Shown here: positions 1-64,000 of the stretch, in pieces
How the letters are laid out: every line of letters begins with the position of its first letter
Numbering within the stretch: position 1 is the stretch's first letter
Origin: Apostichopus japonicus
Lineage: Eukaryota; Echinodermata; Holothuroidea; Aspidochirotida; Stichopodidae
Length of the DNA: 64,000 nucleotides
Reading direction: 5' to 3'
Assembly (NCBI RefSeq): GCF_037975245.1
Contig: NC_092568.1
Location: forward strand, 24,783,501 to 24,847,500
Notes under the pieces: generated by a model
The model's database searches: none
What the model saw: the letters and a program-made list of their open reading frames with translations, nothing else
Told to the model about the DNA's origin: nothing
Program-made: the position numbers and the translations under genes

Positions 1-806
1 GGGTGAGAGTAGAGGTAGGCGAAGGGCTTCTCTTGACATACAAATTGTTGCTCAACAGAGATAAAAGCTGAATAAATAACAGAAGGTTCTATCACAGACC
101 TAGTTGGGTATTTTTTGGCAGTAAAATCCTACTCACTTTGTAGGTACCGTAGACTAGTGTTCAACCGATCATGCATAACAGAAAATACCGATTACCGATT
201 ATTTTTTTCATAATCGTACCGATTCCGATTCCGATTATTTGAAAATATCCCGTATATATGAAATCGGCAATAAAGTTTGACAGAAACAATTTTTGTTGTG
301 ATTTTCCCCTGTTTCCTTTTGCTTCGTTGTTATACAAGGCTCTAAGGTATCATATATGTACCAAATTACCTCTGGAGTTTCTCGGAAAGAAAAAAAAAAA
401 GTTTTTTTTTTTTTTGAAATTTCGGAAATATGACATCCTACCTAGTCAGCACTGCAGGGGCGTAGCCAGTATGTAGCACTGTAGGCCCAGGCCTACAGGG
501 TGTAGCCAGTATGTAGCACTGTAGGCCCGGACCTACAATTTTTTTGGCCAAGTTATCTTTTTTTTTAAAAGCACCCATAATTCAAATCCATAAGCTTGCT
601 GGACGAGTTTAAGAGTCTAGACAGGAAAAACTATTGAAATGAACGTAGCAAGAATATGGCTAAATTAGGTGACCTATTCTTCTGTCATCTAGGCTGTCAT
701 TTCTATCGCGTGCCGTTTCATTCAACACTCTACCCGCCGAAAAAGACTAGGATCCGATCTTGTCAGTTTTTTAACATCTAGTTAAGACTAACCATGATTA
801 ACCATG

Positions 807-1949
807 CCAATAGCTTCGGCAACTGCTGAAAGGTCTTTCAGCGCAATGCACAGAATAAAAAACTACATGCATGCGTTCTACAATGAATGAAGAGAGACTC
901 AGCGGTTTGGCACTCATGCACATCCACCAGTGGCGTAGCCAAGGGGGTGGGGGCGACATCCCCCATGAAAGCTTGTCGCCCCCAGTCGCCCTCCAACTGG
1001 GATTTTGGGTGTCGAAACAAAATTACATGTGCGAAAAATATATCATTGGTCTGAATGGTCTCGAATCTCCATGATGACCACTCATGAACGACCCTTCGAC
1101 CGCAGTCGCACATGCAGTCGTGGCGGATAGCTTCCTTTGCCTATAGTAAGTCCGGGGACATTTCGTGGCATCGTACCTATTGGCCTATATCTGAGGCCCT
1201 GGGGTCATTCCTTGACCGACTTGGTGTAATATAATGTGCCCATTTCGAAGTAAATTTATTCACAGATTGTTAGTTGTCATGGGTTTGAACAAATGAGGGG
1301 TATTCTATCCTGAAACATAGGGCAAAATGGGGCTGGGGTTTCCAGTTCGCCGCATCATTTGTCAACTTGCACTGGATTCTAATGTTGATGCCAATTGGAA
1401 TCGCTAATAACAGAAATAATCCACCAAAAATTAAGGCCGCATGAACTTTATTGCAGATTTCCTGAGTGACGAATTTGTAATTTTCTCCCGAAATCACGCA
1501 ACTAGATGGCTGCTATCCAGCCTGGCAAGTGCCATCTCCAGCGATCTGGCAGATATTGAAATCTGAAATTTTCTTGGTACGCTGCGCGCCAACCGTTGGT
1601 GGCGCTCCGCTTAGATAGTACTTGCGGCTGGAAAACTCGAATCATTTATGTCCCCCCCCCCCCACGTTTCAAATCGGATTGACCACCCTGCTTACAAGGC
1701 TTGGGAAGTGTTATTTCCGACGATCTACGAGGCCTTTTAGCTAAATTTTTTAGGTACGCTGTGCACTAACCCATGGTGGCGCTCCGCTTAGATAGTAACA
1801 AGACGCCCATCCAGGAAATGGTCAAGCCCCCAGCGCCGCCCTCCCACTGAAAAAATCCTGGCTACGCTACTGACATCTACAGAGACTTTGCAATTGACGT
1901 TGATGCTGTGCTGAAGAAATTGCATCATATGGCTCTCGCCTTCGGATAG
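807..1949 (+). pseudogene. hAT transposase C-terminal (dimerisation) remnant, split by an insertion
   Basis: Translation from 807 gives the dimerisation-region motif ATAERSFSAMHRIK. After a frameshift near 870 it continues as RSTMNEERLSGLALMHIH, up to position 927. An inserted element (928-1872) with its target duplication then breaks the frame. The coding continues on the far side as IYRDFAIDVDAVLKKLHH and ends at a stop at 1947-1949. The ERSFS...RIK...RSTM...RLSGLAL pattern is characteristic of hAT transposases and their domesticated relatives. The BED zinc finger and catalytic core are not present, so this is a dead fragment. Confidence 0.7.
928..1872. mobile_element. CAGTGGCGTAGCC-ended non-autonomous hAT-like element
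   Basis: Its termini are CAGTGGCGTAGCCAAGG and CCTGGCTACGCTACTG. The 8-bp flanks acatccac (920-927) and acatctac (1873-1880) differ by one base. It interrupts the transposase remnant. It carries two copies of the shared hairpin core, at about 1525-1619 and 1695-1796, and has no coding capacity. Confidence 0.65.
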
Positions 1950-3348
1950 CTCTCGCCTTCTCTTATTAGGCTAACTTAAACATTTACTAGTTACAGTTGT
2001 ATCAAAGACAATTACTGGCTATAGTTGTATCAAAGACATTTCTGGCCTATCTTTGTATCTACAAGTATCAGAAGTTGAAAAGTAAGACTACTCTGTACAT
2101 GTCCCTTGCTAATTTTAAATACATTATGTAGTATTGCATTACGTACTATTTTAACTCGTTTGTTTTGGGATTTAAAAGTGATATTGAATGAGGTGTCTCA
2201 AGTTTATCATGAGACCAGGGAACCAGAATGAACACCCGGGAAGGGCCGTTTCCGGCCATCTGGGGGGTTTGTAAAACCAAAAATTTTCTTGTACGCTCCG
2301 CGCCAACCGATGGTGGCGCTTCGCTCAGATAGTCGTGCCTACAACTTTGAAAATCCTGGCTACGCCCCTGCACTGTGCTAAGCGAATGGCCTAACCACCT
2401 CGACGTGAATGTCACCTGTTAATGGCTTGAAATGGGCTAAGAATAGTTACTCAAAATATCCATCTCAAAAAGTATCTCAGACAAACCATCCATCTTCAAT
2501 CTTTACCAAAGTGTAAATTTTAATGACATATTGCCTTCATTCCGACATTATTTTGTACTTATTTTCAGTATTATACCGTTTATGAACAAATAGAAATGTT
2601 AAGAACTTGAAGTTAAACATACCTATTCGTTACCTATTTAACTCCATTCAGGTTCAATTAGAAAATGTAAGCTTAGGCCAATCAAACTGAAAAGCAAATT
2701 GTACCATCGTAACTTGTTTTAAATTACTGTAATACCAGATTGATGTAAAGAAATAATAACAACTAGAAACTACTCCACTATAAAAAAATAACATTCCCTC
2801 TATAAGACATATCACTTACAGTACCTTCCAAACAAATGCCGATTCCAGCAAATTGAAAGTTGTAAAGTAAGCTACGCATTTTTTTTTTTTTTTTTTGCAA
2901 ACCGATGGTTAGGCTTCATTTCCCATTGACTTAGTGTGGTTATTAGGCTAACATGTGGTCGAAGATTGCAATTTCCGTGGATATTTTTATTTTTTATTTG
3001 CGACACAACTAGAGCGAATAAACAGATGGCAAGGTTAGATTTCCATGCAGTTGACTTAGTGTGAAGTAAGGCTACCATTTGGTCGGAGATTTGTGAGGAT
3101 TTTAGGTTATTTTCGCTGGTACTGAAATTGCTTCGTGCAGGCCGTAATTTGCCACGGGAAATTCCCGGTGATTGTGCGCGACCCTCCGCACTGCTTTAAA
3201 TTTGATGCGGGATGTGAAAACTGTCGGCGCGATTCGCGCTGCAACTGCAATTCCTAGCTAAAGCAAACGCATGTCACAATTAATTTTACATAGACACCTG
3301 ATATAACGAGGGCGATTTTCTTATATTTCTTTTTCGCACTCGTAATTG

Positions 3349-4700
3349 CAGGGGCGTATCCAGGATTTTCCAATAGGGGGGGCGCCAGACATGAATGATC
3401 GCCGTCCTGGGGGATGGGTCTAAGGGGAGGGGTGTACAATTTTTGCTTTCAAAGAAGGGCTGAAATGCAAAATGGTGTCATATGCATGGGCGGCGATCCG
3501 TACTTCCGAGTGGGGGGGGGGGGGGGGGGATATGACCTTGTTGACTATCTAAGCGTAGCGCCACCATGGGTTGGCGCGAAGCGTACAAGAAAATTTTGGG
3601 ATTAACAAACCCTCTAGATGGCCGGAAACGGCACTTCCCGAGGTTTCCAAGCGGCATATACCCAACTTTAAAATAGGGATGTCATGTCCGAAATATCTCA
3701 TAATCAGGATCCAAAATACTTTTTTTTTTAATTTCGGGTGTTATTTTGGGAAAATTGCCCCTGTCAATCTTGTTTCAGGCTCAACGTTAGAATGTTCGAG
3801 AGCTCTGTTATATTATTCGATGAAGAAAATGGCCTCATGCAGGCTATTATAGGCCTATACACATGCAATACACAATTACACATAGTTACATTCCTAGGTA
3901 CCGATTGCTAGGGTATCCAGGTGAAACGTGTATTAAGCATTACCCTGGTTACATGAGATTCTCAGCTGTTCGAGGGAACATGTACGTGTGTAGGCCTACT
4001 ATAGGGCCTATATGAATACTATGAGGGTGCATATATGTACTATATCAATACCGTGGGCGCAATAATACATTTTGTTGTTATAGGGCCAATGAAGCCTACA
4101 GTCAACTATTTTTGCTTTATAAAGACGCTTTATTTGAAAAGATCGCACTGCGTTTATGGTAGGCGAGAAATGAAGCTAAAAACGAGCCGTACATTAACGA
4201 AGATGCATAAATGTAGGCATGAAAATATTCTTATCCCTGGCATTTGGTGGGGGGGGGGGGGGGATATGGTGCATTACATCCCCTCCACCCATTTTCATGG
4301 GGGGATATATCCCCCCTCCACCCAGGATCGCCGCCCATGGCCATATGTGATCCATTTTTCGACCTTAATAATAAGCAACATTTCCAGTAAATATGGACAC
4401 AAAATGCACAATTTAGTATGGCTGGCATGTCATTTAGTGTTTATAGTGATAATACAAACACAATTACCATCTATGTTTCTAAAACTATTATGCCGCCGAA
4501 CTTCGCCAGAACCTTTTTTTGGCAAACAAAAAATAAAGCATACGGGAGGGGGGGGGGGTTGAGCGATCACCGACATCTCACATAAAGGTCGTCATCAATT
4601 TTTTTTTTTTTTTTTTTTTTTTGCTAAACTTTTTTTTTTTTGGGTGACGGCCAATAGGGGGGGCGCGCTCCTGTTGCGCCCCCCCCTGGATACGCCCCTG
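3349..4700. mobile_element. CAGGGGCGTATCC-ended transposon with 5-bp duplication
   Basis: It begins CAGGGGCGTATCCAGG and ends CCTGGATACGCCCCTG. Flanking aattg is exact on both sides (3344-3348 and 4701-4705). It is the second element in the window with a 5-bp rather than 8-bp duplication. Its interior is occupied mostly by the 3485-4339 insertion. No coding sequence is recognisable. Confidence 0.65.
3485..4339. mobile_element. CATGGGCGGCGATCC-ended non-autonomous element
   Basis: Inverted termini are CATGGGCGGCGATCC and GGATCGCCGCCCATG. The flanks gtcatatg (3477-3484) and gccatatg (4340-4347) are an 8-bp duplication with one mismatch. It is an internally shortened relative, in the opposite orientation, of the 1970-bp element at 26638-28607. 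It carries the shared hairpin core at 3543-3643 on the minus strand. It is nested in 3349-4700, giving a third nesting level. Confidence 0.7.
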
Positions 4701-5219
4701 AATTGTGCTTTAGGAGGGCTTTTTAGCACTTGCGAGGGCGAATCGTCCATCGCCCCGCTTATTTCCGACCCTGTCAAGCACACTCGTTAATTCGCGAAAT
4801 TGGTATTGCTGCTATGCTTACTGTGCCAAGAAATTTGAAGTCACTAACCACGAGGGAAGCAAAATCGGCGACCCTGGCAGCGTAAATTGATGAAAGTATA
4901 CACTGTGAAAGACGTATCGAGGGTGTCTTATTTTAATATTTCGTAGTAAAAGAACAAACTACATCAGTTGATATTTTCAACTTCCATATGTTTTTGAATA
5001 ATGATATTTTCACCTTCCATATGTTTTTGAATAATCGGTATGACATAACTGGTATTCCACGTAATATTTACCGATTCCGATTATGTTCCGATTATGCAAT
5101 ATTCATACCGATTCCGATTAGGTCAATCGTTTGAACACTACCGTAGACCTATTACCATTTTGTTATGATCGCACTTCATTTAATGCAGCAAGTGCGTCAC
5201 ACCCTTGCTAAGTTCGGTT

Positions 5220-5450
5220 CAGTGGCATAGCTACCTCCCTAGGCTCCATGACCCGAGTGTTAATAAAAAAAATTCAGGAGAAAAAAAGAAAAATAGGACA
5301 GAAGAAAGGGGTGATTGGGAGGGGGCAATATCATTGACCAAACAACTGTATATTGCACCATTTTGCATCTAGAGACTTTTTAAATTGCAATTTTCCGGCA
5401 AAGGGGGGGACCCCCTCCCCTTAGACCCCTCCCCCATGTCCGCGTACAGA
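5220..5450 (+). mobile_element. 5' part of a CAGTGGCATAGC-ended element
   Basis: A hAT-like left end, CAGTGGCATAGCTACC, is followed at about 5353-5441 by the C/G-rich module (TTGCATCT, then AAAGGGGGGGACCCCCTCC, then TTAGACCCCTCCCCC). The same module occurs in at least four other elements here. I found no right end with a matching duplication, so the element is probably truncated or overlapped. Confidence 0.45.
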
Positions 5451-6029
5451 CAGTCCCGCCTACTTTTCAACTTGACCCACCTACTTCATTTCTTAACAAA
5501 AACCCTGGTAAGTTTAGACAACGACGTATGTTTAGACAACGGAAGTTAAAATAACAACGTGAGTTTGAGCAACAACGTGGTAAAACAGCAGCAACAACTT
5601 TAGTTTAGACTGCAACAAACTTAGTTTAGACAACGAAATATGGTTGCCCTTTTCGCGTTCCATACTGAAGCACTCCTTGCCAAAATTTTGGCTGGCTGCC
5701 TACATACCTCAGGCTCAAAGACTTCTAAGAATCGGCAAGTGCTGATTGGCTATAGGGCTCTCATGCTTACAGTTCAACAGTTAATAACAACTCCCAGTCC
5801 TGCTTTAATTCCACTAACAGCCTCTGCAGAGCTTAACCACAAATGTAAACAAACACTGCAGAGACTGGGAGACAAATTAAAGGAGCTTTGGCAAAAGGTG
5901 AAGGCTCAGATTTTTTTAAACAATGGGGTTTAATTGTAATTAATTAACTTTTGACCAAAAATTATTAGGCATCATCTTATTCATACACAACCCAACAATC
6001 ATCAGTTCAACTTTGAATATGATCCATCA

Positions 6030-6575
6030 AAATCTTGAGGAGATTGAGATATTTGAAAATATTACAAAGAATGACCCCTGATGACCCCCTAAATGACATT
6101 TGACCTCAATTTTCCGAACACCCCTCATAACCCTCATCCCGAGGAACGTTGTGACCAAGTTTCATTATAACTGGCCATACACTGTACGAACAGGAGCAAT
6201 TTGAAAATATAGGGCGGCGGCCCGGGCCACAAAAAACCCCTAGTTGATCTTTGATCTCAAATTCATGAACACCCTGAAGGTAAAACTTCCATAGTACTAT
6301 CGTGACAAACCCTCAACATTGTACCATGGAATCTGTAGGAGAAGAAGCATTTTGCGTATTTCCACAAAATGGCCCATTACGGCCCACGGGTGACCATTGA
6401 CCCCAAATTTCGGACCATCTCTGATGGCCCTATACCCAATGGTCTTTGTGTCCAAGTTTCATGAAATTCCATTAAATACTGTGTGAGTGGGAGCGGTTTT
6501 ACCAATTGTTGACGGATAGAGTGATAGACGCCGCACTGTAACAATAGCTCACACCAGCATGCTGGTATGAGCTAA
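6030..6575. repeat. Interspersed repeat with TGACC-type motifs
   Basis: Short phrases such as ccaagtttcat, TTTGACCTC and GACCCC recur at irregular spacing, and the stretch closes with a small palindrome (accagcatgctggt, 6552-6565). The same style of repeat appears at 18.5-18.8, 22.4-23.1 and 57.7-60.4 kb. I see no coding potential. Family assignment is not possible from sequence alone. Confidence 0.4.
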
Positions 6576-6689
6576 AAATGGAGTTGTCGGTGTAAGGGGT
6601 ATGGTGAGGCGCACGTCCCCTCTGTAATCTTCGATCTGTCACTGGATACCCTGTGTATATAATAGGGATCAGCGCTGTAATTATGACTG

Positions 6690-6902
6690 TTCCTCTTTCT
6701 CTTCCCGAGGTCTTGGCGTTTATCTTCTACTTCCTCCTTTTCTCCTTTTTCTCTCTTTCTTCTTTTTCTTTTCCCTTCCTTCCTCTCCTCCTTTTCTTTT
6801 TTCTCCCTCGTTTTCCCTTTTTTCTTCTCTTTTTTCTCTCCTCTTTTCCTTACCCGGGGGAGGGGTGCGCGCCCCCAACGCCCCCCCCCTGGATACGCGC
6901 CT
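6690..6902. repeat. Pyrimidine-rich tract ending in a transposon-like terminus
   Basis: A C/T-rich stretch is followed by GGATACGCGCCTG, which resembles the right end of the CAGGGGCG-type elements. No partner left end was found. It is probably a truncated remnant. Confidence 0.35.
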
Positions 6903-7222
6903 GATCATTATGTAATTAAATGTAAACGGAAATTGAGACCGTTATCTCTGTATAGTTATCTGCTGAATATTAATTCCTATACACAGCTATAAATCCATGC
7001 TATCTTTGTCCATGAACATCATGGGTTGCGGGAACACCAACAAGAGGAACATATTCCACTGTCGTTGTTTCCCAATTTACAGGTTGAAAATATTATAGGC
7101 CTACGGACATGTTTTGCGGCTCATGAATATGTATACATATTTTCTGCTCTTACCATGACATACCGGTATAGGCTATTGGAAGGACATTTTACCGCACTGA
7201 TGGCGTTGCTCGTAAGAGCACG

Positions 7223-8146
7223 ATGGTCCCCATCGCCAGGAAACTCTCGGAAGTCGTGGAGACTCAAAGCCGTCAAAGGAGGAGCCCGGTCTGCTCTCAC
7301 AACGAATGGGACCCGTTGGAAGAAGTGATTGTAGGTCGGGTCGAAGGAGCGACGATCCCTGCCTTAACGCATGAAGTGAAGGTAATGCATAACCATATAC
7401 GTAACTCCTGCTGCTATTACTAGCCTTACTAATTTCGAAATCGAACAAAGTGACGCAATTGTCTTCCAAAATTTCAACTTTATCCTCAATGATAAATGGT
7501 TGGAAATAAATAAAATAAAAAAAAAAAAGTATCTTATTTTCGTGTTTGGTCATTCAATATATGAGACACTTAGCTGCACACACATCGCCTATAGTGGTTG
7601 CACACAACCACTTCAGTCAATACCAACCAGTGGTACATTGCATTTTCATGTACACTATAATGATGATATGACTTGAAACAACCTCTGGATTTTACATACG
7701 GTATTAATCATTATACACATGATTCATTTCTTTTTTTTCCTTTCTAGGCAAACACCAATCACAAACATTGGAGTTTCTTCCAAAAATATGGTGGGCAGTC
7801 TTTCCCAAATCGTCATTTGCTCAAGGCACAGAAAGAAATTGAAGAGTTTTGTAGTATTCTTACTCATGAAGGTGTTTTCGTAAGGCGCCCCGATATCATC
7901 GACTTTAGAAAGGAATACAAGACTCCGGATTTCACATCAACTGGTTAGTATAAACTAAATGGTAGGGAAATGCTACCCTGATCACGTAGAAGGGGGAGAA
8001 TTATGGGGGGTGGGGGAAGGAAGTGACAGGTAAAGTAGTCATGAAACCGGACACTCTGACTACAATGAAGTTAAATTGTCAGTTTCACAGAGCTTTTAAT
8101 GCATTTCACAGCATGCACACACATAACATACACACATTAGGCGCAC

Positions 8147-8206
<60 letters not shown>

Positions 8207-9744
8207 TGCATTGTACTGCCTGCTTCTGGTTTAATTCACTTAATTAAAAGAATTTTACTTTAACTAAAATTATTTGAATTAAGTGATTTAAACCAGAAGC
8301 AGACAGTGCATTGCAAATAATCTTTGTTTATAAGACAATGAAATAGGATTAAATTGGATAATTGGATAATGAGTGCCACAAGACTATGTTTACACCTAGC
8401 ACTTGGGCCTTGAAGTCTGGCCAAAATGCTGATTGTCGCTAAGCTTAACAGTGTAAATAAATATATTTATACATTACAGTTATTTGGTTTAGTATCGCCC
8501 TTCAAAAGACGAGGAAAGGAGGGGGCAAATACTCAACGGCAAATAACATGTAATAAACATAACTCAACAATATTAACGGGTATTACAAAATACTTTCCTA
8601 CAGGATTGTATGCAGCGATGCCTCGTGATGTCTTACTCGTCATTGGTGACGAAATCTTCGAATGTCCAATGTCGTGGCGGTCTCGCTTTTTTGAATATCG
8701 AGCTTATCGAAGCCTTCTGAAGGAGTACTTCAAAGGCGGAGCAAAGTGGACGGCACCTCCAAAACCGCAAATGTGTGACGAACTTTACGACCAGGTAAGA
8801 GGTTACGACAATATAAAGCTATTTGCGAACATGAACGGGAATCCTGTGATGCCCATGCATGTTAAGACAAAAAATTAGATTGTGTACTAAACTGGTTAGG
8901 CCCCATGTGTATGGTCATGAGATTAAATACTGGTTCCAACTATTGAGCACGTAAGTGATGTTGACAGCAGTTCAAGTTGTTTGGTTCTCGTTTCCATGCT
9001 CTCTCTCTCTGTCTCTCCCCCCCCCCCTCTTAGGTGACTTTCATTTAAATGTTAATCTTGCACACGTGACACTGTATGCCATATCTGGAACGTCATGATT
9101 GGCCTTTGTTCCGACTTAAGAAAACTGACAAGAGAAATGGGTTTCACTAGGTGAAATAATATACATGTTTTACACCCTTTTTTATGTCCTCGGAGCTTTT
9201 GTGATACCACACCAAGCACAACTAGCGTTATTCTTACATAACACTGCCCTAATATAAGCGAGGGGTCTTTAAAAGTATGAACGACGAAATTGCGTCATTT
9301 TGGCAGTGAAGTTGTCATGCTCTGTTTCCGAAATCAGGTCTTCATTCTGATTTAATATGATTAGTACCGTCTGTGACCCATTTTGCGTTGGACTGTATCT
9401 TTATGACGCTCTCAGTGACTTAAGTCATGTGATTTGCTCACATATGTGATAGTCCTTCACCAAAATATAAGAGATTTACACATTTTATCTACTTTTCATG
9501 TGCTGGAAGTTAAGGTTATTGTATTGAGCATTATAGGGTCATCTTCAGATTGTTTGGGTCAAATTTAAGATATTATTGAAAATCGCTCATATACGTTATT
9601 GCTAAGTATTTAGAGAAAATCTGAACCTTGTCGCTCAATGCTGAAACAAATATAGTCTATATATGCATAGTCTATATATGCATAGTCTATATACATAGTA
9701 TATATATAGTCTATATACATAGTATATATACATAGTATAATATA

Positions 9745-9780
<36 letters not shown>

Positions 9781-12700
9781 AATTATTATTATAATTATTA
9801 TTATAATTATTATTAGTATTATTATTATTAATATTAATATTAATTATTTGTCAGAATTATCCCATGAATAGTGTAGAGGATCGCCATCGTCTTGCTGCGG
9901 AGGGAAGATTTGTCACAACGGAATTCGAGCCATGTTTTGACGCAGCTGACTTCATGCGGGCTGGTAAAGATATTTTTGTGCAGAGGAGCCAGGTACGTTT
10001 TTGCCGGTATTTATAAACGGTAGAAGTATATAATCAGCTTGACTGATTTAAAGAATTATCGGTGAAATATGTAATTAAGCTGCTTTTCGACTTACAATAT
10101 GAAGATGAATGTGTGTGTGTTAGAATAAATAGAAATTTGCGTAGTTGCGATGGAAATACAAATGAAAAAATCACTATTGGCTAGGTTTTTTTTCTTCTCC
10201 ATCTTTATTTGTGCGCATATTTCATAGTAGCTTTGCATATAGGTTTAAAGTATTAACATAGAATACAATGTGAGGGTACCTTATTTCAAAAGCTTCGATT
10301 GGAAATATCACTACATATCAAATACGAGGTACAAAGATGATAATGCCCTTGTAAAGAACAGATAGAGGTAAAACGAGCTCCATGAACCAATGTAAACTAG
10401 GTCGCGTAAATAACGTAACGTCCTTTTTTGTGTGCTGATATTGGGTTTCAAACAAATACCATTTACCCTTTTTATAGTAAACCTTTGTAATATTAAAGTT
10501 AAACAAACTGATTTAAAACAGTTATTATGATAAAGCAATATTCGACAGAGAATTTTCTAATTTCTGAAGAGCAACAAATTTCTTTGAGTTTTATCCATAT
10601 TTCTACCAAATATATACATTTCAACTCGTAGATGAAATTTTAATTAGTAAAAGGAGACATTACAGGCTCGTTTTACTTTTCTATTTTTTTTTTTTGTTTA
10701 CAGCAAAATATGAAAAATTTCATATGAAGGATAAGGAAATTATAAGTATGACAAAGTGTATTTTTAATACCCGAAATAAAATATCCTGCTTTGTAAAAAA
10801 AAGATCTGCTTGTTAAGTAATTTCATTTCAACGTCGAGAATAAAGTAGACGTGTATATGTGCAGTTCCAAAATAGATGAAAAATGAACAGAGACGTGATT
10901 CATCCCCCCCCCCCCTGAAATGTAAAATGTCATATTGGACTGTAAAATCCTGGGTAAAAAACTAAACTGAAAATAACGGATCTTCACGTCATTTACTGAC
11001 AACCATGGCATCTTAAAAATCCGGTCCCAATCATTGGGGTTGATACATATACTCTGAGAATTCATCTCTGACACATTCATTGTAGGGTAATACATACACA
11101 TGTTTTTACACAGTATACTAGTGTATGGTATATGGTCATGGACTCATGGTTACACAGTATGGTGTCTCATTATTCATGTTGCTTTCATACTTTTTAGTAC
11201 GTTTAATCCTAACATGTCAACATGCACTATATGCTCCCACGTTCTGTTTTTCTTTACTTTTACTTTACACGCGTATATTTTCATATCTTTCTACTATCTG
11301 TCTGACATTTGGATATTCGTGTTTGTGTTGTATCAGCCTATATGGCTGACTGATTCCCCGAAGTTCCCGAGCCGGCAATTTTTTGCTGGTAAATATAGCT
11401 CGCGCATTTGAAAAGAAGAAGTCATACCCTAACAAAAAGTTTTAAAAAAAGATCATTTGTCGAGATGAGTTATTTTATAAACTTGACTACATGCAAGCAG
11501 AAACACTTTACCTCTCGACTTGTGATGTTACACTCACATGATATCGTGTCACAGTGTATCAATAAATGTTGAGTTGTCGTATTATACTAAACTTGACAGC
11601 ACGCCAGACACACGGTATGCTTAATAACTCGTGAAGTAAGGTTAACAAAAAAATATCAATAGTTGTCGAGATGTCGTTTTAACAAATATAGGATAATTCT
11701 ACAACTCGTTTGTCTTTTCCACATTTAGTATTTTCAGCATTTTAAATTCAATTAACTCACCCCCCCCCCCCCAATGTCTAACCCTTGAGCTAGTGTACAG
11801 TAAAACAATTGAGGGTGTTTATATGTTTTATAACGTCATGCAGGTCACTAACATGATGGGAATAGAGTGGATGCGGCGACACTTGGGCTCACAATATAAA
11901 CTTCATGTGTTATCATTCACCGATCCCAATCCCATGCATATCGACGCTACTTTTAACATCATCGGTCCGGGCTTGGTCATCACAAACCCAGAGAGACCCT
12001 GCCACCAACTATCCTTATTTCAAAAAGCGGGTTGGACTATCGTCGAAGCTCCCCTACCAACGATTTCGGACGGTATGAATGCATTTCATATTTACTATTA
12101 AAGATCGAAAAAAAGCTTAAAAGTTATCTGTCGTTTCTCTTCGAAGAGAATATTTCAAATCTTTGATGAAAAGCCTATCGTAATATATCTTTCTCAAATG
12201 TTCGAAATTGATATACCAATGCTCCATAGTCGTCAGCAATTGTTCTGTGGCGTGAAAACAGTATTGCTTAGTTCTTAATTCCAATGCTTTTTTTGTAAAC
12301 AGTCTACTGTGAGAATTGCTTTAATATTCCATGCTTATTTTCTCTTCTTTTCGTTTTATTACTATCTTTGGCTAAAGGTTTCCACGCCAGTATTCCGACA
12401 ACTCGAAAAGGGTTGTGAGTCCAGATGGGTGATGGCCGAAACCTGTGATTATATTTGTTGGAATATGTATATTTGTGTTATAAAAAATATGTGTATAATC
12501 AATTTAATTCTGTCTTCAACTAACCATCTATTAATTTATCGATTATTTTGTTCTATTTCAAAGATCATCCACTGTGGTTGTCTTCTAAATGGTTGTCTAT
12601 GAACGTTCTTATGTTGGATCAAGAGCGAGTTTTTGTCGAGAGGAGCGAAACTCCCATTATTCAGTTATTTCAGCGTCTTGGTCTCAAACCCATCAAGGTA

Positions 12701-12790
12701 CCCATGAAGAATGCGTTCTCACTTGGAGGGGGGTTTCACTGCTGGACTACCGATGTCAGAAGGAAGGGAAACCTGGAGTCTTATTTGTGA
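7223..12790 (+). CDS. gatm: Glycine amidinotransferase (L-arginine:glycine amidinotransferase), six exons
   Basis: This enzyme transfers the amidino group of arginine to glycine, giving guanidinoacetate, the first step of creatine synthesis; the animal enzyme is mitochondrial. Exons are 7223-7381 (5' limit uncertain), 7748-7943, 8604-8794, 9855-9992, 11844-12072 and 12564-12790. All internal junctions are AG/GT and the phases join into about 379 residues; human is 423. Landmarks in order are [53 protein letters not shown] (catalytic Asp), [12 protein letters not shown] (catalytic His) and [13 protein letters not shown] (catalytic Cys), ending ESYL. An in-frame stop at 7169-7171 bounds exon 1. 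The mitochondrial targeting peptide of other animals is not visible, so an upstream exon is likely missing from this model and ATG 7223 may be internal. Confidence 0.93.
8149..8200. repeat. (TA)n microsatellite
   Basis: About 25 TA units lie in intron 2 of the amidinotransferase gene, directly beside a fold-back repeat. Confidence 0.9.
8204..8318. repeat. Fold-back (inverted repeat) element
   Basis: Left arm at about 8205-8248 and right arm at about 8272-8317 are imperfect reverse complements of about 45 bp around a loop of about 23 bp. The shared core is CTGCTTCTGGTTTAA. It abuts the (TA)n tract, as expected for a small MITE inserted at TA or for slippage beside a hairpin. It is intronic with no coding potential. 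Confidence 0.65.
9650..9850. repeat. AT-rich microsatellites before exon 4
   Basis: Repeated TATAGTCTATA/CATAG units run into (TTA)n/(ATT)n with interruptions, ending only a few bases before the acceptor of amidinotransferase exon 4 (AG at 9853-9854). Part of the polypyrimidine region of this acceptor is therefore repeat-derived. Confidence 0.8.
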
Positions 12791-12943
12791 AAGAAAAACC
12801 ACAGACGTTTTGTCGGGATGGTAAAAATGTTTTTATGGATTATTTCAAATTCCTCAACTGTTTGGTGTTGGATAAAAAAAAAATGTTTTTGAAATTTTTG
12901 TCTAGTTGCAGGAATTGGATTTCACATTTTTGTTGTTGTAAAT

Positions 12944-12949
12944 AATAAA
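12944..12949 (+). promoter_or_regulatory. Candidate polyadenylation signal of the amidinotransferase gene
   Basis: AATAAA lies 154 bases after the stop codon in an AT-rich stretch. It is the first canonical hexamer downstream of the stop that I noticed. Sequence alone cannot prove use. Confidence 0.4.
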
Positions 12950-13635
12950 CATCTGAGCCCACTTAACGGTATAACGGTATTGACACCAGGTAAAAATATA
13001 ACATGTACATTTTCTTTGTAAATGTACGTGTTCATGTAATGCTCGAATTATTCACCCACCTATGACCGAGTCGTCAGCCGCTGTTACACGTTACACAGAT
13101 AGTACTGACCTAATTCCTGGCTTGTATCAGCAAACATTGCCAAATAAGTGTTTTGCTTGGGTGTACAGTTATGTATGTACCATGGCTAATCTTTAAGGTA
13201 AGAAGAAACTGCATCGAAATAAAAAATTAAATTAAAAAAGGATAATAGAAGTATTATTGCTAAATGTTATTTTCAAAAATATGTTCTTGGGGTTTAAGAA
13301 TGAGGTTGTGTATGAAAAAAACATTTTGTAATCGCACTTGGTCATTTCGCATTTTCAACTTTTATTTTTATGTTTGGTATCATCGTAGCAAATAGGTTGT
13401 CTGCGGTTTGTGCCCGTATTCAGACTCTACGAAGGACAAACGATTTAAGACCTGGTCTCTTTGTTCTTGCAGTGGGAATAAGCAGTAGAAAGGAGGAGCT
13501 ATATGGGTTATAGGGTGTGTGAGTAGAGGAGAGTGGCAGGAGGGAGGGAGGGAAAGAAAGCAGAGGGGCGATGATAGTACTATTTGTCATCTCGAGTGTT
13601 TTTTTTTAAACTTTTATATTAAGATAAGATTCGGT

Positions 13636-15167
13636 CAGGGGCGTAGCGAGCGGGGGGTGTGGGGGGGTGTCACACCCCCCCAATAATTTGGTCGCTGTCG
13701 GCAAATTTTGGGTCTGTCGGCAAAAGGAGAAAAGGTGAAGAGAGCGGAAGGGGAAGAAAGAAGGAAAGCTGAATAGAAAAAGGAGAACGGGAGCTTCTTC
13801 CGTGCCAAATTTGACTTAAAATATGCACCAGATTGCATCTAAGGACGTTCAAACTAATTTTTCCAAAGGGGAGGGGTAGACCCTCCCAGATTGCATCTAA
13901 GGACGTTTCAAAACTAAAAATTTTCCAAAGGGGAGGGGGACACCCCCTCCCCTTAGACCCCTCCCCCTAGACCCCTCCCCCATTTCAGTCACCACTTGCA
14001 GATCCGTCGGCAAGTCAAATTTGACTTAAAATATACACCAGATTGCATCTAAGGACGTTTCAAAACTAAAAAATTGCCAAAGGGGAGGGGGACACCCCCT
14101 CCCCTTAGACCCCTCCCCCATTTCAGTCACCACTTCCAGATCCGTCGGCAAATCAAATTTGACTTAAAATATGCACCAGGTTGCATCTAAGGACGTTTCA
14201 AAACTAAAAAATTGCCAAAAGGGAGGGGGACACCCCCTTCCGCTTAGACCCCTCCCCCATTTCAGTCACCACTTCCAGATCCGTCGGCAAATCAAATTTG
14301 ACTTAAAATATACACCAGATTGCATCTAAGGACGTTTCAAAACTAAAAATTTTCCAAAGGGGAGGGGGTAGACCCCCTCCCCTTAGACCCCTCCCCCTAG
14401 ACCCCTCCCCCATTTCAGTCACCACTTCCAGATCCGTCGGCAAGTCAAATTTGACTTGAAATATGCACCAGATTGCATCTAAGAACGTTTCAAAACTTAA
14501 AAATTTTCCAAAGGGGAGGGGGACACCACCTTCCTCTTAGACCCCTCCCCCATTTCAGTCACCACTTCCAGATCCGTCGGCAAATCAAATTTGACTTGAA
14601 ATATGCACCAGATTGCATCTAAGGACGTTTCAAAACTAAAAAATTGCCAAAAGGGAGGGGGACACCCCCTCCCCTTAGACCCCTCCCCCATTTCAGTCAC
14701 CACTTCCAGATCCGTCGGCAAATCAAATTTGACTTAAAATATGCACCAGGTTGCATCTAAGGACGTTTCAAAACTAAAAAATTGCCAAAAGGGAGGGGGA
14801 CACCCCCTTCCTCTTAGACCCCTCCCCCATTTCAGTCACCACTTCCAGATCCGTCGGCAAATCAAATTTGACTTAAAATATACACCAGATTGCATCTAAG
14901 GACGTTTCAAAACTAAAAATTTTCCAAAGGGGAGGGGGTAGACCCCCTCCCCTTAGACCCCTCCCCCATTTCAGTCACCACTTCCAGATCCGTCGGCAAA
15001 TCAAATTTGACTTAAAATATGCACCAGATTGCATCTAAGGACGTTTCAAAACTAAAAAATTGCAAAATTAGACCCCTCCCCCATTTCAGTCACCACTTCC
15101 AGATCCGTCGGCAAATCAAATTCTCCACACCCCCCCCCCCAACAAAAACCCCTTCGCTACGCCCCTG
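13636..15167. mobile_element. Non-autonomous hAT-like element with internal minisatellite
   Basis: It starts CAGGGGCGTAGCGAGC and ends CTTCGCTACGCCCCTG. The exact 8-bp target duplication gattcggt lies at 13628-13635 and 15168-15175. The body is a tandem array (13800-15118) rather than coding sequence. It lies between the amidinotransferase and proline-racemase-like genes. Confidence 0.85.
13800..15118. repeat. Minisatellite, unit about 140 bp, about nine to ten copies
   Basis: Each unit contains TTGCATCTAAGGACG, CCAAAGGGGAGGGGG, a matching CCCCCTCCCCTTAGACCCC and CACTTCCAGATCCGTCGG. GATCCGTCGGCAA recurs about every 138-152 bases. Some units carry an extra CTAGACCCCTCCCC segment and the last is shortened. 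The G-run/C-run pair can fold on itself. The array is wholly inside the transposon at 13636-15167. Confidence 0.9.
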
Positions 15168-15175
15168 GATTCGGT

Positions 15176-17218
15176 GGAACTTTCAATGCGTTTAACATTT
15201 TGATTTCATTTTTTTATTGCATTTTAATTTGCTGTTTGTAGCGGTGGCAAGAAAATAAAATGTGCTTTGGGTTCGACAATTTCGCTTATCGAGATATTGT
15301 TTTCTTTCGCTGTTATTCTCAAAGCAATGAACGAGGATGGAATTATGTTAAAATAATAACTGGTCCAATATCACGCGACCAGTTCCCGCTTCTTATCAAA
15401 TTCGCTGAGTTAAGGCGCATTGACACGACACGACAAACTTTTGTTTCAGCCGACTTGTGGTGTACGATTTTTTCGGTACGTGTGAATGGCTTCTCCTATT
15501 GTCGTGAGGAATTATCGTTCACGACAAAATCGTCCACGATTTATTTCAAAATTGCGCACGACTTGATTGCAGCGGGTGAATGGAATCTTGCTCAACATCT
15601 GTCGCGCGCGAAAAGATTTTGAGTTGTGCGAAGTTGAGCACTGATCAACTTTCGTCACGATTTTCACTGGATGGTTTAGCGACCAGTGACAACATAATGG
15701 CTGAATTTAGATACCCATGGACGTGAAGAAATGTGCGATAAAAGACAATGGGCTGAATGGAGGTAGGAATTTTCTGAACTACTATTACTACTACTTGTGA
15801 CCAAGATCAAAGGATAAAAAAATCAAGTTATATACTTGACTATTCTCACAAACTTAAGAAAAGAATGATTGCGCGTGGGTGATCACTGAAGTGGTTCTAT
15901 TGGTCCTACATATGTTTATTATGTAGCACATGATGCATACTATTATGCAATGTTTATGAGTACAGCCTAGCGTAGGCCTAACTTGCTTTAATCCGTAACA
16001 AATTGTTGTTGAGTTTTGTTGTTTGAATGAATTTAATGTTTCTCAAGTCATCGGCTTGCGAGTAGTTGTAGCGGCGACATTTGACACCGCTACTCCTTCC
16101 GCCCTCAATTACCCTTGTGGTATCGCTAGTTCGAACTTACACCACTTCGACCGCTCAACACGACGAGCTGCTAACGACGTTAATCGCCTAATATTTACTT
16201 TCGATCGGATAATTCTTATCAAGTCGAGAAACGTTCCTATCCAACCGCTATAGATATATTTTATTGGAACCGCATTCCTTTATTTAGTTACATTAACTTT
16301 ACGTATTTTGTGAAGGATCTAAACATAACTTTTAATTATGGATGGGATCCTGTATTTTCTATTAAATTATTTAACAACGGACCGACCCAGTGGACCGGAG
16401 TTATTTTTGCTGTGCTAGACGAACTGGTGAGTAATAATTTCGCTTAAATTTGTTACCGCCAAATAGTCAGTGCTTGGGAATTGTGTGTAATTTCAATGTA
16501 AAATAACTTAAGATAAATTCGTTTTCATTCGATGGCATGAAAATGGTACGGAGACCTTGATAAATCATATAGTGAATCGGATTAACGTTATTTCGCATAT
16601 TCACATATGCACATTCTTATACATTAGCCCAAATGCAGCTTGAACTTGGTTGGGAAGAAAAAAAAGTCCCGCATCCTAAACAGGCTAAATAAACCTGGTA
16701 TTGACTTACGTAGGCAAGGTCCCCTAAAGGAGAACATTGTATCAAATTGCTCAGTTAAAGCAACTGAGCAATCCAACATTTATCTGATTTTTTATAAGAT
16801 ATTATCTTGTTATCTAAACAATTTACTGAAAAATGTTGACTTATTGGGGCAAAGTTTTCGTATGTTGATGGCAATTTTAAGCTTCCGTAGATAAACACCA
16901 CCGTTTTATTTGAGAAGTCAAACCTGGCACGGCTCGAACCAGACTGTCACTCTGATCCTCTGACCAGGTATTGAGAAAGGAAAAGTGGTTTTGCAGATTT
17001 GGTCTTGCTTGTCGCTGTGTGCTGGACAATTATATTTTGCTCTCCCAATTGTAGTTATATTTTGGTGTTATCTGTTGTAATCGCACCAGGAGGGATACAT
17101 ATGCTGACCTTGAACCAAACTCACTTGTTAATCGTGGAATGGTGCTGCATTTAGTGTTACAAGTAGGTGTTACTTTCAGTTGTCGATAATTGAGACCTAT
17201 TACTATTATTTTTTCAAT
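15176..17218. other. Intergenic region, no gene recognised
   Basis: This lies between the hAT-like element and the proline-racemase-like gene. Open frames at 15260-15622 and 16023-16253 have no recognisable motif and read as chance. A possible splice donor (GAACTG/GTGAGT at 16424-16435) could belong to an untranslated 5' exon of the downstream gene, but nothing else supports it. Confidence 0.4.
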
Positions 17219-20200
17219 ATGAATGTGAATGAGAGGAGTACCAATTTCGCGACATTTTTGGAGACACATGATATTTGCTTCAAAACTGTCGAAATGCACA
17301 CAGGTGGGGAACCAGTAAGGATAGTTGTTTCGGGATATCCATTGCTTGAAGGGGATACGATTCTTGAGAAACGAAATTATGCCAAGGATGCAAAGGATCA
17401 CTTTCGAAAAATGCTTATGTTCGAACCTCGCGGGCACCATGATATGTACGGAGTTTTGCTGGTAAAACCAGACAACCAACGAGCAGATATAGGAGTTCTT
17501 TTTATACACAATGAAGGCTATAGTACAATGTGTGGCCATGCGGTTATTTCTCTAGGTCGGTTTGCAGTTGATTACAATTATGTCAAATTAACAGAACCAG
17601 AAACCCAGGTGAACATTCAGTGTCCATGCGGATTGGTGAAAACCACCGTTGAATGCAAGGATGGGAAAACGGGAGCTGTTCGGTTTGAAAGTGTCGTAGC
17701 TTTTGTATCCCATACAGGTAGGTCTATGACTCTCATGGAATGTTACAAAGTTCTGTCAGTTTAAGAGCTTGAATTACATGGTCACACTGTGACAGATTCT
17801 GGGTGAAAGTACTGTATCATCATTCATGTATGTAAAACAAACCCATCTGAGCTCCAAAGTATGTGCTATGACTACAAGATATGTATACATATTACAGTGA
17901 GTATTTGCTGATAGACACAGCTTGGCAAAGTTTTAAGTAAATATACCTGCCTTGTATTAAGTCAATATACAATAAGTAGGCCCTAACTCATTGAAGGGAA
18001 ATTAATTAAACAATTGGTAGCAGTATCCATTGTTTCCAGTCTTATGATAGCCATAGTTTGGCAGTGTGTGTGAGGTAGGCTTCAGTACATAAATTTACAG
18101 ATGACAGTATTAATTTAGCAATGTTGCAATTGCAGTGTTCATTTTTCAATCAGAGGTTACTTGGATTTGGAGGGCATTTCCCCCCCACCCCCCTTTTTTA
18201 AATTAAGTACTACAGACTAACACCAGGGAATAATTTATCTGGTATCACATAGCAAAATGCCATGCAAAATGGGCAAGTTACAGATGTGCACAAGTGTTTG
18301 TTTGACATTGAAAAGTTTGTAAATTATTTTAGGACCATGAGCAACAACTTTGCAGCTCAGTAATAGTTTGCACCCACAAAAATATCTAACTTTAATCAAG
18401 AGCTCCACTTATATGTATGAATCCAGTTTTGATATAAAAAAAAAGGGCAATCCACGGAGTTGCATATCTCATCTCCAGCAAATCATTTAGTTTTTGACAC
18501 AAAATTGCGCTAAAAATATAAATTTGACCTTTAACCATGTGATCTTTGACCTTGGTTCCCATGGTAACCACATATATTTGTGATTCAATGTTTCCCCTTG
18601 GAGTTATATATATATATATATAAAAAAATAGATTTTCACTAAATTTAAACCTTTGGGTCTGGGAGACACAAGGGTTCATTCTGGGGTACCTTCCCACAAA
18701 GTTTGAAGAAAATCAGCCCAGCCGTTTAGGAGTTTTTGACACAACATTGGACACACACAAACACAATGACTTAAAGACACATTTGGCTCCTCCCTCAGTC
18801 AAGGACTTTCGGTCACCTTGGGGCATCGTCCCCCCCCCCCCTTAAAGTAGCTACTCAGAAAAATTAACCATTACCATGGCAACTGTTGCTATGGCAACTG
18901 ACATAGCTGTATATGGCCCAACTGGCAGAGGAAAGTTCTGCAATATCTCATCAGGACCAAGAATAAAACATCCTATGGAAAACTACGGTAGCAATGAGAT
19001 TTAAAAAAAAAATGATTAGGCTCTGTAATAGCAGCCTCATACTTTCTCTTTGTTTCATTTCAAGAGGTATTGTATATTTCTTCTTGACTCTCTAAGATTG
19101 TGATCAAATGGGTAATAAGATACTTTGTTTTTTTAAGACTGCAGTAGGACTCTGTGGAATACTAACCTCTATTTTATACTTACTGGTCTTACAAACCAAA
19201 TCCTAATGTAAGAAAACTTAAATATATACTATAACACAGCCTACCTCCAAGGGTATTAACACTCGATGCAGATATGTATCATACAACAAGCTACCAACAA
19301 ATTTGGTTTTTGCAAATCAATTTTCTCTTACTTTTGTAGTTAGACCTTGCGATAATTGAGCCAAAGTTACAGTAGTAATAGTTTTGTCATTTTCCGTACC
19401 CCATGTGTTAAGTTGCTTCTATCTGCCTATAAATAGTTATAATTTCCATCTGTCTTGCATGACCTTTGATGTTCAATGCTGGTGGGAATTACTGTACAGA
19501 CCTGTCTCAAACTATCCGTGACAACACTCAAATCAAATTTCCAATGAACAGTGTAATAATTCTAATTGGACATTTTCTGTGACTTCCCAGTGATTCCTTC
19601 GGTGGAAAGTTCAAACCTTGGTTCTGAGTTTAGATTCAACCAGCACCATTCTATGAGGACATGCATGACCTGTGCATGACAGATTAAAATCCATCCAGCA
19701 AGATCTCGTGCAATAACAGTAAACAAGTCACCACTAACTTATTTCCGGTGAATTTGGGTTTTGCAAAAAAGTTTGTAATTACATACTAAAGAAAGGAAAA
19801 TAATACACTGCTGCTGAATGGAATATGTAGTGTACATGTGTAATTAATGTCAGCCAGGTATTTATTGTTGGAATGTCAACATCACCATAGATGGGTTTTT
19901 CTCACTTTTCTAGGTTGTGGAAATATGCAGCTCCTCATTTATGCATTGTGGGTAATTCTTTTCAAAAATACAAAACCAATCAAATTTACTTTCCCCCCCC
20001 TCTTGCTAACTGTACAGTACCTATCCAAAAACAGCCTCAACATTCTTACTCCACCGTGCCTAATACCTCGGGTGAACTTTGACGAGAACCTTTCTGAGGT
20101 TGAGAGGAAACTGGTTAAAAGCTGGTCTCTCGTAGTTGTTATAAAAACGGGCATCTACATTTGCCTGTTCGACTGTATGCCTGTTTTATTTCGGGGGGTA

Positions 20201-21583
20201 TATTAAAAATGAAAGCTTTCAAGCTATGTTTTAAATAGTTGCATACGTATGTATTATACATGTAGGTGGTTTTGTTTTTGTTAGTCTAGGCATTGACAAC
20301 TTCATACATATCGTACAGTACTGTGGTATTCTACTTCGCTTTCTCTCAGGTTTGCAAGTGGAGGTGCCAGGTTACGGGCTAGTCACTGTGGACATTGTAT
20401 ATGGCGGTGCCTTCTATGCTATCATAACAGACACAGAACTGGGTGTAAATGTAGTTGACACCCCCATTGAAGATATAGCTAATGCTGGCCAGGCAGTCAC
20501 ATCTGCTCTGCAGGGTTCCACCGTCATCGAACACCCGGACAGTGAGGATCTATCATTCCTGTACGGAACCATCATCACAGATGGCAAGGATGAATGGCAT
20601 GCAGAGAAACCAACGTCAAGTATTTGCATTTTCGCTGAGAAACAGGTGATTACAGTTTTACCATACATTTCCTTCATGAATCTGAACCAATTAGAGAAGG
20701 TCAATCCTATATATTGGTTTCTTGATGTTGCAGTAGAACAGGGACGGTGGAGCCAGGGGGAATGTGACCACACAGGTTTGTAAAGAAGCTAAAATATCAA
20801 TCGCATATGTCCAACACCCTTTTTGGTTGAAAAAAGGTACCCTTTTTTCTTTAGTTTTTGTGAAACTGATTTTGGCATTTTAGGAGTAACACAAGATTAT
20901 GTACTTAAAATTTGCCTTTGATTGAGAAACATTCAAGGACCATATTTTCTGGTATGTAATGCACAGATGGCCCATTTGAAGAGTAATTTGAATGAGGCTT
21001 TGAATTGCCATGAACAGAACAAATGGTGCTATAAATGTATACAATACATGCACATACACTGGTTTTTTACAATTTAGGAGGTTTTTCAACTTTTCATGCA
21101 TATAGGCATTCAGTAATGGTTAATTGGTAAAAAGATCTAGATGCAAATTTAGTTAATTAAGTAAATATTTTGCTTTTGGAGCTCTGTCCACAGGACTTTC
21201 ATGCATCAACGTACGTATTGTGTAATGCTGCATTCCATGGGTGATGGGGCTTTGACGTCTCTAACCAGGGGAGAAGTTATATTAATCTTGACTTGTTTTC
21301 TGCATTTTCAACACTTCAGGTCGACAGAAGTCCGTGCGGTTCTGGTACTACAGGTCGTGTTGCACTCCAGTATCATAAGGGACAGATTGGGCTCGGTCAA
21401 CAACGGATTTTCAAGAACAGCAAAACAATGTCGCAGTTTACCGCTACTGCCTTACGAGAAGCTACCCTCGGCAAATACAAAGGTGTCGTGGTTGAGGTCA
21501 AAGGTCATGGCTATTATACAGGTGAAGGCCTTTATATTAGGGAAGCCAAGGACGATCTTGGACGAGGATTTTTAATCAACTGA
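17219..21583 (+). CDS. Proline racemase family enzyme, L3HYPDH-like but with Cys/Cys active site
   Basis: Exons are 17219-17717, 20350-20645 and 21320-21583. AG/GT junctions and phases join into about 352 residues, close to the 354 of human trans-3-hydroxy-L-proline dehydratase. Landmarks are VEMHTGGEP, MFEPRGHHDMYG, FIHNEGYSTMCGHAVI (first catalytic Cys), CPCGLV, VDIVYGGAFYAI, HPDSEDLSFLYGT and DRSPCGSGTTGRVALQYHKG (second catalytic position). Overall the protein resembles animal L3HYPDH. That dehydratase has Thr at the second position (SPTGSG), whereas racemases and 4-hydroxyproline 2-epimerases of this fold use Cys, as here (TGC at 21335-21337). I therefore infer epimerase or racemase chemistry. 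No targeting signal is visible, so it is probably cytosolic. An in-frame ATG at 17180 is an alternative start. I leave the symbol empty because the activity may not be that of L3HYPDH. Confidence 0.92.
18400..18830. repeat. Intronic interspersed repeat with CTTTGACC motifs
   Basis: Phrases such as GATCTTTGACCTTGG, ACAAAGTTTGAAGAAAATC and a terminal acacacacaaacaca run resemble the repeats at 57.7-60.4 kb. A short (TA)n lies at 18605-18622. It sits in intron 1 of the proline-racemase-like gene. Confidence 0.4.
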
Positions 21584-22429
21584 ATGTTTAAGCTTTATAT
21601 TAAACTTGTTCTGTTCAACTTATTTAATTTATAAGGTCACAGTGACTCAACATCTTCATGGTATTGAGGTACAGTACTTTGATCTTCCTGGTGGAAGATT
21701 CTCATTTTATAGAGAATCTGTGTTTTCATACTCGTACTTTTCCCTGGTACAGTTAAGTCACAGACTGTGATGGGTTGGTTGATAATTTTTTGAATCTATG
21801 CATGATCCTATTCGCTGATGGCTTACTGACTCTCCCTGAGGCATCCATTTATGAGTGTAACTTGGTGCATATATGGCAATTGGGTACGTTGGCCCATGTA
21901 GGCTGCTTAGGAATTGTTTGTCCCACACATTTGAAGGATGCTGTAATCACCTCCAGGCTCACCACATAACCCATTCTTGATTCCAAATCTTTGTAGTCAT
22001 GATTGCCTTTTGTAGTACCATTGTTATGAGTATTAGATGACTTTAGCAAGTTCATCGACGTCTTCAGCTAGGTGTGGCAGCCAGGCAGTATGAACCCACT
22101 GTTAACTAGTTGGATGAACCATTGCACAGATGCATACAGTAGTTATCCTCTTACCCAGAATATGTGGAAGACACAGCTGATTGTCAACAAGTGTAGACTT
22201 TCAGTTTTTTTAACATTTTATTAGGGTGCATGTTTCCTGCATGGGCCCTCAAAATATTATATTTTTCTGTGGATGTTGTCTAATCTCTTATATGCAATAA
22301 TTTTTCTTTTGGCCTTATCATTTCATTAGTTTTCTATCTGTCTGTCTGTCCGTCTGTTGATTGATTGATCTAGCTGTCCATCTAGCAAGCTAGCTAGCTA
22401 GCTATCCATCTATTGTCTGTTCACATTTT

Positions 22430-23080
22430 TTATATAATGGTTTGAGTGCTCTGGAACATTCATTCTTCAATGGATTTTAATGTAACTTGGACACAATGTT
22501 CGTCGGATGTTGGGCTCCTTACAACCATCGGGGAGTGAAGGTCAAAGGTTATTTAGGGGTCACTACAGGCTAATTATGTGAAAAATTTCAAAATGTATCT
22601 CTTTCCCAGAAGACCACATGTTCTTGAAAGTCAGTCAAAATATTTCTTGGGTAGTGCTTCTGTCGACATACATGTACAAGGATTTTGGAACCAAGGGTCT
22701 TTAAAGGTTAAAACCTGGGAATCTTTAAAACAGTCTGTCAAGTGAACTTGAAAGCTCATTCTTTGATTGCTTTTGATGAAACTTAGACACAATGATAGTT
22801 GGATGTTGGGCTATTTTCGACCACTGTGAAGTCAATGGTCGTTGTCAGGTCAATACAGTCCATTTTGTGAAAACCTTCAAAATGAATCTCCTCTTTCCCA
22901 TAGCAACCCATATTACTGAAACTTAGACACTATGTTTGTTTTATTTTGGGCTACTTTTGACCACTGGGAGGTAAAGATCAAAAGTCATTAAGGGTCAGTA
23001 CAGGACATCATGTGAGACCCTTCAAATTGTATCTCCTCGTTCCCAGTGGACCACATGCTCTTGAACGTTAATTGGCGATG
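22430..23080. repeat. Degenerate tandem repeat, about 200-bp unit, about three copies
   Basis: Recurrent phrases are GAAACTTAGACACAATG, ATGTTGGGCT, GGTCAAAGG and CTTTCCCA, each followed by a ccacatg/cccata box. They are arranged in roughly three successive divergent units. The region is downstream of the proline-racemase-like gene and non-coding. Confidence 0.5.
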
Positions 23081-23276
23081 TCGTACCAATTAATGTTGGG
23101 AATGCATATGACATGCCCTAATTCAATATTAGAGAGTACATCCTCGCTGGAACAATATTCAAATTAACTCAAATTTGAACGGTTTGTATTTATGTATTTA
23201 TTTATTTAATGCATTTATTTATGATTGTGTGTAATAAAATTTGTTGCTATTAAATTTAATGATTGAGGGTGATAAC

Positions 23277-23899
23277 CAGTGGCGGCGGAACAATGAAAAA
23301 GTTGAGGGGGCAAATGCATGATAAGCCCCCCCAATATTTACCAAGGCTCCGAAACGTGCATCTGCCCATTTTATTTTAATCAATTATTAAACGAACAAAA
23401 ACACAATATTAGCATTTCACCTGTACTGTATACATGCATTCGTGACAGTGCTTGGTTCATAGAAATTTGTTGGCAACTGCACATGGTTTTGGAATTACCC
23501 ATTTTGTTGACATTAAAAAAATGCTTTCTGTTTTTTCTTATGACATTTATTAAATTATTGCATTTAATTGCAAGTAGTAATTTACTACACTCAAAAACGT
23601 CTTTGCGAATACACTACGAGTAATAGCTACTCTCTTAAAACACCATCGAATATACAAATTACAATGTTTTTACAGATTTTTACGTGCAATCTGAGAAATT
23701 GCAGGCTTGAGACCCATATTTTAGGGCTAGGTATTCGCAGCATAAAACACTCGGGAAGTGCCGTTTCCGGCCATCTGGGGGTTTGAAAAAACCCAAAATT
23801 TTCTTGTACGCTCCGCGCCAACCGATGGTGGCGCTCCGCTTAGATAGTCTCCACATATTAGCCCCCCCCCCCAATAATTTTCCCGTTCCGCCGCGCCTG
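23277..23899. mobile_element. CAGTGGCGGCGGAAC-ended non-autonomous hAT-like element
   Basis: Ends are CAGTGGCGGCGGAAC and GTTCCGCCGCGCCTG. The exact 8-bp target duplication gtgataac lies at 23269-23276 and 23900-23907. It is 623 bp long, has no coding capacity, and carries the shared hairpin core at 23752-23848. Confidence 0.85.
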
Positions 23900-24089
23900 G
23901 TGATAACAGCAGGGTACTATACCACCTTTTTTTCCAGATATAATTAATGTTACCAACCCTGAATATTTAAAGTGATATGTAGAATAGAGAGAACAGAACT
24001 CTTCTATGCATTTCATTAGAGAGTCTGGACTCAATTCCTCTTACTTGACAGGTACTGAATATATCCAGGTTGTAGATGTATAGTCAGTC

Positions 24090-24570
24090 TTATCCTTGTA
24101 GTCAGACCTAGACTTATATTCTTGTTGCCAGATTGATGCCCTTGCAGAGATAAAGTCAGACCTATATCCTTGTAGTCAGACTCATGACTCTGTAGTCAGA
24201 CTTATGTCTCTGTAGTCAGACTTATGTCTCTGTAGTCAGACTCATATCCTTTGTAGTCCAGATTAGATCCTTGTAGTCAGACTTATGTCTTTATAGTCAG
24301 ACCTGTCTTTGTAGTCAGACTTATGTCTTTGTAGTCAGACTTAAATCCTTGTAGTCAGATTTATGTCCTTGTAGTCAAGACTTATATCCTTGTAGTCAGA
24401 CTTATGTCTTTATAGTCAGACTTATGTCCTTGTAGTCAGGCTTATATCATCATAGTCAGACTTATGTCCTTGTAGTCAGAATTATGTCTTTGTAGTCCGA
24501 CTTATGTCTTTGTAGTCAGACATATCTTTGTAGTCAGACTTATATCTTTGTAGTCAGACTTATATCGACG
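24090..24570. repeat. Minisatellite, unit about 20-22 bp (TAGTCAGACTTATGTC type)
   Basis: More than twenty tandem copies of TTGTAGTCAGACTTATGTCT occur, with small length and base changes between units. It is intergenic and frames through it are chance. Confidence 0.92.
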
Positions 24571-26039
24571 TAAGTCAGTGCTGGATTCGACTTTTCTGGC
24601 AGGACGGGACATTTCAAGCACTCTATCACAGAAACTAAAATTCATCACAGGGCAAGTCTTTAATAGGGCAATACAAAGAAAAAATGATATGCCCGAAAGG
24701 ACTGGATCCAATTTTTCACTAAAAAATTCCTTTAACAATTTGCCACTTTTCAAAGTATCAAAACGAAGTCATTTTGTTTTTAAAATGCTCGATTGGTGAA
24801 AGAACTTGTACGGTTGGGTAAGTTTGATATTTTATTTTGTGCGGAACAAGCAGGGATCCGATGGGAGTTACTGTATGGTCAGATAGTGCAAAATATTCAC
24901 TGGTTTTAAAGTGGTATTACAGTTAAACATATTATGACGTGTGACTTTGAGTCGAGGTAAATAGTTCGGTCAGTGGTTGCTAGGCTTGTTCATGTATGAA
25001 ATACATATAACTCTGATCATGTGTAAAGTGTTATATTAACGGCTTTTCTAGTTGCAGAAGTCACGGTACTTGTTTCCAAAATTTTGTACTTTTCTGCATG
25101 GAAAATAAATTGGGTTTGTAATAACAACAATAATAATAATTAGATTTTCGAATGTTTTCTTGAATTTTAATGAATGTAATTGACAAACTAGCAGAAATAG
25201 TGATGTCATCATGACGATTGGCCTGCTACTGCTTTTTTTCGCCATTATTACATATATATTTAGATTCCGCGCCCCAAAACGCAAAAGAATAATGGCGCAC
25301 GGGTGTTGCAACGCATTACGCACCCTCACCCTCACCCCCTACTCCGTTTTGGAAATTCTGGTGCCGCCACTCTATGTCTTGCCACAATTTTATCAGGGGC
25401 AGTGACATATGTGACATTCCTTTGGTGGGGACACAGTGTTATTTCAAATCTTGCACTGAGCGTTCCGTACCACAAATTCCAGTATTTGAATGTTTCTCAA
25501 CAAAATGGCAATTTTGATTGCGCGGCTGTCTAGTTTATAGTTTCAATTCATGTGGGAGAACATTTAAGCTGGAAAACCTTGGATTTCGTCTGAAGGAAAA
25601 CTCCTCCTACACTTTAGCTGATTAGGTTTCGAACCCACGCATGGGTACCATGCACTTAGGTTCGACGAAAGGGGCGGGGAGGGGGTGCGCCAGTGGCATT
25701 TTTATACGACCAGAATTTAATATTCCAACGAAAACTCCAATTTTATAATAATATAATAATCCATACTCCTGGCTCAAACGTCATGGACGCTGAAACCACA
25801 CATTGAACAAACTGGGGCGGATCCAGGATTTCAAAAAGGAGGGTCTGTGGCCCTGAGGTCGTTGAAGCCGACTCCCTAGAGGGTGTGGGGGTACGAGGAA
25901 TGGTGCAGTCTGAATCATTTAGGCTTTAAATAACGATTGTTATAACACGATTGTGCTTAAATATTTTTTTTTTGGTAGAAGATTGGAAGCGTGTGGATGG
26001 GGGTGGGGATCGTAAACATTTCGACATAAAACAGTTGAA

Positions 26040-26330
26040 AATTTATGGTTGAACGCAACATTTATTAGATGAAACTGCAAAATGACGTGTCGAAATTTGG
26101 AGGTACAAAATACAACTTTTGACATAAAACATTCACATTTTCAGATCAAAGTTTGTGGTAAAACATCGAATTCTCGGCATAAAACCACGACATTTCGAAC
26201 TAAAACGTCGAAATATTATGAAGCAAACATCAACAATTTGAAACGAAACGTCGAAGTCTATAGATTAAATGAACGTCGAAATATCGAGATTAAACGTCAA
26301 ATTCTTTTGAAGTGAAACGTCGAGATTGCC
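26040..26330. repeat. Degenerate AACGTCGAAAT repeat, copy A
   Basis: Recurring (A)AACGTCGAA(A/G)T and ACATAAAAC phrases occur every 20-30 bases. The open frame through it (26082-26315) is identical in protein to the matching frame in copy B (31683-31916). That frame is a by-product of an A-rich repeat and does not look like a gene. Confidence 0.6.
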
Positions 26331-27609
26331 ACCGTAGCATTTACAAAAGTAAAATTCTTCGATGAAATGGTTCCACGGCTGGCTTTCAGCCCCTCATGTT
26401 TCGAAAGCTTATTCTATGTCAATGTCTTATATCAAGGAACCAGAATAACCCTTATTTTTTTGTATATATTTTTTTTATGAGCAGGAATGGCAAGCAGGAA
26501 ACGCTCAGTATGCAAATATCTTACAAACGAAACCGGTGGTGAATATGATGATAACAGAACGACAGAAATGGTATTTTTAGGTCTTACATTCATTTACCAT
26601 TGTGATTATTTCATAAAAAATAATGATCTGCTACAGCCATGGGCGACGATCCTGGGGGGGGGGGGGGGGTGGGTGGGGGATATATCCCAATGAAAATAGG
26701 TGGAGGGGATGTAATACACCATATCCCCCACCAAATGCCAGGGATAAGAATATTTTCATGCCTACATTTATGCATCATCGTGAATGTACGGCTCTTTTTT
26801 AGCTTCATTTCTCGCCTACCATAAACGCAGTGCGATCTTTTCAAATAAAGCGTCTTTATAAAGCAAGAATAGTTGCATTACTGTAGGCTTCATTGGCCGT
26901 TCACTCTGATCTTCTTATGGAAATAAACCCACTGGACATTGCCAAAGAATTTGTGTCTAATTGTCAAACACGCCGAGTCGTTTTTTGGACGAATGTAATG
27001 CTTATGATCAATAACGCCAATACACGTTTCACCTGGATGCCCTAGCAATCGGTACCTAGCGAGCAGTATGGATGCCAGGACAGAAGGGCGAAAGTGTTCG
27101 ACCCAACAGAATTTTATCGACTAACCTGGGATGTACTTTCAAAACAAGGTCCTTTTTACACTGAATGGTTTTCTCATATAATTATCTAATCATTAATTAA
27201 GTCCAATCGTGATCGCAGCTTAGCATGATGAGTAAACGCTTAAAACTTATAATATGGTATTTTGTCTTGCAATCTGACATGTAGCTGTAATGCAGAAATA
27301 ATTATTCTCAAACGTATGCTGTGGTCAGTGAAAAGTCGTATAGTGAATACCTAACATAGCATTACTATGCACCTAAGACACATTACACAGATATTTTCAA
27401 TAGGCAGGTTCAACCTCTGAACTCTATAGACCCCCAGGCGCAAAGCGAGATGTTTTCAGGCAGGCGGGTCAAAATCCTACTTCCAGGACTGTCATTTAAT
27501 GTCCCCATCCAACAAACGTGAGTACAGCTGTCCACTTGCAGAGATTGCAAACACTTTCCTCTCCTGGCAAATGGCAACGGAACCCGGGAATGGAGACTTA
27601 GCCTCTCCT

Positions 27610-27979
27610 CAGTGGCGTAGGAAGGTACTTTTGAGTGGGGGGGGGGCTGAAGACTGATGGCCGGCCTGGGGGAGGGGTCTAAGGGGAGGGGGTGTCCCCC
27701 TCCCCTTTGGAATTTTTTTCATTTCCAGGTAGCCTCAGATGCAATTTGGTGCAATATAGCACACTTCAACACCCACTCCCTTTTGTAAACTTAATTTTGT
27801 ATTTTCACCAGGCCTTAGATGCAATTTGATGCTCCAAATGAGATTTTTTTTCTCATTTGGAAATGAAAAAGGGGTTTTCTGACTTGCGAAGCGGGGGGGG
27901 GGGCGGAATGATACTTCCGCCCCTCCACATTTTTCACTGGGGGGCTGGCGCCCCCAGCCCCCCGGTTCCTACGCCCTTG
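27610..27979. mobile_element. CAGTGGCGTAGGAAGG-ended MITE, copy 1
   Basis: Ends are CAGTGGCGTAGGAAGG and CCTACGCCCTTG. The exact 8-bp duplication cctctcct lies at 27602-27609 and 27980-27987. It is 370 bp long and carries the C/G-rich module. It split a tRNA-derived SINE. It is close kin of 30022-30414. Confidence 0.88.
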
Positions 27980-28044
27980 CCTCTCCTATATTAATTTATT
28001 AGTTTTCATAGAGAAAGGAGTGGAGGGAAGTTTTGGTATCAGAT

Positions 28045-28119
28045 GTTGATACCGAAGTTTGAACCAGGGACCTCCAATTGTCACCGCAGGCGAGCACTCT
28101 ACCATCGTACTGCCCGGCC
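28045..28119 (-). repeat. tRNA-like head of a SINE
   Basis: Read on the minus strand it starts GGCCGGGCAGTACGATGG, with an A-box-like segment (TGGTAGAGTGCTCGCCT) and a B-box-like segment (GGTTCAAACTTC) at tRNA spacing. Its sequence tail runs on toward 27988 and resumes beyond the MITE at 27610-27979 (to about 27530). Paired acceptor-stem ends are not convincing, so I call a tRNA-derived SINE or tRNA pseudogene rather than a functional tRNA. Confidence 0.5.
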
Positions 28120-29341
28120 AAGTTAGCCTACATTTGCTAGGTCGTCGCGTTATTCCCTAAGTTCAACTCATCAGGTTTTCCCTAGCTAAAAAGCAAACGG
28201 AATGTAACTATGTGTAAATGTGTATTGCATGTGTATAGGCCTATAATAGCCTTGCATGAGGCTATTTCCTTCATCGAATAATATAAAAGAGCTCTCGAAC
28301 ATTCTAACGTAGCGCCTGAAACAAGATTGACAGTGGCAATTTTCCCAAAATAACACCCAGGAATTGAAAAAAAGTATTTTGGATCCTGATTATGAGATTT
28401 TTCGGGCATGATATCCACTATTTTAAAGTTGGGTATATGCCGCTTGAAAACCTCGGGAAGTGCCGTTTCCGGCCATCTAGAGGGTTTGTAAATCCCAAAA
28501 TTTTCTTGTACGCTTCGCGCCAACCTATGGTGGCGCTACGCTTAGATAGTCAACAAGGTCATATCCCCCACCCCCCCCCCACTCGGAAGTACGGATCGCC
28601 GCCCATGGCTACAGCTTGTGTTTTCCTTTACGTATTCAGAACCCGCATCCCGCTTATATTATGTATTAAATTATATGTGCAGGTTAACTTGATTAGCGTT
28701 GTAAAATTGAATTACCACATATAATTAATTAATTAATCACGACACGATATTTGATATGTTTATGACTGCCGCCTTTTTCCATAGATGACCACTGATACCC
28801 ACAGAAACGAAAACTGCGTCATAACTATATTTTATTTTCGTTTTATATGCATGCTCTTTCTGTTGCAATGTAATTTCTTTCCTTTGGTAAAATTTGAGTA
28901 AAAATAATTACCCCCTTCCCACTCACAATACTATTTGGTTTATCAATTTACCAAAATTTCATACACCCTTCGCCAGGACGACATGGTATCTTAGCCGACC
29001 ACCCCCCTGCCCCACCCCACCCCTTTACCAATGACAAAATGATCCAGGTATGATAAAGTTATTATACTATTGCGAATAGTGTCGAGCACTCACAACGTGT
29101 AAATTACATAATAGGCAATTATTGCACACAAACTAACAATGTATGGAATCACACATGGCATTATATGAAAACAGTGGAAATGGTTAACGAATAGCGTAAG
29201 TACTAACAGCTACTTCTCAAGGTAATCTGACTCTAGTGAAACCAAATTACTTGTTTACTCAACGAGACGTTGTTACAAAAAATTTTAAATATGCTTAGCG
29301 TAAGTCATGATCCGGAAAGTATAGCTGAGACTGATGTTGTT

Positions 29342-29990
29342 TTAGGTGATTGTTGTTATACGTGACTTTTTGCAAGGCAAATGTAGGTTTCTCGACTCGG
29401 GACATTGTATCTTACGCCTCCACTTGGTTAATACCAATTTGAATCCTTCCCTAAACTGACGATTGAAACGCGCATAAATAAAAGGATTTAACGCTGAGTT
29501 GACCAAAGAGATATATTCGCAACAAGTTTGTACGACTATCAGTGATCCCGACGTGTAATCAATGTTATTCTCATAGAAAATTTTGAAACTTGTTGGTAAC
29601 CAGCAAATCCCAAATGCACCAACAACAATCGCCATGGTGATTAGGCCACGCATGCGTGCTTGAGCTTCCCTAAGAGCGTGGACTTGATTGGTCAGTTTAC
29701 GACGTTTCTTAATTTGCAAGAATGCGATACGCAACATGAACGAATAGAGCGTCATCAATGCAAGGAAGTATCCTGGAATGAAACAGGCTACCATAATCAA
29801 AGTTAGATCGAGCCCGCTGTTATAGGCATCGCTGGAATTGCATACCCACACGTCTTCTCCTGATGTCGGTATGTACAACGGGAGCAACGCGAAACCAACG
29901 TTATAGATCCAGATGATAGCGATGAGCAGAGTCATCTTACGTGATGTCACCAGATATGGATATCTGAGGGGATATATCAACGACAGACAT
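29342..29990 (-). CDS. Class A GPCR, duplicated 3' exon 2A (TM4-TM7 and tail)
   Basis: The exon opens after a CAG acceptor with the bases that complete the Arg of the DR(C) motif, then CLSLIYPLRYPYLVTSRK, and ends at a stop (29342-29344). TM4 to TM7 follow in order, including the class A marks CWLP in TM6 and NPFIY in TM7, then the FNRQFREGF helix-8 region. It is collinear with exon 2B, about 95% identical at the DNA level by eye, with 19 amino acid differences and no frameshift or stop. It has no first exon of its own: the only TM1-3 exon is at 42307-42716. It is either an alternative terminal exon of that gene or a duplicate on its way to becoming a pseudogene. A rhodopsin-family ligand cannot be named. 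Confidence 0.8.
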
Positions 29991-30021
29991 CTGAAAATGA
30001 CACAGAAACAATAATTGTCAA

Positions 30022-30414
30022 CAGTGGCGTAGGAAGGTACTTTTGAGTGGGGGGGCTGAAGACTTATGGCCGGCCTGGGGGAGGGCTCTAAGGGGAGGGG
30101 GTGTCCCCCTCCCCTTTGGAATTTTTTTGGAATTTCCAGGTGGCCTCAGATGCAATTTGGTGCAATATAGCACACTTCAACCCACCCACCCCATTTTTTA
30201 TATAATTTTGCATTTTCACCTGGCCTTAGATGCAATTTGGTGCTCCAAATGAGATTTTTTTCTCATTTGGAAATGAAAAAGGGGTTTTCTGACTTGCGAA
30301 GCGGGGGGGGGGGGGCGGAATGATACTTCCGCCCCTCCATATTTTTCACTGCGGGGGGGGGGGGGGGGCTGGCGCCCCCCAGCCCCCCCCCCCCCTCCGG
30401 TTCATACGCCCTTG
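30022..30414. mobile_element. CAGTGGCGTAGGAAGG-ended MITE, copy 2
   Basis: Ends are CAGTGGCGTAGGAAGG and CATACGCCCTTG. The exact 8-bp duplication attgtcaa lies at 30014-30021 and 30415-30422. It sits about 30 bases upstream of the acceptor of GPCR exon 2A on the minus strand. The equivalent place in copy B is uninterrupted, so it postdates the duplication. Confidence 0.9.
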
Positions 30415-30940
30415 ATTGTCAATGGATGTCTCGATATCTATATTTGTTGCTAGAGTGCGCTGTGTATCTCGTTTAAGATTCTGAATAATTTCTTTTTGTG
30501 CATGTTGTTATTATACTTTGCCGGTGCGACGGGAAGTGATTTTGTTTATGGTTGTTGCAGGTCTGCACTATAAGTATAGGCCAGATATATTTAGTAAGTT
30601 ATATAATGAATCAGTCCGAAATTTCCACTAATATTGATATTCGAGTCTTTTAAGTTTTTTCTTCTCCTTGTAACTAATTCTAATTTCATTTCCAAATAGT
30701 TCATGAAAGAAAACATTATCTCTTTCTCTTAAGTTGACTTAAATATGCCATCTACAATAAAACCAACGGAATTTCCTTGTAACCAATGAAATGAGGAAGA
30801 AGAACTCGTTTTTTAAACCACGCTGACCATTAACGGAATCTTGAGGTTTCAAGTCCGTTTTACCATGGAGTTATTAATATGGAGATATTAACATGGTGTT
30901 ATTAACATGTAGCTATTAACGAAACGTTAATATCTCCATG

Positions 30941-31310
30941 CAGTGGACGAGCGTCCATACAGTCAGGGGGGCGGATCCCCCCCCCCCCCCCCTGACGGAC
31001 TCAAATGGACTGCTGGCGCCCTTTTCAGCTTTTTACCACTTTTTACTTATTCGCGATTATTTAATTTTTTATTGCGCTCTCATCTACCTATTGACATTTG
31101 TCACATTTTTGACACCTATATATTTTTCGTTTATCTGCAAATTAGCCATGCAGGAAAGGGTCATTTCCGGCGATCTAGGAAGTATCTTAACTCAAAAAAA
31201 TTTTGTACGCTCCGCGCCAAGCTGTGGTGGCGCTCCGCTTTTAGATAGTGTCGAAAGCGCCCCTACAGACCATTCTCGCCCCCCCCCCTTGACCAATACC
31301 CCTAGCTCCG
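30941..31310. mobile_element. 370-bp CAGTGG-ended MITE, truncated by the duplication junction
   Basis: The left flank tctccatg (30933-30940) and body match the element at 34846-35215, but the terminal CCACTG is missing because copy B begins at 31314. It contains the hairpin core at 31151-31249. Confidence 0.85.
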
Positions 31311-31639
31311 GGTAGAATTTAATATTCCAACGAAAACTCCAATTTTATAATAATATAATAATCCATACTCCTGGCTCAAACGTCATGGACGCTGAAACCA
31401 CACGTTGAACAAACTGGGGCGGATCCAGGATTTCAAAAAGGAGGGTCTGTGGCCCTGAGGTCGTTGAAGCCGACTCCCTATGGGTGTGGGGGTACGAGGA
31501 ATGGTGCAGTCTGAAACATTTAGGCTTTAAATAACGATTGTTATAACACGATTGTGCTTAACTATTTTCTTTTGGGGTAGAAGATTGAAAGCGTGTGGAT
31601 GGGGTGGGGATCGTAAACATTTCGACATAAAACAGTTGA

Positions 31640-31930
31640 AAATTTATGGTTGAACGCAACATTTATTAGATGAAACTGCAAAATGACGTGTCGAAATTTT
31701 GAGGTACAAAATACAACTTTTGACATAAAACATTCACATTTTCAGATCAAAGTTTGTGGTAAAACATCGAATTCTCGGCATAAAACCACGACATTTCGAA
31801 CTAAAACGTCGAAATATTATGAAGCAAACATCAACAATTTGAAACGAAACGTCGAAGTCTATAGATTAAATGAACGTCGAAATATCGAGATTAAACGTCA
31901 AATTCTTTTGAAATGAAACGTCGAGATTGC
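31640..31930. repeat. Degenerate AACGTCGAAAT repeat, copy B
   Basis: This is the duplicate of 26040-26330 with only scattered base changes, carried by the segmental duplication. Confidence 0.6.
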
Positions 31931-33658
31931 CACCGTAGCATTTACAGAAGTAAAATTCTTCGATGAAATGGTTCCACGGCCGGCTTTCAGCCCCTCACGT
32001 TTTGAAAGCTTATTCTATGTCAATGTCTTATATCAAGGAACCAGAATAACCTTTATTTTTTCTTCTTCTTTATTTTTGAGCGGGAATGGCAAGCAGTAAA
32101 CGCTCAGTGTGCAAATATCTTACATACAAACGAAACCGGAGGTGAATATAATGATAACAGAACGACAGAAATTGTATTTTTAGGCCCTACATTCATTTAC
32201 CATTATGATTACTTTATAATCGTACTTCATTGTACATTTACTCATGCAGTACCAATGCCTTCCCGGCCTACCATCATTCTATACCCGACATTATGGGTGA
32301 ATCATCACCTTCGCGTTACATCGTGTCCCCCCCCCCCCAATAACTCACGGTTCCCCAAAACACCATAATTTCCCTAACAACCCGCAATATTTTCCCGACG
32401 ACCGTCGCGTTGGCTCGAAGGGGAAAAATTGTTTTTTAAGGAGTGCTACACAATCTACGAACCTCCAAGTACCATCCCGATAATCCGGGCATCATTTCTA
32501 CCCGACACTGCCTGGATGAGACATTGCCCTTGTTAGAAAGGTGGTTACCCCAACATACATTAAACCAACGTTAAAATCATGATCTGCTACAGCTTGTGTT
32601 TTCCTTTACGTATTCAGAACCCGCGTCCCGCTTATATTATGTATTAAATTATATGTGCAGGTTAACTTGATTAGCGTTGTAAAATTGAATTACCACATAT
32701 AATTAATTAATTAATCACGACACGATATTTGATATGTTTATGACGGCCGCCTGTTTCCATAGATGACCACTGATACCCACAGAAACGAACACTGCGTCAT
32801 AACTATATTTTATTTTCGTTTTATATGCATGCTCTTTCTGTTGCAATGTAATTTCTTTCCTTTGGTAAAATTTAAGTAAAAATAATTTACTTTACTTAAA
32901 AATAAAATACTTAAAATAATACTTAAAATTAATACTTAAAAATAATTTACTTACTATTTTTTTTTTACTTCATGTTGTTTGTTTGTCAATTTCGATACGT
33001 CGTCATTATTTGATTACTTCGGCCACTGTGCTTAGTATGCGATCCGCGGGCCGTACAGTTAGTCTTACACTATCACTCGCCTTTCCATAAACATTTGTAC
33101 AGGCCTACATCGTTTATCTATCACCGTACCGCACGGTTGTCAAATCAACGTGAGAATGGTAGGCTATACAATTAAAATCGGAGGGGGGGGGGGGTTGGGG
33201 TCCTCCAGAATAAAATCAAGAGCGATCGACCCACCCTCCCCCCTTCCCACTCACAATACTATTTGGTTTATCAATTTACCAAAATTTCATACACTCCTTC
33301 GCCAAGACGACATGGTATCTTAGCCGACCACCCCCTGCCCCAACCCACCCCTTTACCCATAACAAAATGATCCAGGTATGATAAAGTTATACTATAGCGA
33401 AATAGCGTTGAGCACTCACAACGTGTAATTACATAATAGGCAACTATTGCACACAAACTAACAATGTATGGAATCACACTTGGCATTATACGAAAACAGT
33501 GGAAATGGTTAATAATAGCGTAACAGAGACTTCTCAATGTAATCTGACTCAAATGAAACCAAATTACTTGTTTACTCAACGAGACGTTGTTACAACAAAT
33601 TTTAAATATGCTTAGCGCGAGTCATGATCCGGAAAGTATAGCTGAGACTGATGTTGTT

Positions 33659-34307
33659 TTAGGTGATTGTTGTTATACGTGACTTTTTGCTAGTCAGTTG
33701 TAGGTTTTTCGACTCGGGCCTTTGTATCCTACACCTCCACTTGGTTAATACCAATTTGAATCCTTCCCTAAACTGACGATTGAAACGCGCATAAATAAAA
33801 GGGTTTAACGCTGAGTTGACCAAAGAGATATATTCGCAACAAGTTTGTACGACTATCAGTGATCCCGACGTGTACTCAATGTAATTCTCATAGAAAATTT
33901 TGAAACTTGTTGGTAACCAGCAAATCCCAAATGCACCAACAACAATCGCCATGGTGATTAGGCCACGCATGCGTGCTTGAGCTTCCCTAAGAGCGTGGAC
34001 CTGATTGGTCAGTTTACGACGTTTCTTAATTTGCAAGAATGCGATACGCAACATGCACGAATAGAGTGTCATCATAGCAAGGAAGTATCCTGGTATGAAA
34101 CAGGCTACTATTATCAACGTTAGATCGACCCCGCTGTTATAGGCATCGCTTGAACTGCATACCCACACGTCTTCTTCAGATGTCGGTATGTACAACGGGA
34201 GCAACGCGAAACCAACGTTATAGATCCAGATGAGAGCGATGAGCAGAATCATCTTACGTGATGTCACCAGATATGGATATCTGAGTGGAAACATCAACGA
34301 CAGACAT
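33659..34307 (-). CDS. Class A GPCR, duplicated 3' exon 2B (TM4-TM7 and tail)
   Basis: This is the 3' exon nearer to the shared first exon (42307-42716). The acceptor (TTTTTCAG) joins in phase: AG from exon 1 plus A gives the Arg codon of DR, followed by CLSLMFPLRYPYLVTSRK. It encodes TM4, a second extracellular loop with DVWVC (a Cys that could pair with the TM3 Cys), TM5, a long basic third loop (KKRRKL), TM6 with CWLP, TM7 with NPFIY, and FNRQFREGF in helix 8. It stops at 33659-33661. With exon 1 it gives about 353 residues, a normal class A length. Broad resemblance is to amine- or adenosine-like receptors; the ligand is unknown. AATAAA on the minus strand at 32809-32814 is a candidate poly(A) signal. 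Confidence 0.87.
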
Positions 34308-34845
34308 CTGAAAAAGAAACAATAATTGTCAATGGATGTCTCGATATCTATATTTGTTGCTAGAGTGCGCTGTGTGTCTCGTTTAAGATTCTGAATAATT
34401 TCTTTTGTGCATGTTGTTACTATACTTTGCCGGTGCGACGGGCAGAGATTTTGTTTATGGTTGTTGCAGGTCTGCACTATCAGTATAGGCCAGATATATT
34501 TAGTAAGTTATATAATGAATCAGTCCTAAATTTCCACTAATGATGATATATTCGAGTCTTCAAGTTTTTTCTTCTCCTTGTAACTAATTCTAATTTCATT
34601 TCCAAATAGTTCATGAAAGAAACATTATCTCTTTCTCTTAAGTTGACTTAAATATGCCATCTACAATAAAACCAACGGAATTTCCTTGTAACCAATGAAA
34701 TGAAGCAGAAGAATTCGTGTAACCGCGCTGACCATTAACGGAATCTTGAGGTTCCAAGTCCGTTGTACCATGGAGTTATTAATATGGAGCTATTAACATG
34801 GTGTTATTAACATGTAGCTATTAACGAAACGTTAATATCTCCATG

Positions 34846-35215
34846 CAGTGGACGAGCGTCCATACAGTCAGGGGGCGGATCCCCCCCCCCCCCCTGACGG
34901 ACTCAAATGGACTGCTGGCGCCCTTTTCAGCTTTTTACCACTTTTTACTTCTTCGCGATTATTTAATTTTTTATTGCGCTCTCATCTACCTATTGACATT
35001 TGTCACTTTTTTGACACCTATTTATTTTTCGTTTATCTGCAAATTAGCCAGGAAAGGGTCATTTCCGGCGATCTAGCAAGTATCTTTACTCAAAAAATGT
35101 CTGTACGCTCCGCGCCAACCTGTGGTGGCGCTCCGCTTTTAGATAGTGTCGAAAGCGCCCCTACAGACCATTCTCGCCCCCCCCCCCTTGACCAATACCC
35201 CTAGCTCCGCCACTG
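34846..35215. mobile_element. 370-bp CAGTGG-ended MITE, complete copy in copy B
   Basis: Ends are CAGTGGACGAGCGTCC and TAGCTCCGCCACTG. The exact 8-bp duplication tctccatg lies at 34838-34845 and 35216-35223. It contains the shared hairpin core at 35050-35147. The truncated sister at 30941-31310 has the same left duplication. It was present before the segmental duplication. Confidence 0.88.
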
Positions 35216-35223
35216 TCTCCATG

Positions 35224-37667
35224 ATGGATACTTGCTCCATAGTTGCACTTTCATTTCAAATTTAAAATCTTATAGTCGTCACATTGGGCTGGTATGGATA
35301 ACGGAACATATTCTGAGTGTGGTCGCCCAGTTTAAACTTGAAGTAAAATGTGTACAAAGATGAAGAAAGTTTCATAATACATGCAGTTCTTTTTCTCTTT
35401 TTTTTAATACGGAAGAAAACCCCGATTATCGAATGAACTTATATAGAATAGGCCTATATGCATGCAAATGAAACACTAACACACAAACAATCATAAATGT
35501 GTGTTGTTTTTTTAATATATATTTATATACTAAATAAGAGCATTTTCTAAAATGTAGATAAGGGAAGAAAATAATTCATATCTCCACTCTAAGAAATTAT
35601 TAGGAATTACTACCCAATAGTTGCTGCAATTGTCCTCAACAATAAAGTAGGAAAAACATAGCACTGTTCTTAGCATTTTGGTATTCTCATTTGGGTTTAA
35701 TACTTTCTTCACTTAACAATTGAGTAATATGTTTCTTCAATTATTGGGTAAAAATATAAAGTTGATCGAGGCGTATAGCACTTCCATTTTTAGAACTTTG
35801 TACGGTAGCGAATATTGTGCATCATGCTTGAGAATTGTATTATATACGGTTACCTTACAATCTGAGATCAAGAGAAAAGAATAACACTTTTCTTGTGGCT
35901 TATAAATATATTTTATTGAATTTCTTTAAAATGTAGCATTTCTCAGGAAGATAGTTAATTAAAACACAATCTCTTTGCAAGATAGTTGACACAACTCTCC
36001 ACTGGCCTTTGGTCTAACCTCCCCCCCCCCCCCCCCGCTCCCCAACCCTTTCCTCGCTCTTTTCAAAGAATATGACAAAGGTTGTTGCTCTAAATCTCCC
36101 CACCTCCTCCTTTCCTCTTGAAAAGACTTGAGATTAGGCTGCATCATCAGTCGCCTCTGGGTATTCACAATATTCTGTAAATGAAAACAAAATAAGAATA
36201 ACTTTTTAATAATTATTTTTGCCACTATGACTTCAGAATACATCATTATCGCCGAAGGAAAGACAATTCTTCAATGTCTATTTTATTATGTCACGCGAGA
36301 ATAAAATTCACGGTATAATTCGACATCAATCATTTCGCATCAGTGAAGTCTTTAGCTGCCGACTCGGTCGCCATGCAGTTCATCCGCGCCAATGTCGAGA
36401 TGGCCTAATAAGGCAAGGACAACCTAAAGTAAGAATTAAGTGTAAATTTAAGTTGTAATTTTACATGTATATATATATATGTCTTTATGGTTGTAAAAAT
36501 CCAACAGAGCCAAATCTTGTCAATTTCTCCTCCGTGTCTTGATTCCTCTGGATCTAACTTGTGACAGTTTTCTTGAGAAAAATCTAGAAAAATAAAAAAA
36601 CATGAAATTAATGAAATGTGACTTGTCAATATTCATGCCATTACCAAAGACACTTTGATTGAATAATAGTCAAAGTAGAACTAATCTTACAATTTTGGTA
36701 ATGGATAACAAAAGAGGGGAAGGGTCATGCTGCAAGCTGGACCAGAGAACTTGAGAGTCAGGTGGGACCCCGGTGACAAGTTGTCATCAGGCCCTTCTGG
36801 CATATATCCCATGTGTCCCACTGCTTTAATTTCCTGCTTACCACTCCCCCTTTCTTTCCGGACCAGCCCAGACAGGGGCAGCACATGATGGACTTAGACT
36901 TAGCCCACCTCATAGGCTATAAGAACTAAGCTATATTCTAACCATGGCATATGTAGGCCTATGCCCAGGCCAGGCCTTGTCATGCATGCCGTGGACAGTT
37001 AGGCTGACCTATATAACGTAGTGACCGGCAGCATTTGGTCGTTTTGACGAGTCCTAAAGTACGCATTTTACAGGAATTAAACCTACCTTCAAATTTTTTT
37101 TTTAAGCTTCTGTATCCCCAAATCCTTCTGCAAGGTATAAAGAAGATATCGACTAGGCCTAAAGTCGTGATGTTCGGATCTTTAATTCTTCGTCTAATGA
37201 GGCCAAATCGTCGTCTTGACAGCCTGTGTAACCTATAATTATGTTATTATTCCCTAACAATGTAGCAACAGTCTTTAATAAATACATGTAGTTCGCTACA
37301 TATTTGTTTTACGATGTTTCATCTTGGGAACTGAGCGTAATGTACCAATAATCTACCATAATCTACCAAACTATAAGTTTGCTTTTTTAGAGTGAATATA
37401 ATACAGGGCCCCGAAATGGGGGGGGGGGGGCTCACAATAATTCCACAGCAGTAACCTCCAAGCGGTAATTTCAACACCAGTACTATTACCCACCCCACCC
37501 CAGCCACCACCATATCCCACTCAAACCTATGTCGGGTCCATGGAATAGAGTTAAATATACAAACCGGAGGTATACATGTGTATGCTTCGTGAAAATCTAG
37601 ACCTGTATCTTTGTCGGTAAGGTATAAGGGGGGAATGTCTCCAAACTGAGGGTTGTTATTTGTATTT

Positions 37668-37670
<3 letters not shown>
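35224..37670. other. GPCR intron sequence, nothing recognised
   Basis: This is AT-rich sequence within the 8-kb intron between GPCR exons 1 and 2B. Short frames at 35959-36246 and 36687-36884 lack recognisable domains. A C-run lies at 36020-36037. Confidence 0.4.

Positions 37671-37712
<42 letters not shown>
37671..37712. repeat. (TA)n microsatellite
   Basis: About 21 uninterrupted TA units, inside the GPCR intron. Confidence 0.9.
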
Positions 37713-37714
<2 letters not shown>

Positions 37715-38149
37715 ATCACCGTTGGGCTGTAAAGGCTGCGAGCTCGCTAGACGTATCATAGAGAAATGATCGTTCTTATAGCCGTTATTAGCCAACTGAT
37801 CCGAACTAAAAGCAGAAGTAATTGCAGTGATCCTTCAAACTACTTATTTTAATGGCGAAGATGTCTCTCATAAAAAGGATTGCTTAACTAAGTATGGGAC
37901 AATCTTAGTGATGATCGTACATGTAATCAACAATCAAAGTCATTACATGTCACGTGTGCATTAAAGGAACGGGGAAGCCTCAGTTGGTGAGAGGCCATTA
38001 TCCTCTCAACGCCGGGATACTCGTACTTCTGATTATGTATAGATGTTTATTTATAGGATGATTTTAATTTATATACATTATAATAGGCCTAAACATAAAT
38101 TAACAATTGAAGTCTCAATACGCATTCAGTAAGCCAATTATACCGTACA

Positions 38150-38650
38150 TAAACGGATACCCTTATTATGTTTCATACTAACGCCCTTAGAATATTATAC
38201 TTAGGTATATCGGCCCTTAGTATACCCTTTAGGATATGCCATTAGTATAATCGGTTTATACGTATATGCAGGGAGTTGTTCCATAACAACTCCCTGGTAT
38301 ATGTACCCTACAGTTTGTACCGTGTTTACCGTGTGTGTAAATGTGTATCATGTCAACCTATGCCCTTAGTATACCCTTTCATAGGTGTATGCCCTTAGTA
38401 AACCATATATAGGCTACCTATATATACGCATATACAAATATAAGCATTTATATGCCCATAATAAACCCTTTCATAGGTATATGCCCTTAGTAAACCGTAC
38501 GTACGTATATGTGCCCTATGGTTTATACCGTATACCAAATGTGTATATATGTATGCATATGCATATGCGTATGCATATGTAAGCCTATACCCTTAGTATC
38601 CCCTTTCATCGGTATAGGCCCTTAGTTATATACGTATATGTACCCTATAA
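38150..38650. repeat. Degenerate minisatellite with GCCCTTAGTA motif
   Basis: Variants of TATGCCCTTAGTA, usually with CCCTTTCATAGGTATA, recur about every 50-60 bases. A smaller patch of the same wording reappears at 40865-40945. It is AT-rich, intronic and non-coding. Confidence 0.6.
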
Positions 38651-38713
38651 TTTATACTTGACCTCTCCCACCCCCTCCCCCTTGTTAGGCTATCTACGCC
38701 TGGACGACCCCTA

Positions 38714-38841
<128 letters not shown>

Positions 38842-39584
38842 GGACGCCAGTTCATATTCTGTGGGCGCAGTCTTATGTCCAATGCAGGACGGCGTTGAAC
38901 GCGTAATCGCATATGTGAACATAATAATGGCATAACGGAGAAAGAGTGTCTCGCCTTACTATTTGCGGTAAAACATTTCGACTATTATTTTACGTAATAC
39001 ATCGTTCACTGCTATTGTCGCTGAACGGTACTATTCCAGACAATGACGTCTCGTATACAAAGAAATATTACTCACTCATAACGACCACTTCATCAATAAC
39101 AATGATCTTTACCATATTTGAATTAGGAATAAGAGCACATCACGTCAGATATCTAAACAGATACCGTAGTTATCCCCAATGCGCTCGTTGCCGTTGTATT
39201 ACGGGAGATACACCAATGGTTCACCTGTAACTCCTGGAGGTCACCTATAGAATATATAAAACTCTAGATTAAGTACGCCTCCGTTACCACTGACATCGCG
39301 AGAGCGCTGACGTCAGAATTGGGAAGGGGGGGGTGTATCCCATGTGCCCAACAACGCAAGCGACCACAAAAGATAGGGCTCAAATACAGCCAACGCCGAT
39401 ACAAAAGTGAACCATGGCAACGTGTGAGTATAGATATCTAAGATCTCTTACCCGGCTGTTGATAATGTCATAAATTTGTCATTGTGTCTGTAGATTACTA
39501 ACGTGGGTATCATTCAATCGAGGACTAGTGATAGATGGCAATGCATTTATACTTACTCTGATTACTTAAACATTAATACCGATG

Positions 39585-40258
39585 GGGTACCCCCATGGAA
39601 CCGTCCTGGAATCCCTGCAGCTCTTTCTTAGTTATGTCTATACGATACTCGTACAGAATGTGCCCGACATCTCTACTCGTCATTTTGCAGATGACACTAA
39701 TGTTTTCCTGTTTGGTCACGATTGTTCACTCCATCATAACTCGTAATAGGAATTTATTTAAAGTAACGTATCAGCACAATCAGCAACGCAAATTACTTAA
39801 CAATTCTTAACTACTATTGTTACAATCTATGGCAGTCTCTGTCTCAATATGTTAAATCTATTAAGTCTGTAAAGTCGTTTCAATGTAAAATCAAGGATGA
39901 TCTTGTCAATCAGTACATGTAAGCATGTTGACTTTTAACTTTGTTCTTTAAATACCACACTCTACTTCTTTTATCTTCTTCAAAGTCTTTGCCATCCTTC
40001 TTGCCTCTTTTCATCCTCTCTTCTCTCTTTCTGTTCTGTCTTGTTTCTTCTTCGCCTTTCTCTACGTCTTTCTTTTTCCCCTATGAATTTAATTTGAGTG
40101 TTTCATTGTTTGATATTTCTACTTGGTCACTTGCTGAGATAACAGCCTTGTTGCTTTTCTAGTGTCCTTCATATAAGTTAACCTTCCTACTGTAATGTTA
40201 TATCGTAATTATCTTGTACAAACTTATGAGAAATAAATTTGAAATTGAAATTGAAAAC
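39585..40258 (+). pseudogene. LINE 3' remnant with reverse transcriptase fragment
   Basis: Translation near 39597-39730 gives GTVLESLQLFLSYVY followed by FADDTNVFLF, the reverse transcriptase palm signature (compare FADD) of non-LTR elements, with frame breaks. About 90 bases on is a typical LINE C-terminal stretch (KSFQCKIKDDLVNQYM, then a stop at 39918). The 3' end is AAATAAATTTG followed by a short (GAAATT)n-like tail (40236-40256), as in CR1/L2-type LINEs. It is 5'-truncated and dead. Confidence 0.65.
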
Positions 40259-40539
40259 TTGAAATATATAGTTGTAAAGAATTAGTCAAGAGAATTCACA
40301 ATGAGATATATACCCACGGACAAAAAGAGTAAAAACGTAAACATTATATATACAACTTATTTTAAGTTTAATATGTGACGATCGATTCTCGGCAGTTAGA
40401 AGCCATGACGAATATATAAATGTGATCACACGGCAGTAAGAGTAATCGTCATTTTCTCGTATTGTGAACATGTTCTTTGTATTATTCTAGTGTTTATTAT
40501 TATAAACTTTCCTCTTTGTGTATTTGACTGTTATCGTCA

Positions 40540-40750
40540 CCCCCCCCCCCCCCGAGCATATTTTTTGTATTTTTTATGATATCGCTAGTCATTTCAAAAT
40601 AGAAAATACTTAGATGCAACTTACAAGGCCTGGGAAGTGCTTTTTCCAGCGATCTTGGAGCATTATCGGTCAATTTTTGGGGGTACGCTTCGCGCCAACT
40701 TATATGGTGGCGCTACGCTTTGATACTTTGCCTACAGGCTTCGCCCCTCC
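40540..40750 (+). mobile_element. Partial element with hairpin core
   Basis: It matches the body of 43373-44000 from the GAGCATATTTTTTG phrase through the hairpin core (40629-40726) to GCTTCGCCCCTCC. Its left end is a long C-run and no matching duplication was found, so the ends are uncertain. Confidence 0.5.
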
Positions 40751-41599
40751 CATTACTTTAATCTCCGGTTTTAGCTTCCGTTATCATTGTATGAGTAGAG
40801 TGCCTCGCACTACATCCCCGTATTCCACATATATCCCTTACCGTATATGTCGTATATATGTGTATATTATGTAAACATATACCCTTGTTATACCATCGTG
40901 TGGGTATATCGGCCTTAGGATACCGTTCTATATATGCATATACATTCCATTAATCTCTCATTATCTACGGGCTCTGTTATACCAAGACTCGTCATTGCGA
41001 TACATACTCGCCGTTTCCATATATTTTTCAAAACATTCACCTACGGCATGGTATTTCATATAACGGTTAACCGTATAATTTTTGGAAACGGTGACGAAAG
41101 GTCCCTCACCCCCCCCCCCTTTTACATTCAAACATACTAAATAATAGGATTCATGTTATTTTTTGTATACTTGAGAGTATAGGCCTACCAGTACTATTCG
41201 CCCTTTTTCTCGCAGCAGTGGTCACAGGGATTTTACTATGCGATACAAATATAATTGGGAAAAGTCCGGCGGGTCAATCAAACTTAGTCGGCCAGTGCTG
41301 AATCGATAGACCGAGGCTGGCCGGCAGGATCCACACACTCTTCCATCTCCTTGCCCCACCTCTCAAATTTATCTTTGATGTTATAATCGGCTGGATCAGA
41401 TGTTGGTTAATCTACCTCACACATATAGATACCATTCAAATCAGGTTATAGTTTGCCAGATGCATGTGACACATCCTTTTGATATTTTACTCCCAACGTT
41501 TATTTGTATATAACAGTGCAATGCCGCAGCCCGATATATAACTTGACAAGTTACATAACAAAACTTATTAAATGTCTCCTTACGTTGTTGGTCCCCCAC

Positions 41600-41984
41600 G
41601 AGTAGTGGAGCTAGGGGTATTGGTCAGGAGGGGCGGGAATGGTCTGTAGGGGCGCTTTCGACACTATCTAAGCGGAGCGCCACCACTGGTTGGCGCGTAG
41701 CGTAGAGAAAATTTTTGAGTAAAGATACTTCCTAGATCGCCGGAAATGACCTTTTCCGGGCCTGGCTAATTTGCAGATAAACGAAGAATAAATAGGTGTC
41801 ATCGCCAAATTACACCAACAAAATGTGACAAATGTCAATAAGTAGATGAGAGCGCAATAAAAAAGTCAATAGTCGCGAATAAGTGAAAAGTGGTAAAGAG
41901 CTGAAAAGGGCGCCAGCAGTCCATTTGAGTCCGTCAGGGGGGGGGGCGCATCCGCCCCCTGATTGTATGGACGCTTCGCCACTG
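41600..41984. mobile_element. 385-bp MITE, reverse-oriented relative of 34846-35215
   Basis: Read in reverse it begins CAGTGGCGAAGCGTCC and ends in a mutated terminus (GAGTAGTGGAGCT on the plus strand, three changes from CAGTGGCGGAGCT). The exact 8-bp duplication tcccccac lies at 41592-41599 and 41985-41992. It carries the hairpin core at about 41662-41763, minus strand. It lies in the GPCR intron about 320 bases from exon 1. Confidence 0.82.
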
Positions 41985-42306
41985 TCCCCCACCCCCAAAC
42001 CAATTCCGAATTTCTCGTTAGGGGCCTGCAGCCTAAGCTTCACAACCACCATTACCCTATCGGACATAATGAGCTGACAGCTTTCTAAGCATGTGTCTTA
42101 AAAATAACTATATAGTCGTCATGACAACAACAAAAAAAGAGAAGAAAAAGAAAGAAAAAAGAGAAAGCGATTTTGTAAGGCTCGATTATAACAAAAATAC
42201 TTAAGTATATTCTTACAATGTCGCCTCCTGAGACAACCTTTATTTAGACTCTTTGGAACATTTTTGCTTCAGTTTGTTTGTGACCCAATCACTTCGCTTA
42301 ACTTAC

Positions 42307-42716
42307 CTGTCGATTCCAATAAATAAAAGGTGATACACTGAAGATCCACAAAAGACGAGACCGGGTAAGAAAAAGATGAACCGTGTCGACGCGTAGCATG
42401 AGAATTGGCTGATGACAAGACGGCCAAGGACGTTGGCTGGTAAACCGACTATACCGGTTAAAAGATCTGTCACTGAGAGGCTAAGAAGTAGATAGTTCCT
42501 AACTGTGCGAATTTCTTTCTTGTAAATAAAAGCAAAGATAACTAAGAGGTTACCGAGTACGATAGAAATCCACAATGGCAGGTAGATGATGACGTAAGCA
42601 GCGGTGATCAATGGAGAGAAAGCTAACCGAACAGTATTCGTAGGATAATCGAGACTGGTATTACTATTCGAATTACTCGAATATATTGAAACCAGTGATG
42701 ATGATGATGGTTCCAT
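42307..42716 (-). CDS. Class A GPCR, first coding exon (N-terminus, TM1-TM3)
   Basis: It starts at ATG 42716-42714. A short Ser/Asn-rich N-terminus has an NTS glycosylation sequon at residue 19. TM1 (about residues 37-64) has LGN, TM2 (about 73-97) has LSVTDLL with the conserved Asp, and TM3 (about 110-135) ends at IGIDR. The donor (CGACAG/GTAAGT) splits the Arg codon of the DRY-equivalent motif, an intron position seen in many animal class A receptors. The completed motif with either 3' exon is DRC rather than DRY. It is the only TM1-3 exon found; two alternative TM4-7 exons lie 8.0 and 12.3 kb downstream. Confidence 0.87.
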
Positions 42717-43372
42717 TGTAAAATATATCTCAATGTGATGAACTCAAATAAAATATTTGACGCGAAGTACTCAGAAATCGTCAGGAAAATGTATGTATGC
42801 TTTGTTTTATATAGGCTATAGTGTTTATATGCTATAGCTTGTATACAACAGCGTAGCCTATACCAGTCCCGTTTTCGCAGTAACGAATAACATATAAACG
42901 TATGAGGACATGTGAATGCATTCATCAACAGTTGCTGAATAGTTGGAGTTCATAGTAGTAAACCACGTTTAGTAAAGCCGTTGTGATTAGTTACCTAAAA
43001 CATCGCTTACTTGGAATACACTCTTATAATTGGATGAGCTTACCGTCAAGTTGAGAGATAACAATTGCTCAGTGCTTGTTTAATGTGTTTTCCAGGGGGC
43101 GCAACCACTTTCTTGTACGGGGGGGGGGGGCCTGGGGGAGGATAAATTGTAAATTCGTCCAGGGAAAGGATGTTCCTCTCCTTCGTTGAGAAATTTTTGT
43201 AAAAGGGAGGCCGTTTAGATTGGAATGATGCTATATTTTACAACTTTTGAATTGATATCGAAGAATTTTCGACTGTTTAGGTTGTACCTCTTGATTTTTT
43301 TCTAGTGTTCTTTCATAAGTTGGATTTATTGTATTAATTACTTTCCAGTGTAATGTTGATATCACAGTAATG

Positions 43373-44000
43373 CATGGGCGGCGATCATGGGGGGACGGGG
43401 GGGATATGTCCCCCCAATATTTTAGGTGGGGGATGTAGTATCTAATATCCCCCAATATTTGGTGGCATAGTTTTTGTTGAGCATATTTTTGGTATTTTTT
43501 ATGATATCGCTAGTAATTTCAAAATAGAAAATGCTTAGATGCAACTTACAAGGCCTGGGAATTGCCACTTCTAGCGATCTTGGAGGCATTTTAAGTTTCG
43601 CGCCAACGCGTGGCGCTACGCGTAGATATAGGCCTACGGCTCTGATAGTTTGCCTACAAGCTTCGCCCCTCCTTTGTGAAATTCCTTGCAACGCGCCTGT
43701 CTAAGACCGTGTCACAATTTGTTACTAAATATCAACAAAAAACGTCACAGACTTTCACCGAAGTAGTTTTTACTTTTTTTTCTAAATGAATTAGCTAGAC
43801 GGACCGCATCCGTAATGAAATTTGGTTTGCCGATAAAAAAGGAAATAGGGCTGTAGGAACCAGTAACCATATAGATATAAAGATATATATACAATATATA
43901 TACTATAGCGAGAACAATTTTTGGGATGAAAGTTGCTACGCGCCTGCACTCAAGCAAATGTCCCCCCCCCCCAAATATTTGAAACAGATCGCTGCCCCTG
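43373..44000. mobile_element. CATGGGCGGCGATC-ended element, third family member
   Basis: Ends are CATGGGCGGCGATC and GATCGCTGCCCCTG. The exact 8-bp duplication cagtaatg lies at 43365-43372 and 44001-44008. It contains a shortened hairpin core (about 43552-43640) in a body also seen at 40540-40750. It has no coding capacity. Confidence 0.8.
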
Positions 44001-44389
44001 CAGTAATGTACGAAACTTGCAAAAAGTGATCGTGAAATGTCCGGTGCCAAGGATTGAGTACATTGTCAAGGGGTGTCCTAGCATGCCTATACCATGTTGA
44101 GTGCTATCTAGGCAAACCGACGTATTGTAGGCAAATTGAATGAGAAGTACGCATTCGTTCCGATTGTTCTGAACATCATCAATGTATTTGGGAAGCTCTC
44201 CAGATAACGTACGACATGTAACGCTCACTCTGGCCGAAGTTGCATTGTGGGTGAAATGAAGTTGTTTGGGCTTTATGTGTGTCCATTATTTTGAAGAGTT
44301 TCTCTAAAAGTGGTGTGTGACTGTCTGTTCCCGAACAGTACTAGCGCTGTAGGTGTTGCGGTGGACCAAATTGGGCATTTGAAAACCTT

Positions 44390-44600
44390 TTCGAAATTTC
44401 ACCTTTTCGTTACACAATTTCGACTATTTGTCAAAGAAAAAGCTATCTTCTAGTTGTCAAAGTGCGAACATTATATCGACATTTTGAATTGTTCCTCGGA
44501 ACGTCAAATTTATGTTTTCTTTCTATCATCAATTTCGACTACTCCGAAATTTCGACTTTTTTCTCACAATTTCGACTATTTCGTTCACATTTGTTTAATT
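44390..44600. repeat. Degenerate TTTCGACTA repeat
   Basis: Scattered copies of ATTTCGACT(A/T)TTT and CGAAATTTC occur. On the other strand these read as AGTCGAAAT, the same wording as the repeats at 26040-26330 and 31640-31930. Low-complexity origin is likely. Confidence 0.45.
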
Positions 44601-45448
44601 GGTATACTTTACTGGGACATTTTCTATGGTCAAGTAGTTGACACTGCCAGCGTTAGTGGAAGAGCGCCATCCTTTCTATTAACGTAACGAATATTACAAA
44701 TGTTCTTGTGATAGCAGCGCTCATTAAAAGATTCCGTAGGCTTGTTGTCAGTTTAGTTTCGTCTTAGTTTATCTGTTTTATCATTTGGTCTTAAATCAAC
44801 AAATTAATAAATTTGCGGTATTACATGTTGACTATCATGATGATCTGAATGTACTTAAGAAGAATATTCGGCCTTTTTGGAGGTGATATCATGAACAACA
44901 TTTTACGCATATAATACACGTTAGGATACTTTTCAATTACAATGCTGTTGGATAACATTAGGTCCAAATCCTACGCCCGTGACACCTTTGCACGCCAAAT
45001 ACGTAATATCGGCAATATCGGTAATACCGACAATACCCGATAACACGCTATAAAGAATCTACGGAGTCCGATAAAGGACCGAGTCCTATAAAGGTGTGAA
45101 ATATATCTATATTTTGTATTAAATTTGTGAAATACCGGATCTAGTTAATAGCATTGTGTAGAGTTTTCTACTGCTCGGAATGCAAGCTGATTTGAATGAC
45201 TTCCTCTGTACAGAAAAAGTGTTTACAAAAAGAAACAGTCCTAAATTGTTTTTAATTAAGGATAATAGAATGGAATTACTCGCACACGCAAGTTACATTC
45301 AAGCACTAGAGATCTCATGGCGGGAACTGAGTTGAACTGGAGGCTTAAAATTGTTCATTTTAAATATCGCTTTTGTAATTTTAGGGTAATTGGCAACTGC
45401 TTAACGAGACTTGCATAGGCTAGAAACCCCCACTCATACTGCGCCAGG

Positions 45449-46310
45449 CGGTGGCGGACTGGCCGCACGGGCATTTGGGCAATGCCCGGTGGGCTGCGGA
45501 GCCTGGTAAAATTTACAGCCCATTTTCACAGTAGTTTATAGAATACAGACGGGCTGTGTAGAAATATATTTTTAACTGTGGGAATCAGTCATGTAAAGAC
45601 TGTCCTCTCTGCTGCTACAAGGCGCTCTTCAAGTTGAACCTTTTCACCGATGCTTACCGTACAAGAGCACTGGATTTGCCTACAAGCTGCTGGTAACGCT
45701 ACCTGTGTCACAAGTGGAATGTGAACGGTCTTTTACTGCCTTGAAGAGATTAAAAAACCGTTTGAGAAGTACAATGACACAGGAACATCATGAGGCGTTC
45801 ATGTTGATATCTGTGGAAAAAAAGGATCTTGGCCAAACTTGAAAATATCATTGATGATGTGGCTGCCAGAAGCAGCGAACTGCGTAGGGTCCTACTCTCG
45901 TAGACATGACATGTGCTCGTGTTATTGAACATATATGTTTTAGTGGATTTTATTTAGGTTTTTTTTTCAAGCATGTTGTCACAAAATGCTTGTAAAACTA
46001 ATTAAAATCCAGTGTAAAACATATTTTTGTCTATTTATGTTTACGTTTTTAACTTTCCTCAGTTTAATCAAGTGTTGCTACTGAAAATTATTTTGGGGTC
46101 TTTTTTAAAGGATTATTGTAAACTACAAAATTGAGAAATATAGCACCATTTTGCATCTAGGCATTCCTTAACTTCAAACAAATTTGGGACAACCCCTCCC
46201 CTTATACCCCTCCACAGGACGGCGATCACTAGTAAGTAACATATCAATGAATAATGGGCCGGGCTAGGTGAAAAATGCCGAGGCCGATTTTAAGACCCAG
46301 TCCGCCCCTG
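45449..46310. mobile_element. 862-bp hAT element with transposase remnant
   Basis: Ends are CGGTGGCGGACTGG (from CAGTGG) and CCCAGTCCGCCCCTG. The exact 8-bp duplication gcgccagg lies at 45441-45448 and 46311-46318. Inside are a hAT transposase C-terminal remnant (45699-45903) and a copy of the C/G-rich module (46140-46213). This single element ties a hAT coding fragment, hAT-size duplication and CAGTGGCG-type ends together, which supports calling the other CAGTGG/CAGGGG elements here hAT-derived. Confidence 0.88.
45699..45903 (+). pseudogene. hAT transposase C-terminal remnant
   Basis: Translation gives LPVSQVECERSFTALKRLK, then NRLRSTMTQEHHEAFMLIS. After a frameshift at the A-run near 45817 it continues LAKLENIIDDVAARSSELR and stops at 45901-45903. 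ERSFTALKRLK...RSTM is the hAT dimerisation-region signature. BED finger and catalytic domain are absent. Confidence 0.8.
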
Positions 46311-46318
46311 GCGCCAGG

Positions 46319-49300
46319 GATACCCGAGTTGAGACACTCAACTGAGTGTCACTATAAGTTTGAACGTTACGAATGACCAACTCAATGGTTTGCAATGTCT
46401 GCAATGTCTTTGGCACCACGACCTTCAGACTGATAGGTAACAGTTGTTATTCCTGAGGTCAATTCATACTCAATTTTCCATCAATTTCTTGCTTTAAATT
46501 CAGGATAAGTTTGCCCAGGTGGTGCGATTCCTTCCAGTATAACTTTAACATAATCTCTATGAATGATGATGATTTTCCCTTTTGAATGCTCACAGTAATA
46601 CATTAAAAGAAACGTCGTTTGAAATGAGCTTTCAAATTCTTTCTATTCTTTTATATGGGATAACTTTTTTTTTTTTAGCTGAGAGGTTTCTATGTAACAC
46701 TATTTTACGGTCGACTGCGGTTCTCTTCAGCATTGCACATGTGGAGTGATATCATCTACGTCGTCAAACAGTTGTAGTCAACGAAAAGTAAACTTCACTC
46801 CTTCAAACATAGCAACTACAACTAGGATTCATGACTAGGAGAGTGGGTCGTTTGAGGGTGGGGGGGGGGAAGTTGTTAGAACCTTTCATATGAGCTTAAT
46901 AATGGTACTAATCACTCTTCTTGTAGGGTTATATACCTCATAGAGGATGACCTCCCCTCCCATTCCTTCCCCTCCCCTTCCTTCCCCTCCCCCTTCTGTT
47001 CAATATTTTCCACTTCAGAATACAAGGAGACAATGATTACAACGATACATGCATAGTCAAATTACTCATTTTACGTCATGTTATGCATCTCTCCAACCAC
47101 GGCAGAATTTCTTCTTTACAAACAAGTGAAAATTGAAATAATAAAAATATTATTTAGAACATTTGGATTCCAATAGGAAGATCTGTATATGCTGTACATA
47201 AATTTATAATCTTGTTTCAACACACACTGACAGTGACAATTAGTTATTATTCTGGCCACAACTCAGCCCCACCACTCCCCCTTCCCTCTCTTCTTTCACA
47301 AATGCCCCCCCCCCTCAAAGCAGCATTACAATGCTAGCTACTATGTATATCATGTTTTAAGTGAACAAAATTAAGACAAAGGAGAAAACAAATCAAAATT
47401 GTGCTGAACAATACCAATTACAAAAAGTTTGACATTTTTGTGAATATTCTTCCTGTGCGGGTAAAGCCTACATGATCTAGAAACTTGAAAAAAAAACTCC
47501 TCCCCTTCTGAAAACTTCTTTGTTGTGGATGGACTTAAAACAAAGACAAAATTAAATGACGCGAGAAAGGTACAACAAATATGAAGCATGTTTTGAAACA
47601 CAACATTACTGTACGTCTGTACATGGACTGACTCAATCGGTTGAAAAGAATCTGACTCAAAGAATCTGACTTAATCGGTTGAAAAGAAATTGGTTGAAAA
47701 GGTGGAAAAAAGGGACAAAAGAAAGTTGTTAAAGAGAATATGAAAATGAGCCTCATGTTCTGTTGATATTCCAAAACAAACTAAAGCATAAAAGAAGATT
47801 AACAAAATACAAATTGTCACATCAGAAATAGGACAAACAGCAACACAAAAGTATGTACGATGAAGGTTGCAAAATAAACCAGGGAAAGACCAATTTCAAA
47901 TATATCTAATCTCCACTCACCCCCCACCTCCCCTACCCCCACCATCTTTCCTTCTCTTCCTTAATCTCTTCAATCAATGGCTTATCTCATGTTAGCAATT
48001 CAAAACTTTCAAATATCAAATGGAAGGAGAGAAATTAATTCAAATATAAACTCAATTAGTTTAAAGCCTATGAACTATAAAACCTATATATATGCCTCGA
48101 GACAAATGTACCTGCTCACAAATTATTTGAACGATCGAAACATCAGAGGGTGCACATCTTTCACTTATGAACCTATCTATTAAAACGATAATGAGACATC
48201 TTGTAATTCTAAACTACACATGTGAAATATAAGAGTAAATAACATCTCTGGCGATATCAAGTTAAAAGTGACTCACCAAAGGAAGAAAACTATATAAACA
48301 AGTTCAGTTTGTTGTGTCCCCCCAACACTCCCCCCGCCCCCAAAGTTCAAGGCAAGGTATGTACAAAATTGGAAGGTTTCAACCTTTGAACAATCCATGA
48401 ACATGGAACCATGGCACGGCTTACTCAAGTTTATTCTATCAGCGAGGGAATATCTCACCAACAGTTGTGTGCAATGATGACAAAAAGGAAACTGTACATT
48501 GGTCAAAACTAGTCACATGACTGCATGACACAGTGTCAGACAACAGTCTGGGAATCAAATCTAAACATTTGATATTAATTATGATGTCATCATCATTAAA
48601 GCAGTATGCAGCTGCCTCTCAAAAATATGATTAACTTTTAATTAGCTAACTCTAAAACTAATTCAATTTCTTTCCCAATTACCACTTAAAACTGACAATT
48701 TGTTGTGACGACTGGGCAATGTGGAGGAATCACATTGCATAAAAATATTCGATATTCGATATTTCTTGGCATTTGTCGGGTAAAAAACAATCTGTTGAGA
48801 TGCCGTGTTATTTAAAGTCAGTTTGCAATCAAAATACAGAGAAAATCTTAAGAAAATATATCAATCTCAATATATAATTGTGAGGTAAAAAAAAGAAGCT
48901 TTTGCATGAAAAGTCTATAGATGATAAACATTGTCTTAGTAACAAGTATTGTTGTATCAAGTACCATAATATCAAGTATAGTGGTATGATGTAGTCAGTA
49001 GTCCCCCCTAGTATTTTCATCAGTATTGCCAGGAAGACATGCAATGATTTCCTTTGTTCATTTTCCCCCAGTCTGGGAAAGCTATGGAAGATCAGATGTT
49101 CCACAAAAAAAGTACTTTTGAATAACTCATTTCTCAATAGCATGTTACCAGTTTGTGGCAATACTGATGACGGAGTTTAAAAAGTGTCTGACTGCACAGT
49201 CGACAACCAACCACCTTTAATCCTTGGTCATGTTACAAAGGGCCATTGTGTGTGTGTGTGTGTGTGTGTCTGTAATTTAAGGTTAAAGGGTGAGGTTAGA

Positions 49301-49879
49301 TAAATGATGTAATGATATTATAAGGCTCTGAACCAGCACGGGCCAAACTTCCCCATCCTTGACAGTAATTTAGTCGTGTATTAAACACTGGAAGAGCTAT
49401 CGAACAGATTCTTCTTCTCCAAATCAATAAAGTACTGGTTATATGTTGAGTCAGAAAGTTGGAATTACATAGCCACTGGATATAACATGTAATTATTGGT
49501 GGGTGCTGCAATATCGTGACTGACAAATGAGCGGGGAGGATTACACTTATGATAAACAGATAGGTGCTTGTGTAAAGTTAACTACAGACGAGCCATCACG
49601 GGTAGAACAAAAACTTGACACACATGGAAAAATACCACACAATGGCACACAGCAGCTAAAGATGTACAAAAATGAAACAACGACAAATAAAGGCCAACCT
49701 CATATAAAATTCAAAATGCTTTGAAAAAAAAAGAAAGCATTAGATCATCTTCTTCGACATTGCTCAAGAAGGACTGATAAAGTCGTCATCGCTTCAACCG
49801 TAGGGTATATCATGGAAGATTATCACGTTTGGGGTTGTCATGGAAACATCATCAGAAGTGGAAGCTCTGGTGACATCAC
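46319..49879. other. Region downstream of adenylosuccinate synthetase, no gene recognised
   Basis: Pyrimidine-rich patches (46960-47000, 47270-47320, 47920-47950) and a (GT)n at 49249-49268 are seen. It may hold the 3' untranslated region of the minus-strand adenylosuccinate synthetase gene, whose stop is at 49880. TTTATT at 48430-48435 (AATAAA on the minus strand) is one candidate poly(A) signal. Frames here carry no recognisable motif. Confidence 0.4.
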
Positions 49880-52800
49880 TTAGTAGATCTCGATGACAGA
49901 CGCTCGGCTTTTGCCGACACCGACCCATCGAACTGTAAGAGGGAACAAGTTTGATATTAAATATGCAAATGTTGGGTGACAGCTGGTGAGTAAATACTTT
50001 TTTTTGTGATGAACAATGTATTTACAGTAACATTTCTAATAGTGAGAGACCAAAGAGATGTGTGTAAGTCAGAAACAGTCAGAGAAGAAAAGACACTTAG
50101 ATCATAGATTGTCATATATTTGGTGAAACCTGTAGGGTTAGAGTAAAGCAATCTGTTGCTTTTTGTTATACAACTTACAAAAACCTCATCACATTTTCGG
50201 CAAGCCCTACTCGAGGCGTCTGAACAATGAATGTTCTGTTCCAGCACTATGTACCCATCTGTAGTATTTTCACTGTTATTATCTAAACTGCTACTGTATT
50301 ATTTCTATATAGCGCCATCTATTGGAAGTTTTCGTTAATGAGTCACGAGTTAAATCTGCTGTCTCTGTTCTCATTGAAATCTCTATAATCATGTGTGGAG
50401 GAGATACATCCCTATCCTTGGTCCTCAATCGACAGCTGTATTAGTCGTCAACCTTTCACATAGGGACGGTCTGCAGTCCCGACTACACTCATCCATCAGT
50501 GACCCTACAGGTCACACAGTGTACAACATGGGAAGGCTTACATATATCTTGACTACTCTCAAGAAAGAAATGGACACTCACTTGGTACTCCTACAAGTTC
50601 CTCTACTCTCTTGATATATCTTTGTGCGTTTGGCGGTAGATCCTTGAACTTTCTCACTCCTGAAATATCGGACTTCCATCCCGGTAACGTCTCATACTCT
50701 ACTTCAACATCCTTGAGGACTTTTTGACTCGCTGGAAACCGAAAAGACAATGGAAAGGATAATGGAAAAGGACAATGGATAAGGACAATGGATAAGGACA
50801 ATGGAAAAGGACAATAGAAAAGGACAATGGTATAGACTGTTATCAAAAACCGATTGATGCCAGGCAGTATATAAACTGGTTCACAAACTCTACAAATTTT
50901 GTATAAATTATGTAAATAGTGTACAAATTATGTATAAAGGTATGTACAATAATCTTTGATACAGAATAACATACTTTGCCAAGTTTAACTGGCAACTAAC
51001 ATGATTTGGAACAAAGGCCATAATTTCAAGTGTCTTTTTCTGTTGTTTTCTGTTACTGCTTGTAATACAATCAAGTATAGACCAAAACCTGCGACTGCAT
51101 CAATGCTGAAAAACTTCATATCTTAAGAGCTCAAACAATTAAAGTACATAACATACTTTTAGAGGATACTTAAGTTTTTTGTACCACAAGAATTCACCAC
51201 TGTAAAAACTCCTATAGAAAGTTGCTTAATACTGTAGCATATCTACAGATGGCAATGAACTTCCCATAAACATTTAACTTAGCATTAAGTAAATGAGCAC
51301 ATCCCCAACGAATTTGCAATGAGCTTTTAACAAACACACTCGCTGCTAGAGTACCAAAACACTGTAAACCAACAACAATTTTAGTCTATCACTGACAACG
51401 TTTTACCTGGAAATGATTCCAAAGCTTTTCCATCGTGTTTGTATGCAACTCCAATCTTGATCTCCTCAAAGCCATCTAATATATCTAGCTTGGTTACCGC
51501 TAACCTAAACGTTATGAAAATAAACAGAAGAGAGATCTCAATGTAATTCAAATGACATTCAAATCCTCAAAAAGAGTTTGACAAAAAACATACATGTCAA
51601 TGTTCAGAATGTCACACAATGTTACAATAATTTTTCCAGGTAATTTCACAATTTCACCAATAGCAGAATCAAAATCTGTCTTCAGAAATATCTTTTCAAT
51701 CAAGTTTACAAAAGACATACTACTTAAACATGAATTGTCTCAGGGACATCTTACAATCACTGTTGACAACATTCCACAAAGAACAATTACTTTACGTAAT
51801 GTAACAGATTAGGGCTTTGCTCCATGTGAAAAAATCTGAATTTGCCAATGAATATATATCATAAATTATGACTTTGGAAAAAGGGGGGGGCAGTAACTTA
51901 ATTATCTCAGGGGCCCGATCTGGCTCGCAAATTCCCCTGACCACAAACAACAATCAAGTCACATACAGTGAACAAGAGACATTGCAAAGATTGATACACA
52001 CTTTGGCATGTTACAGAACTGTTCAGCAATCTGACGACCAATGATACATGAGGGAAGCAAAGCCAACACTATACCTATTATACTTTATTTTGTTTTTTCA
52101 ATATTACACATCTTTTCAAGATCTGTTTCATTCATCACATCTGTGTTCTACACATTCCATTCAGTTTCAAGGTACAAGAGGAAACAAGCCTTAAAGAATT
52201 CAGCTAGATTCTATGTAATATTACATATTCTTTGTCTTCTTTTTACTACTTACCAATAATCTGTGATCTTAAAACCTAAGCAAAAATTAAAATGTATTCA
52301 GTAAACATGCTACACTTATGCACTTTGTAAGGACGTCTGAAATAACTCTCTCTCACTTACGCTGTGAAACCGTTGATCATTTGTGTGTACTTCAACAGGA
52401 CGACATCTAACCAGCCACATCTTCGTTTCCTCTTTGTTGTTACTCCAAACTCTTGACCTTTGACCTGCAGTGTTTCACCAGTTCCCTATAAAGGCAGGAA
52501 ATAAATTAACATGTCACACTTTGTTCTACTATGATATCTCTGCTAGTGGGTCTTGACACAACCAAATTACTGACATCATTCCATTTAACCCAGGCTGTTA
52601 ATAAATGATCAACACCTTTTACATATGTAGTATTAACTGGTGTTATGCATAAAAGTACAGATTCTCTAAGCCACATCTGAAGACGCCAAACCTGGTGGAA
52701 GCAGATCAAATTTGTCCTTGTAGCAATTCCATTTTTGTCTTACTTATTTTTTGTTATCTCCATTTTTCTTTTGATCTTTCCTTCCTTTTAATTATCAATT

Positions 52801-55800
52801 ATCAATGGATCAATGGATCGCCAAATTTCATGGTCTCGACACTTCACACAGAGATCAAAGCGCAGAATAATGCAATATCTGTAACTGCGTCCTAACAGGA
52901 AGTAAATGAAACGAAACTAATTCTACTTCATGGTCAGATCACTTATTGCCTATTTTTATAAAAACTGCATAATAATGACGTCAAACCGCATACCATAATT
53001 TCAAACTTGTGGAAAAACATTGGAAAACCTGTTTTAATTACAATTCAAAAAGAATGCGGGCAGCCTTTGATGTAATTATATATGTTCAGGAAGCAGAAAT
53101 ACCTGTAGTTCATACAAAAAAAAATAAAAAAATAAAAAAACAGAGTGTTTGATTCGATTGAAGCTTTAGTCAGAAGCCCTGGTAGCTAGTCAGGATTCAC
53201 ATTTTTTAAGCTGTATTTAAAAAAGAGCTTCCATTTGCAGTAGTGAAGAACTGATGTTGATTAATGAGGATATCCAGCGAAACAGCTGATCGGTGTAGAG
53301 CTACAAATCTTGAAAGCATTTATGCTTCTTCAATTTCCAAAACAACTTCCCTTTTAAATCAATCAAAAAATTGAACTATCATCCTTCTTAAGAGTGGCAC
53401 TTAGCATTTAAGTCTATAGCTAGAACATCTTCCTGACATGAAGAAATTCAGTGAATTTATTTTTGATGACCAAATATACTTCATATTCCTTTCCTGGATT
53501 TCCCTTTCAATGAATTAGGATACACCAAAGATTCATAAATCCCTATGACACCCACCAACCCACCCTTCCTCTTTCTTGTAGGATATTCTATCTATGTCCC
53601 ATAGCTTGAGTGTTGTTGGGGCGACATGATGACACGACACAAGCTTTCTACAATTCACGATTGTCAGCTGTTCTTATGAGCTGGTTGAAGTCCATCCCAG
53701 TCCAGGTTTTTGTTTACAATCCAGGTTTTAACCGGCCTGCCTCTCCTTCGTACCCAATCTGTCCCTCCTTGCAATATAGTGTTTGTCCGACTGTTCTTCT
53801 GTCTAATTACATGACCAAACCACTGAAGTTTCCTTTCTTTTCACCATTGAAAGGAGGGGTTCCTGTTCCCCTATGAACTCTCCATAAACATTACTCACAA
53901 AACACTACTCACAGAACATTACTCACATTCAATTGCTCTGTTGGAAAGGCACCATCTCCCACTCTGGTGGTGTAAGCCTTGACGACACCATAGACATCGC
54001 CAATCTTGTGAGGGGGGATACCAAGACCTGTACAGACCCCTCCTATAGAGCAGTTGGATGATGTCACATAAGGGTAAGTACCTGTCAAGGATAAAAAATA
54101 GCAGTGATAAAAATTAGAATCTAATTCTAAATAAATATACGGTTGCTATGAGAACAAGCAGTTGTAGCTATCATCTGCTGTTTCTGCAATGCCTTAAACC
54201 GATTCCAAGTGTCAGGGTTTGTAACATTCTAGAATCATGCATGCAAAAAGGAGGCATGAAACATAGCTGATAGTATCAAATCATGCTTGTATCTTGTGGC
54301 AATGATAAACATCCCTAAAAAAAAAGAAGCTTTTTGTGTGATATCAACATGATAGACATAGGAGTTTTATTCAACACTACAGGGCTGGAAAGATTTCCAA
54401 AGACTGGAGTGTCTTTCATCGAGATTGTAGCAAATAAGACATTTGAAATGATAGACACAGGAAAGTTGTCTGCCAAATAATTGAAATGCTTATAGATATC
54501 ATCCATTCATTGTTAAAGAATCTGCTGAAATCGAATCGGGATCTAGAATTTGAAGGTGCCTATCGACATATTAAGGACACCCATTCTTATCTCAAGCTAT
54601 CAAACTCAAGAGTTTATGTTTCTCTAGTCAAAAGAGATGTTTTTCTGTACTTTACAAAATTTTTAAAATACTAGAGATAACTGACCGCAGAAAAAGGAAA
54701 CTGTCTTTTACAATGTATGTAGCAATCGAGACATGCAGCTTGTAATATATAATTAATTAATTAATCCATATAATTAATTAATTAATTAATCCATAATGTG
54801 CAAGCCAAACCCTTGGTAAAATATTTCTATTGAATCACATCCATCAAACCATCATTGTAATGGCCAAAGAAGACAAACAGGGACAAAAAAAATCAATTTC
54901 AATTTTGCTGTTGATATTCTGATTAATTATTCACATATATTAATCCTACCTGCAGACTAAATGGAACTACATATTAACCAAAAAGGACATGTGAACCACA
55001 TTTATCACCACAATAAAATGTAAATCACTCTTTTCATATGAAGACAAAAGAGAGTATATATATATAGGATGTTTTATTAACTAGGCGTGTACAGTGAATG
55101 ACAACAGGCTTACCACACGATGGGAGGTTATTGAAACTTTCAAATAGATTGTTTGCAGATCCTCAAAGTAAACTAGCAAACGGAAACCAATCCTGTGTTA
55201 TCCTCTGATACGAGGCACGAATGGTAAACATCACAAAGCAAATCTTGACTTAGTTGTGTATTTTTTTAGCTGAGCAAATCAAGTAATCTGATAGTTTATC
55301 TACAACAACATGTACTATAGTGTTGCAACATTTCAAGACAAGCAATGTGAAAAACTAGTCTTGAATATGAAGGCAATGTTATTTAATACTAACTTCTAAA
55401 CAACATAAAAGAGTCCTAAGAATGGCTGATGGGATATTTATAATTGCATGTTTATGCAGTGTTGAATTTGAGGCTGAATACAACAAACCTCATCATATTT
55501 ACAAGAGTTGCTAATGGGGGGGGAGAGGTTTGAAACATTTAATGGATACTAAAGAATTTTACCTCTGGTAGCATTATGAAATCATACATTTTACAAAAGT
55601 GTATACCCATTAGGTTTTTCATAGAGATATTTTGGAGTCACCTAATGGTAACAAAGGGTTCAGATGGGGAGTGGGGGGGGTGGTGGTAGGGGTAGATAAA
55701 ATTAGTATTGTACAATGGCTAATTTTACATCTGTTGTAATGTTAGCCATCTTGTGGTACAACTTACCAAAATCAATGTCTAACATGGTTGCATTAGCTCC

Positions 55801-58800
55801 CTCCACAAGTACTTTCTTGTCTGTGTTCAGTAGAACATTGTTCACATAATGAATAGTGTCGCAGATCATAGGCCGAATCTCCTCCGCATATTTCTGGAGA
55901 GAAAGAAAATGGACAAAGAAAAGATTACTTATATTGAAATGGACATTTTTTCCAGACAAGAAATTTTGAGTAGGAGAGTAGGAATTACAACAGAGCAAGT
56001 TTCAGCCAGACAGATACCAATAAAATACACATCTTAACCTTTGACATGACATATTCAGATTCATCACTGTTTTGTCCATGCCTTTTAAGTATTTCTTTTA
56101 CCCAGAAAATGTTCTAATATTAGAACAAAAACAATAGTATATGAAATGAACATGCTCTTTCCATGTTCCAAAAGTTTGTTAAGGTCACTCACTGTCTGCA
56201 AGAATGATAGCTGTGACTACGTGTCTGAAATGTTTTGGTTGTACTTGAGAGAGGTGAGGAGAGGAGGGTGTGGTGGTGGTAACGGGGGGGGGGGGGGAGG
56301 GTTTGCAATCCTAAAGCATGTGGGTTTTATCACCGGATGCATGTTGCCGTAGAGTTTTCTCTGATTTATACCACATATGAACGACTTTGAAGAGCTGTTG
56401 AACATTTCTTCAAAACTCCATAAATTAGCACAAGATGTTTGACAGATTAGAGCCATCTTTTTCATCACCCTGTCGGTCTATTCCTGAACCCAGCAGTTTT
56501 GTCAACATCCTACCAGGACTTCCCACGCACAACTGCCAAGGAAAACACCATAGGGTGATAACTCATGTCGGCTATTATACAGCAAGATGGCACAAGGAAT
56601 CCATTGATGTTTCCATATGTGAGACATCCAAGTTCAGTTCACAAAACTTACATCAGTTTGAGAGCTAAACTGAAGTTGTAAGCTCAAGTAGTGCTTTTTA
56701 TTACAGTTCCACCAGAGATAGCAGATTGCAGAAACCCATAATCTCTGTTGTAAATGTTGTTGCATTTGGAAATCTAAACATTTGCTCCCAAGATTTTAAA
56801 CATTAATTGGAACGATGCCATCAATGATCAATAATCGTGATTCGATCGTCTTCGATATAAAAGTTGTTGGCAAAAAATTTGCTTTTATTAATATCTGTTC
56901 CATTTTGTAATGCTGTGTGATTTATATTATTTTTTCAAGGATAATGCTTCACCTCATTACATTTCCCATCAAATCACTTAGACAGAGATATCAGCAGCAC
57001 TTAATACTTCACCTTATACATCTCCAGCTGTTGTTCAACGTCCACTTCTAAGGAGGGAAATGTCCTCTGAAGTACATGCACTAAAGATCGAAATCTGGAG
57101 AGGAAATCAGATAGTTTACATCTTACTGACTTCTCTACAAACCAAAATCCGTATCCTTTCATAAAGCACTTGCCTGCTATATCATTCAATCAGCTTTCCT
57201 ATATCTTTAACCAAAATAAGGTGAAAGTTTGACAATTTTTCATACATTAGTATTACCCTACACTAGTTTTTTTAATATGAAAAGTAATTTGGCAAAACAA
57301 TTTCCAAATTAGCTTTAATGCTGTGCCATTCACATCTTGAAGCTTCATTTGTAGTGTGTGTTCTACACCCTGCTGACTAAGTCATGTAACATTTTCCCAC
57401 TTTTTGTTTGTAGATTGTAGTATCTTCATACTAAATATTTCAATGACAAAGTCAGTTTAGATTTCTAACACAGTCTGTTTAGAACAAAACATGGTGGCAC
57501 ATCAAGTATAACAATCTGGGTATAAAACATGTGGAAGGTATCATCAAAATACTCTGAACTGAATATAAGCTCCAACAGCAGAGACAACACGATGGGTGGC
57601 TTTCATGAAAACAGATAAATCATTTCAACCAGAATGAAAACATTTCATGGTTCCTTGCTGCTGTTCATTAGTTCCATTCATAGGGAAATTTCTAACAAAG
57701 CCCTAATACAACAACAGTAATTTATGCTCACAAACTTTTGTTGCCAAAGTAATGCTAAGCCCTGATATCAATTGCAACACACATCAGTGTGTGAAGACTA
57801 TCTACCATTATCATCATACCAAGTTTGACGAAATTCCCATTAGTAATAGTAGCCAAGTAATTGCAATTTGGAGTATTTCACGTTTGACCCCATGACCTCA
57901 TTAATATTCATGATATGAGCACCAAAATCAACAGGGTTAATCTACTTACTATTGGCCACCCACTCACCAAGTATGGTAATGATTGGTCATTCCCTTGTTG
58001 AGTTATTGTGCATACAAACTTTTCATAACGAAATAATGCTAGGCCCCCCCCCCCCCCCCTTATAAACATGCATGATATCAATTGCAACACACATCAGTGT
58101 GTGGAGACTATCTACCAATATCATCATACCAAGTTTGACGAAATTCCAATAAATAGTAGCCAAGTTATTGCAACTTGGGAGTTTTTCACGTTTGACCCGT
58201 GACCTCATTAATATTTTTTAACTTTGACCTCGTATAACTTCGCACACGAAGGTCACACGGGGGTCAACCTATTGACATTTATGATCAGAAGGTACCTTTG
58301 ACATTTTTGGTGACCTCGGATCACATGACCATTAAGTTTGAAAATATTCCCCTATACCATTTGCAACTTGTCCCAAAATATCAACCGTGTCACACCTTGG
58401 AACTGAGAGTTATTGCATTAAATGTCTGAAAATTAACTTTGACCTCGTATAACTCCGCACACGAAGGTCACACGGGGGTCAACCCATTGACATTTATGAT
58501 CAGAAGGTACCTTTGACATCTGAAAATAGCATCGAAACTGTAAAAATCCCCAAAACATGAAAAGGTCACCAGAGGTCAAATTGAGGTCAAGGGTCACCCA
58601 GATGCGGGTCGACAATTGGATTAAATTGAAGCAACTCCCAACCCTAACGGACAATTCGTTCTCAAGTTATCGCAAAAATACTAGTTTTTTATCATTAATT
58701 GACCTTTGGTGACCTCGGATCACATGACCGTTAAGTTTGAGAATATTCCCCTATACCATTTGCAACTTGTCCCAAAATATCAACCGTGTCACACCTTGGA

Positions 58801-61800
58801 ACTGAGAGTTATTGCATTAAATGTCTGAAAATTAACTTTGACCTCGTATAACTCCGCACACGAAGGTCACACGGGGGTCAACCCATTGACATTTATGATC
58901 AGAAGGTACCTTTGACATCTGAAAATAGCATCGAAACTGTAAAAATCCCCAAAACATGAAAAGGTCACCAGAGGTCAAATTGAGGTCAAGGGTCACCCAG
59001 ATGCGGGTCGACAATTGGATTAAATTGAAGCAACTCCCAACCCTAACGGACAATTCGTTCTCAAGTTATCGCAAAAATACTAGTTTTTTATCATTAATTG
59101 ACCTTTGGTGACCTCGGATCACATGACCGTTAAATTTGAAAATATTCCCCTATACCATTTGCAACTTGTCCCTAAATATCAACCGTGTCACACCTTGGAA
59201 CTGGGAATTATTGCACTAAATGTCTGAAAATTTACTTTGACCTCATATAACTTCACACACAAAGGTCACCTGGGGTAAACCTATTGACATTTTTGATTGT
59301 TGAGACGTGAATATAGCATCAAAACTGTAAGAATTCAAACATTTTTTTCTTTGCCCATTTTCTCACCGAAAATACTAGTTTTTTAACATTAATTGACCTT
59401 TGATGACCTCGGATCACATGACCGTTAAGTTTGAAAATATTCCTCTATACCATTTGCAACTTGTCCCAAAATATCAACCTTGTTACACCTTGGCCCTGGG
59501 AGTTATTGCATTAAATGTCTGAAAATTAACTTTGACCTTGTATAACTTTACAAACAAAGGTCACCCCGGTGTCAACCCATTGACATTTTTGATCGGAAGG
59601 TACCTTTGATATCCAAATCTAGCATCAAAACCAAACATTTTCTTTTTCGCCCGTTTTCTCCCAAACTAAGCACATTTTTTCTAATGTGACCTTTGACCTT
59701 TTGACCTTGGTTTCAAATGTAGTTTGATCTGCTGATTCCAAAAATCAACACGATAAGTCTGTACAGCCATCCTAACTCTGACCGAAAACTTTGACCCCAT
59801 ATAAGTTCGCACACAAAGGTCACACGGGGGTCAACCTATCGATATTTATGATCGGAAGGTACCTTTGACATCTGAAAATAGCATCGAAACTGTAAAAATC
59901 CCCAAAACATGAAAAGGTCACGAGAGGTCAAATTGAGGTCAAGGGTCACCCAGATGTGGGTCGACAATTGGATTATACTGAAGCAACTCCCAACCCTAAC
60001 GGACAATTCGTTCTCAAGTTATCGCAAAAATACTAGTTTTTTAACATTAATTGACCTTTGGTGACCTCAGATCACATGACCGTTAAGTTTCAAAATATTG
60101 CCCTAACCAGTTCACAACTTGTCCCAAAATATCAACCTTGTCGCACATTGGCACTGGGAGTTATTGCAGTTTTAGTATTTTGGGTTTTTGGACCATAACT
60201 GACCTTTGGTGACCTTTGTGGGCACCAAAAACAATAGGGTTCATCTACTCACTATGGGCCACCCACCCACCAAGTTTGATCATGATCAGTCAATCCCTTG
60301 TTGAGTTATCGTGCATACAAGCTTAAGCGTCACACACACACACACACACATACACACACACACACACACACACGCCAACCTGAATACATAGGTTCCTTTG
60401 CTTTCAGCAAGGAACCAAAAACATTAAAAGATTATGGCATAACCAATCAAGAGATGTTTGCAGACGGATACGCTACGGTCAGAAGGTAATTCTCATGTTA
60501 AATGAAAAACAATTTCAAATCACTTTTAATACCTATTTGAAAAATGCTCAAAGTCTCCCATCAAGTCACAGACGCGTATTCCAGATCTGCTGGCTTTGGA
60601 GGAATACGTTGGGCCGATTCCTTTCTTTGTGGTGCCAATGCTAAAAAAAATGACGAGATAACAAAGAAGTTGTGCAAACACTTAGTCTCCGAAAGCAGGC
60701 CCATCTCTTTCCTATCATATTTGATGTTTAATACGTAATGTGGCTCGACTGTTACTTTTCCCGCTACTTTTAAACTTGTGTGGAATGTGAATCAATGCTT
60801 CGGAAATCTTATGTTTCATGACTTGGTGTGGTAGACACAAATGAGCTACAGTACTGTAGGCTATATTAATCTCCATCAAGCTTAATATTAGGTTACATAT
60901 GATGATTTTGGATAGAACTATAATTATCTTTTGTTTGACGGTTCTTATAGCTGCTGCCATGGAAACAGTTTACATGGGAAAATTAAAGCACAACCTTAAG
61001 GCCTACTAATCTGCAGTACTTACCATTGTCATATAATACATAATATAGTACAAAACTTATCTTTTTGATTTTTTTTAGTGAGTATCCATGAATTTGGCAA
61101 ACATGTGTGAATATGTTTTCAGAAGATTTGCTCAAATGTCAAAGCCATTATCAGTTTCAATAGTTAGTTCTGAGCATCTACCGTTGTCAGGAGAATTATT
61201 TGAACAAACATCCATCTCCCTTCTACAGGGATGTACAGAGTCATGGGGCAACCATACAGGAGAACACTCTAGAATATTTCACGTTTTGCTTAAACTTCAA
61301 TACCATGATCACGTTCATGAGTTAGAAAGTCACGTGAAGCACTTTAATTGGATGAAACCTTACCCGTCTTGAACAGTGGTACAATTTTTAAATGATGCAT
61401 AACAGTAATGAAGCAACCATACAGCTGAGATAATCCTTACCAATTCTTTCCTTTTTCCATTTCTTGAAGCCCATCCACTGCTTGATGCATGTCGAAAACT
61501 AAGCAAAACAAAAGGGGAAAACCAATAAATGACCTTTATGTTTCTTTGCTTTATCTCACATATTTTCGGCAATGGCAAATAAGCGAAAATATTTTCCATC
61601 TGGAACTTTTGAAACACTGAAATGAGATATAACTAAACTTTACATTGTGGAACTTTACTATTCGCTTACTTCCTGGTGACTGCCAAATAACATGCGAATC
61701 CTAAAAGTAGTACTTGAAGAAGAGTTTGAGTTAATGTACACTTGTCAATTCAAATTCCTCCAACCAGTTTTCAACTTAACATCAATTCTGACTGAATAAT

Positions 61801-63592
61801 TTTCTCAAGTTAAGTCCAAATCACTCATTTCATTTTTGTTGTCAATCTATACTTCCCATGTTATATGAAATGTGACATTGGCGATATATCAGAGGATATG
61901 ATCCTTTCAAAAAATTTTGATGTACATTTTCTTCATCACTAGATGATAAAATGACATCCTGAAAGCATACTTAAAAGGAAAATACATGGATTGTAATAAA
62001 GCTTGACATTTGTGCTATGCCAGGAGGAGAATGAACTACATCGCCATGGTAATTCACCTAAAGATGTACTTTCTGTTAACTTTTGCTACCATCCACAGAT
62101 ATTTTACCACAAAGGAAGAGTACTATTCATGTGACAAATTTACAGTCTATTGAAGCCAAGTATCGTCGTAAACAGTTTTCTACAGAGCTATAAATGCAAG
62201 TCAGCATTCCAAATGCCTCGATCATCATTCCTATGAAAACTTAAACACGATATTATATTCATTAAAAATATCACTTTTGAATAATATTATTACAGCCCAC
62301 AATTGTACTCAGTTCAAAAGCTATGTGTACGAGCTTCAAACAATCACATCCGGACCAAGATTCAGTGAATGACAACATTGAGAGGGAGACAGACAGTAAG
62401 GAGGTTGTCATTTAGGCTATCATTTAGGCTATCATCTTGAATGGTGGTTCACTTCCCTGTCGTGAATCCGAATTATGCTATTCACAAAGTAACATTCATA
62501 ACAGACATCTTGACCTTTAAGAAAACTCTTCATAGTCCAAAATCAAACCTTCACTTGTAGCAAATACAGCCTCAGCGCTAAAGTGTAAATATATTTTTCA
62601 ATTCACATAAAAAACCAGCGTACTAGTATTTAAAATTTTCAATTTCAAATTTTTCCTCCCCTCTTGGTAAAAAATACTCTAGTTCTGTTTACCAAAACTA
62701 CTGTCATTTTACATGTAAGCACCTGTGTAGCTATAAGCCTATTTTTTTGCAGTGTGCTAGGTCTATCATTATTTCATGTGACATGTTTTTGCCCCGTACA
62801 GCCCAGGTATGAGTCATTCATAATGCTCATAAATGCATCGAAAAGCCTCAAATACGACCGGGGGGATGAAAGTTTAAACATGAGTTGTTTCATCAGTGAT
62901 AAATACATGTAAATTGTGCTTGTCTTTCATACGTGATCTGTGAACGATGAAATGCATTACAAGTGGAGCAAATCAACAGACAGGACGAAATGATTCACAG
63001 ACCATGAGCAAGATTCCAAACAGAATCAAGAAGGACTAACTGCATGGCTTGAAAATTTCAAGATAATGTCAAATCCATTGGGAAGAAGCATATCCCAAAA
63101 TATACAGTAATTTTTTTTTCATATTTGATCAAGTATTTGGACAAGGCTGTTTTTGTAGTTATTCGGAATACTAATGGACTTCAACTTACTTCTTTTAGTT
63201 TTAGTGTCATCATGCAATTGTTAAAGTATGCATTAATGAAGTGGTCTTTATTGCTATGGATACAACTTTCCCATGGCAACTCAATGTTTTGCTTTGTACA
63301 GTTACATGATATCTATTCATAAACATTATTTGCAGAGACCTGCATACCGTAACCATGGGAACTACAGGTTTCTGTGAGTTTTTGTATTTGTCTGTAGACA
63401 TACTGTGCAGTACATGTCACCGTTTGTTATCTTTGCCCATCAATTCTTACTAAAGTCTTCCTCATTTTACTATCTTACCTAGATGAGCTCTGTCCGATAT
63501 TAACAACCTTTCCCTCCAGTCGCTCAATCCCTTCGTGCCAGCTTTTTCTGCTTCTTCAAAGAGACCGGGCAAATGGATAACCACACCATTAC
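49880..63592 (-). CDS. adss: Adenylosuccinate synthetase, last ten exons (5' end outside the window)
   Basis: This enzyme joins IMP and aspartate using GTP, the first committed step to AMP; it is cytosolic. Exons in transcript order are 63592-63479, 61498-61441, 60640-60533, 57094-57013, 55893-55767, 54081-53927, 52485-52361, 51504-51407, 50731-50582 and 49932-49880 (stop TAA at 49882-49880). All junctions are AG/GT and the phases agree, giving about 355 residues. About 100 N-terminal residues, including the GDEGKGK phosphate loop, lie beyond the right edge; human proteins are about 456. Landmarks are [128 protein letters not shown] and WVGVGKSR. One possible extra residue (C) at the 61441/60640 junction (KNCIGTT) needs transcript support. 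The fourth intron as numbered here is free of large repeats; the 57094-60533 intron is filled by a repeat array. Confidence 0.95.
57745..60400. repeat. Tandem/interspersed repeat array rich in AGGTCA/TGACCT motifs
   Basis: The array fills most of one adenylosuccinate synthetase intron. A unit of about 399 bp is almost exactly doubled (58433-58654 matches 58832-59053), with more divergent copies toward 60200. A related phrase pair (ACACATCAGTGTGTG...CCAAGTTTGACGAAATTC) at 57777-57840 recurs at 58086-58150. It closes with a (CA)n run at 60328-60373. Frames in it are chance products. Confidence 0.8.
60328..60373. repeat. (CA)n microsatellite
   Basis: CA units with one TA interruption close the TGACCT-rich array. 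Confidence 0.9.
61499..63478. other. Intron of adenylosuccinate synthetase, no other feature seen
   Basis: AT-rich sequence without recognisable transposon ends, tandem repeats or coding motifs. Confidence 0.5.
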
Positions 63593-64000
63593 CTGTCACG
63601 CACAGAGAAAATAAGGTAAACGAAAAGAATGGAAAGTGAACACTTTTAGTACCGATCTACGTTTAATATCCAATCTGCCAAAATAAAAAACTCACAATTT
63701 CCACTTCACATGTTCCCTTCAAATGATGAACTCTTTTTAACTCACCAAGTCTTTCCATGCATATTGAGCTGGACATTTATTAATCTAACGGTCGCTTCAC
63801 AAGTCATGACAGATTTAATTTTGAAATGATAAATTGTAGTATTTCTAGGTGCAGTGGCCAGCTTGTCATGAAATGAAGTGCATCTCTGTCTGTCTAACAG
63901 TACCAGTTGGCACGGTAACTTCCTTTGGTTAACATTACAACTAGACGCAAGTAATTTCACTGAGTTAAGATATGGGCCGTCTACGTACAGTAAGCAGAAT

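Follow-up and report, generated by a model that had tools for sequence, protein, structure and literature searches.

The window, by which we mean the whole stretch of 64,000 nucleotides of Apostichopus japonicus DNA analysed here, carries on its minus strand a receptor gene in which a single first exon faces two tandem terminal exons (Table 1). Exon 1 contains the start codon, an N-terminus with one N-glycosylation sequon, and TM1-TM3. It ends in GACAG/GTAAGT (the slash marks the splice site; donor CAG/GTAAGT, phase 2), within the Arg codon of the DR motif, so that the first two bases of this codon lie in exon 1 and the last base in exon 2B or 2A. Splicing to either acceptor, 34307 or 29990, would complete this codon as AG/A (Arg). 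The frame then runs on to a stop at 33659 in 2B or at 29342 in 2A, so that exon 1 + 2B and exon 1 + 2A each predict a protein of 352 residues. A sequence-only reading of this DNA had described one TM1-3 exon with its Arg codon split by the donor, and two acceptors leading in the same frame into complete TM4-7 exons; both parts of that description were confirmed. The terminal exons are homologous and adjacent, have the same phase, and share one upstream exon.

Table 1. Positions of the receptor gene and of neighbouring features within the window.
Feature	Position	Strand	Description
Exon 1	42716-42307	minus	410 nt = 136 codons + 2 nt
Exon 2B (proximal terminal exon)	34307-33659	minus	TM4-TM7, C-tail, stop
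Exon 2A (distal terminal exon)	29990-29342	minus	intact TM4-TM7 copy
Duplication unit B	31314-35209		exon 2B, upstream intron, downstream flank
Duplication unit A	25712-31310		exon 2A; adjoins unit B at about 31311
hAT-like non-autonomous element	30022-30414	minus	in unit A, 31 nt upstream of exon 2A
Candidate polyadenylation signal (nearest AATAAA past 2B stop)	32809-32814	minus	motif only; duplicated block
Candidate polyadenylation signal (nearest AATAAA past 2A stop)	28831-28836	minus	motif only

Receptor class and differences between the predicted products

Pfam 7tm_1 matched all three exons above the cut-off: exon 1 at model positions 1-83 (E 1.9e-12), exon 2B at 88-260, and exon 2A at 86-260. 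With both halves of the model matched, and in order, the gene is placed among the rhodopsin-like (class A) GPCRs. Both predicted products carry DRC and NPFIYA, which we take to be the D/ERY-like and NPxxY motifs. Among the 60 of 481 matches listed, the nearest PDB sequences were the histamine H2 (best E about 7e-29), 5-HT1A (7e-27), trace-amine (TAAR, 5e-26), and adenosine A2a (3e-24) receptors. A hand count on the sequence alone, back from the DR motif and with the conventional position numbering, placed Gly119 at position 3.32, where the aminergic Asp is absent; because of this absence, the gene may be labelled, from its sequence, an orphan class A receptor.

Past the Arg codon, the 648-nt coding parts of 2A and 2B differ at 31 nucleotides, and 196 of 215 residues are identical, with 19 replaced. 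When disabling mutations were looked for in the comparison of 2A with 2B, there was no stop and no indel, and 2A keeps its AG acceptor. The earlier figures thus stood for the 19 residues and for the lack of stops and frameshifts, whereas the base changes number 31 rather than about 32 and the residues 215 rather than 216. By the general topology of GPCRs, the replacements fall approximately in ICL2 (2), TM4 (2), ECL2 (2), TM5 (4), ECL3 (2), and the C-tail (7). Between residues 221 and 279 (ICL3 to TM6) there is no replacement (longest-gap P 0.043, or 0.055 for all substitutions, in a test chosen once the pattern had been seen). Exon 2A gains the sequon NSS at N188, directly after ECL2 Cys187. 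It loses Cys221, and its C-tail carries cysteines at 333 and 343 in place of 329. If translated, the 2A product would probably still be a receptor.

The signals around both terminal exons were also compared. When the 719 AGs from 42300 to 29342 were scored with a rough acceptor consensus, the 2B acceptor ranked 6th and the 2A acceptor 8th; because AGs with better scores exist, this ranking says only that both acceptors are plausible. A candidate AATAAA lies downstream of each terminal exon, as the sequence-only reading had noted (the nearest at 32814 for 2B and 28836 for 2A), and these two motifs are homologous to each other. Additional AATAAA and variant motifs occur around both.

A partial tandem duplication in the assembly and nine one-to-one paralogs

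Exons 2A and 2B lie inside a head-to-tail tandem duplication of ~3.9 kb, in which the terminal exon was copied and the first exon was not. The units, defined by blastn of 24001-46000 against itself plus alignment, match in blocks (unit A/unit B) at 25712-26616/31314-32219, 28608-28909/32586-32887 (98.3% identical), 28911-30021/33239-34332, and 30415-31310/34325-35209, with block identities of 93.7-98.3%. Chance similarity of 2A and 2B was rejected because both sit in this duplication and have flanks in common. Unit A is longer than unit B by 1.7 kb, and some of its stretches are without a clean counterpart in B. Across the 2201 flank bases aligned in the three clean blocks there are 88 substitutions (4.0%) and 19 indels, compared with 31 substitutions in 648 bases (4.8%) and zero indels in the exon; these flank rates leave out block 28608-28909/32586-32887, which was out of register in the alignment, and the remainder of 26617-28607 versus 32220-32585, which lacks a clean counterpart. 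The three close paralogs are unanimous at positions 162 and 279 but side with 2A at one of these and with 2B at the other, so that this comparison points to neither unit as the original.

Unit A is interrupted by a 393-bp insert between 30021 and 30415, flanked by an 8-bp target duplication (TTGACAAT) whose sequence occurs as a single copy in unit B, where the site is empty. The insert, which we call hAT-like on its terminus and target length, entered after the tandem duplication. With 30022-30406 as query, 40 of 2938 candidates were scored, and these included at least 39 other copies (91-96%) that are complete or almost so; a relative lies at 27610-27944. The downstream target copy occupies the positions 24-31 nt upstream of exon 2A and keeps TTGAC, the A of which, 28 nt from exon 2A, is judging from the sequence a plausible candidate branch site. 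Thus, despite the adjoining insert, exon 2A retains an acceptor and a branch-like motif.

Elsewhere in the 672-Mb genome (35 contigs), no other exon 1 exceeded 54% identity among the 150 of 233 candidates scored, the next best matches being 52-54% identical, and no exon 2 besides 2A and 2B exceeded 45% identity genome-wide (150 of 253 candidates scored). On the candidates scored, a separate TM1-3 exon for 2A, the alternative to which the sequence-only reading had drawn attention, was therefore rejected for the assembly, in which 2A could be read only from exon 1 at 42716-42307. Nine paralogous first exons were examined with their surroundings (C8 at 2.18, 2.22, 2.23, 18.24, 18.26, and 18.35 Mb; C20; C2; C21), and each has its own exon 2. 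All nine loci have one exon 1 per exon 2 and a donor that splits the Arg codon of a DR-like motif, and a matching phase 2 acceptor is visible in eight, the stretch examined at C8:18.24 Mb having ended before the acceptor. The receptors of the three-gene cluster at C8:2.17-2.24 Mb (identity to the window gene about 46-50% in exon 1 and about 42-45% in exon 2) share its split at the DR Arg codon but pair each first exon with a single last exon. Among the ten genes examined, the window gene alone has two terminal exons for one first exon, and because its nine split paralogs are one-to-one, this arrangement looks derived. Some of the related genes on C12 and C3 are single open frames, about 350-380 codons long. 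The genome match lists also include copies interrupted by stops, and a few places that look split, such as C21:1.23 Mb and C12:18.05 Mb, are known as search matches alone.

Divergence of the two terminal exons

The dN/dS check proposed for the two exons gave a ratio of 0.52 (NG86; dN 0.041, dS 0.080). The nonsynonymous divergence of 4.1% equals the noncoding flank divergence of 4.0%, and synonymous divergence is somewhat above the flank rate (P 0.05). The caution that the changes were close to neutral, raised from the sequence alone, was well placed: 20 of the 31 differences are nonsynonymous, and a neutral copy paired with one evolving at an omega of 0.1-0.3 would be expected to give 20.3-21.4. 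The 20:11 ratio is thus fully compatible with one unconstrained copy, and an omega of 1 in both copies is weakly disfavoured (P 0.07). We rejected dN/dS as a decisive test, however, since 20:11 fits one-neutral and two-relaxed models alike.

The neutrality tests took 2B as a stand-in for the ancestor and assumed equal rates. On these terms, the joint probability that a neutral 2A would show neither indel nor stop is 0.036 using all 19 flank indels and 0.086 using the 13 non-homopolymer ones, and the intact reading frame is therefore weak evidence against simple decay of 2A. That 2A has already decayed was rejected, as no lesion was found. Three close paralogs agree with 2A or 2B at 61 of the 215 positions, and only 2 of the 19 replacements fall there (hypergeometric P 0.054). 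When 2A was simulated as neutral and 2B was kept fixed, however, two or fewer replacements at conserved positions occurred in half of the runs (P 0.50), and family-conserved positions were for this reason dropped as a main argument; with the conserved-position factor included, the joint simulation P is 0.021. As a control we used the tandem pair at C8:2.18 and 2.22 Mb, from the same family and with similar dS, in which exon 2 shows 8 nonsynonymous and 10 synonymous changes (omega 0.23) and exon 1 shows 4 and 2 (omega 0.61). The difference in omega between exon 2 of this pair and 2A/2B is not significant (P 0.23).

Use or disuse of exon 2A

What the assembly shows is partial gene duplication of an ordinary kind: the terminal exon of a two-exon orphan class A GPCR gene has been copied in tandem and exon 1 has not. 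Our preferred explanation, to which we give a probability of roughly 0.58, is that this duplication is recent and that the downstream terminal exon 2A is a young spare, used rarely or never and under little constraint. By default, exon 1 would join the proximal exon 2B and the transcript would end at the 2B polyadenylation site, such that 2A could be reached only by skipping 2B and its 3′ end; any use of 2A would then yield a receptor with altered TM4, ECL2, TM5, and C-tail. In weighing this explanation, we counted in its favour the homologous blocks on both sides, the abutting junction, the lack of a closer exon 1 or exon 2 among the candidates scored, the one-to-one paralogs, the 20:11 ratio, the equality of nonsynonymous and flank rates, and the control omega of 0.23, and against it the intact 2A, its acceptor, the P values of 0.036-0.086 and 0.054, the control difference (P 0.23), and the control exon 1 omega of 0.61.

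If the choice between 2B and 2A were instead regulated, the gene would encode two receptors with a common TM1-3 half and changed ligand or signalling preference. We regard such functional alternative terminal exons as unlikely, although the intactness and shared phase of both exons, the plausibility of both acceptors, the TTGAC kept about 28 nt upstream of 2A by the target duplication of the element, the gained sequon at N188, and the rearranged C-tail cysteine pattern all speak for them, as does the clustering of replacements outside ICL3-TM6, a pattern picked post hoc. Against regulated choice stand the equality of dN with the neutral flank divergence and the fact that 2B lies proximal, is complete, and has a candidate poly(A) signal of its own. 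The more specific proposal of a half-receptor exchange caught early, in which one promoter would serve a TM4-TM7 swap and the isoforms would differ in an ECL2 glycosylation site and in C-tail cysteines, seems to us slightly more doubtful still.

Highly heterozygous marine invertebrates can reach about 4% haplotype divergence with insertions, and the divergence seen here is within that range, which raises the possibility that the assembler set diverged haplotypes of one exon side by side. False exon gains of this form have been described, with half depth and gaps as hallmarks and gaps as the usual case (PMC9516828). The window, however, contains no N, there is no gap at the unit junction, the units differ by 1.7 kb in length, and 20 nonsynonymous changes among 31 would be improbable for alleles at an omega of 0.1-0.2 (P 1e-5 to 0.006); we consider a false duplication quite improbable, and well behind regulated choice. 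A genuine duplication with 2A as a young spare exon remains the explanation that we favour.

Gustatory receptors are not counted among the class A GPCRs, and pip and PGRP-LC are not known as GPCRs, yet all have features in common with the window gene. In the Drosophila chemosensory locus Gr39a, duplicated large exons are joined by known splicing to three common small exons, and the locus gains, diverges, and loses duplicated exons under relaxed selection (PMC2204066). Both genes have tandemly duplicated exons of a 7TM receptor and common partner exons, but the duplicated exons of Gr39a are large and their splicing is known, whereas here the 3′ terminal half is duplicated and its alternative splicing is putative. 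The Drosophila octopamine receptor OAMB is a GPCR with alternative last exons (PMC2650798); in the window gene, unlike OAMB, the swapped exon begins before TM4. It is well established that exons duplicated in tandem can be chosen in a mutually exclusive way or as alternative termini (PMC9013439). In pip and PGRP-LC the 3′ terminal exons, homologous or variable, lie in tandem and are used one per transcript; they resemble those of the window gene, except that splicing is described for the former (PMC9013439). Among the matches listed in open-literature searches, no GPCR with tandem TM4-7 terminal exons appeared.

Because tandem exon duplication, alternative last exons in GPCRs, and the turnover of Gr39a exons are already known, the arrangement would be of value mainly if transcripts show that 2A is used. 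The intron at the DR motif makes the TM4-7 half a unit, and a small tandem duplication can multiply this half while leaving the promoter uncopied. If 2A is used, the gene would represent a natural early stage of receptor diversification through terminal-exon choice, in a family whose nine examined paralogs have a single first exon for every last exon; if it is not, the gene would be an example of a spare exon ahead of decay.

Features neighbouring the receptor gene

The proline racemase-family gene and the receptor gene are convergent, and a Pfam profile search showed that the two exons of the former cover successive parts of the profile (E = 1e-47 and 2e-17). Upstream of the receptor, and on the same strand, lies an adenylosuccinate synthetase piece whose match spans positions 350-402 of the 416 in the profile.

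Features in the window and on contig C21
Feature	Position	Strand	Pfam match
Tandem array, period 139 bp	13958-15067		
Proline racemase-family gene, two exons	17132-17761 + 20235-20780	+	PF05544
Tandem array, period 20 bp	24154-24566		
Adenylosuccinate synthetase, C-terminal part	50562-50927	-	PF00709, E 2e-15
Tandem array, period 399 bp	58306-59297		
TM4-7-like copy, 28% identity, two in-frame TAA	C21:2491009-2491554		

Receptor paralogs elsewhere in the genome

Three two-exon receptor paralogs are clustered at C8:2.17-2.24 Mb (L019-L025). Two of these, with an exon 2 dS of 0.066, look like a whole-gene tandem duplicate, and the dS of this pair is similar to that of the window duplication. The C21 copy, near which no exon 1 match was found among the matches listed in the genome search, is possibly a decayed orphan last exon.

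Intron history

Receptor relatives with single open frames of ∼350-380 codons (28-41% identity) occur at C12:18.02-18.05 Mb and C3:29.46-29.76 Mb. They stand beside split relatives, which suggests that an intron was lost or gained within the family.
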